Below, in pieces: positions 1-64,000 of a DNA stretch of 64,000 nucleotides (position 1 is its first letter; each line of letters begins with the position of its first letter). The position numbers and the translations under genes were made by a program. The notes below the pieces were generated by a model. It ran no database searches. It was not told where the DNA came from and saw only the letters and a program-made list of their open reading frames with translations. Origin of the DNA: Melioribacter sp. Lineage in GTDB: Bacteria; Bacteroidota; Ignavibacteria; Ignavibacteriales; Melioribacteraceae. The stretch lies in NCBI GenBank assembly GCA_023250955.1, contig JAHEZQ010000008.1:62001-126000 (forward strand). Reading direction: 5' to 3'.

Positions 1-104
1 AAAAAAACTATTAATAATATTTGTAACCTTGTAAGTAATTTGTTATTTAATATATAAGGAAATGAAACGGAGATTACCAAATTATTTGGAGTTAATAAAA
101 AGTG

Positions 105-1541
105 ATGCGAGATAATATAAGTCGGCTTGAAAAAATTTCTTTACTCCTTGAGCCGACAGCTCAAGAGCGTTTACACGCAATAAAAAAAATAATTGACTAT
201 TCAGAAGACTTCCTTCAAAATATTAATAGCTTGCCTGCATATAAAGTAACTGATGATAAAGGATTAGGCATTTATGATTCTCCCATTGGAGAAGATGCCG
301 GCAACATTGACGAACTTCTAAAATCATTAAAAGAAAACGTTGATACTCCGGGTTTGAATCCTGCATCCAAAGGTCATTTAGGTTATATACCTGGCGGAGG
401 GATCTTTCATTCTTCATTAGGTGATTATCTTGCAGCGACTACAAACCGCTATGCCGGTGTTTTCTTTGCTTCTCCCGGAGCGGTTCGAATGGAAAATATG
501 TTGCTGGAATGGATGTCGAGTATTATTGGCTATCCAAAAACTTCGGGAGGAAATTTAACATCCGGAGGAAGTATTGCAAATCTCATGGGCATAGTTTCAG
601 CGCGCGATGCTTTCCAAATCAAATCAAAAGATTTAGATAAAACGGTTATTTATTTATCCGAACAAGGACATCATTCAATTGATAAAGCAATTCGAATTGC
701 GGGACTAAACGAGTGTATTAAGAGATATATTCCTCTCGACGACAGCTATAGAATGAAATCTCAAGAACTCGAAAACATAATTTGTTCGGATCGAAAAGTT
801 GGCTTACATCCTTGGTTGATTGTTGCTTCTGCAGGAACTACCGATGTTGGTGCTGTTGATCCATTAACTGAGATCGGATCAATTGCAGAAAAATATAATT
901 TATGGTTTCATGTTGATGCTGCTTATGGAGGTTTCTTTATTCTTTGTGATTCAGGTAAAGCTGTTTTACAAGGTCTACATAAATCAGATTCAATAGTTAT
1001 GGATCCTCACAAAGGATTATTCGTTCCCTACGGTTCCGGTGCCGTATTGGTTAAAAATAAAATGCAGCTTCTTGAGTCGCACCATTATCAAGCTAATTAT
1101 ATGCAAGATGCCTCAACTTCTACAGATGAATTATCGCCGGCGGATTTATCTCCAGAACTATCGAAACATTTTAGAGGATTAAGATTGTGGCTTCCACTTA
1201 AATTAATTGGTTTAGCTCCATTTCGCGCAGCACTAGAAGAAAAAATCCAGCTTGCCAGATATTTCTATAAAGAACTTCAGGCAATTGATGGAATCGAGCT
1301 TGGACCATATCCTGAACTGTCGGTTGTTACTTTTAGATACATTCCGCAATCCGGTGATGCGAATGAATTCAACAAAAAATTAGTAAATGAAATCCAGCGG
1401 GATGGAAAAGTGTTTTTATCTTCCACAATGCTCAATGGAAAATTTATAATTAGATTAGCTGTGTTAGCCTTTAGAACTCACCTGGATACGATTGATTTGG
1501 CGATTGATATTATCAAAAATAAAATTGGAAGAATTAAATAA
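105..1541 (+). CDS. PLP-dependent aromatic-amino-acid-type decarboxylase
   Basis: This is a group II pyridoxal-phosphate decarboxylase, the family that includes aromatic-L-amino-acid, tyrosine and glutamate decarboxylases; it acts in the cytosol and releases CO2 from an amino acid to give an amine. Visible motifs (numbering from the GTG at 102) are the TSGGSIANL phosphate loop near residue 153, a cofactor-stacking His at 190-191 (EQGHHS), HVDAAYGG at 270-277 with Asp272, and the Schiff-base lysine Lys304 in MDPHKGLFVPYG. The length, about 478 aa, is normal. The start could be GTG 102 or ATG 105; GGAG at 88-91 is spaced better for the GTG. It is a single gene, convergent with the polyketide operon, with 48 bases between the stops. 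The substrate cannot be read from the sequence. Confidence 0.9.
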   Translation: MRDNISRLEKISLLLEPTAQERLHAIKKIIDYSEDFLQNINSLPAYKVTDDKGLGIYDSPIGEDAGNIDELLKSLKENVDTPGLNPASKGHLGYIPGGGIFHSSLGDYLAATTNRYAGVFFASPGAVRMENMLLEWMSSIIGYPKTSGGNLTSGGSIANLMGIVSARDAFQIKSKDLDKTVIYLSEQGHHSIDKAIRIAGLNECIKRYIPLDDSYRMKSQELENIICSDRKVGLHPWLIVASAGTTDVGAVDPLTEIGSIAEKYNLWFHVDAAYGGFFILCDSGKAVLQGLHKSDSIVMDPHKGLFVPYGSGAVLVKNKMQLLESHHYQANYMQDASTSTDELSPADLSPELSKHFRGLRLWLPLKLIGLAPFRAALEEKIQLARYFYKELQAIDGIELGPYPELSVVTFRYIPQSGDANEFNKKLVNEIQRDGKVFLSSTMLNGKFIIRLAVLAFRTHLDTIDLAIDIIKNKIGRIK

Positions 1542-1589
1542 GTCTTCTTCCGTGTCACGAATATTTCTATTGATTAAATCTATTTCAAC

Positions 1590-2729
1590 TCATCCTCTTG
1601 TTGCACTGATAATGTTTTCAAGCAATCCAGGAAATATCTTTATAATACTATAGCCAATTTTCCTGTAATAATTATTCATGATAATATTTTGAATTGACTT
1701 CGCAATAAAAATTCGTCTCTTAAATAGTTTTTTCCACTCCTGTATGTAATACTGCTCTGTTTGACGATCATCAAGTTCATCTGTTTTTTGTTTCTCAAAT
1801 ATCTTCGAAATTAATTTTGCGCTTTGCATAGCCATACCTATTCCATCTCCAGCAAGAGGAGCAATAACGGCGGAGGAATCTCCGATAAAATATATTCCGT
1901 TTTTTACCAGCTCTCTCTTTCCTAAAAATATATTACCCGTACCGTAGATGGGTAGATCAGTTATAATGCTAATAATATTTTCACCAAATAACTTTTTGAA
2001 ATTCTTGTTCCCTTCCGTTAAAGTTTTTATTTGATCTTTAGGATTGTTTTGAGTCATTTGCCGATTTTCAAGAAAACATACAGTGGTTTTATTTCCTCCC
2101 ACGGAATTTATTCCACAGTATATTCCATTCGCTGCAAATATTTGAATAGCATTTTTGTCTAATACATTAAATAAAGATTCATCAACATGAAACTTAACTC
2201 CGTTGAGGAACGATTTATGATTCGTAAAATCCCTATTAAGCTTTTTATCAAGAATATTTTGCTTCCCATATGCTGCAATAATTTTATCGCAAAAGATTTC
2301 TTGTGAAGATTGACCGTTATCAACTATAAGAGTAATAAATTCTTTGCCGCGAGTAATTTCCTTAACCTCGAATGGCTGAAATACGGTAATTCCTTTTTCC
2401 TTAACTGCATCAAGTAAAAAATTATCAAATATCCCGCGCTTAATTCCATAAGCTGGAAATTTTAATTTTGTTTCAATGAAAGAATTGTTATCGTTATAAA
2501 ATTTGAATTTTGTAATCGGATTAGGGTTTAATTTTAAGAACCCTTCAAAGAGATTAAAATTTTTCAGTGTGTCAATTACTTCTCTTGACAAAAATTCGCC
2601 GCAAAGAGTTTCGCGTGGAAATTTTTTTTTCTCGATAAGACAAACATTAAAACCAAGGTTATATAGGTATAATGCCGCTGTTGATCCCGCAGGACCGCCT
2701 CCAACTATTGCAATATCATACTTATCCAT
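1590..2729 (-). CDS. FAD-dependent oxidoreductase of the geranylgeranyl reductase/UbiH-like group
   Basis: This is a flavoprotein monooxygenase or reductase of about 379 aa. It starts with a Rossmann FAD-binding motif (DIAIVGGGPAGSTAALYL) and has the second FAD motif late in the protein (FIGDSSAVIAPLAGDGIGMA, near residues 285-305), as in geranylgeranyl reductases and aromatic-ring hydroxylases. It is the last gene of a three-gene operon with a methyltransferase and a type III PKS. The preceding stop TGA is 2 nt upstream of the chosen ATG; a GTG at 2735 would overlap that stop by 4 nt, so translation is coupled either way. By analogy with SrsC of the Streptomyces srsABC locus it may hydroxylate a methylated phenolic lipid. 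That role is inferred from gene order, not from the protein itself. Confidence 0.8.
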   Translation of the reverse strand: MDKYDIAIVGGGPAGSTAALYLYNLGFNVCLIEKKKFPRETLCGEFLSREVIDTLKNFNLFEGFLKLNPNPITKFKFYNDNNSFIETKLKFPAYGIKRGIFDNFLLDAVKEKGITVFQPFEVKEITRGKEFITLIVDNGQSSQEIFCDKIIAAYGKQNILDKKLNRDFTNHKSFLNGVKFHVDESLFNVLDKNAIQIFAANGIYCGINSVGGNKTTVCFLENRQMTQNNPKDQIKTLTEGNKNFKKLFGENIISIITDLPIYGTGNIFLGKRELVKNGIYFIGDSSAVIAPLAGDGIGMAMQSAKLISKIFEKQKTDELDDRQTEQYYIQEWKKLFKRRIFIAKSIQNIIMNNYYRKIGYSIIKIFPGLLENIISATRG

Positions 2730-2731
2730 AA

Positions 2732-3409
2732 TCACTTAACTATAACCGCAAGCCATCGAAAAGCCCATCGGTATTGAATCATAACTGATGAGGATTTTGT
2801 GTGGGAAAATATTTTTTGCAATTCCTTTTTAAGAAAACCTCTTTTTACAGAAAGCGGACCATCATTTTTAACCATCTCGCTTTTTGAGAATAGGAATGTT
2901 AGAAGTTTAATGCCGGCATAGGCAAATACGGAACGGTGAAGATCGTTTATAATTACACCATACCGAGAGATTTTCATGAAATATAGCATCAGTTTTTTTA
3001 TTTCTCCTTCGCTGAAGTGATGGAGGAATAATGATAAGTGAATAATGTCGAAACTCGATTCTTTGAAGGGAAGACTAAAAGTATTACCACAAACAATACT
3101 TACTTCAGAACTGTTTTCTTTAACATATCTACAAACCCCCCGGTTTATATCAAAACTTGTTAGGCTAATTCTTGTGTTGTCAGAATTATATTTGAAATTA
3201 TCAGATCCTCCCGAGCCAACGTCAAGTATAGATATTTTTTTATTATGTTTAATAACTCTTGAAATTATTTCAAGACCTTTTTTGCTTGTTGATCTCCCAC
3301 CCAAATACTTATTTATTATTTCAAGTTCAATAAGAGCTGTATTAATTCTATCATCGGTTATGGAAAAGTCATCCATAATTTCTTTTTGATAACTTCTCCT
3401 CTCGAACAT
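2732..3409 (-). CDS. SAM-dependent class I methyltransferase
   Basis: This is a 225-aa methyltransferase with a Rossmann-type SAM motif I (ISILDVGSGGSDNF) and the usual motif region FDIIHLSLFLHHF, typical of the Methyltransf_11/25 type. An upstream extension to 3472 is open, but the ATG at 3409 overlaps the stop of the polyketide synthase gene as TAATG, which marks this as the true start and shows tight translational coupling. Placed between a type III PKS and a flavoprotein, it most likely O-methylates the phenolic product, as SrsB does in the Streptomyces phenolic-lipid pathway. The substrate is inferred from context only. Confidence 0.82.
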   Translation of the reverse strand: MFERRSYQKEIMDDFSITDDRINTALIELEIINKYLGGRSTSKKGLEIISRVIKHNKKISILDVGSGGSDNFKYNSDNTRISLTSFDINRGVCRYVKENSSEVSIVCGNTFSLPFKESSFDIIHLSLFLHHFSEGEIKKLMLYFMKISRYGVIINDLHRSVFAYAGIKLLTFLFSKSEMVKNDGPLSVKRGFLKKELQKIFSHTKSSSVMIQYRWAFRWLAVIVK

Positions 3410-4506
3410 TAAACGCCTCTCAACAAAGCAACTTCCATAGTAAGTCCTGGCCCGAAAGCAACAGCACAACATAGATCGTTCTGTTTTATTGTTCTCGTTT
3501 GAAGAATTTCTTTCAGCACAAAAAGTATAGATGCAGATGACATGTTACCGAAATTTTTAAGAACATCTCTTGAAGGTTTCATTTCTTCATCAGTTAATTC
3601 TAACCCCTTATGGAGCGAATCCAAAATCGCCCTGCCACCGGGGTGTAGTGCCCAATATTTAATTTCTTCTTTCTTAATTCCGAGGTCATCAAATATTTTT
3701 TCCAGTTTAGGAACAGCGCGCTCAAAAATAATTTTAGGAAGTTCTGTTGACAGCATCATCTCAAAACCGAAGTCGCCGATTTTCCATCCCATAAATTCTG
3801 CCGAGTCATTAAATAAAATTGATTTGGTAGAAATAATTTTCAAATGGGTTTTAGATTTTAATAATTCTGAATTAGAAAATAATGCTGCGGCTGCGCCATC
3901 GGCAAAAATCATATTAGCAAGAATATTATCCTTAGTTGGTTCAGTCTGTAAATGAAGACTGCATAACTCAACCGAAACTAACAGAGTATTTGTTTCCTCT
4001 TCGCCCAACGCATTGTTCATTGCTTCAAGTACTAAATTAAAACCTACTAATGATGCTGCACATCCCATAAATCCAATATGAGTTCTTTTTACATTTCTTG
4101 GAAGATTAAGGGAATTAATTAAATGATAATCCAACCCTGGCGCGAAAAATCCCGTACACGATATTGTTATTAGTCTATTAATTTTTTCCGGATTAACTTT
4201 ATGAATTAATAATAGTTTTTGTACCGCTTCAGTAGTTAATTCTTTCGACCATTTTTCATACTCCATCATCCTGGGTCTTGTACCGGGTCTAATGTAATTA
4301 CCACCTTTGCTGTAAAATTTTTCTTTGGAGAAATCAATGCCATCTGGTATAACAAAATATCTTGTATCAATTCCAGAGTGAGTGGAAGCAGCATCAATCA
4401 TCCTTGCTATTGCAGGACGATCAGCCATTCTTTTTTTTAATTCTTCCGTTGCTTTGGATTGAAGGACTTTATAAGGAGGTGATGCGGTGACTATATCTAT
4501 TAACAT
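3409..4506 (-). CDS. type III polyketide synthase (chalcone synthase-like)
   Basis: This 365-aa cytosolic enzyme condenses an acyl-CoA starter with malonyl-CoA units and cyclises the chain. The catalytic triad of the family is visible: Cys117 in ITISCTGF, His288 in WALHPGGRA and Asn321 in KNFGNMSSA. Length and domain order match bacterial type III PKSs such as alkylresorcinol/alkylpyrone synthases. It heads a three-gene operon (PKS, methyltransferase, FAD protein) joined by overlapping stop and start codons. That order matches the srsABC-type loci, in which the products are long-chain phenolic or quinone lipids, so a membrane lipid is the likely product. Starter and ring type cannot be predicted here. 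The ~170-base gap upstream would hold the promoter. Confidence 0.9.
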   Translation of the reverse strand: MLIDIVTASPPYKVLQSKATEELKKRMADRPAIARMIDAASTHSGIDTRYFVIPDGIDFSKEKFYSKGGNYIRPGTRPRMMEYEKWSKELTTEAVQKLLLIHKVNPEKINRLITISCTGFFAPGLDYHLINSLNLPRNVKRTHIGFMGCAASLVGFNLVLEAMNNALGEEETNTLLVSVELCSLHLQTEPTKDNILANMIFADGAAAALFSNSELLKSKTHLKIISTKSILFNDSAEFMGWKIGDFGFEMMLSTELPKIIFERAVPKLEKIFDDLGIKKEEIKYWALHPGGRAILDSLHKGLELTDEEMKPSRDVLKNFGNMSSASILFVLKEILQTRTIKQNDLCCAVAFGPGLTMEVALLRGV

Positions 4507-4676
4507 AGTGAGACTTCTTTCATTCTAGTGTAACTGATGAATTTTAGATAGAACAATTCTTATGCTATTCACATAACATTTCTTTAGTCATAAATGTTCA
4601 CAATAAGAGTGATTATGAATTGTTCCTTATCAGAATTTAAATTTAGATTAGATCCGTAGGAATATCATAAGTTTAC

Positions 4677-5858
4677 TTATAATTTGCCTTCAATGAATTT
4701 CATTGTCTTATCAAAAAATTCCACTAGTATCATAGTAGGATCAAACGAAGCATTGTTAAACATCAAAATGAATGTAATATTTTTTTCGGGCCAGTAATAA
4801 GCAAGTGTTTTAAAACCAAATATTGTCCCGGCATGACCCCAAAGTTTTTTACCGTTAGTAGTGCCAAGATTAGCGATTCCAAGTCCATATCCGGATATCT
4901 CACTAGCACTAATTGCATTTAGTCTTTCTGTTTGTAATGAGCTTGATATGAGTGAACCTTTAACAAGCACTTGAACCCAAGTTTTCAAATCATAAATGTC
5001 CGATATCATTGCTCCAGCAAAACCAGAGTATGAAGGATTAAATGCTTCAGTAACATCTGGTAATGGACTTTCATTTTCTCCCCAACTATAGCCATGAGAA
5101 TAATTTCCCCACATAAAATTATCAGCAGGGTAAGCAGTATTGTAAAGCTTTAACGGCTCTAGAATTCTTTTCTTTAATTCATAAGGGAATGTATTCCCTG
5201 TTAATTTCTCGATTATCATACCGGCAATTATTGTATTTGTATTTGAATAGTGATGAGCACTTCCTGGAATGAAATAAAGCGGTGCCGGATATGCAATGTC
5301 AACTAACTCCTGCTGTTGCCAGATTTTCATGGGATTAGCTTTTACCGGTCCTGCTAAGGTAGGTGATTTGTCCGTGTAATTATAAATTCCACTGGAATGA
5401 TTACAGATCATTCTAATTGTAATATTATTCCATTTTGTATAAGCAGGTAGAAACTTAGTTATTTTATCTTCTAGACTGACTTTACCTGAATCCACTAACT
5501 GCAAAAGTACTGTATAGGTAAAAGTTTTTGTAACGCTTCCCATCCTAAATTTCATATCATCCTTCATCAATTCACTAGTTGCAACATTTGATTTTCCTTT
5601 TGCTTTGACCCAGGTAAGATTTTGATCTGGCGCCCAAACTGCGGCAATTAAACCGGGGGTTTTTGAGTTTGTTATTAGTGAATCAGTAAGATGTTCAAAA
5701 ATGGAAATTAGTTTATCGTTGTTTGGATATGCTAAAGGATTAGAATTTTCTTGACATGACAGAATCAATCCTGACATAAGAGTTATTAACAACAAAGAGA
5801 TAAAATATTTCTTTTTGCAAACGAAAACTAAAATTGAATTATGAACAGAATTTTTCAT
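4677..5858 (-). CDS. secreted serine hydrolase (class C beta-lactamase / DD-peptidase fold), lipoprotein
   Basis: This is a 393-aa penicillin-binding-protein-like serine hydrolase. The N-terminus is a long lipoprotein signal with a lipobox ending LILSC at Cys35. The active-site signatures are complete: Ser108-x-x-Lys111 (GSVTK), Tyr204-Ser-Asn206, and His342-Ala-Gly344 in place of the KTG triad. This is typical of the Beta-lactamase (PF00144) group of esterases and D-aminopeptidases rather than of resistance enzymes. A GGAG site sits 9 nt before the ATG. It is the last of three tandem homologues and the most diverged. The substrate (peptidoglycan peptide, D-amino-acid peptide or ester) is unknown. 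Confidence 0.85.
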   Translation of the reverse strand: MKNSVHNSILVFVCKKKYFISLLLITLMSGLILSCQENSNPLAYPNNDKLISIFEHLTDSLITNSKTPGLIAAVWAPDQNLTWVKAKGKSNVATSELMKDDMKFRMGSVTKTFTYTVLLQLVDSGKVSLEDKITKFLPAYTKWNNITIRMICNHSSGIYNYTDKSPTLAGPVKANPMKIWQQQELVDIAYPAPLYFIPGSAHHYSNTNTIIAGMIIEKLTGNTFPYELKKRILEPLKLYNTAYPADNFMWGNYSHGYSWGENESPLPDVTEAFNPSYSGFAGAMISDIYDLKTWVQVLVKGSLISSSLQTERLNAISASEISGYGLGIANLGTTNGKKLWGHAGTIFGFKTLAYYWPEKNITFILMFNNASFDPTMILVEFFDKTMKFIEGKL

Positions 5859-5942
5859 TTTAAAATCTCCAAAAGTGTAATTAGTAATAAATTATTTAAT
5901 CTTCGCTTGCATTTATTTTTCTAAAAAAATTATCATCAATTT

Positions 5943-7064
5943 TTAGGGGACAAGTATTTTTATGAATTCTATTAATGCCATTGCTGCCGGCTGATTATCA
6001 TCACAATTTGTGAATGCAATAATGGTTATCTGTTTTTCAGGATAATAAAAAACAGCAGAATTATATCCCTCAATTATTCCTGTATGCCCTATCCATCCTT
6101 TTAGCTTCATAAGTCCAAAACCGTAAAAGGACTTTCCATCACCTTCGTCCACCCACTTGAACCGTTCTGCTTTTGTGGCATCGGAAAGTAAATTTCTTTC
6201 ATTAATTTCTTTGATCCATATTTTTAGATCATTAAAATTTGAGATCAATTGTCCGGCGGCATCACCCCATGAAGGACTCCAATTTGTTACATCAATCAGA
6301 GAGCCCGTTTTGAAAGAATAACCATGAGAATATGGATAGGGTAAAAAACGTGAATTCGGCCAATACGTATTTGCAATCCCCAACCGTTGAAATATTTTTT
6401 CATTAAATACCTGACCTACAGTTTGACCTGTTACTCTTTTAATTAGAAACCCAAGAATTATAGTATTAGTGTTGCAATACTCATACTTTGAACCTGGAGT
6501 AAAATTAAGAGGATGTTTGGTAGATGCCGCTACAAGTTCTTCCGGTGTGCATATTTTTTCTCCATTCGAAAGATAATATTGCGTCAAAAAAAGTGAATCG
6601 TTAGAATAGTTAAACAAACCGCTTGTCATATTGCCTAACATTCGAACTGTTATCTTGTCACCGCTTGGAATATTTAATTCCGGCAGATAAGAAGATATTG
6701 ATTTGTTAAGATCAATTTTCCCTTCGTCAGTAAGTATCAGAACTGCTTCAGTTGTAAAAGTTTTCGTTACACTCGCTATTCTCCAATAGTTTGAAGGGCT
6801 CATCGGCTCACTTGTTGCCAGGTTGCTTACACCGCGAGTTATAAATAATTCCCCCTCGCCTGCTACAGAAATATAGGCTGCCATCCCGGGGGCATTGTAA
6901 TTCGTTATTACTTTATCTGCGGCTGACTGCAATTTCGAGATGCTTTCTTTTGTTAGGAGAGGAGTTTGCACTACTTTCTGTCCATCTATAACTGAAGTTG
7001 CAATTAATAGAAGCGAGAGTAGATATGAGAGAGAAAATAGGTTTTGCAAGTATCTTACTTTCAT
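5943..7064 (-). CDS. secreted serine hydrolase, second tandem paralogue
   Basis: This is a 373-aa homologue of the genes on either side. It has a hydrophobic signal peptide (about residues 8-28) without a lipobox cysteine, so it is probably released to the periplasm or beyond. Active-site motifs are Ser98-x-x-Lys101 (ASVTK), Tyr196-Cys-Asn198 and His327-Thr-Gly329. AGGAGG lies just before the ATG. It is much closer to the gene at 7214 than to the one at 4677; blocks such as YISVxGEGEL and NMTSGL are shared. This suggests a recent duplication followed by a change in signal-peptide type. The substrate is unknown. Confidence 0.85.
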   Translation of the reverse strand: MKVRYLQNLFSLSYLLSLLLIATSVIDGQKVVQTPLLTKESISKLQSAADKVITNYNAPGMAAYISVAGEGELFITRGVSNLATSEPMSPSNYWRIASVTKTFTTEAVLILTDEGKIDLNKSISSYLPELNIPSGDKITVRMLGNMTSGLFNYSNDSLFLTQYYLSNGEKICTPEELVAASTKHPLNFTPGSKYEYCNTNTIILGFLIKRVTGQTVGQVFNEKIFQRLGIANTYWPNSRFLPYPYSHGYSFKTGSLIDVTNWSPSWGDAAGQLISNFNDLKIWIKEINERNLLSDATKAERFKWVDEGDGKSFYGFGLMKLKGWIGHTGIIEGYNSAVFYYPEKQITIIAFTNCDDNQPAAMALIEFIKILVP

Positions 7065-7213
7065 TGAATCCTCCTCTGAATGATTTATGTAATGTATCTC
7101 CTTAAAATCTTATTCAAATTTTATTAATACCCTCAACATCAAAAAAAAATCCATTGCAATCCGTACTCTCAAAACTTCCGGCAAATCAAAATTGAAAAGA
7201 ACGCTCTTCTCCT

Positions 7214-8329
7214 TTACCAAGCACCCAATATCTGTGCGAAATTTGAGAAGGCAGCACCTGCTGGTTCTCCATCACTCCTGTTTGTATAGAGAATAATTGT
7301 TATTTTTTTTTCAGGATGATAATACATAATAGTATTATATCCATAGATTTGTCCAGAATGCCCTATCCAACCGTGGCCCTTTGATAAACCAAATCCATAA
7401 AATTCAATCCCTTTACCATCTTTATCCACCCACTTGAAACGTTCATTCCTTGCCCCGGGAGAAAGTAAATTCCCTTCTATAATTTCTTTGATCCAAATTT
7501 TCAGATCGGCAAGATTAGAGATCAAGATTCCAGCGGCATCTGCGTGGGAGGGACTCCAGTTTGTCACATCTTTGTCTGTCCAATATCCATGAGTATATGG
7601 ATATGGTAAATAGACCGATGTGGGCCAGTAGGTTTTGGTCATTCCTAACGGAAGAAATATTTTTTCATTTAATACATCTTGAACAGTTTTACCTGTTACC
7701 TTTTGGATTAATAAACCGAGAATTACTGTATTGCTGTTGCAATATTCATGTTTAGTACCGGGTGTAAAATTAAGTGGATGCATCGCAATAACTGCTACTA
7801 TGTCTGCAAGAGTAATAACTAATTGCCCATTTGAATTATTATAGGGCGTCTGCCATATTTCATCTCTAACATAGTCATACAACCCGCTTGTCATGTTACC
7901 GAGCATTCGTATAGTAATTTTATCATCGCCGGGTAATTTTAATTCCGGAAGATAATAAGAGATCGGTTTGTTAAGATCAATTTTGCCACTATCGGAAAGA
8001 ATCAGAACAGCTTCGGTAGTAAATGTTTTTGTTATGCTTGCGAGTCTGTAATAGTTATTTACATTCATAGGTTCATTTGTAACCAAGTTGCTTACACCAC
8101 GCGTAATAACTAATTCTCCCTCGCCTTCTACAGAAATGTAGGCAGCCAATCCCGGTGTATTGAGACCCGTAATCATCTTATCAGCAGCTGACTGCAGTTT
8201 GACCAAGTTTTCTGTTGTTAAAATATTAAAATGTGGTTCTGCTACTCCTTCTTTACAAGAAGTTATCATCAATGAAATGATCGAAAGAATAATCGAACAA
8301 AACAAATTAAAAAATTTTCTAAATCTCAT
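7214..8329 (-). CDS. secreted serine hydrolase, third tandem paralogue, lipoprotein
   Basis: This is a 371-aa PF00144-type serine hydrolase. The reading frame is open further upstream, but a GGAGG at 8335-8339 sits 5 nt before ATG 8329 (2 nt before ATG 8332), so this start is preferred. Its N-terminus is a lipoprotein signal with lipobox LMITSC (Cys25). The motifs are Ser98-x-x-Lys101 (ASITK), a Tyr-Cys-Asn and a His-Ser-Gly. It is transcribed first in the tandem of three. Together the trio gives two lipid-anchored forms and one free form of a similar enzyme, which could act on cell-wall peptides or on external esters. No regulator or transporter that would fix the role lies beside it. Confidence 0.85.
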   Translation of the reverse strand: MRFRKFFNLFCSIILSIISLMITSCKEGVAEPHFNILTTENLVKLQSAADKMITGLNTPGLAAYISVEGEGELVITRGVSNLVTNEPMNVNNYYRLASITKTFTTEAVLILSDSGKIDLNKPISYYLPELKLPGDDKITIRMLGNMTSGLYDYVRDEIWQTPYNNSNGQLVITLADIVAVIAMHPLNFTPGTKHEYCNSNTVILGLLIQKVTGKTVQDVLNEKIFLPLGMTKTYWPTSVYLPYPYTHGYWTDKDVTNWSPSHADAAGILISNLADLKIWIKEIIEGNLLSPGARNERFKWVDKDGKGIEFYGFGLSKGHGWIGHSGQIYGYNTIMYYHPEKKITIILYTNRSDGEPAGAAFSNFAQILGAW

Positions 8330-8397
8330 CATATCCTCCATATTCAAAATATTTATTGCTGGATTAATTGTATAAAATCCAATTTATTGTTTGCTAA

Positions 8398-10218
8398 CTA
8401 AAAGACTAAATCCAATTCTACTATCCATTGATACTCAGGAGAAGAGACTGTCCTGATTTTAGCTGAATACCTGAATTTTAATGGAAGCAAAAATTGAATT
8501 GGTACTCTAAGCCATACCGGCCATTCGTAATAGTTAATCCCAATTAAAGAACCTAGCTGCAAACCAATTGAGGGACTGAATAAAAACTGATTTTCCCCTG
8601 GAACTTCAGTTCTTATATATTGCCCCATCTCATTTATCTGTAGATTTGGGAATGAATGAAACCGGAGCCAACCTGCTTCTATGTAACCATATATTCCCAA
8701 AAATCTGCTCTCTGAAATCCATATATCATAATTGTATGCTATTCCTCCCTTAAGTATGTGAGCCCATAGATCCACATCAACTCCATTAAGGGATGCAAAT
8801 CCTTTTAATAATGAGAATGAGACTGTTGTCCCAAACCAATAATCAACAGTCCACGCTTTTGTGCGGTCGAAATTATAATTGTAAGAATAGAAAGCAGAAC
8901 CGAACGAAAGTCTTAAATCGTATTCATGCCATTTTTGTATATCATCAGAAATAATACCTAATCCAAGAGAGATAGAATTTGCAACTCTGCTTCTAACAAA
9001 ACTCCAATTTGGTATAAGCTGGGTATTTTTCTTTATCTCATCCAGATTACCAATAGGAAATTTGAAATCTGCTACATCAGTATTGAAAGGAATAGGAATA
9101 TATGAGAGTGATTTGTATTCAGAGATAAAGAATTTTCCAACCAACGTTTCATCATCAGGAATCCGATCGAATATCAGTTTGTGGTTTACATCTTCAGAAG
9201 CTGATTGAAATGCAGAAAAAATATCTCCGATCGATTCTGAAACAGCATCAATTATTCTTTCAGTATCTTCGGAATTAGGAGTGTAAGTTATATCAGAATA
9301 ATTTGCTTTTGTTTTCCAATAAGAAAACCGGCTATTCAAAGATCCATCGCCATACTGTTTCCAAGTTTCCCCTCTTAGATTTGCAACATTAACCCCTTCT
9401 TCATTATAAAAATCATGCAAAGCTCTATTATTGATTGCACCGCTCAGCAACGAACGGTTTACTACCATATGGCCGGAAGGAAAAATATCTTCGAGAAAAT
9501 GATCTGCGAATGAATTAAAGATTATCGCATAATACATAAACTCTCTGGACTTTTCTGGCTCCTTACTAAAATTTGCCCCGGCTTTTTCAGCTAGAGAAAT
9601 TGCGAAAGTATGCAATGATACATACTTGTTAATTGAATTAGTGTATTTCAATTCGCTCATTACAGTATCAGCAGAAAATGGTCGCTGTAATTTGAGAATA
9701 AGCTTTTTGCTGAATTCTGAAAGTTGTTTTAAGAGTGGTGTGCCATAGTCATGAAAGTGAGACATATCAGTTAGAGCGAGCAAAAGATATTTAAAATCTT
9801 TGCTGAGAACATCCATATTGGCGGCACCAGTTTCGTATTTAGATGAGTATTCACTTTGCAATTTCACAATTCTATTTAATACAGAAGAACGATATCGTAA
9901 AAATTCATTCATGTTCAAAGGATTATCAGAATGATCTCCTGAAAGAGCGTTAAGAGTTCCGTAAGTAATTATATTATCTTCATGGGAGAGATTTAGGAAA
10001 TAGTAATTCTTTAATTGCGAGTCATATTTCATTTCAAAATAATTCTCAAGAAAAACTGGCGCTATCGACTGGTTTTTAAAATAACCGGAATCAATAAGTT
10101 TTTTTAGAATTTTTAAAAAAGCAGCATCACCCAGTTCTTTATGTTCATTATAGTCCCATGAATAGGAAGTAGTAGTGATAATTAGAATGAGTGTCAGAAT
10201 TTTTATAATGAGTTTCAT
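8398..10218 (-). CDS. zinc phospholipase C / P1-nuclease-like domain fused to a probable outer-membrane barrel
   Basis: This is a 606-aa exported protein. The signal peptide probably ends at SYS-20, leaving Trp21 as the mature N-terminus; zinc-dependent phospholipase C and P1 nuclease use an N-terminal Trp as a zinc ligand. Further matching ligands are His26, Asp151 (LTDMSHFHDYG), His154/156, and His240-x3-Asp244-x5-His250 (HFLEDIFPSGH), the same spacing as His118/Asp122/His128 of Bacillus cereus PLC. His268 follows. From about residue 400 the sequence alternates aromatic and polar residues and ends in a terminal Phe, as in barrel proteins. No exact family is recognised. A surface-held lipid- or nucleotide-cleaving enzyme is inferred. 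A GGAG site precedes the ATG. Confidence 0.6.
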   Translation of the reverse strand: MKLIIKILTLILIITTTSYSWDYNEHKELGDAAFLKILKKLIDSGYFKNQSIAPVFLENYFEMKYDSQLKNYYFLNLSHEDNIITYGTLNALSGDHSDNPLNMNEFLRYRSSVLNRIVKLQSEYSSKYETGAANMDVLSKDFKYLLLALTDMSHFHDYGTPLLKQLSEFSKKLILKLQRPFSADTVMSELKYTNSINKYVSLHTFAISLAEKAGANFSKEPEKSREFMYYAIIFNSFADHFLEDIFPSGHMVVNRSLLSGAINNRALHDFYNEEGVNVANLRGETWKQYGDGSLNSRFSYWKTKANYSDITYTPNSEDTERIIDAVSESIGDIFSAFQSASEDVNHKLIFDRIPDDETLVGKFFISEYKSLSYIPIPFNTDVADFKFPIGNLDEIKKNTQLIPNWSFVRSRVANSISLGLGIISDDIQKWHEYDLRLSFGSAFYSYNYNFDRTKAWTVDYWFGTTVSFSLLKGFASLNGVDVDLWAHILKGGIAYNYDIWISESRFLGIYGYIEAGWLRFHSFPNLQINEMGQYIRTEVPGENQFLFSPSIGLQLGSLIGINYYEWPVWLRVPIQFLLPLKFRYSAKIRTVSSPEYQWIVELDLVF

Positions 10219-10274
10219 TTTATCTCCTCGTGAAAAGAAAAACTGTTTTCTAATCTTTCATGTAAGGAATATGT

Positions 10275-11480
10275 TTATCTTGAGAAATATTTTGTTAAAT
10301 CAATTTCTTCCCAATCCGAATAACCACGCGCTTTGACCCAGATCTTTAACTGTGCCGGTACAGCAACAACTTGGTAAATCGTTCTCAGTAAGCCCTCATC
10401 AGGAAAAGTAGCACCGTTATTCGGAATAGTTGTGTCGAATATTTTCTTCATTACATCAGGTGTAATTTTTCCCTTATTTTCTTCACCTCGTGCAAGCAAA
10501 TTCGTTCTGCGTGTAAACGTTTTACCAATTCCTTCATTATCTTTATTGAATACAGGAATTTTATATTGCGCCCATGATGGGTCTATAAAATCGTTAGAGG
10601 CAGATATCAACCCTTTTCCTTCTCGCCTGGCTAATCTGGAAGTTCCCCATTCATAAATGTAAGTTTCAGAAGGAGCTGAGGCATTCATAATTATTCCTCC
10701 GCCAGGAAGAGTCGACCTGAACAATGCGTCTACTTCCTTCATAGAAGAACTGTTTAGTAAGAAACTGAACAGAGAATGATTAGCATTGGTTCTATCAACA
10801 CATTGAGTTGTATCGGAACCTTGTCCATTTTGAAGCTCAAGGAATATTCCTTTATTGTTCATTGCCGTCTGGTAAAAGAAAGAACCGGCAAAATCTATAT
10901 TTGCAATTGAGTTGCCACTCCCATCCGGATTGAAGACTACAACGGTTAGATACTTTAAGAATCTTGTCATATGAGCTGGTAAATCCCAATTTCTGCCAAC
11001 TACCAGCGGACCGCCGCCGGTATATTCATCCCAAGCCGATAAACTGCTGCATCCGCTCATAGCTAAAAAGATAGGGAGCGCCGCAACAATATTTGTTTGT
11101 TCTTTATTAAGTCCGCCAGATTCACCAATACCATCAACGTAATCTTTATACATTTGAGGAAGCGTTAGGTAGTAACTATTTGCTGCTGTTTTTATGTCAT
11201 CATACTTAATCTTCTTTTCCTGCATTAGGTAGCTACTAACGGCATCATCATAAAATTTCTTAATCTGCTCTTTCATCAGAGAACCGTATTGTTTGCCCAT
11301 CTGGCGAAAACTCCCATGAAGTTCTGTAATGTAGAATTTTTGATTTGCTGATAAGTAAAGTTTTGCATTTTCATATGAAGCAATTTCTTTTTTTGTTTGA
11401 TCCGTATCTTTTGAGCAAGCGGCAAAGAAAAAAATAGTTGAAACAATAAGAATATATAGATACTTAATTGTGTTTTTCAT
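10275..11480 (-). CDS. C45-type Ntn hydrolase (acyltransferase/amidase) lipoprotein
   Basis: This 401-aa lipoprotein has a signal and a lipobox at FFAAC (Cys22). The body matches the peptidase C45 / acyl-CoA:6-aminopenicillanate acyltransferase and phospholipase-B-like Ntn-hydrolase group. It has a FRQMGKQYG segment near residue 60, a candidate nucleophile Cys144 in MSGCSSLSAWDEY, and GRNWDL at 163-168. In this family the nucleophile is freed by autocleavage before the Cys. Likely activity is amide hydrolysis or transfer on acylated amino compounds in the periplasm; the substrate is unknown. GAGGAT precedes the ATG. It lies in a same-strand series with the barrel-fusion protein and a small outer-membrane protein. 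Confidence 0.7.
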   Translation of the reverse strand: MKNTIKYLYILIVSTIFFFAACSKDTDQTKKEIASYENAKLYLSANQKFYITELHGSFRQMGKQYGSLMKEQIKKFYDDAVSSYLMQEKKIKYDDIKTAANSYYLTLPQMYKDYVDGIGESGGLNKEQTNIVAALPIFLAMSGCSSLSAWDEYTGGGPLVVGRNWDLPAHMTRFLKYLTVVVFNPDGSGNSIANIDFAGSFFYQTAMNNKGIFLELQNGQGSDTTQCVDRTNANHSLFSFLLNSSSMKEVDALFRSTLPGGGIIMNASAPSETYIYEWGTSRLARREGKGLISASNDFIDPSWAQYKIPVFNKDNEGIGKTFTRRTNLLARGEENKGKITPDVMKKIFDTTIPNNGATFPDEGLLRTIYQVVAVPAQLKIWVKARGYSDWEEIDLTKYFSR

Positions 11481-11521
11481 TTTGGTTATCCTCTATGAAA
11501 AATTTTAAAAAAATCAGTTGC

Positions 11522-12178
11522 TTAAAACTGATAACTTAATCCAGCACAAAAAATTAATGTTGTGACTCTACTGCTATCATAATAATCTTTTGAGTTTTTA
11601 GTTTTTGCCTGTTTAACCGCTTCAGAATTTGTTATAACATCAAAGTATGCCCCTATATCTAGACTAAACTTACTACCTAATGCAATGGTAGTGCCTCCAC
11701 CAATATGTAATGTGAATTCCGTATAATTATTTTTTTCATTACCGGCATCGTAAGTACCGGTGTTATCTGTAAATTTGCCAGACGCATTAGATGTGATAAA
11801 ATATACTCCGAGAGCTGCTTCCAAAAATATCTTTGTGCGCCTGTTGTAATCAACTGAGTATCTGGCTCCAGCTAGCAGAGGAATTGCTGTAATCGGGATT
11901 TCAAGATTGAATGTTCCAACTCCTCCGTTATTATGAAACCAATCATTAAATTTATCATTGTTAAATTTCCAAACATTGAGTCCTGAATTCAGAAAGTATT
12001 GAGAATTTTCACTAGTAGCATAAAAAATATTTCCCCTGAACCCGAGTGCGGGATTATAATAATCGCTAAAACTTCCTGTCGGAATTGAAACAGCACCGTA
12101 CGCAGAGACACTTATTTGAGCATCAGAATTTGATGTGAGGCTAATAAATATAAAAACAATTGTTATCAATCTTTTCAT
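11522..12178 (-). CDS. outer-membrane beta-barrel protein
   Basis: This is a 218-aa protein with a cleavable signal peptide (about residues 1-20, ending SDA-Q). The rest alternates aromatic and polar residues in short strands (for example ISVSAYGAVSIPTGSF), and it ends with an aromatic C-terminal strand (CAGLSYQF), the signature for BAM-mediated insertion. It resembles the small OmpA/OmpW-like porin family of Bacteroidota. GGAGG stands 4 nt before the ATG. It is the first gene of the minus-strand series running down to the serine hydrolases, divergent from the porin at 12638. No specific function can be read. Confidence 0.7.
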   Translation of the reverse strand: MKRLITIVFIFISLTSNSDAQISVSAYGAVSIPTGSFSDYYNPALGFRGNIFYATSENSQYFLNSGLNVWKFNNDKFNDWFHNNGGVGTFNLEIPITAIPLLAGARYSVDYNRRTKIFLEAALGVYFITSNASGKFTDNTGTYDAGNEKNNYTEFTLHIGGGTTIALGSKFSLDIGAYFDVITNSEAVKQAKTKNSKDYYDSSRVTTLIFCAGLSYQF

Positions 12179-12637
12179 AAAACCTCCATGAGTTTATAAA
12201 GGCCAATACTGTGCTTTAACACAAAATATTCCTAATAAATTTTCTTCTGTCTATTGAGAAAAAGTAAATAAGCTGCCCCAAAAAGAAAAAAGAAAATAAA
12301 TCTATATTTGTGTTACAAAAAAATTGTTTGAATATGAACTTGCTGAGAAGGGGATTTTACGAAGAGGTGTTGTCACCATATTAATTCTCAAAAACCTAAC
12401 AGAGACTGATTTTTTAAATAAAAAAACTTCATTTTTTATTTATATACTAACACGACATCTTAAAATTTGCAAATAAAGTAATCACACAATTACACAAAAT
12501 CAAGCTAATATATGTTAAGAAGAATTAAATTTCACAATTAATTACTGCTTGCATTTATATGATTCTATCCCTTTATTTATTATAGTTTTTGTCACCAACC
12601 TTATTACTTGTTACTCTTATACTTGTCGGAGGATAGT
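12179..12637. promoter_or_regulatory. 459-base divergent intergenic region
   Basis: This gap separates an outer-membrane protein gene on the minus strand from a porin-like gene on the plus strand, so it should hold promoters for both. Nothing else coding is seen. An A/T-only inverted repeat (arms 12416-12425 and 12432-12441) is present but weak. A GGAGG at 12629-12633 is the ribosome-binding site of the porin gene. Confidence 0.4.
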
Positions 12638-13714
12638 ATGTTAAAAAAAATAATTAGAATCATTTTTATAGTCACAATGTCATCATATTATTATTTTGCT
12701 CAGCAAACCGAAAATGAAATTGATAGCACTTTAACTAAATCAACTTCTGGTTTTTTCAAAAATGTTGCAGAGAATTTAAGATTATCAGCAACACTCCGTT
12801 TTAGATATTTGATAAATGATCCGTATACAAACCAAACCGAGAATTATTTTTATTTCCAGCGCGGATATATTACTCTTGAAAGTAAATTTAGCGAAAAAAT
12901 CCATTCCCGATTTACTATTGATTTTGATAATGAGAATAGAGTAGCGCTGTCAAACCTTACAGGTAAAACAATAAATACAAACGACGGAACTCGTGTAAGA
13001 ATTAAATATGCCTACCTTAAATTTATTGATTTCTTAGGAATCATTGGGGTAGATGCAACATTTGGAAATTATGAACAACCCGGACCACAAAGTTATCATA
13101 ACACAATAGAAAATTCATGGCTCGATCGTTATTATGAATTTGGCTATAGCTCTGCTGTTACTGGCACAATGATAACATACAACTTTCCACAGAAATGGGG
13201 ATATGTGAGAGCTGCTGTTGCAAATATGAATAGTTACAACTATGCAAGAGATAACAATGATGCCAAAAATTTTATTTCTGATCTTTGGGTAACTCCTCCC
13301 GGAACAGGCGTTACTTTTTTTGGTTGGACAATGTTGGATTATTATATAGCCGATGATAACAGCTCACATAATACAGTATGGGGTGCTGGCGTTGAATATG
13401 CAATATCAAAAAAACTTGATCTGGGAACAGAATTAGATTTTACACATAACTCAAAAACAAATATTAGTGGAAATTCATTTATGTGTTATGTTAATTACTG
13501 TATTCAGCCGGAACTTATGATTGTTGCACAAACAGGAATGATGGATAATAATATAGGAAGCAATGATGCAATCACAATGATTCTTTTGGGTTTTAATTAT
13601 AAAATTATTGGTGACACTTACTTTATGATAAACGTTATTGATGAGAAACTAAAAATTGCGGGTGAGGCCAAAAATAATCTGAGGTATAATTTTCAACTCT
13701 TAATCGGTTTGTAG
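12638..13714 (+). CDS. porin-like outer-membrane protein
   Basis: This is a 358-aa exported barrel protein. The frame is open from 12608, but GGAGGATAGT directly before ATG 12638 and the signal peptide that then follows (MLKKIIRIIFIV, cleavage near YFA-Q) fix this start. The mature protein has strand-like repeats (LRFRYLI, YFYFQRGYITLES, RFTIDFDNE) like phosphate-selective porin (OprO/OprP-type) or DUF3138-like porins. It ends in a C-terminal strand NFQLLIGL without the usual final Phe. Solute specificity is unknown. It is a single gene, with 31 bases between its stop and that of the convergent hybrid kinase. Confidence 0.6.
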   Translation: MLKKIIRIIFIVTMSSYYYFAQQTENEIDSTLTKSTSGFFKNVAENLRLSATLRFRYLINDPYTNQTENYFYFQRGYITLESKFSEKIHSRFTIDFDNENRVALSNLTGKTINTNDGTRVRIKYAYLKFIDFLGIIGVDATFGNYEQPGPQSYHNTIENSWLDRYYEFGYSSAVTGTMITYNFPQKWGYVRAAVANMNSYNYARDNNDAKNFISDLWVTPPGTGVTFFGWTMLDYYIADDNSSHNTVWGAGVEYAISKKLDLGTELDFTHNSKTNISGNSFMCYVNYCIQPELMIVAQTGMMDNNIGSNDAITMILLGFNYKIIGDTYFMINVIDEKLKIAGEAKNNLRYNFQLLIGL

Positions 13715-13745
13715 AGGTTTTATTTTTCTATGCCGAGAGCGTTAA

Positions 13746-16700
13746 TTATTTATTAAAAATAATTCTAAATGTTGACCCGACATTTTTTTCGCTTTCAACT
13801 TCGATTATTGCCTTGTTTATATCGCAATAGTTTTTAACTAGTGTTAGCCCAAGTCCGCTACCATCATAGCTTCTTGTATATCCTTGTTCTTCCTGAACGA
13901 ACGGCTTAAAGAGTTGTTTCCTGAATTCTTTACTTATTCCTATTCCGGTATCTTTAATCTCAACTATAATATTATCGTTTTTATTCTTTTTTAAAAGTAT
14001 TTCTACTTTACCCTTCTTAGTATACTTGATAGCATTATCTATCAAGTTCGCAAAGGTTTGAGTAATACTATATTCATCTGCTAATACTTTTACTTCCTTT
14101 ACTTCGCATTTATAGATCAACTCTAATCCTTTTTTTTGGGCTAAGAGCAGATGCTCTTCATACAATTTTTTTAGTACTTCAGAATTGAGATCAACTTTAA
14201 CTAAGTGGGGTTCATATCCGCTGGTTTGAAATTCTGCTACATTTAGAATTAAGTCAACTGTTCTTATTATTCTTTTGGAAGACAGATCGATAGAATCAAA
14301 ACTCTCGCGAGTATCTAAATCTACTTTTTCACTAAACGCATCTTTGAGGTAATCAACATTTCCAACAATTGCATTTAGAGGAGTTCTAATTTCGTGAGAC
14401 ATTTGTGCAAGAAATTCAGATTTCAATTTATCAGATAGCTCTGCTTTTTCTTTTGCATCTATTAGTTCTTTCTCAGCGCGTTTTCGCTCGGTTATATCAA
14501 TTGCAACTCCAATTAGTCCTAAAGGTTTGCTGTCTTTATCATATATTGTAGTTGTGGAAAGATAAACTGGAAATTCAGTTCCGTCCTTTCTTTTGTTCCA
14601 TAATTCGCCTTGCCATTCTCCACGAATAGTAGATGGCAAAATTTCCTTAACAATTGATGTTGGATTGTTTAGCGAATTTATAATGCTAATATGTTTTCCA
14701 ACCAATTCATTTTTATTGTAACTATAAGTTTTTAAAAATGATTCGTTGACAAACAAAATTTTATTCTCGATATCAGTGATACTCACACATTCATTTATGC
14801 TTCTTAAAGAATGAGCAAGCATCGTAATTTCCTCCTCGGCATGTTTGCGCGCTGTGATGTCTGTATTAAAACCATACCAGGTTATACTTCCATCTGGCAA
14901 TTTCTCAGGTGTTGAGTTAGAATAAATCCATTGGATTGACTTGCCGGGAATTTGTACCCTAAACTCACATGTAAAGAAAGTCAAATGCTTAGCAGAGTAT
15001 TCGATTTCGCTAATTACTCTAGATGCATCTTCTGGGAAAATTACCTTGGCAATCGGAGCAAAGTCCTCAAGTACATCTTCCGGTGAACATCCAAAAATAT
15101 TCTTGATACCTTTTGAGGCAATTGGGACGCAATAAGTTCCGTCAGGTCTCCTCGTAAATTGAAAAATTAAGTCCGGCATATTTGAAGAAAGCTTTCTAAA
15201 CTGGATATCTTTTTCCCTAATTTTTTCTTCAGTGCGTTTGCGTTCTGTGATGTCACGAGCAATACCTTGAAGTCCAATAATTTTTTTGCCTTGAAAATAA
15301 GGTGCTGATAAAACTTCTACCGAATGTACAATTCCATCTTTCCCTATTACTTCATATTCTGCAGCTATACTTACTTTTTCTCCTTTTAAAATATTCGCTA
15401 ATCTATCCTTATGAAGTATTAAGTATTGTTGAGGTACAAGATCCCATAATTTTTTAGTATATAATTCTTCTTCAGTGTATTTTAATTGATCGCACATGCT
15501 TTTGTTAACAGATATGAAACTGCCGGATAAATCCAGAATAAAAATTCCATCCGGACTTTGTGTTACTAGAGTTCTATATTTTTCTTCGCTTTCAAACAGA
15601 GCTTCCTCAGCCACTTTGCGCTCAGTAATATCTGTAATAGTGCCAACATACCCGACTATTTGATTTTCAGAATTCGTTTCCGGAATTGCCTGCCCCATAA
15701 CCCAGGTTATCGTTCCATCGGAGTGCAAAAAACGATACTCAGAATATGATGCTTTATGATCTTTGGTAGATTCTTGCCATTCGTTACTCAGCTTCTCTCT
15801 ATCATCGGGATGGACAGCTTTAAGCCAACCAAAACCTAAAGCATCATCTGATGATAATCCGGAGATTTGGCACCACTTTGGATTCACATAAGTAGTGTAA
15901 CCATCATGATGAGTTCTGAAAACTCCAACAGGAGAAACTATAGCCAATGTTTGAAACAAATGCTCGCTTGCAATCAATGCCTCCTCGGTTCTCTTGCGCT
16001 CAGTGATATCGTGTACTGAACCAACCAGACTAATGCAATTCAAAGCGTCATCGAATACAGGAGCAATGCTAACTTCCCCAATCAATTCTCCAGTAGGATA
16101 GAGCGATGTTTCTTCCCATCGCAAGATTTTTCTCTCTCTGATTGCTTCAGCATATTTTTCTAATACTAATGTCAGTGATGGTTCCGGTATTATTTCATGA
16201 ACTCGTTTGCCGATTATTTGATTAGCTTGTAACCCGGTAGTCTTAAAGAAACACTGATTTACAGAAGTAAAAATGTAACTCCCCTTTCCTTCAACTTTCA
16301 AATTGAAGATGACATCTCCAACTGTATCGTAGATTAATGAAATCTGTCGTTCACTTTCTCTTAATAACACTTCTTTATGTTTGCGTTCTTCAATTTCCTT
16401 AAGAAGTAGAATATTATATTTTCTAATTTCTTTTTCCGATTGTTCTGCCTGCAACATTTTATCTTCAAGCTTTCGTACAAGAGCTTCATTATATTCTTTT
16501 AAGATTACTGCTTCAGGAGTTGAAGGCGCTTTTGCTTTTTGTATATTTTTTTCACCAGCCTCTTTTAGAACTGTTTTTATATTTGCAATAAACTCTTCGG
16601 GGTCTTGTGGTTTGAGTATAAATTTATCTGCTCCAAGACTAAGAGCAAATTCTTCATCTTTGACATCTGTATATGTTGCAGTATAAAAAATGAAAGGTAT

Positions 16701-16922
16701 ACAACGAAGTTTCTCATCTTTCTTAAGTTCACGGCAAAGAGTAAAACCATCCATAACTGGCATAAGAATATCTGAAATTATTAGATCCGGAATATCTTTT
16801 CTAGCTAGGCTCAATGCTTCCTCTCCATTTTTAGCAGAGACTGTAATATATCCGCTTCCTTTAAGAATCAATTCAAGCAGATATAAATTTTCCGGTTTAT
16901 CATCTACTATTAATACTTTCAT
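13746..16922 (-). CDS. REC-(PAS)5 histidine kinase
   Basis: This is a 1058-aa soluble hybrid kinase. Domains in order: an N-terminal receiver (1-120) with phospho-acceptor Asp51 in IISDILMP; a coiled coil (140-190); five PAS/PAC units (about 190-820), each ending in a DITERK/DITARK linker; HisKA with His843 in LAQMSHEIRTPLNA; and a HATPase with N box NLIDNAIKYT, DTGIGIS and GSGLGLTLV. It has no membrane segment, so it is a cytosolic relay that takes phosphate at the receiver. It starts 2 nt after the stop of the lone receiver gene and is the last gene of the TonB-YfiR-kinase operon. Its last PAS-HisKA-HATPase block is nearly the same as that of the kinase at 50516. Confidence 0.92.
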   Translation of the reverse strand: MKVLIVDDKPENLYLLELILKGSGYITVSAKNGEEALSLARKDIPDLIISDILMPVMDGFTLCRELKKDEKLRCIPFIFYTATYTDVKDEEFALSLGADKFILKPQDPEEFIANIKTVLKEAGEKNIQKAKAPSTPEAVILKEYNEALVRKLEDKMLQAEQSEKEIRKYNILLLKEIEERKHKEVLLRESERQISLIYDTVGDVIFNLKVEGKGSYIFTSVNQCFFKTTGLQANQIIGKRVHEIIPEPSLTLVLEKYAEAIRERKILRWEETSLYPTGELIGEVSIAPVFDDALNCISLVGSVHDITERKRTEEALIASEHLFQTLAIVSPVGVFRTHHDGYTTYVNPKWCQISGLSSDDALGFGWLKAVHPDDREKLSNEWQESTKDHKASYSEYRFLHSDGTITWVMGQAIPETNSENQIVGYVGTITDITERKVAEEALFESEEKYRTLVTQSPDGIFILDLSGSFISVNKSMCDQLKYTEEELYTKKLWDLVPQQYLILHKDRLANILKGEKVSIAAEYEVIGKDGIVHSVEVLSAPYFQGKKIIGLQGIARDITERKRTEEKIREKDIQFRKLSSNMPDLIFQFTRRPDGTYCVPIASKGIKNIFGCSPEDVLEDFAPIAKVIFPEDASRVISEIEYSAKHLTFFTCEFRVQIPGKSIQWIYSNSTPEKLPDGSITWYGFNTDITARKHAEEEITMLAHSLRSINECVSITDIENKILFVNESFLKTYSYNKNELVGKHISIINSLNNPTSIVKEILPSTIRGEWQGELWNKRKDGTEFPVYLSTTTIYDKDSKPLGLIGVAIDITERKRAEKELIDAKEKAELSDKLKSEFLAQMSHEIRTPLNAIVGNVDYLKDAFSEKVDLDTRESFDSIDLSSKRIIRTVDLILNVAEFQTSGYEPHLVKVDLNSEVLKKLYEEHLLLAQKKGLELIYKCEVKEVKVLADEYSITQTFANLIDNAIKYTKKGKVEILLKKNKNDNIIVEIKDTGIGISKEFRKQLFKPFVQEEQGYTRSYDGSGLGLTLVKNYCDINKAIIEVESEKNVGSTFRIIFNK

Positions 16923-16924
16923 AA

Positions 16925-17332
16925 TCAGTTTTTACTCCTTTGTACTAAATGACTTGGAAGAAAAGCTTCCATTTGAGAAACAAATATATCCGGATCAATA
17001 GGTTTTTCTATATAACCGATTGCACCAGCTTCCATAGCTTTTTCTTTATCACCCATCATAGCATAAGAAGTTACAGCAATAATGGGTATGTTTTTGAGTT
17101 CATCATGTTTCATTAATTCGCTTGCTATAGCATATCCATCCATTTCCGGTAATTGTATATCAAGCAGGATAATATCCGGCTTTTCTTCTTTTGCTCTTTG
17201 TATTCCATCAATTCCGTTAAATGATTGGATTACTTCATAACTGTAACTTTCCAACAGGTAAGTGATCATGTACATATTCTGTTTATTATCTTCTATTACC
17301 AACACTTTTAATTTCATTAATTTATTCTCCAT
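16925..17332 (-). CDS. single-domain response regulator (CheY/DivK type)
   Basis: This is a 135-aa stand-alone receiver with no output domain. It has the acidic pocket (VIEDNKQN, Glu14/Asp15), phospho-acceptor Asp58 in LLDIQLPEMDG, Thr in AVTSYA and the Lys of IEKPID. Such proteins relay phosphate or bind partner kinases. Its start overlaps the end of the upstream CHASE8 kinase gene by 11 nt and its stop is 2 nt before the hybrid kinase, so the three are translationally coupled. It most likely carries phosphate between the two kinases or tunes one of them. Confidence 0.92.
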   Translation of the reverse strand: MENKLMKLKVLVIEDNKQNMYMITYLLESYSYEVIQSFNGIDGIQRAKEEKPDIILLDIQLPEMDGYAIASELMKHDELKNIPIIAVTSYAMMGDKEKAMEAGAIGYIEKPIDPDIFVSQMEAFLPSHLVQRSKN

Positions 17333-19226
17333 TTATAGGTAGTGTGACTGTAAAGGTACTGCCAATATTGAATTGGCTTTGCACACTTATTGAACCGTTT
17401 AATTTATCTAAAAGCTTTTTACAAATTGATAAGCCCAAACCAGTTCCTTCGTGGTTCCGAGTAATTCCCGTATCTATTTGACTAAATGGTTTGAAGAGTT
17501 TTTCCATATCTTCTTTTTTAATACCGACTCCAGTATCAGTAATTTTAGTTATGATTTGATCATTTTGTATTCCACAGTTAATTTCAACAAATCCTCGCTC
17601 AGTAAATTTGATAGCATTATTAAGAATGTTAAGGAATATCTGCTCAATTCTTCTTTCATCACTAATAATATTATTTATCTCTGGGAAGACGCTAGACCGT
17701 AATTCTAGATCTTTTTTATTAGCAAGCGGTTGAACTATTGCAATAACTTTATTAATAGATTTATTAAAGTTGAATGGTTTTATCGAAACAACAAGTTCTC
17801 CTGCTTCAATCTTAGAAATATCTAAGACATCATTAATCAGTTCTAATAAATGTTGGCCGCTTCCTTTAATCATATTTAATTGTTTGGATTGTTCCTCATT
17901 AAGCGGGCCAGCAAGCTCTTTGAGCAATATTCCGGTGAATCCTATTATTGAATTAAGTGGTGTTCGCAACTCGTGAGACATTGTTGCAAGAAAGGCAGAC
18001 TTTAACCTGTCCGCCGATTCAGCCATTTCCTTTGCTTTCTTAAGTGCATCTTCAGATTTCTTACGATCGGTAATATCTATTGTCCAGCCGGAAGTAGCAT
18101 AGATACGATTATTACTATCAGTTATTGGAAAGAGAATATCAACAAAATAATGAGTTTCGTCTTTTTTCTGAGATGAGTTCTCAAAAATATTTACTTGTAG
18201 TGTCTCAATCACTTTTTTGTTTTGGACAATATTCCTTTCAGCTCTTTCACGTGGAAATAATTCCAAATCTGTTTTGTTAATTACCTGATCATAAGGAAGA
18301 CCCATAAGTTTTTCAAATTCTTTATTTACAAAAATATAACGTCCTTCGAGATCATTGATGTAAACCAGAATCGGTGCACGGTTTAGAATATCACGTAATC
18401 TTTGTTCGCTGTCTCTTTGTGCTTTTTCAGCAAGGATTAATTCTTGATTAGTTTTTTTCAATTCACCGGTTCTAAGATTTACTCTCTCCTCTAATTCTTC
18501 ATTCAATTTTCTTAAATCATAAGTAGCTTTATCTATTTGTTCAAACATTTCATTAATCCGATTATACAAAACCCCAATCTCATCTTTTCTATCTGTCTCA
18601 ACACGAATTGAATAATCTTTATTATGAGATACTTGAGTGGTAACGTCTGCTAATTTTAGAATTGGTACAGAAACAAGTCGTTGTAATCTAGAAGCAAGAA
18701 TAAATACTGGAACGCCTAACAATAATAGAAGCACAATGCAAATGACAATATTACCTATGATCTTCTCCGTCAACGCAGCAGTTGAAACTCTCAAATAGAT
18801 AGTTCCTATTTTTTCATTCTGTTGGATTAAAGGCTTGAAGACATGAAGATAATTACCGGGAAATTTGGTTTGTTGGTTACTTAAAGATGGGAATGATATT
18901 TTGTCCTTATCGTTCTTATTATAAAATACAAAAATGTTATTTTTTTTATCATAAACGCATGCGTTTATGATGTCTGGCATAGCCTCAAGTTTTTTCAGAA
19001 TTTCATTAGCTTCATCTTTGTAACCGAAAAGTAATGCTGCGCTACAATATTCTCCCACCAGTGTGGCATTAAGGGAAGCATTATTTTCCATTTCCTTTTT
19101 ATAATTTATTATATCAAAAATACTATAGATTAATAAACCAAGAATTATGGTAAAGGTACTTACACCTATGATAATCAACAAAAGTTTATTTTTTATAGAC
19201 ATATTTCGAAATAACTTTATCTTCAT
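17322..19226 (-). CDS. membrane sensor histidine kinase (CHASE8-HAMP-PAS-HisKA-HATPase)
   Basis: This is a 634-aa inner-membrane kinase. TM1 lies at about 13-36. A periplasmic part (about 37-155) has the CHASE8-like pattern (ALLFGYKDEANEILKKL, ACVYDKKNN). TM2 is at about 158-182, then HAMP, a coiled coil, one PAS domain (about 275-390), HisKA with His418 (LATMSHELRTPL), and a HATPase with NILNNAIKFT, DTGVGI and GTGLGLS. CHASE8 kinases and cyclases are often encoded next to YfiR-family periplasmic proteins; here the yfiR-like gene is 47 nt upstream in the same operon, so YfiR probably binds this periplasmic domain. Output should pass to the receiver encoded next. Confidence 0.9.
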   Translation of the reverse strand: MKIKLFRNMSIKNKLLLIIIGVSTFTIILGLLIYSIFDIINYKKEMENNASLNATLVGEYCSAALLFGYKDEANEILKKLEAMPDIINACVYDKKNNIFVFYNKNDKDKISFPSLSNQQTKFPGNYLHVFKPLIQQNEKIGTIYLRVSTAALTEKIIGNIVICIVLLLLLGVPVFILASRLQRLVSVPILKLADVTTQVSHNKDYSIRVETDRKDEIGVLYNRINEMFEQIDKATYDLRKLNEELEERVNLRTGELKKTNQELILAEKAQRDSEQRLRDILNRAPILVYINDLEGRYIFVNKEFEKLMGLPYDQVINKTDLELFPRERAERNIVQNKKVIETLQVNIFENSSQKKDETHYFVDILFPITDSNNRIYATSGWTIDITDRKKSEDALKKAKEMAESADRLKSAFLATMSHELRTPLNSIIGFTGILLKELAGPLNEEQSKQLNMIKGSGQHLLELINDVLDISKIEAGELVVSIKPFNFNKSINKVIAIVQPLANKKDLELRSSVFPEINNIISDERRIEQIFLNILNNAIKFTERGFVEINCGIQNDQIITKITDTGVGIKKEDMEKLFKPFSQIDTGITRNHEGTGLGLSICKKLLDKLNGSISVQSQFNIGSTFTVTLPINGE

Positions 19227-19273
19227 ATGACCATCACGTCAAGTGAATATTTGTTCACTAACAAACTTATTTT

Positions 19274-19804
19274 TTATTCATATACTTTTACCGCTAAAGA
19301 GAGAAGACGGGTATTTGGAATAATTCCAGCTTCTTCAAGTGCCCTTCGGTTGATTTCAAATTTCATTTTATCTCCCACCTGCACAAAATTTATTCCTGCA
19401 CCTTTTTCGGCAAAGCCATTTGAATTAGTAACCAGTAAAACTTTTTTGCCTTTTATCTTCTTCAAAGTATCATAAAAAAGATCGTTATTAACAGGTGGTA
19501 AATACAATATATTGCAAAAATCGAGACTGTATAAATCACTAATTTCATTTACAACTATTGCTTTGCCATTCACCTTTTCATTATCTGCAATTTTAAATAA
19601 GGGATCGGTAACTTTGCTTTTACCGAGAACGATTATAGAAAAGAATCCCGAATCATTTTTTTCCCATTCAAGAAATTTTGTAAAATTATATATATACACA
19701 GCCATTACATTTTCAGATTTTACCCCATCGCTTAATTGAGCAGGTAAATGCTGATAAGGAATAATTGATATAATTATTAATATTAATCTAAATGTCTTTT
19801 TCAT
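19274..19804 (-). CDS. YfiR-family periplasmic protein (DUF4154)
   Basis: This is a 176-aa protein with a signal peptide (about 1-22, cleaved near LPA-Q). The body fits YfiR: AVYIYNFTKFLEW at the start of the mature part, an IIVLGKSKV strand, and the C-terminal segment GAGINFVQVGDKMKFEIN followed by NRRALEEAGI. In Pseudomonas, YfiR is the periplasmic inhibitor of the diguanylate cyclase YfiN and is released by YfiB. Here the partner gene encodes a CHASE8 histidine kinase instead of a cyclase. A TonB receptor lies 24 nt upstream. The idea that YfiR controls the kinase is inferred from gene order and the shared CHASE8 domain. Confidence 0.88.
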   Translation of the reverse strand: MKKTFRLILIIISIIPYQHLPAQLSDGVKSENVMAVYIYNFTKFLEWEKNDSGFFSIIVLGKSKVTDPLFKIADNEKVNGKAIVVNEISDLYSLDFCNILYLPPVNNDLFYDTLKKIKGKKVLLVTNSNGFAEKGAGINFVQVGDKMKFEINRRALEEAGIIPNTRLLSLAVKVYE

Positions 19805-19828
19805 CTATCAGGTGATATTTATTAATCG

Positions 19829-21808
19829 CTACAAATTATATTCTATTTTGAATAAAGCAGTTCTTTGCGGCTGCCTATATCTATCTGGTGGTCTGTTTGA
19901 TGAATGATAATAGGTTTGATTAAATAAATTATTAATTGTAAGACTGATTCTGAATTTTTCAAAACCTGTATAGCTCACTGATGTGTAGACAATTATCGCG
20001 TCATCTAAATAATCTTTACCAGTACTTGAAATTATTTTGGGATTTTTTCTACCGCCCAAGTAACTACATCTTAATGACAAACTAATATTCTCGCTTGGGT
20101 AATACGTTACCCCTATATTTGCACTATGTTTTGCAATTTCTGGAATTGCTACTTCGTTATTATTATTAGATGAATTATAGCTGTAATTTAAAAAAGATCT
20201 GAAAGATTTTTCTCTATAATCAAAATTTAATTCCAGTCCAACTGTTTCAACATCTCCGTTATTGACAGATCTTGAGTTATTGTTAATTGTCTCAATGATA
20301 ATTAAATCGGATAATTTATTTTTATAGATAGACAAATCAACATTAAAATGTTGGAATATTAAATATTGGGCTGCTACTTCAAAAGATCTCATCTTCTCAG
20401 GTTTGAGATCTGTATTCCCCAAACCGAAAGTATAATCCCATGGTTTTGGAGCCCTAAAAGCTTCCGAGTATAATAACTTCACAATTAATTTATCTTCGTT
20501 AAATACTAAACCGAAACGCGGGGTGACAACATTTTCATATACACTACTATGATCGAACCGTGCACCTCCGTAAAGGTTGAATGATTCATTTAATTTATAT
20601 TGGGTCTGAAGATATATACTTAACAAAGTATTATCGTCCATCTCGGGTGTTTGAGGTAACGGCGGTTTTACTGCTGGAGAATTGCTATAAGTTATTGAAA
20701 AGTTGTTGGATAGTGATTCATATTCCAATATAACTCCGCAAATAAATTTCAAATCTTGTAACGGTGTGTATGAAAGCATACTTTCAAAACCGGTAAGATG
20801 GTTTGGTCTGTAATAACCAACTTGAGAAACGTCGGTTATATATGCAATGGTATTATCAAAAACTGTTGCATTTCTATAATATAGAGTTGAAAGCAAATTT
20901 AGATCATGAGAAAAACTATGATCATATTTCAAATAGCTATTTAGGAAACCTATATTCCATAAAGTATTTTTATCAAGATAATTGGTACCGGTTGATTTAA
21001 ATTGAGTAGTACATGATGATTTTTTGCTTTGATATGTGATACCGAAATTAAGATCATGATATTGAGACTTCAATTCAATCGAATAGTCATCTTCAAAATT
21101 CTCCATGTCTGAAGACCAATTATAATCCCCTTCGGAACCTGTAATATCGGCTTTCTGAGAACCCTTTACCATTCCAGCAACTCTGAATCCAAATTCTTCT
21201 TTCTCATCGTAATAACCATAAGCAAGACTTCCATTGTAGGTTTTGAATGAACCATATAATCCGGATAGACTAAGTCCTTTATTATTCATTGGATCTTTTG
21301 TTATGATATTGATTATACCTGAAATAGCATTTGTACCATACAATGCAGATGCCGGTCCATATACAACTTCAATTCGCTGTACATTATCCAAATTAAACTG
21401 ACCGCCCCCGTAAAAACCACCAGAGTTTAATTCATTTATTTGTATTCCGTCTACGAGTAAGAGAATAAGATTATTCTGATTGGGAATTCCTCTTTGAAAA
21501 ATATAACTGTTAAATCCAAGAATATTTCTAAACTGAAACCCTGGAAGAATTGATAAAGCATCTTCTAAAGTGAGAAATCCATTTTCTTTTATTGTCTCTG
21601 CGGTTATTACCTTTACAGTGGCAGGTACTTCATTAATATTTGTAAGTGTTTTAGTAGCAGATATTATCGTAATGTCTTTTAAGTCTTCAATATTAAGTTG
21701 AAGTAATTTTTCGAGTTCATTTTCCTGAGGGAAAATATTGTGTGTAAAAAAAAGGAATGTAATTAGAAGAGGGGAAATTCTTTGAAATAAATTCCAACTT
21801 GACATCAT
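19829..21808 (-). CDS. TonB-dependent outer-membrane receptor of the YfiR-linked type
   Basis: This is a 659-aa receptor with a signal peptide (about 1-27), a short N-terminal segment (LLQLNIEDLKDITIISATKT, the TonB-box region), a plug domain (about 55-165: VPATVKVITAETIKENG, VYGPASALYGTNAISGIINI) and a C-terminal barrel ending RTALFKIEYNL. It lacks the carboxypeptidase-like domain of SusC-type receptors. It heads an operon with yfiR, a CHASE8 kinase and two receiver proteins, which argues for a signal or ligand sensor more than a bulk importer. The ligand is unknown; vitamin B12- or siderophore-type receptors have the same shape. Confidence 0.88.
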   Translation of the reverse strand: MMSSWNLFQRISPLLITFLFFTHNIFPQENELEKLLQLNIEDLKDITIISATKTLTNINEVPATVKVITAETIKENGFLTLEDALSILPGFQFRNILGFNSYIFQRGIPNQNNLILLLVDGIQINELNSGGFYGGGQFNLDNVQRIEVVYGPASALYGTNAISGIINIITKDPMNNKGLSLSGLYGSFKTYNGSLAYGYYDEKEEFGFRVAGMVKGSQKADITGSEGDYNWSSDMENFEDDYSIELKSQYHDLNFGITYQSKKSSCTTQFKSTGTNYLDKNTLWNIGFLNSYLKYDHSFSHDLNLLSTLYYRNATVFDNTIAYITDVSQVGYYRPNHLTGFESMLSYTPLQDLKFICGVILEYESLSNNFSITYSNSPAVKPPLPQTPEMDDNTLLSIYLQTQYKLNESFNLYGGARFDHSSVYENVVTPRFGLVFNEDKLIVKLLYSEAFRAPKPWDYTFGLGNTDLKPEKMRSFEVAAQYLIFQHFNVDLSIYKNKLSDLIIIETINNNSRSVNNGDVETVGLELNFDYREKSFRSFLNYSYNSSNNNNEVAIPEIAKHSANIGVTYYPSENISLSLRCSYLGGRKNPKIISSTGKDYLDDAIIVYTSVSYTGFEKFRISLTINNLFNQTYYHSSNRPPDRYRQPQRTALFKIEYNL

Positions 21809-22223
21809 CTATATCCATGTGAGTAATTTTTGATTGTCTTATGAACGAACCCACATATGACAAAGCAACTATACAATCAAAGTGCAAATGATGATTCAAT
21901 GAATAAAGCATATCATTCATGAAAAAAATTTATAATATCAATCCTAACTTTATCATGTATCTCATAATTAATATAAAGAAGCGTGAATAAAAACACAAGG
22001 ACAGTTATATCTGATAATAAAGTCTGCTCAGTAGAGTAAATGAAATTTATTGTATTTCCAACAACATTTTCTGGTAGTGAATAGTCATAACTTCATTAAT
22101 ATAAAATTAAATTTTTTATGTATTCAGAAATGAAATTAATTGATGAATTTTTCATGTTTTAAAAAGGATATTCCATTAATTACGTACACAGACTCCTTTA
22201 AAAACAAAATACCTTAAGATTAG
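21809..22223. promoter_or_regulatory. 415-base intergenic region upstream of the TonB-YfiR operon
   Basis: No coding region is supported here. On the minus strand this lies after the PL2 lyase gene... reading direction places the end of the pectin operon at its right edge and the promoter of the TonB-YfiR operon at its left edge. A short inverted repeat (AAAGGA 22163-22168, TCCTTT 22194-22199) followed on the minus strand by a T run could be a weak terminator for the pectin operon. Confidence 0.35.
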
Positions 22224-23939
22224 TTATTTCTTCACTTTATAAAAGAAATCATCTTTAATTGTTTTTATAGTTCCATTTGTAAGTTTATATTCGCCTTGCA
22301 CAAATCCGGAACCGTTAATAAACGCAGGCACTTTCTCGGGAATTCTCTTTATTGCAGCATCAAGTGCCAGTAATGCATATGGTTCAATCGCATCGAAGTT
22401 TGCATTGACATAATTCGGTCCTAGAGTAAAATATCCATGGTTAAATTTATCTCTCACTAGATTATTACCAATAATGCGGGCAAGTTTTAAATATTCGGAA
22501 TTCTTTGTTGCCTGATAAATATCAAGTAAAGCAAAAATTGAATATGCATCGTTATTTGAAGCATCCATATTTAATTTTAAATTTTTACCTGGCTCGGTTC
22601 CAATATCCCCAAGTCCACTACCTTTTGCAATACTGCGTGCAACTTCCCACAAAGTTTTATCATTTGTAACTAAAAATGCTCGTGAATATGAAATAAAGAA
22701 CATATTCTTGGCTGAATATTGTAAAAGCACATCTCCCATTTTCCCATAATATCCATTACGCTTCAAAACATAATTGGAAAGATCCGTTCCATCTGTGAAT
22801 AGTGGTCTAAACTTATTTTCTTTAGGTATATATCCAAAATCAGCAAAGGCAACCATTCCTTCTCTTGTCCATTCATAAAATTCATTAAGATTATTACCGA
22901 GTTCTTGGGCAAGTTGAATCTGCATTAATGCATTTGTTGAATAAATTGTTTCTGTATGTCTTTGTAACATTAAAGTCCCCTCAAGAGCTTTCTTCCCAAA
23001 CTCAGGACCAAATTGCCTTTGAGCCCTATCTCCAAATGATGACAAAGTATTGTCGTCATCGATAGTTGTCTCTCTCTTTAGTGGTTGTGTAAATTGATAA
23101 GCACCTAATTTTGTCTTAGAATTTCTAGCCAGTACATATTGATGAGCAAGTCGTTTGGCCCAAAGTAATGCTTCTTCATCATTCGTAAATTCGTAAAGTT
23201 TGACACCGGAATAAATCAGATCATTTCCTGCATCTAAAAAAGAAAGGCCGATTGTTTCGAAAAAGGGTTTTTGTTGCTTAAATATATTTTCCCAAAGTTT
23301 TCCGATTTTCAAACCATAGCGACCATGTCTGCTTATTTCCAGTGTTTTCCAATTGTACACATGAGCATTCCAAAATGCTTTAATAAATTTTACTGTTGCT
23401 TCAGGATTTACCTCATACCAAAAATCATAAAAGGGATAGGCATTTTTCAGTTCGTGAACAAAATCCTTCTCACTAGGGCCCACAACAATTAATGTTTTAA
23501 GATCAATAAATTTATGACCACCCCACTGCAATAAACCGGATGATTCCTGAAAATGATCAAAATAGAATTGAAGAAGTCTTTTTGCAGCATTTTTATATTT
23601 CTCATCTCCCGTTAAATTTGTTAAGCTAACCAATGTTCTTAAAAGATTCTGCTGACATACAAGATCAGAGAGAATCGCTTCTTGACCATTTGGGAAAACC
23701 CATTTTATTGGTTCTTTTGTGAAAACGTTAATACCGTTTATTAACAACGGACTTGATTGAGAACTATATTTATCTTTTCCTTCTTCTAAAACATTATTTG
23801 CAAATTTAATTACAGCCTCTAATCGAGCTTCGTCTTGGGCTTTTATATTTTTTTCTTGTGCAATACTTATGTTATAAACTTTAAACAAAATTAGAATAAT
23901 TACGATTTTTACAAGATTATTGTTAATTGCTTTAAGCAT
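22224..23939 (-). CDS. PL2-like pectate / exo-polygalacturonate lyase
   Basis: This is a 571-aa exported protein with an N-terminal signal (about 1-27, cleaved near SIA-Q). It looks like polysaccharide lyase family 2, whose members cut oligogalacturonides by beta-elimination with an alpha/alpha-barrel fold. Supporting pieces are the early DVPLL-like segment SSPLLINGINVFTKEPIKW, WGGHKFIDL, and HGRYGLKIGKLW. Helix-rich repeats and the length agree with that family. Its place as the last gene of the pectin operon, 7 nt after a carbohydrate esterase, fits a periplasmic step that yields unsaturated mono- or digalacturonate for KduI and KduD. The family call rests on overall likeness and context; another barrel-type lyase or hydrolase is possible. 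Confidence 0.6.
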   Translation of the reverse strand: MLKAINNNLVKIVIILILFKVYNISIAQEKNIKAQDEARLEAVIKFANNVLEEGKDKYSSQSSPLLINGINVFTKEPIKWVFPNGQEAILSDLVCQQNLLRTLVSLTNLTGDEKYKNAAKRLLQFYFDHFQESSGLLQWGGHKFIDLKTLIVVGPSEKDFVHELKNAYPFYDFWYEVNPEATVKFIKAFWNAHVYNWKTLEISRHGRYGLKIGKLWENIFKQQKPFFETIGLSFLDAGNDLIYSGVKLYEFTNDEEALLWAKRLAHQYVLARNSKTKLGAYQFTQPLKRETTIDDDNTLSSFGDRAQRQFGPEFGKKALEGTLMLQRHTETIYSTNALMQIQLAQELGNNLNEFYEWTREGMVAFADFGYIPKENKFRPLFTDGTDLSNYVLKRNGYYGKMGDVLLQYSAKNMFFISYSRAFLVTNDKTLWEVARSIAKGSGLGDIGTEPGKNLKLNMDASNNDAYSIFALLDIYQATKNSEYLKLARIIGNNLVRDKFNHGYFTLGPNYVNANFDAIEPYALLALDAAIKRIPEKVPAFINGSGFVQGEYKLTNGTIKTIKDDFFYKVKK

Positions 23940-23946
23940 TTGAAAA

Positions 23947-24936
23947 CTATTTCCCTTTAAAAATGTTGTCTAAAAATTTTACAATGTACTCTAAGGTTTC
24001 ATCAAACCAAGGATGAAACAGCCAGAATGGATGCGGAGTATCTTTGATTGTGTGCACTTCCGAATAAATACCATAATGATTCAGTTTCTCTATCATGGCA
24101 TCTCTTCCAGCATGATAACGCGGTAATGAGCTATTGATGAATAAAATCGGTGGTGATTTCTTGCTGACATAATTTATTGGAGATGCCTCTAACCACAATT
24201 CCGGCTTCCCTTCATATGTTGCACCAAACCAAAGTTTCCCAGCAGATGGTTTTGCAGGATTCTTATCCTTTCCATTTTCCTCGCCAGTTGTAAAATCAAC
24301 AATGCCATCAATATCAATTACAGCTTGAACATTAGTTGAATGATCAGAATTTCTATCGCTTCCTTCAAATTTTTTTATGTTGCCAGTAGTTCCTAAAAAA
24401 GCGGCCAACTGTCCACCTGCAGAACAACCATAAGTAGCGATTTTGGATGAATCAATTCCATACTTCAAAGAATTTTCACGAAGCCATTTTATTGCGGTCT
24501 TTAGATCATATATTGCTGCCGGATAGAGAGCTTCTACTGAAAGCCGATACTCAACTGTTACAGTAACATATCCCCTTGCTGCTAAATGTTGAGCCATTGG
24601 CCATTCCATAGATCGGTCACCAGAACGCCATCCACCACCGTGAATTAATATTACAGCTGGAAGAAGTTTTTTATTTTTTTTGTTAGGAACGAATAATTCA
24701 AGATGAAGTTTTCGACCACTATAATTCACATACGTAATATTTTTTATTGCTTTAATGCTTTTAGGTAGCTTTGATGAAACTAACTTAGCGTTTGGGTATT
24801 CTAAAATAACTTTGGCGTTAGTATTATTTGTTGTAAATGAAGTATCTCTTGGAATAACATTGCTTTTTTGACCTTCTTGCGCAAATAAAATATTGCAAAT
24901 GACAAAAATTAATACAAAAAATATTTTTCTATTCAT
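23947..24936 (-). CDS. secreted alpha/beta-hydrolase carbohydrate esterase
   Basis: This is a 329-aa esterase with a signal peptide (about 1-19). It has the alpha/beta-hydrolase oxyanion motif HGGGWRSGD and the nucleophile elbow GCSAGGQLAAF, with a C-terminal His in DTPHPFWLFHPW. This matches the BD-FAE / CE10-like esterases often found in pectin loci, where they remove acetyl or feruloyl groups. The long Trp/Pro-rich end (PHPFWLFHPWF) is typical of that group. It lies between kdgK and the PL2-like lyase. Acetyl removal from pectin in the periplasm is the likely role but is not proven by the sequence. Confidence 0.8.
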   Translation of the reverse strand: MNRKIFFVLIFVICNILFAQEGQKSNVIPRDTSFTTNNTNAKVILEYPNAKLVSSKLPKSIKAIKNITYVNYSGRKLHLELFVPNKKNKKLLPAVILIHGGGWRSGDRSMEWPMAQHLAARGYVTVTVEYRLSVEALYPAAIYDLKTAIKWLRENSLKYGIDSSKIATYGCSAGGQLAAFLGTTGNIKKFEGSDRNSDHSTNVQAVIDIDGIVDFTTGEENGKDKNPAKPSAGKLWFGATYEGKPELWLEASPINYVSKKSPPILFINSSLPRYHAGRDAMIEKLNHYGIYSEVHTIKDTPHPFWLFHPWFDETLEYIVKFLDNIFKGK

Positions 24937-24984
24937 ATTAAATAAAAAGTCTTTATGATTTCTGTTAAATGTTAATATTAACAG

Positions 24985-26013
24985 CTATCGTTCTACTCTT
25001 CCCGATCCGCCGCTCTTAACTAATTTCTCTACTTCATCTAAACTAACCAAATTAAAATCACCAGGGATAGTTTGTTTTAGACAAGAAGCGGCAACTGCAA
25101 ACTCAAGAGCATCTTTAGAACTTGCTTTAGTAAGCAGACCATAGATCAATCCGCTTGCGAATGCATCCCCTCCTCCGATTCTATCGACAATATCAATCTC
25201 ATATCGGCAAGAGCGGTAAGGGGATTTACATTCATTATCATCAAGGAGTAAAGCGCTCCATCCATTTTTCGATGCTGAAAAACTTTCTCTTAAAGTAATT
25301 GCAACCGATTTGAATCCGTAAATCTCTTTTAGCTTTTTAGCAACATTGAAGTAACTGTTTTCATCAAGCTTACCGGTTTCAATACTGGTCCTCTCCGGTT
25401 TGATTCCCAAACACTTTTCTGCATCTTCCTCATTTGCAATACATACATCAACAAACTTCATTAATGGCTTCATTATACTTTGTGCTTCAGATTCGTTCCA
25501 CATCTTTGCACGGAAATTAAGATCACAACTTATAGTTGCACCGGCTTCTTTTGCTTTTTCACTGGCCAATGCTAAACATTCTTGAATATTCTTGCCTAAA
25601 GCAGGAGTAATGCCTGTCCAATGAAACCATTGGGCATTTTGGAAAACTTTACTCCAATCAATTTCTTCTTTCTTCATTCCGGTAAGTGCAGAATTAGCGC
25701 GGTCATAAATAACTTTCGAAGCTCTTTGACTAGCGCCTGTTTCTAAAAAATAAATCCCAATTCTATCTCCGCCTCGGATGATGTAATCATCTTTAACTCC
25801 AAATCTTCTTAGATGATTTATTGCGGATTGTCCAATTTCATGTTTAGGTAATTTAGTTACGAAGTATGAATCTAAACCATAATTGGTAAGTGATACTGCA
25901 ACATTTGCTTCGCCGCCGCCAAAAGTAACATCAAAATTTTGAGACTGTAAAAATCTTGTAAATCCTGGTGTTGATAACCGAAGCATTATTTCACCAAATG
26001 TTACAACTTTCAT
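24985..26013 (-). CDS. kdgK: 2-keto-3-deoxygluconate (KDG) kinase
   Basis: This 342-aa PfkB-family kinase phosphorylates KDG to KDPG, which Eda then splits. The N-terminal signature TFGEIMLRLSTPG and FGGGEANVAVSL, and the C-terminal PfkB motif DRIGGGDAFASGLIYGLL with the catalytic Asp of GGDAF, are complete. GAGGAAAAT gives a ribosome-binding site. It follows kduD by 30 nt, so the unsaturated-uronate branch (kduD to kdgK) is built into the pectin-lyase operon. A second PfkB kinase is encoded in operon B at 46349. KdgK is the best name for this copy because its GEIMLRLSTPG start matches known KDG kinases. Confidence 0.88.
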   Translation of the reverse strand: MKVVTFGEIMLRLSTPGFTRFLQSQNFDVTFGGGEANVAVSLTNYGLDSYFVTKLPKHEIGQSAINHLRRFGVKDDYIIRGGDRIGIYFLETGASQRASKVIYDRANSALTGMKKEEIDWSKVFQNAQWFHWTGITPALGKNIQECLALASEKAKEAGATISCDLNFRAKMWNESEAQSIMKPLMKFVDVCIANEEDAEKCLGIKPERTSIETGKLDENSYFNVAKKLKEIYGFKSVAITLRESFSASKNGWSALLLDDNECKSPYRSCRYEIDIVDRIGGGDAFASGLIYGLLTKASSKDALEFAVAASCLKQTIPGDFNLVSLDEVEKLVKSGGSGRVER

Positions 26014-26043
26014 ATTTTCCTCAATGATAATTCTGAAAAGATT

Positions 26044-26799
26044 TTATCTTGCCATCCAGCCACCATCAACAACGAGAATATGACCGTTCACATAATCGGA
26101 AGCTTTTGATGCAAGAAAAACTGCTGTGCCTTGCAAATCTTCAGGTGTTCCCCAACGATCAGCCGGAATTCTATCTAGAATAGATTTTGAGCGAACAGGA
26201 TCTTCACGCAGTGCTTTTGTATTATTTGTTGCCATATAACCCGGGGCTATAGCATTAATGTTAATTCCAAATTTTGCCCACTCATTAGCAAGTGCTTTAG
26301 TAATTTGTGCTACAGCACCTTTACTTGCTGAATAAGATGGAACAGTAATCCCTCCTTGGAATGCAAGAAGAGATGCTACGTTAATAATTTTCCCGTACTT
26401 TCTTTTCATCATATCTTTTGCAACTGCCTGGCTCAAAAAGAAAACTACCCTGGAATTAAGATGCATTACTTCATCCCAATCTTTTTCAGAAAAATCAATT
26501 GCAGGAGTTCGTCTAATTATTCCGGCATTATTAATGAGAATATCAACCTTTCCAAAAACATCTAATGCTTTATCAACAACAGTCTGCAAAGAATTTTCTT
26601 TCATTAAATTAATTACCAACTGGTCACACTTTCTGCCGAGCGCTTTCACCTTTATTAAAGTTTCTTCAGAGGAAACATGATCAACAAGAAGAACATCCGC
26701 CCCTGCTTTAGCTAGTCCAAGTGTCATTCCTTGACCAAGCCCTGTGCTTGCACCAGTTACTATTGCCGATTTACCTGTAAGATCAAATAGATTTGTCAT
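26044..26799 (-). CDS. kduD: 2-dehydro-3-deoxy-D-gluconate 5-dehydrogenase (KduD)
   Basis: This is a 251-aa short-chain dehydrogenase. It has the NAD(P) motif TGASTGLGQGM, NNAGIIRR, catalytic Tyr-x3-Lys in SYSASKGAV and the C-terminal VNGHILVVDGGWMAR, all matching KduD. It reduces the KduI product (DKII) to KDG in the cytosol. An AGGAG site precedes the ATG. It lies between the CE8 esterase and kdgK. Its partner kduI is in the other operon (44207), which suggests that operons A and B are co-regulated. Confidence 0.9.
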   Translation of the reverse strand: MTNLFDLTGKSAIVTGASTGLGQGMTLGLAKAGADVLLVDHVSSEETLIKVKALGRKCDQLVINLMKENSLQTVVDKALDVFGKVDILINNAGIIRRTPAIDFSEKDWDEVMHLNSRVVFFLSQAVAKDMMKRKYGKIINVASLLAFQGGITVPSYSASKGAVAQITKALANEWAKFGININAIAPGYMATNNTKALREDPVRSKSILDRIPADRWGTPEDLQGTAVFLASKASDYVNGHILVVDGGWMAR

Positions 26800-26846
26800 T
26801 GTAAAACTCCTATTAACATATATGAATACCGACTTTATTTTTAATT

Positions 26847-28130
26847 CTAATAATTATCCGTTGTGAATTTCCAAACTTGTCCTTTAATTGTATCAACTTC
26901 AGTAACCTCATCGACCCGCCAATAATAAGTTGTATTTTTTTTCAACTTGCTAAGATTAATATTATTTATAGTTATTTTTTTTTTAGTTGATTCAGAAAGA
27001 GTAGTACCAAAATAGAGAATATGTGAGATTACGTTTCTACCTGGGATCCAAGTTAATTTTATATTTTTTGAACTGACATTTTTTGCTTCATCCTTGGGTG
27101 AAGGGAAAAATGCCAATGGAAGGATTGATTGCAAATTAGCTTCAGGATCCCACCTACTCGCAAAAGTCCATTTAGCTGTAATTTCTTTTTGATTTGGAGA
27201 GTGTGGTGCAGTAATTAAATTATCTTCAAACCATTTGTAATTACCACCTTCTCTGTGACAATTAGAATAGTAATAACGTTCGCCCCATTTGAATGGTGCT
27301 GGCGAAGTTGGAGGTCGATATATCGGTTGATTTGCCATGTTCTTAGAAAAATTACAATCAACAAGATAGAATTGTCCGTCACGGTGATTTCTACCAAGCG
27401 GAAAATTTTCAACACCATCGAAATATGAATTTCTTATTACAAATTTTTGATCCGGATCGTTACTGCCATCATGCCAAATACTCGCCGATAAATTATGTCC
27501 AAAAAATTTACTGTCTGTTATGTAACACCAACCACGCGGACAAACAAAATCCACCCATCCTTCAAAGTTACAAAAAGCGTGATAGTATTTTCCTGCGGTA
27601 CTGTTCCATAAACTGAGTGTATCGCCGCCATCCGCTTTGATATTACAATTAATAATAATTACTCTATCTCCACCGCCTCTTATTGCAAATTGATGATCAT
27701 TAGGTTTTTCTTCTCCGGTGTGTGTTGAACCATAATTATTATAAACAGTAAGATTAGCAACAGTAAGATCTGTAACAGTATTTCCAACATTAACAACTGC
27801 AGACCCCCAATCATTACCAGGATGATCAACTAACCAATTCCTTCGTAACTCTGAAAAGATTATTTTTGTGCTGTCTTTATTTTCACCAACAAGAGTGATA
27901 AAATTTTTCTCAATATAAATTTTTTCATTATAAGTACCATTCTTAATTAGAATGATAAAAGATTTGTTCAAACCGGCTGGTGCTGAATTAATAGCAGCTT
28001 GAATTGTTGTGTAATTTCCACTGCCGTTTTTAGCAACTATTACGTCTGCTTTTTCCTTGGCATAAATATTTAAACTTAAAAGATGAAATGATGTAATAAT
28101 AAAAATTGTAAATATTTTTTTTGACATCAT
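26847..28130 (-). CDS. pectin methylesterase (CE8) with C-terminal Fn3-like domain
   Basis: This secreted esterase of about 427 aa removes methyl groups from homogalacturonan. It has a signal peptide (MSKKIFTIFIITSF), then the CE8 beta-helix: IVAKNGSGNYTTIQAAI, HQFAIRGGGDR, GDTLSLW, WVDFVCPRG (Asp) and LGRNHRDG (Arg). The last 90 residues look like fibronectin III (FFPSPKDEAKNVSSKNIKL ... YYWRVDEV). The frame is open to 28169, but ATG 28130/28127 gives a proper signal peptide; no clear ribosome-binding site is seen. The Gln that normally precedes DTL in CE8 (QDTL) is Gly here, and the loop around the second Asp is unusual, so substrate preference may differ from plant-type pectinesterase. Confidence 0.85.
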   Translation of the reverse strand: MMSKKIFTIFIITSFHLLSLNIYAKEKADVIVAKNGSGNYTTIQAAINSAPAGLNKSFIILIKNGTYNEKIYIEKNFITLVGENKDSTKIIFSELRRNWLVDHPGNDWGSAVVNVGNTVTDLTVANLTVYNNYGSTHTGEEKPNDHQFAIRGGGDRVIIINCNIKADGGDTLSLWNSTAGKYYHAFCNFEGWVDFVCPRGWCYITDSKFFGHNLSASIWHDGSNDPDQKFVIRNSYFDGVENFPLGRNHRDGQFYLVDCNFSKNMANQPIYRPPTSPAPFKWGERYYYSNCHREGGNYKWFEDNLITAPHSPNQKEITAKWTFASRWDPEANLQSILPLAFFPSPKDEAKNVSSKNIKLTWIPGRNVISHILYFGTTLSESTKKKITINNINLSKLKKNTTYYWRVDEVTEVDTIKGQVWKFTTDNY

Positions 28131-28176
28131 GATTGTTTTTTTATTTACCAAGAATTGAAGACATAGCATTTTCTTA

Positions 28177-30147
28177 TTAATTTTTTAAAACAGATGCTTT
28201 TCCTAAAAGCCACTTAAATAAATTTTCAGCAGCTTCATAATTCTGGAAATCCTCAGGTAATCTTCTGTGATCAATATACTCGTTATAAATCCATGGATCA
28301 CCGACCGCAAAAACAAAACCTTTCCCAAATTTTGAACTAGCCATAACTACATCTTTATTATCCACCAATATCGGAATCGCTGATTTATTTAAAGTTAGAG
28401 TTGAAATTTCTTTCAGATAAATTTTTGTTATTTTTTTGAAAATCGGATGATTAGGAAATTCATCAAACTTTCCCATATCATAATTGGTCCCTGTAACTTT
28501 ATTGCGGCTTACTTCATTAAAATGAATTCCAAATTTTTCTGCTAATCTGTTAAGATGTTCAAATTCACAATTGCCTTTATCATTTGCCATAAGCATCAAC
28601 ACTCCTCCTAGTTTAACCCACTTAACTATCTCAACTATTGATGAATCGGAAATATAATTTGGGCTTGGGGTCTCTAACGGAGTATCTGGATCAACAATTA
28701 TATAAATACTAGCTTTGTTCAATTCTGATAACGTCGGGGCTTGAGAAATTTTGAATAATGTTGCGCCTAAGTTTTCAATAATTCCGCCAAGTTGTGAAAA
28801 CCCCGAATTCTCTTTGTCTTCCCATATATAATGAAATTGATACTCTTTACCTTCAGAATCTTTTTTCGTCTCGTGATTAAAAAAATAATCAAGCGCAACA
28901 ACTTTTTCTTTTGCAGTTGTGCTGATAATTTTTGTTTTACTGTTAATGACTCCGGCTTTTTCCAATTCGATTGCAGCAAGAATTAAAGGACCTAAACCTT
29001 TTAAATCATTTATTCGTGTTGGTTCACTTATGTAATATTCATAGCTTCCATCGCGATATGGATTGCCTCCTAAACCTGCGCCCCGACAAGTGTACAGTAA
29101 ATCTATAAAACCATCTTTATCGATTGTACAAAGATTTTTTATAATTCCTTCAAATGATTTTTTTGCGTGATCCAAAAAACTTTTAGGGAGATAACCTTTA
29201 TTGACTCCTTTTGCAAATGCGTATGTAAACATAGAAGATGCGGATGCTTCAAGATAATTTCCTTTTCTGTCTGGGAAATTTGTTACTTGGTACCACAAAC
29301 CGGTTTTATTATCTCTGACTTTTAACAAGGCCTCGGAAAGTTTGCTAAGAATTTTTATCAATTCTTTTCTTTGTGGATGTTTTTGGGGTAGGAAATCCAG
29401 TACATCAACGATTGCCATTGCATACCAACCCATAGCCCTTGACCACAAATGTGGAGACTTTCCGCTTTTAGGATCAGCCCATTTCTGCTGTAAACTTTCA
29501 TCCCAAGCATGATAAAGCAAACCTGTCTTTTCATCGCGTGTCTGTTTTTCAATTAGAATAAATTGATGAACAATATCATCATAATTTTGCAGCTCATTAA
29601 ATAATTTAGAATACTCTGCATAAAATGGTTCGCCCATGAACAAACCATCTAACCACATTTGGTATGGATAAATTTTCTTATGCCAAAAACCGTTACTATG
29701 GGTTCTGGGTTGATTAGCAAGCTGTTTTCGCAATGTATCAGCAGCTATTTTATATTTTTTTTCTTTTGTCCTATTGTAAAGTAGAAGAAGTTGTCTGCCT
29801 GTGTTGATATTATCAATATTAAAATCTGAAAGTTTATAAGTTTTTATTTTCCCGTCTTCTCCGACGTAGCGATCAATGTTCAGTTTTATATAATCATAAT
29901 ATTTTTTATCGCCGGTCTTGTTCCATAATTGATGATAAGCTTCAAGCATTGTACCTAATTCATAGTTCCATTTACTTTCGGCATTTGTTTCTACTACTGC
30001 TTCATTCTGATGTCGCAGCATATATGAATCTGCAATTCGAACTGACCATGGTTTATTCGAATCAATTTTTACCTGCGCATAAAATTGAATTGTAAAAATT
30101 AGGTTTATCAACAAATACAATAAAACAAAAATATTTTTTTTCTTCAT
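28177..30147 (-). CDS. GH105 unsaturated rhamnogalacturonyl hydrolase fused to a DUF4350-like domain
   Basis: This is a 656-aa exported protein. A signal peptide (about 1-24) is followed by an alpha6/alpha6-barrel GH105 domain (about 30-400): WNYELGTMLEAYHQLW, NIDNINTGRQLL, YQMWLDGLFMGEPF with likely catalytic Asp167, then HLWSRAMGWYAMA. GH105 enzymes remove the 4,5-unsaturated galacturonate left by lyases. From about residue 415 a second domain begins (VVALDYFFNHETKKD, YIIVDPDTP, GGVLMLMANDKGN, VFAVGDPWIYNEY) that resembles a DUF4350 / class I amidotransferase-like fold. Such fusions occur in Bacteroidota pectin loci. The added domain's role is unknown. It sits between the PL9 lyase and the CE8 esterase. 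Confidence 0.85.
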   Translation of the reverse strand: MKKKNIFVLLYLLINLIFTIQFYAQVKIDSNKPWSVRIADSYMLRHQNEAVVETNAESKWNYELGTMLEAYHQLWNKTGDKKYYDYIKLNIDRYVGEDGKIKTYKLSDFNIDNINTGRQLLLLYNRTKEKKYKIAADTLRKQLANQPRTHSNGFWHKKIYPYQMWLDGLFMGEPFYAEYSKLFNELQNYDDIVHQFILIEKQTRDEKTGLLYHAWDESLQQKWADPKSGKSPHLWSRAMGWYAMAIVDVLDFLPQKHPQRKELIKILSKLSEALLKVRDNKTGLWYQVTNFPDRKGNYLEASASSMFTYAFAKGVNKGYLPKSFLDHAKKSFEGIIKNLCTIDKDGFIDLLYTCRGAGLGGNPYRDGSYEYYISEPTRINDLKGLGPLILAAIELEKAGVINSKTKIISTTAKEKVVALDYFFNHETKKDSEGKEYQFHYIWEDKENSGFSQLGGIIENLGATLFKISQAPTLSELNKASIYIIVDPDTPLETPSPNYISDSSIVEIVKWVKLGGVLMLMANDKGNCEFEHLNRLAEKFGIHFNEVSRNKVTGTNYDMGKFDEFPNHPIFKKITKIYLKEISTLTLNKSAIPILVDNKDVVMASSKFGKGFVFAVGDPWIYNEYIDHRRLPEDFQNYEAAENLFKWLLGKASVLKN

Positions 30148-30165
30148 CGCCTTATCCTAATATTT

Positions 30166-31704
30166 TTATTTAAGCAAAAGAAGCTTGTTATACTTAAGAG
30201 CATTTTCAAATCTAACAACACAAAAATAAATTCCGGTTGCAACTTTTAATCCCTTATCATTCACGCCATTCCATCTAACTTTATAGCTACCAGCAGAATT
30301 AAGACCTTTATATAAATCAGTTATTTGTATTCCGTTAATATCAAAAATTTTAATAGACACATTGCCCTGTCGTGGAATTTGAAATTCAATAGTAGTTTCC
30401 GGATTAAAAGGATTTGGATAACAATTAACAAGAATAAATTCGGATGGTAAACTACTTATCTTGTCAACAGCAGAAGGAATTGTGGGATCAAATTCAAAAG
30501 CCCCAATGTCGGGAGCGGTCCCAATAAATGTGATTCCGACATCTACTCCAGCATCAATAAGATTACTCCCTAATGCTAAATGCATAAAATAAATATCAGG
30601 TAAACTTCCATCCGGTTTTCTAAAACCATATGCTGAAATGGGATCAACACTAACAAAATCTTGCGTAGCAACTGTAAATGGTGGAAGCCAACTATTACGT
30701 TCTTGAGTAGCGGTTTGAAGAATACTTATACTCTGCGAAAAAGATATACAATTTTTTATAGTTAAAGTTTTGCCTGAGTTTAAATTCGTAGGCATATAGA
30801 AATTATAAGTACCATTTCTAAAAGCTGTACAATTAAATAATGTCATCGAACCTAAATTATTATTCTGATCAAACCCTTTAATACGATTATCAAAAGCTAG
30901 ACAATTTTTTAATATAAAATTGTGCATAAGATCTTTATTGTCACTCCCTCCCATTTTAAATCCATTGCCATTTCCCTGGCTCGCAACTCCATTTTTTAAA
31001 TAACCATTTTTAAATGACCAACAGTTTTCTAAAACAGTTGAAACATCGTTTGTTGTTCGTAAATATCCATCCCATCCGTCATCAGAATTTTGCCATGCAC
31101 GACATCCGAAAAAATAATTTCCTGTACCTACACCTAATTTAGGGGAAAACCCATCAGCATTACCTTGACCAGGATCAGCATTATAATATGAATCGCAATT
31201 AATAATTCTGTTATCGTGTCCACCACCATCAATTTGTAGTCCTGTATCCTGGTTATCATGTATAGCACAATTTTCTATGATATTATTACTTCCTGAAATA
31301 TAAACCCCATTATCGCCCGAGTTTTTTATTTCCAAACCCTTAACATTCCAAAAATTAACTGAGAGATATAAACCACGTGAACCAAATGGTTCAGTTGAAA
31401 AATCAAGAATCGGTTTTTCACCGGGATATGCCCATAAATTAAAATATCCTAATGAAGTCCCACTTTGAGTTGGTCTTAGATTACTAGATAATATATAAGT
31501 ACCGCTTCTGAGATAAATAGTTCCACTTGTACTACTAGTTAGAACATTTACCGCTTTATTTATTGTAAGAAATGGTTTATCAATAGTCCCTATATTGTTA
31601 TCACTACCTGTGTTAGGATCTACATAATAAGTTAGAGATTGAGATAATAATTTAATCGAGTAAATGAATAAAAAAGCAAATAATTGTTTGTTAAATCGAA
31701 TCAT
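30166..31704 (-). CDS. PL9 pectate lyase with T9SS type A sorting domain
   Basis: This is a 512-aa secreted beta-helix lyase. After a signal peptide (about 1-21) it has a YYVDPNTGSDNNIGT start, helix coils with the PL9 landmarks NADGFSPKLGVGTGN and CRAWQNSDDGWDGY, and a C-terminal T9SS sorting domain (about 425-512, CYPNPFNPETTIEF to the final KLLLLK). PL9 enzymes cleave homogalacturonan or rhamnogalacturonan I by beta-elimination with Ca and a Lys base. The sorting domain means export through T9SS and probable cell-surface anchoring. It lies after the terminator at 31771, so it may rely on read-through or on a promoter in the AT-rich gap. Confidence 0.88.
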   Translation of the reverse strand: MIRFNKQLFAFLFIYSIKLLSQSLTYYVDPNTGSDNNIGTIDKPFLTINKAVNVLTSSTSGTIYLRSGTYILSSNLRPTQSGTSLGYFNLWAYPGEKPILDFSTEPFGSRGLYLSVNFWNVKGLEIKNSGDNGVYISGSNNIIENCAIHDNQDTGLQIDGGGHDNRIINCDSYYNADPGQGNADGFSPKLGVGTGNYFFGCRAWQNSDDGWDGYLRTTNDVSTVLENCWSFKNGYLKNGVASQGNGNGFKMGGSDNKDLMHNFILKNCLAFDNRIKGFDQNNNLGSMTLFNCTAFRNGTYNFYMPTNLNSGKTLTIKNCISFSQSISILQTATQERNSWLPPFTVATQDFVSVDPISAYGFRKPDGSLPDIYFMHLALGSNLIDAGVDVGITFIGTAPDIGAFEFDPTIPSAVDKISSLPSEFILVNCYPNPFNPETTIEFQIPRQGNVSIKIFDINGIQITDLYKGLNSAGSYKVRWNGVNDKGLKVATGIYFCVVRFENALKYNKLLLLK

Positions 31705-31762
31705 GATTATTTATAATATTTTATAATAAATATTTACTGAAGAATAATATTTAAATAAATTT

Positions 31763-31797
31763 AAAAAAAAGCTCGGCAATATGCACCGAGCTTTTTA
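31763..31797 (-). terminator. rho-independent terminator
   Basis: A 6-bp GC-rich stem (GCTCGG 31771-31776, CCGAGC 31786-31791) with a 9-nt loop is flanked by an A-run on the left and a T-run on the right. On the minus strand it is followed by eight U. It lies right after the beta-helix gene (stop at 31816), inside the long pectin operon, and could act both ways. Confidence 0.75.
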
Positions 31798-31815
31798 CAA
31801 CAACAAAACAAGTGA

Positions 31816-33504
31816 CTACTTCATTAACATCATTTTTTTAGAAAAAACTTGACCTGATGTTGATAATCTATAAATATAAACACCGGAACTAAATCTTGAA
31901 GCATCAAAATCTACTTTGTACTGCCCAACTTGTTGAGTTTCGTTAACTAGTAAAGCAACACTTCTACCTAGTATATCAAATACTTCTAATCTTACATTAG
32001 ATTCTTGGGGAATACTGTAAACAATCTTTGTAGTTGGATTGAATGGATTTGGATAATTTTGATCGAGTGAATATTGAGTTGGTATTACACTTGTTTTTTC
32101 AATACCCAAACCTACACCATTTTGCCAATCTGCCATTGAAACTGGGAACCAGTTAAGATCACCTACAGGATAACCACCTATACCAGCCGTGAAAACTGGG
32201 GATTGGATAGCATATGTACAATTCAGTGTATCTGTATAATACTTATATGTTCTGCGGTCCATATCATTAACTAAATAACTATAATTCGTTACGGTTTTAG
32301 TATAATTTCCGCCAGTCGGACTTACATAATAATCCATCAACTTTGTCATTAATGCTGGTGTTTTTACTAAGCTAAAACCTGTTACTTTTGTAAAAGCAGT
32401 TGCAGCTCCGCTACCTAATCTATTTTTAATGTGTTGAGTAATTTGTTGTCCTTCACTATGACGAGAATGTGCATTAAACCAGTTTTGTCCTGCCGTCGAA
32501 ATACTATAATAATTTTTCTGAACTTTCCAGATGGTAGTATCATTTGGTGCTGTAAATATCCATGGCATTTTATTATTTCCATTAGTGTATGTTTCACCGG
32601 TATTATTCCACTCAACTGATCTTACTGCATCCAATGAATCTTGTCCCAACGCAAAAGCATCTACAAATAAATTATTCGTTATAGTAACTCTCTTACCCAC
32701 ATTTCCTAAACAAAGTAATCCATGAAAGCCCATTCCATTTACAATTGTATTATGATCTATAAGAGCATATCCTAAAATACCAGTAACAGTATTACCAGCT
32801 GCAAGATTTAAATGGCGAACAATACGATCTTGTGAGTTAACGAATGTATTATTGACAAGTATTAAAGAGTCGTGTGATACTTCGCGTAAGTCAAATGCTT
32901 TGCCAGCACCAAAATTTGAAGTTGTTAAGGAACCCATGTTTGCAAATATACTATTGGTAACTTTTATTAATTTAGTTCCGCTACCGGTTCTTACGTGGTT
33001 TCCGTTAGTGTTAGTAAGTAAACACTTATCAATTATAATTTTGCAACCGACACCAGTTGTATTAATTAGACCACCTTGTACATTGGTGATTTCAGACGGC
33101 GTGGGTTCGAAGATTCCAGCAATAGCAATATTTGTAAATTCAACATTAGATCCGTTCAATACGACGAAGTTTCCCGGAGGTCTAGTTGGATTTGCACCTG
33201 TACCTGTGGGGTATAAATAAATGATTGGTTTAGTTCCAGCAGGCGCTCTCAATCGTAAAGTTTTATTTGTACCATTAAGAGTTAGAATCTCTGTACTAAG
33301 ATAAATCCCTCCATTCACTAATTCGTAAACTCTGTTAGTAGAAAGAATACCAGGGTTGGCTGTTGTGTCAGCTCTGATTTGAGCAATTATAAATGAGCCA
33401 GGTGTACCATCATATGGTAGAAGCTGTTTAACATTTTGACCTACCGCAAACGACGACACAAACAACATTAGGATAAGTATTAAAGATAGTTTCTTCTTGT
33501 TCAT
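31816..33504 (-). CDS. secreted right-handed beta-helix protein with T9SS sorting domain
   Basis: This is a 562-aa secreted protein with a signal peptide (about 1-22, cleaved near AVG-Q). The middle has repeated strand turns (VVLNGSNVEFTNIAIAG, IIIDKCLLTN, KVTNSIFANMG, LVNNTFVNS, ALIDHNTIVN, TITNNLFVDA) that make a pectin-lyase-like helix, close to DUF4957/DUF5123 or PL1-related proteins of Bacteroidota. The C-terminus (about 480-562) is a T9SS type A sorting domain with NYPNPFNPTTKIVYSIP. AGGAGG precedes the ATG. It is first after the TonB receptor and before a strong terminator. A pectin-binding or lyase role is inferred; no catalytic residues can be named. Confidence 0.72.
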   Translation of the reverse strand: MNKKKLSLILILMLFVSSFAVGQNVKQLLPYDGTPGSFIIAQIRADTTANPGILSTNRVYELVNGGIYLSTEILTLNGTNKTLRLRAPAGTKPIIYLYPTGTGANPTRPPGNFVVLNGSNVEFTNIAIAGIFEPTPSEITNVQGGLINTTGVGCKIIIDKCLLTNTNGNHVRTGSGTKLIKVTNSIFANMGSLTTSNFGAGKAFDLREVSHDSLILVNNTFVNSQDRIVRHLNLAAGNTVTGILGYALIDHNTIVNGMGFHGLLCLGNVGKRVTITNNLFVDAFALGQDSLDAVRSVEWNNTGETYTNGNNKMPWIFTAPNDTTIWKVQKNYYSISTAGQNWFNAHSRHSEGQQITQHIKNRLGSGAATAFTKVTGFSLVKTPALMTKLMDYYVSPTGGNYTKTVTNYSYLVNDMDRRTYKYYTDTLNCTYAIQSPVFTAGIGGYPVGDLNWFPVSMADWQNGVGLGIEKTSVIPTQYSLDQNYPNPFNPTTKIVYSIPQESNVRLEVFDILGRSVALLVNETQQVGQYKVDFDASRFSSGVYIYRLSTSGQVFSKKMMLMK

Positions 33505-33596
33505 TACATGCCTCCTGATTAATGAAAGTTAATTTTTCCCTTTTAGAGATAATATTTAAATAATCATAATTCGCTTATTACTTAATTAATATAATT

Positions 33597-36500
33597 TTAT
33601 AGAGTCAGTTTAATTCCGAAGTCAGCTGTCAAACCATATAACTCACTAGTGTTTAATATCTTATAACCGTTAACACGATTATCAATTAATCTATCTTCCT
33701 TAATATTTGATAGATTGCTTACATTAAGCATTAGAGATAAATAATCAAAAAGAACTTGTTTTAGTGCAAGATCAAACCTAGTATAACCGCTTACCACAGC
33801 ATCTGCTCGTCCGGTTGGTGAGAAAGATCTTATATATTCGGCTTGATTGTACATTGATATACGTGCAGAGAATCCTCCTATATCATAACCAAGAGAAATG
33901 TTTCCATAAAATTTTGGCTGATCCTCCAATTGTTGCGTCAACTCAACTGGCCTTTCAACATACTTCGGAGTTTTTGGGAAAGGTGGAGGTAATACTTGGA
34001 CAAATACTGTATCAGTTACTGAACCAATAAGCCATGTTTCAGATTTTACAAAAGATGCATTATAACTCAGCACTATATTTTTAAGAAGTCCTGGTAAAAA
34101 GTTAAAATTAATTTGATGTTCAAATTCAAATCCCCAAACCTTTGTTGGTTTAGGGGAATTATAAGGAACTGTCAACTGATAAGTTTGTGTTAATGGAAAC
34201 AGAGTTTTCCAATTTACACCAATATTTTCAAGCATTGTATTTCCAGAGGTATTGAATTGGTTTAGCATATGGTACATATCATCAATCTGTTTATAAAAAG
34301 CAGAAATAGAAATTAGACCGATGTCATTTCCATAAAAAGATGTATTGATTTCAAAATTCCATGCTTTAGCTGTTTTCAATACCGGATTACCCAAAATAAG
34401 TTGTCTGTCGGATCCTTGTGCAGAAGGACGCCAAGCAAAATATGTATTCAATCTCATTGTAAAGTCGGGTCTTGCTAATGATTTATAAGCAGCGAGACGT
34501 ATGTTCATAAAATCAGTAGCTTTAATACTTAAATGGAAATTAGGTAGTACAATGGTTTCTGTGTAAGATGAAGTTGTGTCTCTAGTATCATCACCGGGAA
34601 CTGGGAATCCAGTAAAATCGACGCGTGAATATTTGTTTTTATAATTATTATTCTCAGATTCTACTCTTACTCCGGTAATCAAAGTAATTGATTGACCGAA
34701 TTTCAGAGTATTCATTAAATAGCCGGATGTTACAGATTCAGTCATGTCATAAGAATTGGCATTTACTGAAGGATCATTATAATATTCTTTTCCAACTCCA
34801 TTTTTATCAACACCATCTTTATTGATTTCATACCACTGACGTAATTTATCCCGATTAATAAGCGGATAAAGATTATAAAGATCATACATATTTCTTGATT
34901 GAGGTGAGCCGTCGAGAAATTCACTCAATGATAAAGTATTAATAAGCGGGTTGGCAAGATATCGGTTAAAAAAATTAGCAAAGTATGTGTTACTTAAATC
35001 TTTTGCTTTTATTGTTCCATCTGCTAATTTCTCATATGGTCTCCAATATCCTAAGTAGTATGGAGCATATTGTTCTGAATTAGCATTTGTTCTTGTTTTT
35101 GCTTTGTAACTTGCACCCGCTTTTAATTCTCCGGCTAAAATGTTACCAAAAGTATAATCATAAGCAGCATTTAAGAATGCAGTACGATCTTTATCTAAAT
35201 TATTCTGCGTGCGGTAATAAGCATTGTATAGATTTGAACTTGCAAAATTGTTCCATGCAAATGGAATTATATTTTCGGGATTTGTTTTTAACCTTGGGGT
35301 ATTGCTCTTCATTCCTGAAGTATTTGTGGAGGCTTCAAGAAAATCCAGCTGATAATCATAAGGATATTTTGCTACTGATTGAGCAAATGAAAATCCCCAG
35401 TTGATTCTTAAATCAAGAAGATTATTGTTACCCGTTAACGCAGTATTAAAAGTTTGTATCTCTTGTTCTCTATCCCTATATGAATATGTAACTGAACCAC
35501 CTGTTCCGCCACCTGCTGGATAATCTCTAGAGTGAAGTAAAAAATCTCTTTTTGTACTATTGAAGACCGTATTAAGTTTTATCGTTCCATCATCAGGAGT
35601 GTTATAATCCAGCAATAAACTAAAACCATTTCTTTTTCTAAATTCATCGGTAAATTGAAGTGTAAAATTATTAATAACATAATCTGTTTGATTGACAATT
35701 GTTTGGTCATAATCAAGATCAATTCTTTCATTGCTTCTAATTTTTTGTTCAATATTACCAGTAACTTGGACACCAAGCAAATCATCAAAAAATCTTTCTC
35801 CATATTTAAGAGAAAAATCATATTGTTTGAATGATCCTATTAAATTATTGTAATTACCTTTAGCAGTAATATTTAGTTCTCTTATGGACGGGGCTTTCTT
35901 TGTAACAAGATTTACACTTCCAGCAATAGCATCGGCATCTTTATCAGGAGTTAGTGCTTTATAAAGTTCAATTCCTGCTAAAGAACTTTGTGAAATTGTA
36001 GAAAGATCCAATCCTCTGCTTGTAGCATCAGTTGACGCAATTTTGATTCCATCAATTGTAAAACTTGTAAATTTATCACTCAAACCGCGCAAAATAATTT
36101 TATTAGCTTCACCACCTGATCTAATAATCGAAACACCCGGCAAACGACCTATTGCTTCTGCTGCATTTACATCAGGCAATTCTTGAATCTTCTGCTCAGA
36201 AACAACATTGATAATTGTATTAGAATTGATTTGTTGATTAATTGCCGCCGCCTGCCCTAATGCCTGAGCAGAAACGACCACTTCCTTTCCCTGAATAACA
36301 TCTTGTGCAAGTACTACACTAAGAGTAACAGTTTGATTACTTACTATATTAACCGATACTTCTTTTGCCTTGTAACCCACGTACGATATTTTAACTCTAT
36401 ATCTACCATCCATTATTTTAGCAACAAGAAAATTGCCTTCGATATCGACTGTACCGCCCTGAGAAGTTCCAAGTAAGAACACATTAGCTCCAATCAGTGG

Positions 36501-36614
36501 ATCCTGTGAAAGAGAATCTTTAACAGTTCCACGTAATGTTCCTTGACCATATACAGTTGATCCAATAATTAGAATTAAAATGAGAAAAAATTTTCTTGTA
36601 AATTTTAATTTCAT
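33597..36614 (-). CDS. TonB-dependent receptor of the pectin operon (TonB-Xanth-Caul type)
   Basis: This is a 1005-aa receptor with a signal peptide (about 1-23), a carboxypeptidase-like regulatory domain (about 24-110: TLRGTVKDSLSQDPLIGANV), a plug (about 115-240: IQELPDVNAAEAIGRLPGVS, DKDADAIAGSVNLVTKKAP), then a large barrel ending GLTADFGIKLTL. The ALTPDKDADAIAGSVNL block is the hallmark of the TonB-Xanth-Caul (TIGR01782) group, used for oligosaccharide uptake in other phyla. No SusD gene lies beside it, so this is not a canonical Sus pair. AGAGG gives a ribosome-binding site. Pectin-oligomer import is the inferred role. Confidence 0.88.
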   Translation of the reverse strand: MKLKFTRKFFLILILIIGSTVYGQGTLRGTVKDSLSQDPLIGANVFLLGTSQGGTVDIEGNFLVAKIMDGRYRVKISYVGYKAKEVSVNIVSNQTVTLSVVLAQDVIQGKEVVVSAQALGQAAAINQQINSNTIINVVSEQKIQELPDVNAAEAIGRLPGVSIIRSGGEANKIILRGLSDKFTSFTIDGIKIASTDATSRGLDLSTISQSSLAGIELYKALTPDKDADAIAGSVNLVTKKAPSIRELNITAKGNYNNLIGSFKQYDFSLKYGERFFDDLLGVQVTGNIEQKIRSNERIDLDYDQTIVNQTDYVINNFTLQFTDEFRKRNGFSLLLDYNTPDDGTIKLNTVFNSTKRDFLLHSRDYPAGGGTGGSVTYSYRDREQEIQTFNTALTGNNNLLDLRINWGFSFAQSVAKYPYDYQLDFLEASTNTSGMKSNTPRLKTNPENIIPFAWNNFASSNLYNAYYRTQNNLDKDRTAFLNAAYDYTFGNILAGELKAGASYKAKTRTNANSEQYAPYYLGYWRPYEKLADGTIKAKDLSNTYFANFFNRYLANPLINTLSLSEFLDGSPQSRNMYDLYNLYPLINRDKLRQWYEINKDGVDKNGVGKEYYNDPSVNANSYDMTESVTSGYLMNTLKFGQSITLITGVRVESENNNYKNKYSRVDFTGFPVPGDDTRDTTSSYTETIVLPNFHLSIKATDFMNIRLAAYKSLARPDFTMRLNTYFAWRPSAQGSDRQLILGNPVLKTAKAWNFEINTSFYGNDIGLISISAFYKQIDDMYHMLNQFNTSGNTMLENIGVNWKTLFPLTQTYQLTVPYNSPKPTKVWGFEFEHQINFNFLPGLLKNIVLSYNASFVKSETWLIGSVTDTVFVQVLPPPFPKTPKYVERPVELTQQLEDQPKFYGNISLGYDIGGFSARISMYNQAEYIRSFSPTGRADAVVSGYTRFDLALKQVLFDYLSLMLNVSNLSNIKEDRLIDNRVNGYKILNTSELYGLTADFGIKLTL

Positions 36615-36660
36615 ATGAACCTCTTTGTAAATAAATATTAATAACTATATCAAAATAATT

Positions 36661-37971
36661 TTATAATAGCTCAATACTGATTGGATGGCTTAATTCAGAA
36701 ATTGTTTTGTCTAAATATTCAATAAATTCTATTTTATTATGAATTCCATTCTTCTCATTTTCCCATGCAGAGCCAAAATAATATGTTAAATTCCCGTCTA
36801 CAGGTTTTAGTACCGAGATATAATTAAGAATATCCTCTGTATTTTTTACAAGATTTGATTTTTTATAAAATATTGCCAAGCCAAGATTATCATATGCTAA
36901 ACTCTGTTTCCCATATGTAGCAATATATCCCCATTCATAATTTTCTTTATCTAATATCAATGAACATTCTGCGTGTTTGGCAATTCCGGTACAAATTAAT
37001 TGTGAGGGATCTGATATTGTCAGATCCTCTCTTGTTAACCTACTGCCTGCTGAGATTGAGATTAGAGAAGAAATGTCGAATTGAGATTTACCTACTTTTG
37101 TATTTTTATAAGTGGTAAGAACATTAGATTTGATAATACCATCATTTGTAATTTTACAAGTTGTTGTTTCTGTATTTGAAATTGTATTGACTTGAGTATT
37201 ATCCCAAATCGCAATTGAACCAATGCCTAGTGATTCACCAACCTTAAAAATATCCATTCCCCAATCACACATTTTTGTATAGGATTCTTTGCTGTCAGAA
37301 ACCAAATCATTAATTCCGACAACATTTAGAACCAAATCATCGACTTTTTTGCCAAATATATCATTGCGATTTCGTGAATCAAGATAGAATCGGTATGCAA
37401 CTTTTTCTGATTCCCATCCCGGACCTTCATATTTATACAAAGCATTATGCGCAAAATGGTTAACTGGTACAGTACTATTCTTTACACTATTAAACTTACC
37501 TTTTGTATAAAATCCGTTTTCTAAAATGTAATCTGTTTTTACCGAAAGTTCGGCATGAGTTCTTTTCTTAAATTCTTTTTTAATAACTGCTAACTTGTCA
37601 TATTGAAGTGAAATTTTTTTTTCTTCACCGCGGATAAAGTCCACAACAATTAGAACGTTATCTGCTTTTTCATCCCCGTTAATATCTTCTGTCTGTGAGG
37701 GTATTTCTTTCTTCCTATCAAATACTGTAAAAGCTTTCTCGTTAAAATCTGGATATTTTTTTATGATACTACTTATCGGTATAGTAATTAGAGCATCCTT
37801 AACAGAATGGTTAGTGTGGTTGACAGCCTTGATCAAAATTATAGTTAGTAAACTATTATTTGAATTATATGATGTAAAACCAAGAGTTGGATAAAAGGTC
37901 GTTACAAACAAGAATAGACTAATTATTTTTTTTGACTTACTATTTCTAACTCTAATTCTCATATATACCAT
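36661..37971 (-). CDS. DUF4861-family exported protein
   Basis: This is a 436-aa protein with an N-terminal signal (about 14-33). The body matches DUF4861: YEGPGWESEKVAYRFYLDSR, NDIFGKKVDDLVL, DWGMDIFKVGESLGIGSI and the C-terminal VLKPVDGNLTYYFGSAWENE. DUF4861 proteins recur in pectin and uronate loci of Bacteroidota and their biochemical role is not known to me. It is the first gene of operon A, 46 nt before the TonB receptor and directly after the possible operator and hairpin region. A role in handling uronate oligomers in the periplasm is inferred from context. There is no clear ribosome-binding site; ATG 37962 is an alternative start. Confidence 0.75.
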   Translation of the reverse strand: MVYMRIRVRNSKSKKIISLFLFVTTFYPTLGFTSYNSNNSLLTIILIKAVNHTNHSVKDALITIPISSIIKKYPDFNEKAFTVFDRKKEIPSQTEDINGDEKADNVLIVVDFIRGEEKKISLQYDKLAVIKKEFKKRTHAELSVKTDYILENGFYTKGKFNSVKNSTVPVNHFAHNALYKYEGPGWESEKVAYRFYLDSRNRNDIFGKKVDDLVLNVVGINDLVSDSKESYTKMCDWGMDIFKVGESLGIGSIAIWDNTQVNTISNTETTTCKITNDGIIKSNVLTTYKNTKVGKSQFDISSLISISAGSRLTREDLTISDPSQLICTGIAKHAECSLILDKENYEWGYIATYGKQSLAYDNLGLAIFYKKSNLVKNTEDILNYISVLKPVDGNLTYYFGSAWENEKNGIHNKIEFIEYLDKTISELSHPISIELL

Positions 37972-37990
37972 TTACTATTTAATTATTTCA

Positions 37991-38035
37991 AGCACTCTTT
38001 CCTTTTACTTAGATTAGCACTTTAGAAAGAGTGCT
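37991..38035. repeat. 11-bp inverted repeat in the leader of operon A
   Basis: AGCACTCTTTC (37991-38001) and its exact complement GAAAGAGTGCT (38025-38035) flank a 23-nt loop. A third AGCACT (38016-38021) can pair with the same right arm, so two exclusive hairpins are possible. The structure lies 20 nt before the DUF4861 start codon, without a U run. Confidence 0.5.
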
Positions 38036-38149
38036 TTAATTTATATGGAGGCACGATACAACATTTTTATCTATACATGACTGAATGTAATCCTGTACTA
38101 AGAGAATGAGGAATTAGTTTAGAGATAAAGGGTAACTTAATTGTTTACT

Positions 38150-38159
38150 TTATCGGTAA
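38150..38159. promoter_or_regulatory. candidate LacI-family operator, operon A
   Basis: TTATCGGTAA has the central CG and near-dyad TTA.CG.TAA form of LacI-family operators. It lies between the GH28 stop and the first gene of operon A. A 7-bp inverted repeat (GATAAAG 38124-38130, CTTTATC 38148-38154) and a direct repeat GGTAAC (38131, 38155) surround it. It nearly matches the site at 48481. Confidence 0.4.
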
Positions 38160-38250
38160 CTAAAATCTAAAAATTTTCCTCTTTTGTCAAGTTAATTTTT
38201 CCTTCTAAGTAATTATAAGCACAGAAAGTGTTAAAATTAAACTATTTAGC

Positions 38251-39729
38251 CTATTTTATAAAAACCTGAAGTTTATCATTGATATATGTATCCCGAATAA
38301 CTAATCCCTTTACATTTTGTATTGTTGATCCCTTCTTAACTCCGTCAAATCTGCACTTTTCAATCTTTATATTATTGATGTAAGATTCATCTAAACCAAC
38401 AAAATATAGAGCTTGATTACTTTTTTTACTTGTTACTCCGCGGACATTTATATTACGCCACTCGGGTATAAATGCACCATACTTACCTTCAGCTGGTTCA
38501 TATTGCATATCAAAATGAATAACAGCATCCTTTACTTCACCGATTTTTATGTTCCTAATAAAAATATTTTCAACGAGACCCCCACGATAAAAATTTGCTT
38601 TAATCCGAATTGCACGATCTAAATCCGGACTATCCATTTCACAATTTTCTGCAAAAACATTTCTACATCCTCCTGATATTTCACTACCAATAGTTACTCC
38701 CCCATGTCCGTCATTCATTTTACAATTTTGAATAATAATATTTTCACTAGGAATGTTTATTCTCCTGCCATCATAATTTCTACCTGATTTTATAGCAATA
38801 CAGTCATCTCCATTTTTGAAATAACAATTTTTAATCAAAACATTTTTACACGATTCAGGATCACAGCCGTCAGTATTTGGTCCTATCCCAATTGTTGATA
38901 CATCTTTAATAATAACATTTTGACAAAGGATTGGATGAATTACCCACATTGGTGAATTCAAAAATGTTACTCCTTCAATCAAAACATTTCTGCAATTTAT
39001 TAATTGTAAAAAGTTGGGACGAAGATAATGTCCTTTACCAAAAATTCTTTCGTTAACAGGTGTTTGCAGATTATTCATTTTTACTAATAATGGTCTTCCA
39101 ATACTATCTGACTGGCTTGGCATTCCCTCTTTCCAACCAAATGATTTATTTCCCTTCCAACTCCACCAGTTGGATTCATTTGCTTGAGCATCAAAAATTC
39201 CTTCACCTGTAATTGCAATATTTTCTTGTCCCAGAGCATAAATTAAAGATGAATAATTATAACACTCCATCCCTTCCCACCTTGTAAATACAACTGGTAA
39301 ATAATCTTCGGAATCATTACTAAATTTTATAAGCGCACCTTTTTGAAGATGAAGATTTACATTATTTCTTAAGTGTATAGGACCTTTTATGATATAATTT
39401 CCTGGAGGAATAATTATTTTCCCACCGCCGTTTTTAGAACATTCAAAAATTGCTTTGTCAAATGCGGATTTACAATCAGTAACTTGATCTGCCACGGCAC
39501 CAAATTTTGTAATTAAAAATTCTTTGTTGGGAAATTTGGGTGCTTTTATTTTTTTAAGAATCCCAGATAGTTGAGTCCATCCTTTTTCTGTTTCGTGTTT
39601 TCTAAGTTCGCTATAACTATAACTGCTTCCATTATTAAAAAGAGAAATTAGAATTGCAAACAAAGACAAGTATTCAAACTTTTTAAGAAGTCTAATAAAA
39701 TATTTTTTTTTAGATATTTTTACTTGCAT
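38251..39729 (-). CDS. GH28 polygalacturonase
   Basis: This is a 492-aa beta-helix glycoside hydrolase with an N-terminal membrane/signal segment (about 18-37). All GH28 motifs are present: Asn285-Thr-Asp287 (PNTDGCDP), Asp308-Asp309 (NGDDCIAIKSG), His342-Gly-Gly (DGHGGVTIGSE) and Arg375-Ile-Lys377 (AIRIKAN). It hydrolyses alpha-1,4-galacturonosyl bonds in pectin, probably as an exo-acting or rhamnogalacturonan form in the periplasm. It lies 27 nt after the LacI regulator and is the last gene of operon B. No sorting domain is present, unlike the PL9 enzyme. Confidence 0.92.
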   Translation of the reverse strand: MQVKISKKKYFIRLLKKFEYLSLFAILISLFNNGSSYSYSELRKHETEKGWTQLSGILKKIKAPKFPNKEFLITKFGAVADQVTDCKSAFDKAIFECSKNGGGKIIIPPGNYIIKGPIHLRNNVNLHLQKGALIKFSNDSEDYLPVVFTRWEGMECYNYSSLIYALGQENIAITGEGIFDAQANESNWWSWKGNKSFGWKEGMPSQSDSIGRPLLVKMNNLQTPVNERIFGKGHYLRPNFLQLINCRNVLIEGVTFLNSPMWVIHPILCQNVIIKDVSTIGIGPNTDGCDPESCKNVLIKNCYFKNGDDCIAIKSGRNYDGRRINIPSENIIIQNCKMNDGHGGVTIGSEISGGCRNVFAENCEMDSPDLDRAIRIKANFYRGGLVENIFIRNIKIGEVKDAVIHFDMQYEPAEGKYGAFIPEWRNINVRGVTSKKSNQALYFVGLDESYINNIKIEKCRFDGVKKGSTIQNVKGLVIRDTYINDKLQVFIK

Positions 39730-39756
39730 TTTTTAAAACTAAGATATTGATAATAA

Positions 39757-40785
39757 CTAACCTCTATTATATTTAACACATGTGCCTCGTAGTATTAAAT
39801 TTGTATCTATAATCAGTTGTTTGGGTTCAAATGTTTCTTTGTTTTCAATATTTTCAATCAAAACTTGTAATGATTTAATAGCTATTTCATCAGTCGGTTG
39901 ATTAACACAGCTTAGCGGGGGTAAAAGGAAATTTTGAACTTGTGCATTTCCAAAACAGATTATATCTATATCATCAGGTATCATCATCTTGACTTCATTT
40001 GCTGCCATATAAATACCAAGTGCTACCGGATAAGTAACAGCAAAAATTAAATCTGGAAGATTTTTTTCTTTATATAGTTTCATAAATAGATCATAACCGC
40101 TCTTTTCACCAAAACCACTTTCCAATACCCAATCCGGATTTACCTCTATACCGTTACTATGCATCGCTTGTTTGAATCCTAATAATCTTTCACGCCCTAT
40201 GTTTATGTTAGTATTACCGGAAAAATGGCCGATATTTCGGTATCCTAATTTGATTGCATAGTCAATTGCATTAAACGCACCGCTTCTATCATCAACGGTA
40301 ACTTTGTTTATCTCCGCAATATCTGGAGTACGATCCATAAAGACTAAGGGCACTTCTCTGCTCTTAACTGTATCAAAGATTTCATAATTTTTTGTCTCTT
40401 GTGCAATTGATATGATTATTCCTTCCACTCTCATTGACAAAAGAGTTTGGATATGTTTTTTTTCTCGAACTTCACTTTCTTGAGAGACAGTAAGAATGAT
40501 TTCATAGTTATGCTCGAAAGCATAATTATAAATATGCTCAATGATCGAACTAAAAAAATGATGTGCTATTTTAGGAACGACTACTCCGATTGTGTTAGAT
40601 CTTCTGGCGGAAAGATTACGAGCCATAAAATTTGGTGAATATCCCAATTTTTCTGCCATAGCTTTAACAAGTTTAGTTGTCTTTGGTGAAATATCAGGAT
40701 GCCCTCGTAAAGCTTTTGAAATTGTAACAGTAGAGACATTAAGTTTCTTTGCAATGTCGCTTAAAGTAATATGTCTTGATAGCAT
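39757..40785 (-). CDS. LacI-family transcriptional regulator
   Basis: This is a 342-aa regulator. Residues 5-50 are the LacI HTH and hinge helix (ITLSDIAKKLNVSTVTISKAL, GYSPNFMARNL). The rest is a periplasmic-binding-protein-like sensor domain (NTIGVVVPKIAHHFF, VPLVFMDRTP, VDDRSGAFNAIDY, GHFSGNTN). It is embedded in operon B between uxaC and GH28, so it very likely controls uronate and pectin genes and responds to a uronate or KDG-type inducer. Candidate operators with a central CG sit before both operons. Inducer and mode (repressor) are inferred from the family. Confidence 0.9.
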   Translation of the reverse strand: MLSRHITLSDIAKKLNVSTVTISKALRGHPDISPKTTKLVKAMAEKLGYSPNFMARNLSARRSNTIGVVVPKIAHHFFSSIIEHIYNYAFEHNYEIILTVSQESEVREKKHIQTLLSMRVEGIIISIAQETKNYEIFDTVKSREVPLVFMDRTPDIAEINKVTVDDRSGAFNAIDYAIKLGYRNIGHFSGNTNINIGRERLLGFKQAMHSNGIEVNPDWVLESGFGEKSGYDLFMKLYKEKNLPDLIFAVTYPVALGIYMAANEVKMMIPDDIDIICFGNAQVQNFLLPPLSCVNQPTDEIAIKSLQVLIENIENKETFEPKQLIIDTNLILRGTCVKYNRG

Positions 40786-40820
40786 AATTTATTATTAGCT
40801 AAATTTTATAATTATTTTTT

Positions 40821-42227
40821 TCAAAAACCGAAATAGTTTTTTGCATTGTTATAACAGATATCTGAAATCATCTTGCCTAATAATTCTATATCATTTGGAA
40901 TTAATCCCTTTTCAATATCATCTCCAACAGCATTACATAAGATTCTTCTAAAATAGTCATGTCTGGGATATGATAAGAAACTTCTTGAATCAGTTAACAT
41001 TCCTACAAAACGACTCAACAAGCCCATATTGGAAAGGGTTTCAATTTGTTTTTCAATTCCGCTTTTTTGATCCAAGAACCACCATGCACTTCCGTATTGT
41101 AATTTTCCTTCAATCGTACCATCTTGGAAATTTCCAATCATTGTTGCCATTAACTCATTATCACGAGGATTTAGATTATAGATAATTGTCTTTGTTAACC
41201 TATTTTCATCATCAAGACGATTTAAATATTTTGACAATGGTTTTGCAATTTCAAAATCACCGATTGAATCAACTCCGATATCTGCACCAAGTTTACGAAA
41301 CAATCTTGTATTATTGTTTCTTAAAGCACCAAGATGTAATTGTTGAACCCATCCTTTTTCAAAATTCATTACACCGAACTCATACATTATTGCAGATTTA
41401 AATTTTAGTTTCTCTAATATATTTAATTCTTTTTTTGATAATATTTTCGAAAAAATAAAATTAATTTCTTTATCTGTATAATCTTCAGCATAAACTGTTT
41501 CAAGCCCATGGTCTGAAAGTCGGCAATTGTTTTCATGAAAATAGTTATGACGATTTCTTAAAGCATCAATAAATAATTTATAATTAGAGACTGAAATTTT
41601 TGAGGCCGCTTCTAATTTTTTCAACCATTCATGAAATTCTTCTATATTTTCAACAGCCATCGCATTATCCGGGCGGAATGAAGGAATTACTTTGGTGCTG
41701 AAAGAATTTTTCATTAACTGTTGATGAAATTCCAATGAATCGATAGGATCATCTGTTGTACAGATTACTTTGACGTTAAATTTCTTAATAATTCCTTGTG
41801 TTGAAAAATCATCTTTCTGAAGTAATGCATTGCAATCATTCCAAATTCCTTCCGCAGTATCTTTATTTAATAATCTATCAGAAATTCCAAACGGCTTTTT
41901 TAATTCCATATGTGTCCAATGGTAAAGAGGATTTTTCAATGTATACGGTACAGTTTCTGCCCATTTGAAAAACTTTTCTTTGTCACTTTTATCACCCGTA
42001 ATAAATTTTTCGTCTACACCGTTAGTGCGCATAACACGCCATTTGTAGTGGTCGCCATTAAGCCAAATTTGAGTCATGTTATCAAAATTCTTATTCTCAG
42101 CAATCTCTTTTATAGGCAGATGACAATGATAATCTATAATAGGTTGATCTTTAGCATAATCAAAATAAAGCTTCTCTGCAGTTTTGTTTTGAAGAAGAAA
42201 ATTCTCTTTAATAAAAATGTCTTTCAT
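40821..42227 (-). CDS. uxaC: glucuronate/galacturonate isomerase
   Basis: This 468-aa cytosolic isomerase turns D-glucuronate into D-fructuronate and D-galacturonate into D-tagaturonate. It has the amidohydrolase-like metal motif IIDYHCHLP near the start, ENFLLQNKTAEKLY at the N-terminus, LTDSRSFLSYPRHDYFRR near the end, and the typical length. The frame is open to a TTG at 42257, but ATG 42227 gives the usual UxaC start (MKDIFIKENFLL). It follows the hexuronate transporter by 22 nt. It feeds UxuB directly with fructuronate and, through UxaE, with tagaturonate-derived fructuronate. Confidence 0.95.
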   Translation of the reverse strand: MKDIFIKENFLLQNKTAEKLYFDYAKDQPIIDYHCHLPIKEIAENKNFDNMTQIWLNGDHYKWRVMRTNGVDEKFITGDKSDKEKFFKWAETVPYTLKNPLYHWTHMELKKPFGISDRLLNKDTAEGIWNDCNALLQKDDFSTQGIIKKFNVKVICTTDDPIDSLEFHQQLMKNSFSTKVIPSFRPDNAMAVENIEEFHEWLKKLEAASKISVSNYKLFIDALRNRHNYFHENNCRLSDHGLETVYAEDYTDKEINFIFSKILSKKELNILEKLKFKSAIMYEFGVMNFEKGWVQQLHLGALRNNNTRLFRKLGADIGVDSIGDFEIAKPLSKYLNRLDDENRLTKTIIYNLNPRDNELMATMIGNFQDGTIEGKLQYGSAWWFLDQKSGIEKQIETLSNMGLLSRFVGMLTDSRSFLSYPRHDYFRRILCNAVGDDIEKGLIPNDIELLGKMISDICYNNAKNYFGF

Positions 42228-42249
42228 ATTGTTTTCATATTTAGATAAG

Positions 42250-43515
42250 TTATTCAAATTTCACTTGTGCATCATCGAGATTTGGAATTAGATAGTTAAA
42301 AATAATCCAAGCAATCAAATAGGTAGAACCGCAAATGATAAATAGAGCAATGTAACTTCCAGTTAATTGTAGAATAAATCCAGCAGCAGTTGCAATTAAC
42401 ATTCCTCCTATTGCGCCAGCCATTCCTCCGAGACCAACTACAGAGGCCACTGCTTTTCTTGGGAATAAATCTGAGGCTGTTGTAAATAAATTTGCAGACC
42501 AACCTTGATGTGCCGCTGCAGCTAAACTAATAAGAGCAACAGCTACCCAGATATTGCTCGTTTGAGAGACCATGACAATTGGAATTACACTGACAGCACA
42601 TAACAACATCGCAGTTTTTCTTCCTCTATTTATACTCCAACCTCTCTTAATTAATGTAGACGATAACCATCCTCCCCCAATACTTCCAATATCAGCAACA
42701 ATGTATATTATTATCAATGGTGGACCAATTTTATCTAATGTGATACCATAATTATTAAATAAAAATTTAGGCACCCAGTATAAATAGAACCACCATATAG
42801 GATCTGTTAGAAACTTTGCGCTTGCAAAAGCCCAAGTTTGTTGATGTTTCAGAAGGCTTGTCCAAGGGATTTTTACGGTGGGGTCAGTAGGATCTGATTG
42901 AATATATTCACGTTCGGGTTGTTTAAGTCGTTTATGAATTTCAGGTCTTTCATACAATAGCCACCAAAAAAATACCCAAATAAAACCAATTGCACCAGTA
43001 AATATAAATGCCTCTTGCCATCCATAAGTTAATGCAATCCAAGGAACAACAAGTGGTGCGATGATAGCTCCAACATTTGAGCCTGAATTAAATAATCCAG
43101 TTGCAAACGCCCTCTCCTTCTTTGGGAACCATTCTGCTACAGTTTTAATTGCTGCCGGAAAATTTCCAGCTTCAGAAAGACCTAAAAAGAATCTTGCAGT
43201 TCCAAAACCAAACACTGTAGTTGCTGCTGCATGTCCCATTGCAGCAATGCTCCATCCAAACACAGAGAGAGTATATCCAATCTTTGTCCCAAATCTGTCA
43301 ATAATTCTTCCGACAACTAACAAACCAATTGCATAAGCGGCTTGGAATGCCGTTACAATATAACCGTAATCAATTTCATCCCACCCGATGTCTTTCTGAA
43401 GAATAGGAGCTAAGATACCTATGACTTGTCTATCAATGTAATTTATTGTTGTTGCTAAAAATATCAATAGAACGATTGTCCATCTGAATTTTCCAACTTT
43501 CAATTTTTCTTCCAT
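42250..43515 (-). CDS. exuT: hexuronate:proton symporter (MFS, ExuT-like)
   Basis: This is a 421-aa inner-membrane transporter of the anion:cation symporter branch of MFS, with 12 predicted hydrophobic segments. It has the start WTIVLLIFLATTINYIDRQV, the family motif RFFLGLSEAGNFPAAIKTV, and EWFPKKERAFATGLFNSGSN, all as in ExuT. It takes up galacturonate and glucuronate. The codon at 43518 is TTG; ATG 43515 with GGAG 8 nt upstream is preferred. It lies between eda and uxaC. Gene naming rests on the family motif and neighbours; related members carry tartrate or galactonate. Confidence 0.85.
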   Translation of the reverse strand: MEEKLKVGKFRWTIVLLIFLATTINYIDRQVIGILAPILQKDIGWDEIDYGYIVTAFQAAYAIGLLVVGRIIDRFGTKIGYTLSVFGWSIAAMGHAAATTVFGFGTARFFLGLSEAGNFPAAIKTVAEWFPKKERAFATGLFNSGSNVGAIIAPLVVPWIALTYGWQEAFIFTGAIGFIWVFFWWLLYERPEIHKRLKQPEREYIQSDPTDPTVKIPWTSLLKHQQTWAFASAKFLTDPIWWFYLYWVPKFLFNNYGITLDKIGPPLIIIYIVADIGSIGGGWLSSTLIKRGWSINRGRKTAMLLCAVSVIPIVMVSQTSNIWVAVALISLAAAAHQGWSANLFTTASDLFPRKAVASVVGLGGMAGAIGGMLIATAAGFILQLTGSYIALFIICGSTYLIAWIIFNYLIPNLDDAQVKFE

Positions 43516-43542
43516 CAAATTTTCTCCGGTCGAATAAAATGA

Positions 43543-44181
43543 TTATTTGTTTTTCAATTTCGCAATGCTCAATGCGCTTGATGTTAAATTTTTTATCTCG
43601 TCAAATTTTTTGTTTTGTATTAACTCACTTTTAACCATCCAACTTCCACCACATGCTAATACTCTTGGAAAATTTAAATAATTCAGAAGATTTTTTTCAT
43701 CAATACCACCGGTGGGAATAAATTTAAGATTGCTGTATGGTGATGAAATTGCCTTTAGATAATTTAATCCGCCAAGCACTTCTGCCGGGAAAAATTTTAC
43801 TACTTCTAAATTAAATTCCAGAGCCCGTTCAACTTCCGTTGGTGTAGCTATTCCGGGAGTTATAAGTATATCATTAGATAAGCAATATTCAACCACTCTA
43901 GGATTTAATCCGGGAGAAACAATAAATTTAGCTCCAGCATCAACAGCACCTTTAACTTGATCTACTGAAAGTACAGTCCCGGCACCTAATAACATTTGAG
44001 GAAATTTACCGGCTATTTTATCAATTGATTCTTTAGCTTCTTTTGTTCTAAACGTAATTTCTGCTACCGGCAATCCACCATTTATCAAAGCATTTGCAAG
44101 TGGAATAGCATTTTCAACCTCATCAATTATTATTACCGGAATAATTTTGTATAAACCAATTTCTTCTAAAATTTTATTCAT
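43543..44181 (-). CDS. eda: KDPG / 4-hydroxy-2-oxoglutarate aldolase
   Basis: This is a 212-aa class I aldolase that splits KDPG into pyruvate and glyceraldehyde-3-phosphate. The active-site residues of Eda are in place: Glu41 and Arg45 (VAEITFRT), the Schiff-base Lys129 (VVKFFPAE), and the phosphate loop PTGGID. Length is normal. It sits between kduI and the hexuronate transporter in operon B and closes both the unsaturated-uronate and the mannonate branch after KDG kinase. Confidence 0.94.
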   Translation of the reverse strand: MNKILEEIGLYKIIPVIIIDEVENAIPLANALINGGLPVAEITFRTKEAKESIDKIAGKFPQMLLGAGTVLSVDQVKGAVDAGAKFIVSPGLNPRVVEYCLSNDILITPGIATPTEVERALEFNLEVVKFFPAEVLGGLNYLKAISSPYSNLKFIPTGGIDEKNLLNYLNFPRVLACGGSWMVKSELIQNKKFDEIKNLTSSALSIAKLKNK

Positions 44182-44206
44182 GTTTTCAAATCAAAAATTT
44201 TAATAA

Positions 44207-45040
44207 TTATTTTAGACTCTTCATTTCAATCGCATCCATGTCATCAAACACCTGGTTCTCACCTCCCATTGCCCAAATGAAAGAATAATTTTGTGTTCCG
44301 GCACCTGCATGCATTGACCAGCTTGTGGAAAGAACCGCTTGACGATCCCTAATAATTACATGTCGTGTTTCTGTTGGCTCGCCTAAAAGATGAACAACAA
44401 ATGCATCGGGTTTAATATTGAAATAAACATACACTTCCGAACGTCTTTGATGTGTATGGGCAGGCATCGTATTCCAGACACTTCCTTCTTCAAGATCGGT
44501 TAGTCCCATTGCTAATTGGCAAGTCGGTATTGTCTGCGGAAGTATGTATTGATTAATCGTTCTTTCATTTGCTTGTTCTTTTGAACCTAACTTTTTATGA
44601 ATTGCATCTTCAAACTTTATAAGTTTTGTTGGATATTCTTTATGCGCGGGATAACTTACAAAATAAAATTGCGATGGATTTGCAGCATTAACACTTTTAA
44701 ATTCGATTTCTTTTGAACCTCTACCTATATAAACGCAATCTCGATAATTCATCTTATATTCTTTGCTATCTATTATAATAGATCCTTCTTTGCCGATGTT
44801 GATAACTCCGATTTCCCTTCGTTCAGCAAAATATTCTGCCGCCATTTCCCTTTTTGTTGCAACCAATTTCAAACTTTTTCCAGATGGAACTGCCGAGCCT
44901 GTAATTGATCTGTCAATATCAGAATAGACCATCGGGATTTCATTAATTTGAAAAAGATTTTGAATCAAAAATGACTTCCGTAATTCTTCAGTTGTCATTT
45001 TCCTAAACCCATTCTGGTCTGGTGAATATCTGACTTCCAT
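44207..45040 (-). CDS. kduI: 5-dehydro-4-deoxy-D-glucuronate isomerase (KduI)
   Basis: This 277-aa cupin-fold enzyme isomerises 5-keto-4-deoxyuronate (DKI) to DKII for KduD. It has the start MEVRYSPDQNGFRKMTTEELR, REIGVINIGKEG, and the metal site MPAHTHQRRSEVYVYF, all like KduI. The true start is ATG 45040; the frame is open to a TTG at 45055, but the upstream gene ends at 45042 and AAGGA at 45045-45049 serves this ATG. KduD is encoded in operon A, so the two-step pathway is split over two operons. Confidence 0.95.
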   Translation of the reverse strand: MEVRYSPDQNGFRKMTTEELRKSFLIQNLFQINEIPMVYSDIDRSITGSAVPSGKSLKLVATKREMAAEYFAERREIGVINIGKEGSIIIDSKEYKMNYRDCVYIGRGSKEIEFKSVNAANPSQFYFVSYPAHKEYPTKLIKFEDAIHKKLGSKEQANERTINQYILPQTIPTCQLAMGLTDLEEGSVWNTMPAHTHQRRSEVYVYFNIKPDAFVVHLLGEPTETRHVIIRDRQAVLSTSWSMHAGAGTQNYSFIWAMGGENQVFDDMDAIEMKSLK

Positions 45041-45041
45041 T

Positions 45042-46325
45042 TTATTCCTTATCAATATTAAATTTATTTTTATAAGCCCATAATCCTAAAGCAGGATTAG
45101 AGATGAAAAATATTTCTTCACCATCCGGCAATCTATTAAATCCGTCAACTAACAATTCCGGATTATATTTTTGCATCATAAGATTCAGATCATCGTATTT
45201 ATAATTCACATTTTCGATTTCTTCTTTGGTTAAATATCCGGAACAATATGTAATGGTAAATCTGTTCTCGGATGAACCGTGTATTAGATGAGCCGCCGCG
45301 CTTAAATTATTTTTTATATCTTCATTCTCATCAACAAATTTCAATACTTCCGGGGTTGTTACGTAACCATATTTTCTAATTAAGCTGTCAATAGTTTTAT
45401 CTTCACCAAATTCTTTTAGACCGGGAGCTAATACTATAAGCTCTCCATCATCTGCAATTGCCATTCTTGTCCTGTACACACTTTTATTTCCAAGCCATGT
45501 GCTTTTGTATTCAGAAGGATCTAAATAAACAATAACTTTATTTAAGGGTTTATCAAGTATCTCAAAATTTACTTTGAGTGAAAGCTCAGATGCTTTATTA
45601 AAACATTCGTCATCATCACCGATATACAAACCTCGTACAACGAGGTTACCTTTATCATCTTTATCAACGACGGTTAGTACATAAACTATTGGTAGATGTT
45701 TTGCAAAATTTTCAGAAGCATAGTTTAGAACTCTTCTAACCGGAGTATCAGCATGCCCCATCATTCTTTCCATTCCATAAACTGCACCTAGAAAATGGCT
45801 TTTATTAATTCCTTCTTTGCCACCTGTGCCAATAAAAATATTTTTGTTATAATTTGCCATTCCAACAACTTCATGAGGAACAACTTGTCCGATAGATAAT
45901 ATTAAATCATGATTCCCTTGTACAAGAAGTTTATTTACTTGAGCAGGCCAACTGTAGTTAAGCTTACCTTCGGAAACTTTATAAATAAAATCTGTAGGGA
46001 CTTCTCCAAGGGTTACTAAATCGCTACGCCAATTGTGAACTCTAAATAAATTATGAGGAATATCTTTGTACATCTCATTAATAGCTGCACTTGTCATTGG
46101 AGAGTGAGTCCCTAGTGCAGGTAATATATCAGTAAGAAATTCTTTATAATATTGATAAACGAATGTGGTAAGTAAACCTGCTTGCGAATGATAACGTGTG
46201 AAATCCGGTGGTATTGCCAATACTTTTTTCTTAAGCCCAAGCTTACTAAGACTCGAAAATATTGCTTCTTTTAAATCATTAACCGTTAATATATCTTTAT
46301 CGCTACCACGAGCAAATAATAACAT
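45042..46325 (-). CDS. LarA-family nickel-pincer 2-hydroxyacid epimerase (DUF2088)
   Basis: This is a 427-aa homologue of the lactate racemase LarA. Similarity is seen in the N-terminal DFTRYHSQAG (Arg44), ALGTHSPMT (His74), the VVPHEVVGMANYN block (His151), and GTGGKEGINKSHF with Lys170 in the place of the lysine that carries the nickel-pincer cofactor and His177 nearby; the spacing is not the same as in LarA. Relatives of LarA act on malate, phenyllactate and D-gluconate. In this operon a sugar-acid C2 epimerase, for example acting on mannonate or gluconate, is a fair inference. LarB, LarC and LarE, needed to make the cofactor, are not in the window. Operon: pfkB 23 nt upstream, kduI 1 nt downstream. 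Confidence 0.75.
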   Translation of the reverse strand: MLLFARGSDKDILTVNDLKEAIFSSLSKLGLKKKVLAIPPDFTRYHSQAGLLTTFVYQYYKEFLTDILPALGTHSPMTSAAINEMYKDIPHNLFRVHNWRSDLVTLGEVPTDFIYKVSEGKLNYSWPAQVNKLLVQGNHDLILSIGQVVPHEVVGMANYNKNIFIGTGGKEGINKSHFLGAVYGMERMMGHADTPVRRVLNYASENFAKHLPIVYVLTVVDKDDKGNLVVRGLYIGDDDECFNKASELSLKVNFEILDKPLNKVIVYLDPSEYKSTWLGNKSVYRTRMAIADDGELIVLAPGLKEFGEDKTIDSLIRKYGYVTTPEVLKFVDENEDIKNNLSAAAHLIHGSSENRFTITYCSGYLTKEEIENVNYKYDDLNLMMQKYNPELLVDGFNRLPDGEEIFFISNPALGLWAYKNKFNIDKE

Positions 46326-46348
46326 TAACTACTTCCTTTCAAATTACA

Positions 46349-47431
46349 TTAACGTTGAATACGAGCAGAGCCGCCTTTCGCAAATGCTTTTACTTCATCA
46401 ATTGTTGCCATTGTTGTATCTCCGGGATAAGTAGTTAGAAGAGCACCATGAGCCCAACCAAGTTTTACAGCTTCTTCGGGAGTTTCATTTGTCAATAATC
46501 CATAAATAAATCCAGCTGCAAAACCGTCCCCGCCACCGACACGATCGTAAATATCAAGTTCTGCTGTCGGAGCTTGATATGTTTTGCCGTTGACCCATGC
46601 AACTGCACTCCAGCTATGGCGATTCGTTGAATGTACCTCACGCAAAGTAGTAGCAACTACTTTTACTTGAGGATACTTTTTAATTACGTCGTCAATCATA
46701 CCGAAAAAAATTGTTGGATCAAGTTTTGATTTTGCCATTACTTCCGGACCTTTAATTCCCAAACCTTTTTGCAGATCTTCTTCATTACCGACTAACACAT
46801 CAACGTGCTGTACTATACGATCAATTACTTCAGCAGCTTTTTGTTCACCACCCCAAATATTCCATAGCTTTGCTCTAAAGTTGAGGTCAAAACTTGTAAT
46901 CGCTCCAGCTGCTTTTGCCGCTTTCATTCCTTCGATAATTACTTCTCCAGTTGTTGCAGAAAGCGACGCAAAAATTCCGCCGCTGTGAAACCAGCGGGTT
47001 CCACCGGAAAAGATTTCGTTCCAATTAAAATCACCGGGTTTTAATTGTGCTGCAGCTTCATTTGATCTATTATAAAATACAAATGGCGCTCTTGAACCAT
47101 ATCCGCCGTCACTGTAAACCGTTGCCATGTTTGGTCCGTTAACACCGTTGTGCTTAAATTGTTTGAAGAACGGTTTAACACCCATTGCACGAACTCGTTC
47201 AAATATTAAATCTCCAATCGGGTAATCAACAATTGCACTTGCTATACCAGTATTCATTCTAAAACAATCCGATAAATTTGCGGCAACATTAAATTCGCCT
47301 CCGCTAACATGAATTTTACATTCGGTTGCTTTTCTAAATGGAATTATTCCGGGATCTAGACGATGAACCAACGCACCAAGTGAAACAAGATCTAACGAAC
47401 CTTTTGATTTGATATTTAAACCACTGCTCAT
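46349..47431 (-). CDS. PfkB-family sugar-acid kinase (second KDG-type kinase)
   Basis: This is a 360-aa ribokinase-family enzyme with GGEFNVAANLSDC in the N-terminal half, SFDLNFRAKLWN and NEEDLQKGLGI (both shared with KDG kinases), and a complete C-terminal motif DRVGGGDGFAAGFIYGLL. It starts after an AAGGAT site and lies between the UxuB-type reductase and the LarA-like gene. A KDG or related 2-keto-3-deoxy acid is the likely substrate, because the aligned blocks match the kdgK product at 24985. It is longer than that protein by 18 aa and has an insertion around residue 110 (YGSRAPFVFYNRSNEAA), so it may use a different sugar acid. Confidence 0.8.
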   Translation of the reverse strand: MSSGLNIKSKGSLDLVSLGALVHRLDPGIIPFRKATECKIHVSGGEFNVAANLSDCFRMNTGIASAIVDYPIGDLIFERVRAMGVKPFFKQFKHNGVNGPNMATVYSDGGYGSRAPFVFYNRSNEAAAQLKPGDFNWNEIFSGGTRWFHSGGIFASLSATTGEVIIEGMKAAKAAGAITSFDLNFRAKLWNIWGGEQKAAEVIDRIVQHVDVLVGNEEDLQKGLGIKGPEVMAKSKLDPTIFFGMIDDVIKKYPQVKVVATTLREVHSTNRHSWSAVAWVNGKTYQAPTAELDIYDRVGGGDGFAAGFIYGLLTNETPEEAVKLGWAHGALLTTYPGDTTMATIDEVKAFAKGGSARIQR

Positions 47432-47456
47432 AAATATTTATCCTTATTAAGTTCTT

Positions 47457-48305
47457 TTATACACCGGAGTAAGCGCTGAATCCGCCATCAACAGGAATAA
47501 CAATTCCAGTTACAAATTTTGACATATCGGAAATTAAGTAAAGTAATGTCCCAACTAGTTCCTTGGGTTCACCAAATCTTCCCATAGGTGTGCCTGAAAG
47601 AATTTTGTTACCACGGGCTGTTAGCTCTCCGGTTTTTTCATCCGTTAATAAAAATCTATTTTGATTTGTTAAGAAGAAACCGGGCGCAATAGCATTTACT
47701 CTAACATCAACTTTCGCAAAATGAACTGCAAGCCATTGAGTAAAATTATTAACCGAAGATTTTGCTGCTGAGTAAGCAGGAATTTTTGTCAAGGGTCTGA
47801 AAGAATTCATAGAAGAAATATTAATTATTGAACCGCCGCGCTGAAGCATATCTTCTGCAAATACCATTGACGGCAAAACAGTGCCTAGAAAATTCAGATC
47901 AAATACATTTCTAAATCCTTCAAGATCTAAACCGAAAAAAGTTTTGGAAAGATCTTTTACATTATCATTTGTAATGAATTCTTCTTTCGTTGTTGCAGTC
48001 GGGGCATTTCCGCCGGCACCGTTAATTAAAATATCTACCTTTCCGAATTCTGAATTGATCTGAGCTTTAGCTTCAATTAAACTCTTTTTATCTAGTACAT
48101 TGGCAACAACGCACAATACTTGTGAACCGGATTGTTTAGCAATCCCCGCCGTACATTCTTCACATCTTCCTTTTTTATAATCTAATATTGCAACTTTAAC
48201 ACCGGAATTTATTAATGCTTCCGAAAACACATTTCCAAACACTCCGCATCCGCCTGTAAGCACACAAACTTTGTCTTTTACATTTAGAAATGAATTTAAT
48301 TCCAT
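47457..48305 (-). CDS. uxuB: D-mannonate/fructuronate oxidoreductase, SDR type (UxuB-like)
   Basis: This is a 282-aa short-chain dehydrogenase with the cofactor motif LTGGCGVFGNVF, NGAGGNAP, catalytic Tyr-x3-Lys in PAYSAAKSSV and the end VTGIVIPVDGGFSAYSG. Its size and the insertion after NGAGG match the Bacillus YjmF (UxuB) type, which reduces D-fructuronate to D-mannonate. It is the first gene of operon B; an AGGAG site precedes the ATG. The KduD protein is a shorter, distinct member. The product mannonate has no visible dehydratase in the window. Confidence 0.78.
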   Translation of the reverse strand: MELNSFLNVKDKVCVLTGGCGVFGNVFSEALINSGVKVAILDYKKGRCEECTAGIAKQSGSQVLCVVANVLDKKSLIEAKAQINSEFGKVDILINGAGGNAPTATTKEEFITNDNVKDLSKTFFGLDLEGFRNVFDLNFLGTVLPSMVFAEDMLQRGGSIINISSMNSFRPLTKIPAYSAAKSSVNNFTQWLAVHFAKVDVRVNAIAPGFFLTNQNRFLLTDEKTGELTARGNKILSGTPMGRFGEPKELVGTLLYLISDMSKFVTGIVIPVDGGFSAYSGV

Positions 48306-48586
48306 TTGTTCTCCTGATAATTCAGTAATTCAGTACTTATTATGGACTCCATCAAGATATACTTAATGGAAAGAACTCCTTTAATTAAATCTTGGTAATT
48401 TCCCTTTAAGAAAAAGATATAACCATATTTTAATGAAATATTTGAAATGTAGATCAAAATGTTTATATTTATCCTTAAAGTTATCGTTAAAGTAATATTC
48501 TTAATTAAACTTAGTGAAAGAAATTAAATTTGTCAATAACCCTTGATTTTATTAAAGATTGGGTAATTGAATGAACTTTATGAAAT
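48306..48586. promoter_or_regulatory. divergent promoter region uxuB / uxaE with candidate LacI operator
   Basis: This 281-base, AT-rich gap must hold promoters for operon B (minus) and uxaE (plus). TTATCGTTAA at 48481-48490, flanked by a direct repeat TTAAAGT on both sides, nearly matches the candidate site before operon A. A TTGTCA at 48530 with AT-rich sequence 17 nt later could be a plus-strand promoter, but it is weak. Confidence 0.45.
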
Positions 48587-49843
48587 ATGGAGAATAAAGT
48601 GGAACTTGAAAAATTTTCTGTTGGAATAGGCGACCGTTTTGGAAAAGAATGTCTTGCACAACTTAATGCCGTCAATCAAGCTAAACAATTTGGTGTAGAT
48701 CTAGTACCCGTATGGAATAAATCCTTTCGAGAACATTCAATAATTGGAAGTAATCCAGCAGAAACATCAAGAATTGTTCAGTCTGCGATCGAAATTTCTA
48801 AATGGAGTGATTCATATTATATAGATGCAGACCATATCAATTTTAATTCTGTTGATCATTTCATGGATCATTCTAATTTTTTTACCATTGATGTCGGATC
48901 ATTTATAAATAAAAAAGCAACTGATGAAGAGACAAAAGCTTTTTTAATAGAAGCTTCCATTTTTATCGGTACTATCGAAATTCCAGGCGTGATTAATAAA
49001 TTTAGGATTGATGATAAACTATTGCTCGGGATCGCAGAAAAATATTTAGCAGCAATAAAAGAAGCTGGGAGAATCTATCGTCACATTTTATCTAAAAGAA
49101 AACAAAATGACTTCGTAGTGGAAATTTCATTTGACGAAGTTGATCAACCACAGACCCCAATAGAATTATTTTTTATAATTGCTGCTGTTGCTTATGAAAA
49201 AATACCAATCCAAACCATTGCTCCAAAATTTGTAGGTAAGTTTCTTAAAGGAATTGATTATATAGGTGATGTTTCAATTTTCGAAAAAGAGTTTGAAGAA
49301 ATCATTCTGGTTATTGAATATTGTAAAAAAATATTTGTTCTTCCTAAAAATTTAAAGCTTAGCGTTCATTCAGGTAGCGACAAATATTCAATTTATCCTA
49401 TAATCAATAAGTTGATAAAAAAACATAATGTCGGTCTCCATCTTAAAACTGCAGGGACTACTTGGCTTGAAGAATTGATAGGGTTATCGCTATCAGGTGA
49501 AAAGGGATTAAACTTAGTTAAAGAAATTTATTCTCAGGGATATTCCAGATATGATGAATTATTACTACCATATCTTCACTCTGTAGAAATTTCAAAAGAA
49601 AAGTTGCCCTTACCATCAGAAGTAATGAAGTGGGATCAAAACAAGTTAGTTAACTCATTAAAACACGAACCTAAGAGTAAATTATTAGATAATAATTTCC
49701 GTCAGTTGTTACATATCTCCTTTAAAATTGCTGCTGAAAAAGGAAATTTATACTTTGAAATGCTAGAAGAAGCAAAAGATACAATAAGCAATTGTGTTAC
49801 TGAAAATCTTTTTAATAGACACATTAAAAAGATCTTCTGCTAA
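48587..49843 (+). CDS. uxaE: tagaturonate epimerase
   Basis: This 418-aa cytosolic protein matches UxaE, the tagaturonate-fructuronate C3 epimerase described in Thermotoga maritima. Supporting blocks are FSVGIGDRFGKECLAQL at the start, YYIDADHINFNSVDHFM, FVVEISFDEVDQPQTPIEL, KLSVHSGSDKYSIYP and VGLHLKTAGTTWLEE. It joins the galacturonate branch (tagaturonate from UxaC) to the fructuronate branch, so altronate enzymes are not needed; none are seen here. It is transcribed divergently from operon B, from a shared region that holds a candidate LacI site. Confidence 0.88.
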   Translation: MENKVELEKFSVGIGDRFGKECLAQLNAVNQAKQFGVDLVPVWNKSFREHSIIGSNPAETSRIVQSAIEISKWSDSYYIDADHINFNSVDHFMDHSNFFTIDVGSFINKKATDEETKAFLIEASIFIGTIEIPGVINKFRIDDKLLLGIAEKYLAAIKEAGRIYRHILSKRKQNDFVVEISFDEVDQPQTPIELFFIIAAVAYEKIPIQTIAPKFVGKFLKGIDYIGDVSIFEKEFEEIILVIEYCKKIFVLPKNLKLSVHSGSDKYSIYPIINKLIKKHNVGLHLKTAGTTWLEELIGLSLSGEKGLNLVKEIYSQGYSRYDELLLPYLHSVEISKEKLPLPSEVMKWDQNKLVNSLKHEPKSKLLDNNFRQLLHISFKIAAEKGNLYFEMLEEAKDTISNCVTENLFNRHIKKIFC

Positions 49844-50022
49844 TATCAATCATGAAGGTTTCTGTATTCCATTATTATTATGGCAGTATTTATTAATTCT
49901 TTACACTAGAATGTGTAGCCAATACTTGTGCCTGCCAAAATGCTATCTGATATCATAATAATGATCATGAATCATAGAAGACTCATGAATAATCTGACAC
50001 GCAAAAAAAGAGTTTATAAGTT

Positions 50023-50385
50023 TTATTTGATCAATGAAGCTACCGCATCTTTAAGTATCTTATTCGAAACCGGTTTTGTAATAAAAAGATCCGAACCTGA
50101 TTCCATGGCTGTTTGACGCATCTTTGTTTGTGCATGTGCCGTTAAACATAGTATTGGTGTGCCGGTAAATGATGGTGATGCTTTTATCTCCCTTATTAAC
50201 TCCAGACCATTTTTATTTCCCCTTAACGATACATCCACTATTATAATCTCATACTTTGTTTCCGAGTACTTTTCATAATATTCATCAACCGATTCACAAT
50301 AATCTATTTCAAAATCATTTTGAAAAATCCTTCTCATTACTTTTACTGATAAATCATCATCTTCTACTATCAGCATTTTTTTCAT
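50023..50385 (-). CDS. single-domain response regulator
   Basis: This is a 120-aa receiver without an output domain: acidic pair Glu8/Asp9-10, phospho-acceptor Asp51 in IIIVDVSLRG, Thr in CLTAHAQT and Lys in ITKPVS. AGGAG precedes the ATG. It follows the REC-(PAS)9 kinase gene, with a repeat-bearing 130-nt gap between them, and may be its phosphate target. It is not closely like the receiver at 16925. Confidence 0.88.
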   Translation of the reverse strand: MKKMLIVEDDDLSVKVMRRIFQNDFEIDYCESVDEYYEKYSETKYEIIIVDVSLRGNKNGLELIREIKASPSFTGTPILCLTAHAQTKMRQTAMESGSDLFITKPVSNKILKDAVASLIK

Positions 50386-50424
50386 TTGAATCTCCTAGCT
50401 GGATGAAATTTATAAACTTATAGT

Positions 50425-50504
50425 TTGTCATTCTGAATGGGACTGTTGCGAAATAAAGAATCGAGTTTTTAAATTTTTCGTAACTGTGTTCATTAAAATG
50501 ACAA
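50425..50504. repeat. 80-base REP/MITE-like repeat remnant
   Basis: Ends TTGTCATT (50425-50432) and AATGACAA (50497-50504) are perfect 8-bp inverted repeats. The left part (TGTCATTCTGAAT ... AAAGAATCG, 50426-50464) resembles the widespread TGTCATTCTGAGCG...GAAGAATC intergenic motif. It lies between two genes and seems degenerate. Confidence 0.35.
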
Positions 50505-50515
50505 TATAATTACCC

Positions 50516-53500
50516 TTAGTTAAATATAACTCTAAAAGTTGAACCGACATTTTTTTCACTCTCAACTTCTATTATTGCATTGTTAATATGGCAGTAATTT
50601 TTTACAAGGGCTAATCCAAGACCATTGCCTTCAAAGCTTCTTGAATATCCTTGCTCTTCTTGAACAAACGGATCAAATAGTTTTGGGAGAAATTCTTTAC
50701 TTATTCCAATGCCAGTGTCTTTAACTTCAACCAGGATTTTGCCGGTTTTATCTTTCTCTAAAAGTATTTCTACTTTTCCTTTTTTTGTGTACTTAATAGC
50801 ATTGTCTATCAAGTTTGCAAAGATTTGAGTTATACTATATTCGTCGGCATATACATTTGCATCTTTTTCTTTACAAGTAAATATAAATTCTAATCCTTTT
50901 TGTTTGGCTGTAAGCTGATACTCTTGATACAATTTACTAAGCACTTCTAATTTAAGACCAACTTTTCTAAATTGTGGCTTATAACCACTGGTTTGTAATT
51001 CTGATACATTAAGTATCAAATCAACAGTTCTAATAATTCTATTTGAAGCCATGTTAATACTGTCAAGACTGTCTCGAGTATCGGGATCAATTTTTTTACC
51101 AAACGACTCGCTGAGGTAATCAACATTTCCAACAATTGCATTTAGAGGAGTTCTAATTTCGTGCGACATTTGTGCAAGAAATTCTGATTTCAGTTTGTCG
51201 GATTGTTGAGCTAATTCTTTTGCTTCGATCAATTCTTGCTCAGCACGTTTGCGCTCGGTTATATCTGTTGCAACACCTATCAATCCTAAAGGTTTGCCTT
51301 CTTTATCATTTATAATTGTTGTGGAAAGATAAATCGGGAATTCACTTCTATCTTTTCTTTTATTCCATAATTCACCATGCCATCCACCGCTTATTGTATT
51401 CGGTAATATTTCTTTAACTATTTCCGTCGAATTGTTAAACGAACGTAACATACTAACATTTTTTCCTATCAACTCATTCTCGTTGTAACCATAAGTTTTC
51501 AAAAATGAGTCATTAACAAACACAATGTTATCATCCAGATCTGTGATACTAACACATTCATTTACACTTCTTAAAGAATGTGCAAGCATTAATATTTCTT
51601 CTTCGGCACGTTTGCGATCAGTTATATCAATTATCTGTGTTATAAAAAATTGAGGTTGAAGATTGGTCCCTCGTATTAATGATGCGGAAACATAAGCCCA
51701 AATTATTCTTCCATCTTTCTTGATATAGCGTTTTTCAAATGATGCATTATCAATTTCATCATCTAACATTTTTTTAAATTGAGATAAACCAATAGATAAA
51801 TCATCAGGGTGAGTAATATCAGAGAAAGTAAAATTTTTCATTTCATCTTCGTTATATCCTATCATTTCTGTAAAAGCTTGGTTAATTCTTTGAAATTTTT
51901 TATTAATTCCCAAAATGCACATACCAGTAGCGGCATAATCAAAAGAATGCCGAAATCTTTCTTCGCTTTCTCGCAACGCTTCTTCAGCACGTATGCGATC
52001 AGTAATATCAACATCGGCTCCGCGATATCCAATAAGGTTATTTCCCTTATCAAGAATTGGAAAACCGGTTGTAGAAAGAATAATTTTTCTGCCGTCTTTG
52101 TGAATATTACAATTAATAAAATTTCTAAAGCTTTCTTTACGGGCAAAAGCTTCTAGAGCGCCCTTTTTTAGTTCTTCTTTAATTTCTGGATCGAAAAAAT
52201 CATAAAAATATTTAATGCCAATAATTTCTTCGGCTTCATAACCCAATAATTCTTTTATAATCGGACTTACATAAGTGTATATACCGTTTTTATCTACTTC
52301 CCAAATCCATTCGTGTGCGCTTTCTGATACTTGTTTAAATCGCAATTCACTTTTTATCAATGATTCTTGGGCTTTTTTTCTTTTTGTTATATCTTCAACA
52401 GTCCCATCATAGTATAAAGTCTTTCCTTTAGAATCACGGATAGCTTTTGCGCTTTCACTTATATAAACGATTGTTCCATCTTTTCTGACCCATGCAGATT
52501 CTAAGCCCTTGACTTCCCCATTTTTTTCTATCTGTTCAAGAAATAGTTTGCGATCATAAGTGGGTTCGAAACCATCTTTTTCAAGATTCCTTGATTCAAG
52601 TTCTTCCAAAGTTGAGTACCCAAGCATCTTAACTAAGGTTGGATTTGATAATAGAATTTTTCCGTCAGGTGTAGTTCTATAAAGGCCCATAGTGGAATTT
52701 TCATAGAGTGAACGAAAACGTTCTTCGCTTTCTTTAAGTGCTTCTTCTGTATGCTTTCGCTCGGCAATATTCCTTGCAATCACTTGAACGCCGTTTTGTC
52801 CCATTACGTTTATTGGTACTGCAGTTACTTCTGCATCGAATATTTTTCCTTTTAATGAAACCAATTTTTCTTCTATCATTGGAACATTGATTTCTTCATC
52901 AACTATTTTACTAATTCTCTGCTTAACAATTTTTTTATAATCGGAATGAACTAGATCAATTATTTTTTTCCCTATCAGATTATCCTTATTTACAGCATCG
53001 AACAATTTTACCGCAGCAATATTTACAAATTGTATTATTCCATCTATGTGAATAAGTACTGCGTCTGGCGAAAGTTCTACAAGTTTACGGTATTTCTCTT
53101 CACTATCTTTTAACGCTAGTTCAGCTTTTTTTCTATTAGTAATAACATCAAAAACAGCGATAAAATATTCTTCTCTATTACTGTAAACTGAAACAGAAAA
53201 CCACATATCAAGAGCGGGTACATAGGATTCAAGTTGTTCTGGTTTGCCTGTTAATGAAACTCTACCATATACATCGAAAAGTTCAGGATTAGATTCTTTA
53301 ATACCTGGAATAACTTCTGTAACTTTTTTCCCAATAACATTTCTTAGTCCAGTAAGCTCTTCAAACTTGCGATTAATATCGAGATAGATAAAATCTTGCG
53401 GAATTCCATTTTCGAAATACATTTTGCAATATGCAAATCCCTCAAGCATGTTTTCAAAAAGTGAACGGTATTTCTCTTCACTTTCGCGCAATGCATTCTC

Positions 53501-55018
53501 TGCAAGTTTGCGCTCAGTAATATCGATTGTAAATCCAGCAAGGTAACGCGGTTTTCCCTCAATATTAATTGGAAATTTTATAGTTGTGTAGTAACGATTA
53601 TCTAATTCTTCATCAACTTTTATAAGCTTATCACCATGGAATATTTTTTTATCATCTTCAACAATACTTTTAGCTAGATCAGAAGGAAAAAGATCATCCA
53701 TGTTTTTGCCAAGAATATCTTTTAGTGGCATGTTCAGCATTTGCTCGAAATTATTGCTTAATCTTATTGCACGAATGTTTTCATCCTTAAAAAATATGTG
53801 AATGGGACTATGTTGCATTAATTGATTAAATATTTCTTCGTTCTCACGGATTTTAAGTTCGGCAGCTTTCCGTTCTGTAATATCCTGCACAATACCATAC
53901 ATTCGAATTGGATTACCTTTTTGGTTATAAAAAACTTCACCTTTCGTGTATGTGTACCTGCGTGTACCGTCATATCTTATAATACTGTACTCGCCTTCGA
54001 ATGGCTTTCTTTTGTTCAAAGCATCCTCGATAGCCATTAAGAAATTATGTTTGCATTCAGGCGATAAAGTATTGATTACCACCTCGTAACTCGGTTTATC
54101 TTTTTGGGGATCAAGCCCATAAAGCTTATAAACTTCTTCTGACCAAATCGTCTCATTCGTTGCCAAATCCCATTCCCAGCTTCCCATTCTACCAATTTCC
54201 TGGGCTTTCACAAGAATTGCTTTGCTTTCACGCAATTGTTCTTCAGCGCGTTTACGCTCGGTGATGTCTGCAATGTTTCCCAATAAAGCATTTCCGCCTT
54301 CATAGTTAATTACTTGAATTGCAATAGAAACTTCTATTCTTCTTTTGTCCTTTGTTAACAATGCATATTCATTAGTTTTATTTGTTATTCCTTTGAATCG
54401 ATTAGCAAAATTTTCTTTTACCATTTCAACATATTCCGGTACAATCAAATCTAAAAAATTAAACGTTGGATCTAAGAACTCGTCTTTAGTATAGCCCATT
54501 ACTTCTATACATTTTTTATTTATATAAACAACATGACCTGCTTTATTAATAAAGATCATATTTGGTGATTCTTCAGCGTAGCTTCTAAATTTTTCCTCGG
54601 ATTCTTTTAACTCTCGGGTTATTTTCTCTTTTTCTAAATAAGCTTTCGTTTTCTCAAGCGCTTCTTTTACTGCCAACGGCAGACGTGTAATATGTTCTTT
54701 AATAATATAATCAGTAGCGCCTGCTTTCATACATTTAACTGCAATCTCTTCATTTGCGGAACCGGTTAAAAGTAAGAAAGGAGTATTGGGGTTACTTTCC
54801 AAAGTTATTTTTAGAGCTCTCATACCATCAAATTTGGGCATATTGTAATCTGAGATGATTACATCCGGTCGAAAATCTTCTAAGTGATGAATAAAATCAA
54901 TTTCATTATCAACAACACACGACTCAAATTTTATTCCTTCTTTTGAAAGAGTACGCTTTGCAAGCTCAACATCTGTCGGCAAGTCTTCAACAAATAAAAT
55001 TTTTAATTTGCTCTCCAT
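50516..55018 (-). CDS. REC-(PAS)9 histidine kinase
   Basis: This is a 1500-aa soluble kinase. An N-terminal receiver (1-125) has Asp57 (IISDYNMP). Nine PAS/PAC units (about 135-1270) follow, separated by DITERKRAEE-type linkers; the one near 620 ends NRKKAE, the one near 750 IAERKHTEE. Then come HisKA with His1286 (LAQMSHEIRTPLNA) and a HATPase (NLIDNAIKYT, DTGIGIS, GNGLGLALV). It has no transmembrane segment. It lies in the order membrane kinase, receiver, this protein, receiver. Its last PAS plus kinase core is nearly the same as that of the protein at 13746. Ligands of the PAS domains cannot be read. Confidence 0.92.
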   Translation of the reverse strand: MESKLKILFVEDLPTDVELAKRTLSKEGIKFESCVVDNEIDFIHHLEDFRPDVIISDYNMPKFDGMRALKITLESNPNTPFLLLTGSANEEIAVKCMKAGATDYIIKEHITRLPLAVKEALEKTKAYLEKEKITRELKESEEKFRSYAEESPNMIFINKAGHVVYINKKCIEVMGYTKDEFLDPTFNFLDLIVPEYVEMVKENFANRFKGITNKTNEYALLTKDKRRIEVSIAIQVINYEGGNALLGNIADITERKRAEEQLRESKAILVKAQEIGRMGSWEWDLATNETIWSEEVYKLYGLDPQKDKPSYEVVINTLSPECKHNFLMAIEDALNKRKPFEGEYSIIRYDGTRRYTYTKGEVFYNQKGNPIRMYGIVQDITERKAAELKIRENEEIFNQLMQHSPIHIFFKDENIRAIRLSNNFEQMLNMPLKDILGKNMDDLFPSDLAKSIVEDDKKIFHGDKLIKVDEELDNRYYTTIKFPINIEGKPRYLAGFTIDITERKLAENALRESEEKYRSLFENMLEGFAYCKMYFENGIPQDFIYLDINRKFEELTGLRNVIGKKVTEVIPGIKESNPELFDVYGRVSLTGKPEQLESYVPALDMWFSVSVYSNREEYFIAVFDVITNRKKAELALKDSEEKYRKLVELSPDAVLIHIDGIIQFVNIAAVKLFDAVNKDNLIGKKIIDLVHSDYKKIVKQRISKIVDEEINVPMIEEKLVSLKGKIFDAEVTAVPINVMGQNGVQVIARNIAERKHTEEALKESEERFRSLYENSTMGLYRTTPDGKILLSNPTLVKMLGYSTLEELESRNLEKDGFEPTYDRKLFLEQIEKNGEVKGLESAWVRKDGTIVYISESAKAIRDSKGKTLYYDGTVEDITKRKKAQESLIKSELRFKQVSESAHEWIWEVDKNGIYTYVSPIIKELLGYEAEEIIGIKYFYDFFDPEIKEELKKGALEAFARKESFRNFINCNIHKDGRKIILSTTGFPILDKGNNLIGYRGADVDITDRIRAEEALRESEERFRHSFDYAATGMCILGINKKFQRINQAFTEMIGYNEDEMKNFTFSDITHPDDLSIGLSQFKKMLDDEIDNASFEKRYIKKDGRIIWAYVSASLIRGTNLQPQFFITQIIDITDRKRAEEEILMLAHSLRSVNECVSITDLDDNIVFVNDSFLKTYGYNENELIGKNVSMLRSFNNSTEIVKEILPNTISGGWHGELWNKRKDRSEFPIYLSTTIINDKEGKPLGLIGVATDITERKRAEQELIEAKELAQQSDKLKSEFLAQMSHEIRTPLNAIVGNVDYLSESFGKKIDPDTRDSLDSINMASNRIIRTVDLILNVSELQTSGYKPQFRKVGLKLEVLSKLYQEYQLTAKQKGLEFIFTCKEKDANVYADEYSITQIFANLIDNAIKYTKKGKVEILLEKDKTGKILVEVKDTGIGISKEFLPKLFDPFVQEEQGYSRSFEGNGLGLALVKNYCHINNAIIEVESEKNVGSTFRVIFN

Positions 55019-55101
55019 AATTTCCTCATGCCTTAAAGATTTCTTATCATTTCGCCTGCATACTAGTAAGCAGATTCCTCATAATGACAGCAGCAGTCTT
55101 C

Positions 55102-55545
55102 TCATTTCTTCGGTAATTGATTTAGCAGTAACCAGTAATATCCAATTTGATTTACTGCCTTTATAAACTGATCGAAGTCAACAGGTTTTTGAATATAACT
55201 GTTAACACCAAGCTTGTAACTTTCTACCATATCTTTTTCTTGATCGGAAGAAGTTAATACAATCACCGGTATTATTTTTTTTTCTTCATCTTTTTTCAAT
55301 ATTCTTAAAACTTCCAATCCCTCTACTTTCGGAAGTTTAAGATCCAGCAGAATAACTTTCGGAGTATGATTAGGATTGCGATTCTCAAATTTGTTCCTAC
55401 AATAAAGAAAGTCTAATGCTTCCTCGCCATCATTTACTACAAAAATATTATTTGCTAATCCGCTTTTCTTTAATGCGCGAAGAGCTAATTCAACATCTGT
55501 AGGATTATCTTCTACTAGAAGAATATCTACTGGTTTTGCTTCCAT
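55102..55545 (-). CDS. single-domain response regulator (Rcp1-like)
   Basis: This is a 147-aa receiver of the type found with phytochrome-like kinases: [15 protein letters not shown] start, the [13 protein letters not shown] motif, phospho-acceptor Asp68 ([12 protein letters not shown]), Thr-Ser in [10 protein letters not shown] and Lys in QKPVDF. The open frame reaches 55569, but AGGAG 7 nt before ATG 55545 sets the start. It lies between the membrane kinase and the REC-(PAS)9 kinase and probably carries phosphate between them. Confidence 0.92.
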
Positions 55546-55582
55546 ATTTCTACTCCTTTTTAAGAGCAAGGTAGTGGGCGAA

Positions 55583-55607
55583 AGTGAATAAGCAATAGTT
55601 ATTCACT
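55583..55607. repeat. 9-bp hairpin in the kinase-receiver spacer
   Basis: AGTGAATAA (55583-55591) and TTATTCACT (55599-55607) form a perfect stem with a 7-nt loop between the membrane kinase stop and the receiver start. No U run follows, so it is not a classic terminator; it could stabilise or separate the two messages. Confidence 0.45.
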
Positions 55608-55633
55608 ATTGTTCTATGCCTATTGCCTGCAAT

Positions 55634-58405
55634 TTAAACATAAAAATAAAAAGCGGTTCCAACATTAATTTCCGATTCAGCCCAGATATCACCGCCATGC
55701 TTATTAACTATTCTTTTTGCAATTGCAAGACCAACTCCTGTGCCCATAAATTCGGTTTCGCTATGCAGTCGCTGAAATACACCGAAAAGTTTTTCGTAGA
55801 ACTTCATATCGAAACCAACTCCGTTATCTCTAATAAAATAAATCTCTTTCCCTTTTTCTTTCTTACAACCAATCTCAATAATTCTCTTTTCATTCTTCGA
55901 AGTAAACTTAACAGCATTTGAAATTAAGTTATGCCAAAGCTGTCTAATTAATGCTGAGTCTCCTTTGGCGTTTGGTAAGCTGGAAACATTAAATGAAATT
56001 ATTTCCCTCTCTTCTTCTGATGTTAGCTCAAAATAAATTGAATTAGCGAGAGTCTTCATATCAATTTCCGATTTATTAAGTTCACGGTTGCCGATTCGGG
56101 AGAACGAAAGTAGATCATCAATAAGCTGTCCCATTTTATTAGTATTGCTGCGAATTACGTTGAGTAATCTTTGTCCCTCTTTGTCTAATTTGGTTGAGTA
56201 ATCTTCTAGTAAAATATTTGAGAAGCCGTCAATCCCTCTAAGAGGTGCCCGAAGATCATGTGAGACCGAATATGAAAATGATTCCAATTCTTTGTTAGCT
56301 GCTTCTAGCTGTATAGTACGTTCAATTACTCGCTGTTCAAGTTCTTGATTAAGTTTGTGAATCTCTTCTTCAGCTTTTTTGCGTTCGGTGATATCATTTA
56401 TTACAGCTAAAAATACTAAACCTCTTTCCGAATCAATAAGTTGGAGATGAACTTCAACTACATACTCGCTGCTGTTTTTACGGCGGTGTACCGTCTCAAA
56501 AAGTAGAACCGGAATCTTTTTTTCATAAAGAGGTGCGACGATTTCCTTAAATGAATTTATATTAAATCTTGGTTTGATATTTAGAGGAGTCATTTCTGAA
56601 AGTTCATCCATGTTGTAGCCGAGATTGGCTATCGCACCGTCATTAACATAAATAAATTTTAGTGTGTCGGCATCAAAAACGTATATCTCATTAAGACTTT
56701 TACTGATAATTTCTTGAAGTGATGCGCGTTTTTTTTCAGTAATATATTTCTCATTATAAAAACGTGCGCGTTGATTGCGCCAGACCATACCGATTGTTGC
56801 ACCTGTCCCAACAATAAGAACAAAAACAAAAAAAACTAAGAACCAAAGTCTTTCTCTTAGAGGAGCATAAACTTCGGAGGTATCCATCCGTGCAACAAGA
56901 AACCAAGGTGAATTTGAAATTGGGCATACATAAGCTAAAACCGGAACGCCGCGATAATCAACACCTTCCATATTTTCTTTTTTCCCTAGCGCGGCCTGTA
57001 CGGCAGGTAAGTTTATTTCCGTTAATGGCCTCCTAAGATTGAGTGCGGTATTTTTTTGAAATCTCAATTCATTTAGAAATACAACCTCATTGCCTTCTCG
57101 CCGCACTATAAGCGTCTCTGCTGTTTTACTTGGTGTGGGCCATTGATTAATTAATGGATAAAGATATTTCTCTGGATCAATCCGCAGTTCAAGTATTCCA
57201 ATAAGATTTTTATCTTGTTGTTCATCGAAAATCGGGACCAATATTTTAAGGTAAATATCTTTATGTTTTTCGTTGAAATAAAAATCTTCTAGGATTGTTT
57301 CGCCAGATTTTAATTTTTGCGCAGAAATTTGATCTATGAAAGATACTTCTCGTTCATCTTTATTAGTATATATCATTTTTTTATTAAAATGCTGATCTAA
57401 AAGTGCAACCATATCATAATCAAAACTCTCTTTTACATTTGTAATCCAAGTCTCGATTCTTTTTTTTGCATCTATATCGTTTTTGTTTTGGAAATATCGT
57501 TTAACATTATTAGAGAAGTCATAATTCTTAAAAAAGATTTTACCATCACCCAAACGTTCTTTCCGCCATTGAACGATTTGATTAATCTTTAAGGATGCAA
57601 TTGATGAAAGTTGGTTTTCAATTTCAGTACGATAATTTTTTTCATAAACTCTATAATATGAGTACCCAGCCGTAATTATACTTACAATTAGAATAATAAA
57701 AATTAGAGAAGGTATGTAAGTGGAACGTGTACTCATTGCATCAGATAATTCTTCATAGGACCAAATCTCGAGTCCTGAAATTAATAGTAATGTAATTCCA
57801 AGAAATAAAAAAGAAAGAGAAGTTGTTAATGCCGGCGGGGTAATCCTTCCCTCGTAAAGTAGGGGCGCACCAAAAAGATAAGATAAGAGAAGAATAATGG
57901 AAATTAAGATTACAAGAGCTGCAGATATAAAAGATATCTTTATTAGTTTTTGCCGTTTGGTTTTCATCAGAATTATCAAGAATGACAAACCAACAAATAC
58001 GAAAATAAATGCCGCTACTGGAGACATATGCCCTATTACTAATCCATCAACCTCTCCGCTGATTTTCATTCCCAAATGTTCTTCATTCAGACGTATGCCG
58101 ATCAGTGAAAGATAAAAAAGTAGTAGTGTAACAAAGATTCCAATTGAGCTGAAAATAATTCCAACTAGTGATACTATGCGGTTTGAAGGTAATCGCTGAC
58201 GGAAAAAAATTATTAATCCATATGAAGTAAATAGTACTGCTGTGCTTAATGCCATTGGTATCTTGCTTGAATCAAAACTTGCTAATTGAGGAATATCAAA
58301 AATCCATCCGAGTATTGCAATAATTCCCAAAGCAGCAGTGAGTAATGAACCAACTTTGATTAAAACACTTATAATGTGTTTTTCCTTTTTAATAACGTCT
58401 TCCAT
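55634..58405 (-). CDS. membrane histidine kinase with 7-TM N-terminus and periplasmic Cache-like domain
   Basis: This is a 923-aa sensor. Seven hydrophobic helices (about 11-36, 51-70, 77-104, 126-148, 156-182, 189-214, 227-252) form a MASE-like membrane part. A periplasmic domain (about 255-520) looks like a double Cache (dCACHE) with DMVALLDQHFNK and the C-terminal NSPWFLVARMDTSEVYAPL. It is followed by an eighth TM (523-546), one PAS domain (about 560-675), a coiled coil, HisKA with His716 (SVSHDLRAPLRGID) and a HATPase (NLISNAVKFT, DNGVGFD, GTGVGLAIA). The HDLRAPL core resembles phytochrome-type kinases. It heads the four-gene kinase-receiver cluster. Confidence 0.88.
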   Translation of the reverse strand: MEDVIKKEKHIISVLIKVGSLLTAALGIIAILGWIFDIPQLASFDSSKIPMALSTAVLFTSYGLIIFFRQRLPSNRIVSLVGIIFSSIGIFVTLLLFYLSLIGIRLNEEHLGMKISGEVDGLVIGHMSPVAAFIFVFVGLSFLIILMKTKRQKLIKISFISAALVILISIILLLSYLFGAPLLYEGRITPPALTTSLSFLFLGITLLLISGLEIWSYEELSDAMSTRSTYIPSLIFIILIVSIITAGYSYYRVYEKNYRTEIENQLSSIASLKINQIVQWRKERLGDGKIFFKNYDFSNNVKRYFQNKNDIDAKKRIETWITNVKESFDYDMVALLDQHFNKKMIYTNKDEREVSFIDQISAQKLKSGETILEDFYFNEKHKDIYLKILVPIFDEQQDKNLIGILELRIDPEKYLYPLINQWPTPSKTAETLIVRREGNEVVFLNELRFQKNTALNLRRPLTEINLPAVQAALGKKENMEGVDYRGVPVLAYVCPISNSPWFLVARMDTSEVYAPLRERLWFLVFFVFVLIVGTGATIGMVWRNQRARFYNEKYITEKKRASLQEIISKSLNEIYVFDADTLKFIYVNDGAIANLGYNMDELSEMTPLNIKPRFNINSFKEIVAPLYEKKIPVLLFETVHRRKNSSEYVVEVHLQLIDSERGLVFLAVINDITERKKAEEEIHKLNQELEQRVIERTIQLEAANKELESFSYSVSHDLRAPLRGIDGFSNILLEDYSTKLDKEGQRLLNVIRSNTNKMGQLIDDLLSFSRIGNRELNKSEIDMKTLANSIYFELTSEEEREIISFNVSSLPNAKGDSALIRQLWHNLISNAVKFTSKNEKRIIEIGCKKEKGKEIYFIRDNGVGFDMKFYEKLFGVFQRLHSETEFMGTGVGLAIAKRIVNKHGGDIWAESEINVGTAFYFYV

Positions 58406-59030
58406 ACTCTAAACCTATGTTAACTTAAATTATAGGGTACCTTGAATTCGATATATTATTCTTGTTAAGTGAGCTTACATTTATAAAAAATGGTGGTAAA
58501 AGAATACGATATATCTATTTGAGAATTGAATATTCTTGAGAGACATGAAGGTAATTTATGTATCATAAAATATCCTGTTGCTTGATTACCCATTAATAAA
58601 ATACATAAATTCAAATAAAGAAAGAACGAAAAACATAGTAAAGACACGATACATTCCGTCTGGTGAAATAATTTTCTATTATAATTATGATACTCTATAT
58701 ATAGCGCCTTTTCAATCTCGATAACACAAATTCATGATTTGTTTGTGAATACCGCTCTGAATAAGTATAAAGCAATTTAAAAACAAAAACATCGAAAACA
58801 GTTATTATCTGCTATAGTCGAGGTTTTTTTTGGTGCGGAGAGTCAGGGAATCTCTTCCTCGGGGAAAATGCTGTGAATTCAGTTTAGATAAGTAGCTTTT
58901 TGAAATGTTGTGACCAAAAAGTGACTAAGATTTTTTTCTATCTATTATTATATATAGATGATTCGATAGCAAATCTAATCTCAATTCTATTACTGAGTGT
59001 AAAATTAAAAACAAGTAATTAATTAGAATA
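58406..59030. other. 625-base non-coding gap
   Basis: No gene is supported; the 60-codon open frame at 58465-58647 has no start signal or family match. On the minus strand, 58831-58852 reads GATTCCCTGACTCTCCGCACCA, which looks like a tRNA-Ser 3' end, but no tRNA body is present. A direct repeat GTGAC (58910-58914, 58921-58925) lies next to it. The promoter of the membrane kinase should be at the left edge. Confidence 0.5.
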
Positions 59031-59369
59031 TTAATTAAAACTTTTTATTGCATCATCAACTGATGTGTAGTTTTTAAAAACTGAGGTGAGTTTAGTAATT
59101 ACAAGTAAACTTTCAATTTTTTCAGTTGCATTAGCAAGTCTAAGATCACCACCACCATTCTTGACGGTTGTGTAACCAGCAATCAACATTCCTAAACCGG
59201 AACTATTTATAAATCCAGTTTCTTTTAGATCAATAATTATGTTTTTCTTCCCTTCTGAAATTAATTTATGAAGAGTATCGCTAAACTCTACATCTTTTGC
59301 TGTACCTGTTATATCCCCTTTAAGTTCGAGTATAACAGCAGTGTATTTTTGCACTAAATTGATTTTCAT
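59031..59369 (-). CDS. STAS-domain anti-sigma-factor antagonist-like protein
   Basis: This is a 112-aa STAS protein like SpoIIAA/RsbV. The phosphorylatable serine region FINSSGLGML (Ser56, next to Asn55 in place of the usual Asp) is present, with strands AVILELKGDIT and DLRLANATEKI typical of the fold. Such proteins are phosphorylated by an anti-sigma kinase and freed by a PP2C phosphatase, here the gene 42 nt upstream. GGAGG gives a strong ribosome-binding site. No RsbW-like kinase is in the window, so the target is unknown. Confidence 0.9.
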   Translation of the reverse strand: MKINLVQKYTAVILELKGDITGTAKDVEFSDTLHKLISEGKKNIIIDLKETGFINSSGLGMLIAGYTTVKNGGGDLRLANATEKIESLLVITKLTSVFKNYTSVDDAIKSFN

Positions 59370-59411
59370 TCTTCCTCCAATATATTTAAATGTTCAAGTT
59401 CTATTAATATA

Positions 59412-62400
59412 TCATTTTATTTTTATCACTACAAAAGTTATATCATCTTCAGGCTCTTTACCGTTTGCCCAATTCGATGCGGAATTCTTTAAATGCTCAA
59501 TTATTTTTTCCGGTTCTTTTTCTCCAGCTAAATGAAACTCTGTTTTAATTCTATCGTAACCGTACATTTCATTTTTGCTGTTTTTTAATTCTGGCAATCC
59601 ATCTGTTAACATAAGAACAGTATCGCCTTTTTCTAATTCTATTTTTTCTAGAGAATATGGAAAATTGTTCATAGCTCCAAGCGGCATACCGTGTATAGAT
59701 ATTTCTTCTATTGTCCGTTTATTTTTTTTATAAATAAGAGCGGGTGGCATTGCAGCCGATGAAATGGATAGCTGTTTCTGATTTATCTTCAACATCGTTA
59801 AACACATTGAGAGCTGACGAAATTTCATATCCTTTATTACAGTAGAAATTTTAAAATATGTATCTAATATATTTTCTCCGGAAGCTAAACTATTAAATAA
59901 ACTTTTAGTAATAGTTACCATCGTTCCTGCTTTCATTCCATGTCCAGTCGCATCACCTATTACTGCAGTTAGCGTTCCACCGTCTCCGACGTGAAAGTCA
60001 TAATAATCACCCCCAACTTCAGTAGCAGTTTTCATGCAAACTGCAATATCAAGATTCGGCAGTTGAGGCAGTTCTTTAGGAAGCATGGCAAGTTGTAACT
60101 GACGAGCTTCATCAAGTTCCGTCGTTTTGCGTTCATTTTCAGCCATTATAATTTTATTCTGCGCTTCTGCCTGTAGTAAATCATTGAAACGAGTATAGGT
60201 GAGATTAAATACAGCGGCAAATCGCTCTAACAATTGAATGGTTTCAATTTTCGGTTCATCCGGTGATGCAATACCGATAAAACCTTTTGAAAAATATGCA
60301 ATGCTCTGAACTCTGCGCTTCTGGGAAAGACCGCCTTTGAAAGGAACATTAAGTAGGCTAAGGTGCTTAAAATATTCTTCGAGTTCTTTTCCCTGCATAT
60401 CAATAGTGATAGATTTTTTTTGTCCTTTCCATCCCTCATACATTTTTTGAAATGTAGGATTGGCATTAAGATTTGCTGTAAACCCGGAACTTACTTTGCT
60501 TCCATCTTCATCTGTAATCCAAAATTCTCCAAATCCTTTTTCATCTTTTATAATTGCTATATATATACGATTAGGCTCAATCCCAAGATTCATCAATTGT
60601 CTAAAAACTACTGCTGCAGTTTCTGCGAGTTCATCACTTTGCTGCATTGCCATTGTTCTGCTACGTACACGCTCAAGGGAGGTTTCAATCTGTGCTTCCC
60701 TTGCTTGTGCTTCTGCCAATTTCAAATCTAGGAATCGTCTATAAACCAGTCCGAACACACGTGTAAATCTTATCATCAAATTACATTCATCTTCTGATAG
60801 AAGATTATGTGTAACGACGTTAAGTGAGCCTTCCGGAAAAAAAAATATATAAAATAATTCTCTAGGGTTAAATTCTTTCTTCTCTGGATATGATAGAATT
60901 GAAGACATTGTTTTATAATAATCTTTTAATTCATTGCCATTCAATTCATAAAAAAAGTATGGTTCCTTACTATTCCACGATTCAAAATAACGTTCAAAAA
61001 AAGGGTGAATATTAAAAGGGACTATGCCAAGAATGTTATTCTGTTTTAGCTCAATCAATTGTGATGACCAAACTTCTACTGTTTCATTTATACTATCAAC
61101 AATTCCCACACCGGTTCTGATGGTTTCGATATTAAGAGATTTCAATTCATCAAACAAAACAGTTGATGCATCAACCAATTCTTCGCTTTTATGCATAGCC
61201 ATTGATCGGGTACGTACTCTTTCGAGTGATGCTTCAATCTGCGCTTCTCTTGCCTGTGCTTCAGCATTTTTTAGATCTTGGAAACGAGTGTAGGTAAGAT
61301 CAAATACTCCAGCAAATCTTTCAAGAAGTAGAACAGTTTCATGTGAACGCGATTCATAAGTGGAAATAGAAAGTATACCTTTTGAGAAAAAGCCAACAAT
61401 TATAGATGCGTGACTGTTTGAATAATCGTTATTGTCTGAGACACCACTTAATGCAACCCTGTAATTAATCCAGTCTTGAAGTTCTTTCCCAGCAAGTTCT
61501 ATAACTATTGATTTTCTCTGTTCTTTCCATGCAATAAATATTTTATTTAATAAAATAGGTTCATCAATACTTGCATTGAATTTACCACTAACATTTGATC
61601 CTTCTCCACCCCCATCGGTTATCCAGAATTCAATCAAGCGCTTCTCTTCATTCATAATGCCGATTGTTATCATTTGTGGAGCTTCGTCTAATTCTTTAAA
61701 CTGTTGAAAAAGAATGTAAGCTGTTTCGGCAAGTTCATCGCTTTTCTGCATAGCCATTGTTCGAGCACGAACTCTTTCAAGTGCAAGTTCAATCTGCGCT
61801 TCTCTTGCCTGCGCTTCGGCTTTCTCAATATCCAGATACCTTTGATATGCAAGTTCGAACACTTTAAGGAATCGCTTAAATAGATTAATTTCATCTTCGG
61901 TTAAGGGGAGGTATGTTGAAATTCCGAGTGCAACCGGACCAAGAGAGAAAAAATAATAGTTAAGGGAGGGTGCAGTTTCCAGATATTTGTCGATGAAAAC
62001 ATTAGTCGTTTTTTGATAAGCAATCCAGTCTTTTACTTCATCGCCCTTTAGATGTGTGATAAAGGTTTCTCCCTTGCCCTTCAGCATTTTTGTCGCGAAT
62101 TCATTGTGAATTTCGTTATTCGTGTATGTTGTTTCGGTAACAAAGGTTTTATTGTGCTTTGCATAAAATTCGTAGTTCATATAAATACCACGCTGCTCAT
62201 AAAAGATTGCTGTTTGAACATTACGGATTTCCTGCAAGCCCAAAAATTGAAGTTGAAGTGAAATTGTCTTGCACACATCAAGCATATCTGCTGGTTTTCT
62301 CATTCCCATTGCAATTGTTCGAACTTTCTCTAATGCGCTTTCAATTTCAAGTTCGCGGTTTTGAGCTTCAATAGCTTTTGTTTTTCTTTCAAGATCCTGG

Positions 62401-62585
62401 ATGCTTTCATCCAGCATAACGGATATAACTCGTTTGTCATTTTCAGCCCTATCTAACTTAAATTTGTCAAGTTGTTCAACCCGATCCAATTCCTTAATTG
62501 AAGATTCAATTTCACTTTTTTCTGAATCTTTCAATTGTTGATTTGTTTTAATGAGGTTCAATATTTTATTAAGATGTTGATTCAT
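59412..62585 (-). CDS. SpoIIE/RsbU-type PP2C phosphatase with four repeat units
   Basis: This is a 1057-aa protein. After an N-terminal coiled coil (1-80) come four repeats of about 185 residues, each opening with SALEKVRTIAM / LERVRARTMAMQKSDELAE-type sequence and ending in a Tyr-x-x-Phe-coil linker with EAQAREAQIE (units near 84, 270, 455 and 638). The C-terminus (about 825-1057) is a SpoIIE PP2C domain: EARQLQLAMLPKELPQ, EVGGDYYDFH, VIGDATGHGMKAG, VLMLTDGLPE. It dephosphorylates an STAS protein in a partner switch. A TTG at 62594 is an alternative start; the ATG at 62585 overlaps the end of the FIST gene. The repeats are probably GAF-like sensors, as in other Bacteroidota proteins, but their ligand is unknown. 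Confidence 0.88.
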   Translation of the reverse strand: MNQHLNKILNLIKTNQQLKDSEKSEIESSIKELDRVEQLDKFKLDRAENDKRVISVMLDESIQDLERKTKAIEAQNRELEIESALEKVRTIAMGMRKPADMLDVCKTISLQLQFLGLQEIRNVQTAIFYEQRGIYMNYEFYAKHNKTFVTETTYTNNEIHNEFATKMLKGKGETFITHLKGDEVKDWIAYQKTTNVFIDKYLETAPSLNYYFFSLGPVALGISTYLPLTEDEINLFKRFLKVFELAYQRYLDIEKAEAQAREAQIELALERVRARTMAMQKSDELAETAYILFQQFKELDEAPQMITIGIMNEEKRLIEFWITDGGGEGSNVSGKFNASIDEPILLNKIFIAWKEQRKSIVIELAGKELQDWINYRVALSGVSDNNDYSNSHASIIVGFFSKGILSISTYESRSHETVLLLERFAGVFDLTYTRFQDLKNAEAQAREAQIEASLERVRTRSMAMHKSEELVDASTVLFDELKSLNIETIRTGVGIVDSINETVEVWSSQLIELKQNNILGIVPFNIHPFFERYFESWNSKEPYFFYELNGNELKDYYKTMSSILSYPEKKEFNPRELFYIFFFPEGSLNVVTHNLLSEDECNLMIRFTRVFGLVYRRFLDLKLAEAQAREAQIETSLERVRSRTMAMQQSDELAETAAVVFRQLMNLGIEPNRIYIAIIKDEKGFGEFWITDEDGSKVSSGFTANLNANPTFQKMYEGWKGQKKSITIDMQGKELEEYFKHLSLLNVPFKGGLSQKRRVQSIAYFSKGFIGIASPDEPKIETIQLLERFAAVFNLTYTRFNDLLQAEAQNKIIMAENERKTTELDEARQLQLAMLPKELPQLPNLDIAVCMKTATEVGGDYYDFHVGDGGTLTAVIGDATGHGMKAGTMVTITKSLFNSLASGENILDTYFKISTVIKDMKFRQLSMCLTMLKINQKQLSISSAAMPPALIYKKNKRTIEEISIHGMPLGAMNNFPYSLEKIELEKGDTVLMLTDGLPELKNSKNEMYGYDRIKTEFHLAGEKEPEKIIEHLKNSASNWANGKEPEDDITFVVIKIK

Positions 62586-63726
62586 TACATTCAATTTCCT
62601 TTAGTAAAGCAAGCGAACAGGTTAGGTTGTAAAATTCAGATTGCCCTTCAGAATTACGGCCAATCTCACCGAATGAAAAAAGTCCAATCATTGGAGAATT
62701 CCATAATTGATTTATTCTTTGTATTTCATCTGTCATCCACGGACCAAAAGCAATTTCACGACCCTGGCACGAGAAAAGAATCATAGCATCTGCGCTTCCA
62801 ACAATTTTTTTATAATTAGCAAATTCAACAATAACATTATCTACTACTTCAAAACCTGGAAGCATACAGAATTTAACTTTTGAACCTTTCGGTAAACTGC
62901 CCGCAAACACAACAGATTTATTATTAAAATTGGCAAATACTGGTGTACGCGAGATGGGAGACCTGTTTTCCCTTTGAAGTTGAATATGGAATGAACTAGC
63001 AAGATTCAACATATCGGTTTCACTTTTTAGATCTTCAACATTCTTCCCACTATACCTTAAAATTAAATCGAGTGCAGGTTGGTCATCAATTGTATAGACA
63101 ATATTTCCATCACTTGAAGTTATAGTATGGAACATACCGACTGGTTTACTTCCCCCAGTTGCATATCCATTAACGCTAATTTTTTCTTCGTTTAGTATTA
63201 GTGCTATTAAACCATCTGTAGAAAATTTAGAATTTGTAAAAACAAATGTTTCTATGTTATCAAGATTACTAGCTGCAAGTCCTCCGAATAAAGCTGTTTC
63301 TTTCCCGGTTGTATTTTGGATTCCTTCAATTATTCTTTCACCATCTGTTTTTATTCCACCGCTGGCAACTAGAAATGCTGGTTGGTTAAAAGTTGTTTTC
63401 CCAATCTCACCGATTGATTTTGCAATTTCTTCTGTAGAACTACTTCCGGTTTCCCTAAATTCTATTTTGAAGTACTCCCGTTTTATTTCCATCATCAAAA
63501 CAACAATTGAATCTGTATCATAGTTTTTATCAATAAACTGTCCGTATGCAGATGCCCCGAATATTGCTATTTGGTTTTTATCGAATATGTTGCAGACTTT
63601 TTGAACATCATTCTTATTGGGTAAGAAACAAATAGCAATGGTTGGTTTAAAACCATCGGTCATGCTTTCCTTAAGAGAGGTTCCTATTTCTTCAGGAGAT
63701 ATTCCTTTAATGGATTTTGCTTGCAT
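62569..63726 (-). CDS. FIST-domain sensory protein
   Basis: This is a 385-aa cytosolic protein with an N-terminal FIST half (about 20-200: IFGASAYGQF, LVASGGIKTDGERIIEG, TALFGGLAASN) and FIST_C (about 210-370: IDDQPALDLILRYSGKN, ADAMILFSCQGREIAFG, GLFSFGEIG). FIST proteins are thought to bind small ligands such as amino acids and pass signals to chemotaxis, kinase or cyclase partners. Its last 17 nt overlap the phosphatase start, so the two are coupled. It most likely sets phosphatase activity, or gives it a ligand, ahead of the STAS switch. Confidence 0.9.
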   Translation of the reverse strand: MQAKSIKGISPEEIGTSLKESMTDGFKPTIAICFLPNKNDVQKVCNIFDKNQIAIFGASAYGQFIDKNYDTDSIVVLMMEIKREYFKIEFRETGSSSTEEIAKSIGEIGKTTFNQPAFLVASGGIKTDGERIIEGIQNTTGKETALFGGLAASNLDNIETFVFTNSKFSTDGLIALILNEEKISVNGYATGGSKPVGMFHTITSSDGNIVYTIDDQPALDLILRYSGKNVEDLKSETDMLNLASSFHIQLQRENRSPISRTPVFANFNNKSVVFAGSLPKGSKVKFCMLPGFEVVDNVIVEFANYKKIVGSADAMILFSCQGREIAFGPWMTDEIQRINQLWNSPMIGLFSFGEIGRNSEGQSEFYNLTCSLALLKEIECNESTS

Positions 63727-63743
63727 AATATTTTTATAATTAA

Positions 63744-63783
63744 ACTACCTTGAAGATCAGATAACATAAACCTTCAAGGTAGT
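63744..63783 (-). terminator. probable terminator or leader hairpin
   Basis: A perfect 12-bp inverted repeat (ACTACCTTGAAG 63744-63755 and CTTCAAGGTAGT 63772-63783) with a 16-nt loop lies between the stop of the cupin gene and the FIST start. On the minus strand it is followed by TTTAATT, a short T-rich tract. It fits termination after the cupin gene, or a 5' leader structure for FIST. Confidence 0.55.
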
Positions 63784-63845
63784 AATTCTTAAAAGTACAG
63801 TAACTATGTTACTTTTATTTAGAACATTTATTAAAGATTAAATTT

Positions 63846-64000
63846 TTATTTCTTCGGTGATTTTAATTCAACTAAAATAAGTTCAAAAGGTTTTTTGCCA
63901 AGGTTTTCCGGTAAATGTTTTCCTCCGGGTGTCCACATTGCAGTTCCAGCTTTCGAGTTTGCCAATACACTTTTACCATCAGGGAAAGTAAATTTGTTTT
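63846..64000 (-). CDS. cupin-like protein, C-terminal part only
   Basis: The minus strand from the window edge reads in one frame for about 51 codons to a TAA at 63846, giving FTFPDGKSVLANSKAGTAMW, PGGKHLPENLGKKPFE and a final LILVELKSPKK. The GxxHxxENxGxKPFExILVELK pattern is typical of the C-terminal strand of small cupin-domain proteins. The 5' part lies outside the window, so function and full length are unknown. Confidence 0.7.
   Translation of the reverse strand, partial: NKFTFPDGKSVLANSKAGTAMWTPGGKHLPENLGKKPFELILVELKSPKK

Follow-up and report, generated by a model that had tools for sequence, protein, structure and literature searches.

A group 18 LarA homolog in a hexuronate operon of Melioribacter sp., a predicted mannonate-to-gluconate epimerase in a genome without recognisable LarB, LarC or LarE

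What becomes of mannonate in a bacterium whose hexuronate operon lacks the mannonate dehydratase gene uxuA, and what might a LarA homolog be doing in that operon? Both questions are raised by a stretch of 64,000 nucleotides from Melioribacter sp. (the window), whose minus strand carries a hexuronate gene cluster, operon B. The cluster encodes an SDR of the D-mannonate oxidoreductase family in the UxuB role (47457-48305; PRK08277, 392.4 bits, cut-off 281), a PfkB-family kinase (46349-47431), the LarA homolog (45042-46325), the 5-dehydro-4-deoxy-D-glucuronate isomerase KduI (44207-45055; PRK00924, 413.2 bits, cut-off 250), the KDPG aldolase Eda (43543-44181; TIGR01182, 259.2 bits, cut-off 156), an MFS transporter of the sugar-acid type (42250-43518; best model below its cut-off) and, recognised by profile matches, the glucuronate/galacturonate isomerase UxaC (40821-42257). 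A LacI-family regulator (39757-40785) and a GH28 polygalacturonase-type hydrolase (38251-39729), likewise recognised by profile matches, follow on the same strand. The tagaturonate epimerase gene uxaE is divergent from operon B, on the plus strand (48587-49843; PF16257, 185.7 bits, cut-off 27.1, no NCBIfam match). A preliminary description of the locus had recognised UxaC, Eda, the kinase, the reductase and the adjoining UxaE, but had not mentioned KduI, whose ORF starts with TTG directly downstream of the LarA gene and, as listed, overlaps it by 14 bases. An inverted-repeat scan of four stretches for a LacI operator returned one 74% overlapping palindrome, at 40736-40767. A second pectin operon, operon A (pectate lyases, GH88, a pectinesterase-like protein, kduD and a candidate KDG kinase), and a DUF4861 protein occupy positions 22224-33504 and 36661-37971 of the window, and the pectin region has large PAS-domain sensor histidine kinases to either side (13746-19226, from profiles; 50516-58405, by eye).

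The LarA homolog is an intact ORF of 427 residues. Its matches to Pfam Lar_N (37.1 bits, cut-off 23.3, E 2.5e-9) and to NCBIfam NF052594 (NPN_18_hexonate, 'nickel-dependent putative hexonate epimerase'; 666.6 bits, cut-off 500) uphold the earlier family assignment and, as judged from these profiles, the protein is a member of LarAH group 18; it is referred to below as LarAH18. A 2020 paper already put forward 'a hexonate' as the substrate that group 18 epimerises (PMC7583248, section 8), and no protein labelled LarAH18 appears in its table of assayed proteins, the nine enzymes of PMC11770544 lying outside this check. The sole solved structure reached by sequence search was 4nar (E 2.1e-35), which is the Thermotoga maritima gluconate 2-epimerase GntE2 (PMC7583248). 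An AlphaFold2 model of LarAH18, built from 33 sequences (pLDDT 90.6, with residues 153-155 in the loop after the catalytic H151 below 50), aligned with 4nar at Z 41.6 over 393 residues and 27% identity in the structural alignment, and with holo-LarA, the lactate racemase 5huq, at Z 29.4. In a fold search with this model, ranks 1-12 were all LarA relatives (Z 41.6 to 22.3), and the next row had a Z of 6.0; the predicted fold is that of LarA.

The active site can be compared residue by residue. In LarA, R75, K184 and H200 bind the nickel-pincer cofactor (NPN), and D72, H108, H174 and K298 are catalytic (PMC7583248). Through the alignment with 4nar, the predicted active-site residues of LarAH18 are D41, R44, H74, H151, K161, H177 and K281, which match LarA D72, R75, H108, H174, K184, H200 and K298, respectively. 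All seven positions are invariant in 100 of 100 LarAH18 sequences, whether or not LarC is present (100 of 102 rows were kept for this count and for the tree discussed below, those under 400 residues being dropped), and the loop residues E152-V153 are identical in the same 100 sequences, again irrespective of LarC. The cofactor lysine had previously been placed in a GTGGK motif, at K170. This placement has to be corrected: position 170 is variable, its commonest letters being K (23) and R (10) in the 62 LarC-lacking sequences and A (13) and S (11) in the 38 LarC-carrying ones, and the lysine that aligns with GntE2 K164, itself equivalent to LarA K184 (PMC7583248), is the invariant K161, which lies in GMANYNK ten residues past H151. 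The histidine at the end of the motif first singled out, H177, does match LarA H200.

Which fates of mannonate does the rest of the genome (3.26 Mb, 67 contigs, 100% complete) allow? The absence of uxuA from the operon, noted at the outset, extends to the whole genome in a profile search, which leaves the canonical isomerase pathway to KDG without its UxuA. The preliminary description had suggested that gluconate, once formed, would be dehydrated to KDG. That route is unsupported here, with no IlvD/Edd-family (ILVD_EDD) protein in the genome and only two MR_MLE_C proteins, one resembling MenC (o-succinylbenzoate synthase) and one resembling a dipeptide-epimerase/racemase relative (with a score under the cut-off of the model), neither of them ManD-like; the neighbours in relatives point instead to a gluconate kinase and 6-phosphogluconate dehydrogenase. 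The gene for the latter, gnd, lies beside transketolase elsewhere in the genome, outside the window operon. The three components that a GntE-type route requires, a UxuB-type reductase, a LarA-type epimerase and gnd, are thus all found in this genome.

The gene neighbourhoods of relatives bear on the same point. LarAH18 scores above its cut-off in 52 of 146 genomes of the order Ignavibacteriales, giving 51 loci besides the window's own (a weak match in genome G145, locus L060, was excluded). On the same strand and within 5 kb of LarAH18, these 51 loci carry gnd in 46 cases, the SDR in 44, a PfkB kinase in 33, KduI in 29, UxaE in 27, Eda in 24, UxaC in 21, a PPi-phosphofructokinase (PPi-PFK) homolog in 7, the gluconokinase GntK in 5 and UxuA in 2, the labels being best phmmer matches to window or example proteins, with one example per cluster profile-checked and the relatives' transketolase cluster named by eye. 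The immediate downstream neighbour is gnd in 37/51 loci and GntK in 5/51. The window operon has no gnd, and KduI occupies the slot that gnd holds in the nearest relatives, L078 and L079. Among the best 80 named-genome loci of the matches listed, gnd lies close to LarAH18 in 57; of the 56 loci that have 3 kb flanks, 44 show it. The record titles of these 80 include Bacteroidota, Verrucomicrobiota, Planctomycetota, Acidobacteriota, Spirochaetota and others. Since a mannonate oxidoreductase-type SDR and gnd so often accompany LarAH18 in the order, the conversion of mannonate to gluconate is left as the missing link, and the gene context supports this step, already suggested in the preliminary description, as the predicted activity. 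LarAH18 is not simply a replacement of UxuA, because 15 of the 52 carriers also possess UxuA above cut-off, in two cases within 5 kb, and a role as strict substitute was rejected. Two further gene families recur at these loci: the DUF4861 family in 22/51 (cluster c10, named by eye from sequence likeness), and a gene for a PdxB-like 4-phosphoerythronate dehydrogenase, close to LarAH18 in six loci of the order, including L074:7939-9096.

We regard it as probable that LarAH18 is an epimerase of the LarA fold that acts at C2 and turns D-mannonate into D-gluconate, in a route from hexuronates through 6-phosphogluconate to ribulose-5-phosphate; substrate, reaction and direction are predicted, as is the specificity of the kinase, from observed gene content, residue conservation and operon association and from the modelled fold. 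UxaC would isomerise galacturonate and glucuronate, UxaE would epimerise tagaturonate to fructuronate, the SDR would reduce fructuronate to mannonate, and LarAH18 would invert C2 to yield gluconate. The gluconate would then be phosphorylated to 6-phosphogluconate, most likely by the PfkB kinase (46349-47431), and Gnd would produce ribulose-5-phosphate from it. Unsaturated pectin fragments would enter a separate KDG branch made up of KduI, KduD, the second PfkB kinase and Eda.

A division of labour between the two PfkB kinases is suggested by their neighbours and scores. The kinase of operon B had been called a KDG kinase; it is indeed a PfkB protein whose best models are KDG-kinase-like, with scores below cut-off, but it belongs to a subfamily distinct from that of the kinase of operon A (24985-26013, minus strand), which adjoins the 2-dehydro-3-deoxy-D-gluconate 5-dehydrogenase KduD (26044-26799, minus strand; TIGR01832, 381.4 bits, cut-off 338.9). 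The operon A kinase is the KDG kinase candidate (NF041633, 543.1 bits, cut-off 700; NF041332, 252.1 bits, cut-off 440) and outscores the operon B kinase on KDG-kinase models, both remaining below the cut-offs. All 33 PfkB proteins encoded just upstream of LarAH18 in relatives are nearer to the operon B kinase than to that of operon A (19 score 676-723 bits against the window kinase, 13 score 166-190 and one 269), and both kinase types are present in 6/51 stretches. Thirty loci have 5 kb of sequence to either side; of these, 21 have a PfkB kinase, four GntK, three the PPi-PFK homolog and two no kinase, and two kinds never occur together. Judged from its sequence and position, the PfkB protein adjoining LarAH18 may be a gluconate kinase. 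In seven of the 51 loci, a PPi-PFK homolog and a HAD hydrolase stand in the kinase place beside LarAH18 (L029:6904-9110, L041:6490-7770, L030, L038, L047, L055 and L071, with PRK14072 above cut-off in L041); this homolog may be an unrecognised sugar-acid kinase.

The order of the two last steps before Gnd could also be reversed, mannonate being phosphorylated first and LarAH18 acting as a 6-phosphomannonate 2-epimerase that gives 6-phosphogluconate directly. The galacturonate route studied in extracts of Lactobacillus suebicus likewise joins mannonate to 6-phosphogluconate and the pentose phosphates, but there a mannonate kinase acts first and is followed by a 6-phosphomannonate 2-epimerase, its gene not identified in that account (PMC6978723). 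The kinase gene usually lies between those of the SDR and LarAH18 in relatives, and the kinase types vary among loci, both of which would suit such an order. GntE2, the nearest solved relative, nevertheless takes unphosphorylated mannonate (PMC7583248), and the kinase in 5/51 loci is GntK, of the gluconokinase family; taken together, we judge a kinase-first order to be unlikely.

Epimerisation of free mannonate has a precedent in Thermotoga. In this genus, where T. maritima has the operon gnd-uxaRED-gntEK (PMC3750489), the route from mannonate via gluconate to 6-phosphogluconate was proposed by Rodionova 2012 (cited through PMC6978723); in vitro epimerisation of mannonate by GntE2 was demonstrated afterwards (PMC7583248). 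GntE2, or LarAH20, shares with LarAH18 the fold, the mapped active-site residues and the loop glutamate after the catalytic histidine, and both are accompanied by uxaE and gnd (PMC3750489, PMC7583248). By contrast, the two proteins belong to different LarAH groups, at the 27% identity given above, and T. maritima has LarC whereas the Melioribacter sp. genome does not. A search of the literature on Melioribacter roseus and galacturonate found nothing useful. The family and the type of pathway were already known; what is added is the operon-based assignment of group 18 to a step from mannonate through gluconate to the pentose phosphates, which narrows the substrate of the 2020 proposal for this same family, and its uncoupling from NPN biosynthesis in this order.

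This uncoupling rests on profile searches for LarB, LarC and LarE. In the Melioribacter sp. genome, no LarC was found, also with a profile for a divergent short LarC, and neither LarE nor LarB scored above cut-off. Across the order, LarC (PF01969) occurs in 5/146 genomes (G020, G036, G046, G110 and G115), and LarE above cut-off in 5/146 (G020, G036, G046, G113 and G115), sub-cut-off matches bringing the latter to 146/146. LarB is above cut-off in the same five genomes as LarE, with some match in 127/146, the weaker ones being read as PurE. Insensitive searching was considered as a cause of the absences and rejected: PF01969, as a control, matches both T. maritima and C. glutamicum. A non-homologous replacement would escape these profiles. 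All three genes are missing from 50 of the 52 LarAH18 carriers, and only G046 and G115 combine LarAH18 with LarB, LarC and LarE. A hand count gives 41 carriers with completeness of 90% or more and contamination of 5% or less, 39 of which lack all three Lar genes, and three carriers are single-contig genomes (G027, G031 and G033). Independence would predict 1.8 genomes with both LarAH18 and LarC (52 x 5 / 146); two were observed, so the two genes appear unlinked in the order. Around LarB, LarC and LarE of these genomes, a crude motif scan detected no adjoining LarA gene, and by such a scan L181, L182, L183 and L185, from genomes of the order, contain LarB, LarC and/or LarE without a nearby LarA-like gene.

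Outside the order, the picture is mixed. Of the best 80 listed named loci, 50 were tested for LarC, the remainder being ten assigned to Ignavibacteria by label or match and 20 more; LarC was found in 36 of the 50 carriers, mostly from other groups, six of the 36 having the short divergent form only; the named genomes come without completeness figures, so the 14 LarC-negative ones may include incomplete genomes. A quick tree built from 100 LarAH18 proteins, with SH-aLRT support only, requires 11 changes of the LarC state as against 30.6 in shuffles; the state follows lineage. The positions that best separate LarC-carrying from LarC-lacking sequences (103, 323, 239 and 170) are not mapped active-site residues. 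The short LarC (about 262-273 residues, as against roughly at least 390) has a His-rich middle and occurs in five Marinilabiliaceae records and one Chlorobiota MAG, all carrying LarAH18 (L175:7975-8769, L176:8071-8856, L177:7876-8688, L178:7598-8404, L179:7444-8262 and L180:7631-8416); L177 and L178 also have a LarB of low score next to it, and L177 a LarE below cut-off. It may be a variant nickel-insertion enzyme without the C-terminal part. A divergent LarC was rejected as an explanation for the order, since the short-LarC profile (A2) matched only the same five genomes as PF01969.

The preliminary description had named the absence of larBCE as a result that would tell against its proposal. 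This absence counts against ordinary NPN dependence in Melioribacter sp., and the system is not classed here as ordinarily NPN-dependent because the biosynthesis genes were looked for and not found. Both the operon data and the invariance of the active site nevertheless speak for an epimerase; what the absence puts in question is the cofactor, and it does not decide the function. Seven pairs of LarC-lacking sequences have dN/dS values of 0.039-0.090 (dS is close to 2 in two of them, and a further, eighth pair is saturated), which together with the invariant mapped residues indicates an enzyme under selection that has kept its cofactor site while the known cofactor source is missing. Either the cofactor arrives by an as yet undescribed route, or this branch works without NPN.

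If the latter, the protein in lineages without LarBCE might have lost NPN and catalyse a different reaction at this point of the pathway, such as the direct dehydration of mannonate to KDG. The lack of LarBCE would agree with this, as would the presence of Eda and a KDG-type kinase in the same operon and the failure to find any known mannonate dehydratase family (UxuA, IlvD/Edd and ManD-like were searched) in the genome. Yet R44, K161 and H177 are equally invariant in the 62 LarC-lacking and the 38 LarC-carrying sequences, the association with gnd is as strong without LarC (12/14 named loci) as with it (23/36), and KDG as the product would leave gnd unneeded, all of which makes a change of reaction quite improbable. 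We prefer a pincer-type cofactor from a source other than the known biosynthesis genes, because all mapped nickel-pincer residues are kept and those genes were not found. On the more specific reading, Ignavibacteriales, and perhaps some Planctomycetota and Chitinophagaceae, would run LarA on a pincer or pincer-like cofactor without LarBCE, by undescribed biosynthesis, by vitamin-like uptake or with a simpler pyridinium on the same lysine; here the case for and the case against seem to us evenly balanced. Finally, group 18 might act on a different hexonate or aldarate (altronate or another uronate-derived acid), with only an indirect link to gnd, a reading in keeping with the mere 'a hexonate' of PMC7583248 (section 8) and with the suspicion voiced there that the natural substrate of the related group 19 is a different one, but which the mannonate oxidoreductase-type SDR and gnd at 44 and 46 of 51 loci render the least probable of all.

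With mannonate epimerisation by LarAH18 as the preferred function, the passage of uronates into the pentose phosphate pathway by way of an epimerase would be widespread beyond Thermotoga, in Bacteroidota, Ignavibacteria, Planctomycetota and others. The controlled absence of NPN genes across an order is likewise added here, as are the corrections to two details of the first reading, and the literature searched, covered as passages, gave no report of a clade-wide LarA without LarBCE. Many cyanobacteria have LarB, LarC and LarE without LarA, so that pathway and enzyme are uncoupled there too (PMC11796402); the Ignavibacteriales, with a LarA homolog and no pathway, mirror this known puzzle of NPN makers without LarA. 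A LarA branch that is conserved and strongly constrained by purifying selection, its cofactor site intact but the known cofactor genes missing, poses a testable question about the origin of its cofactor or of whatever takes its place.
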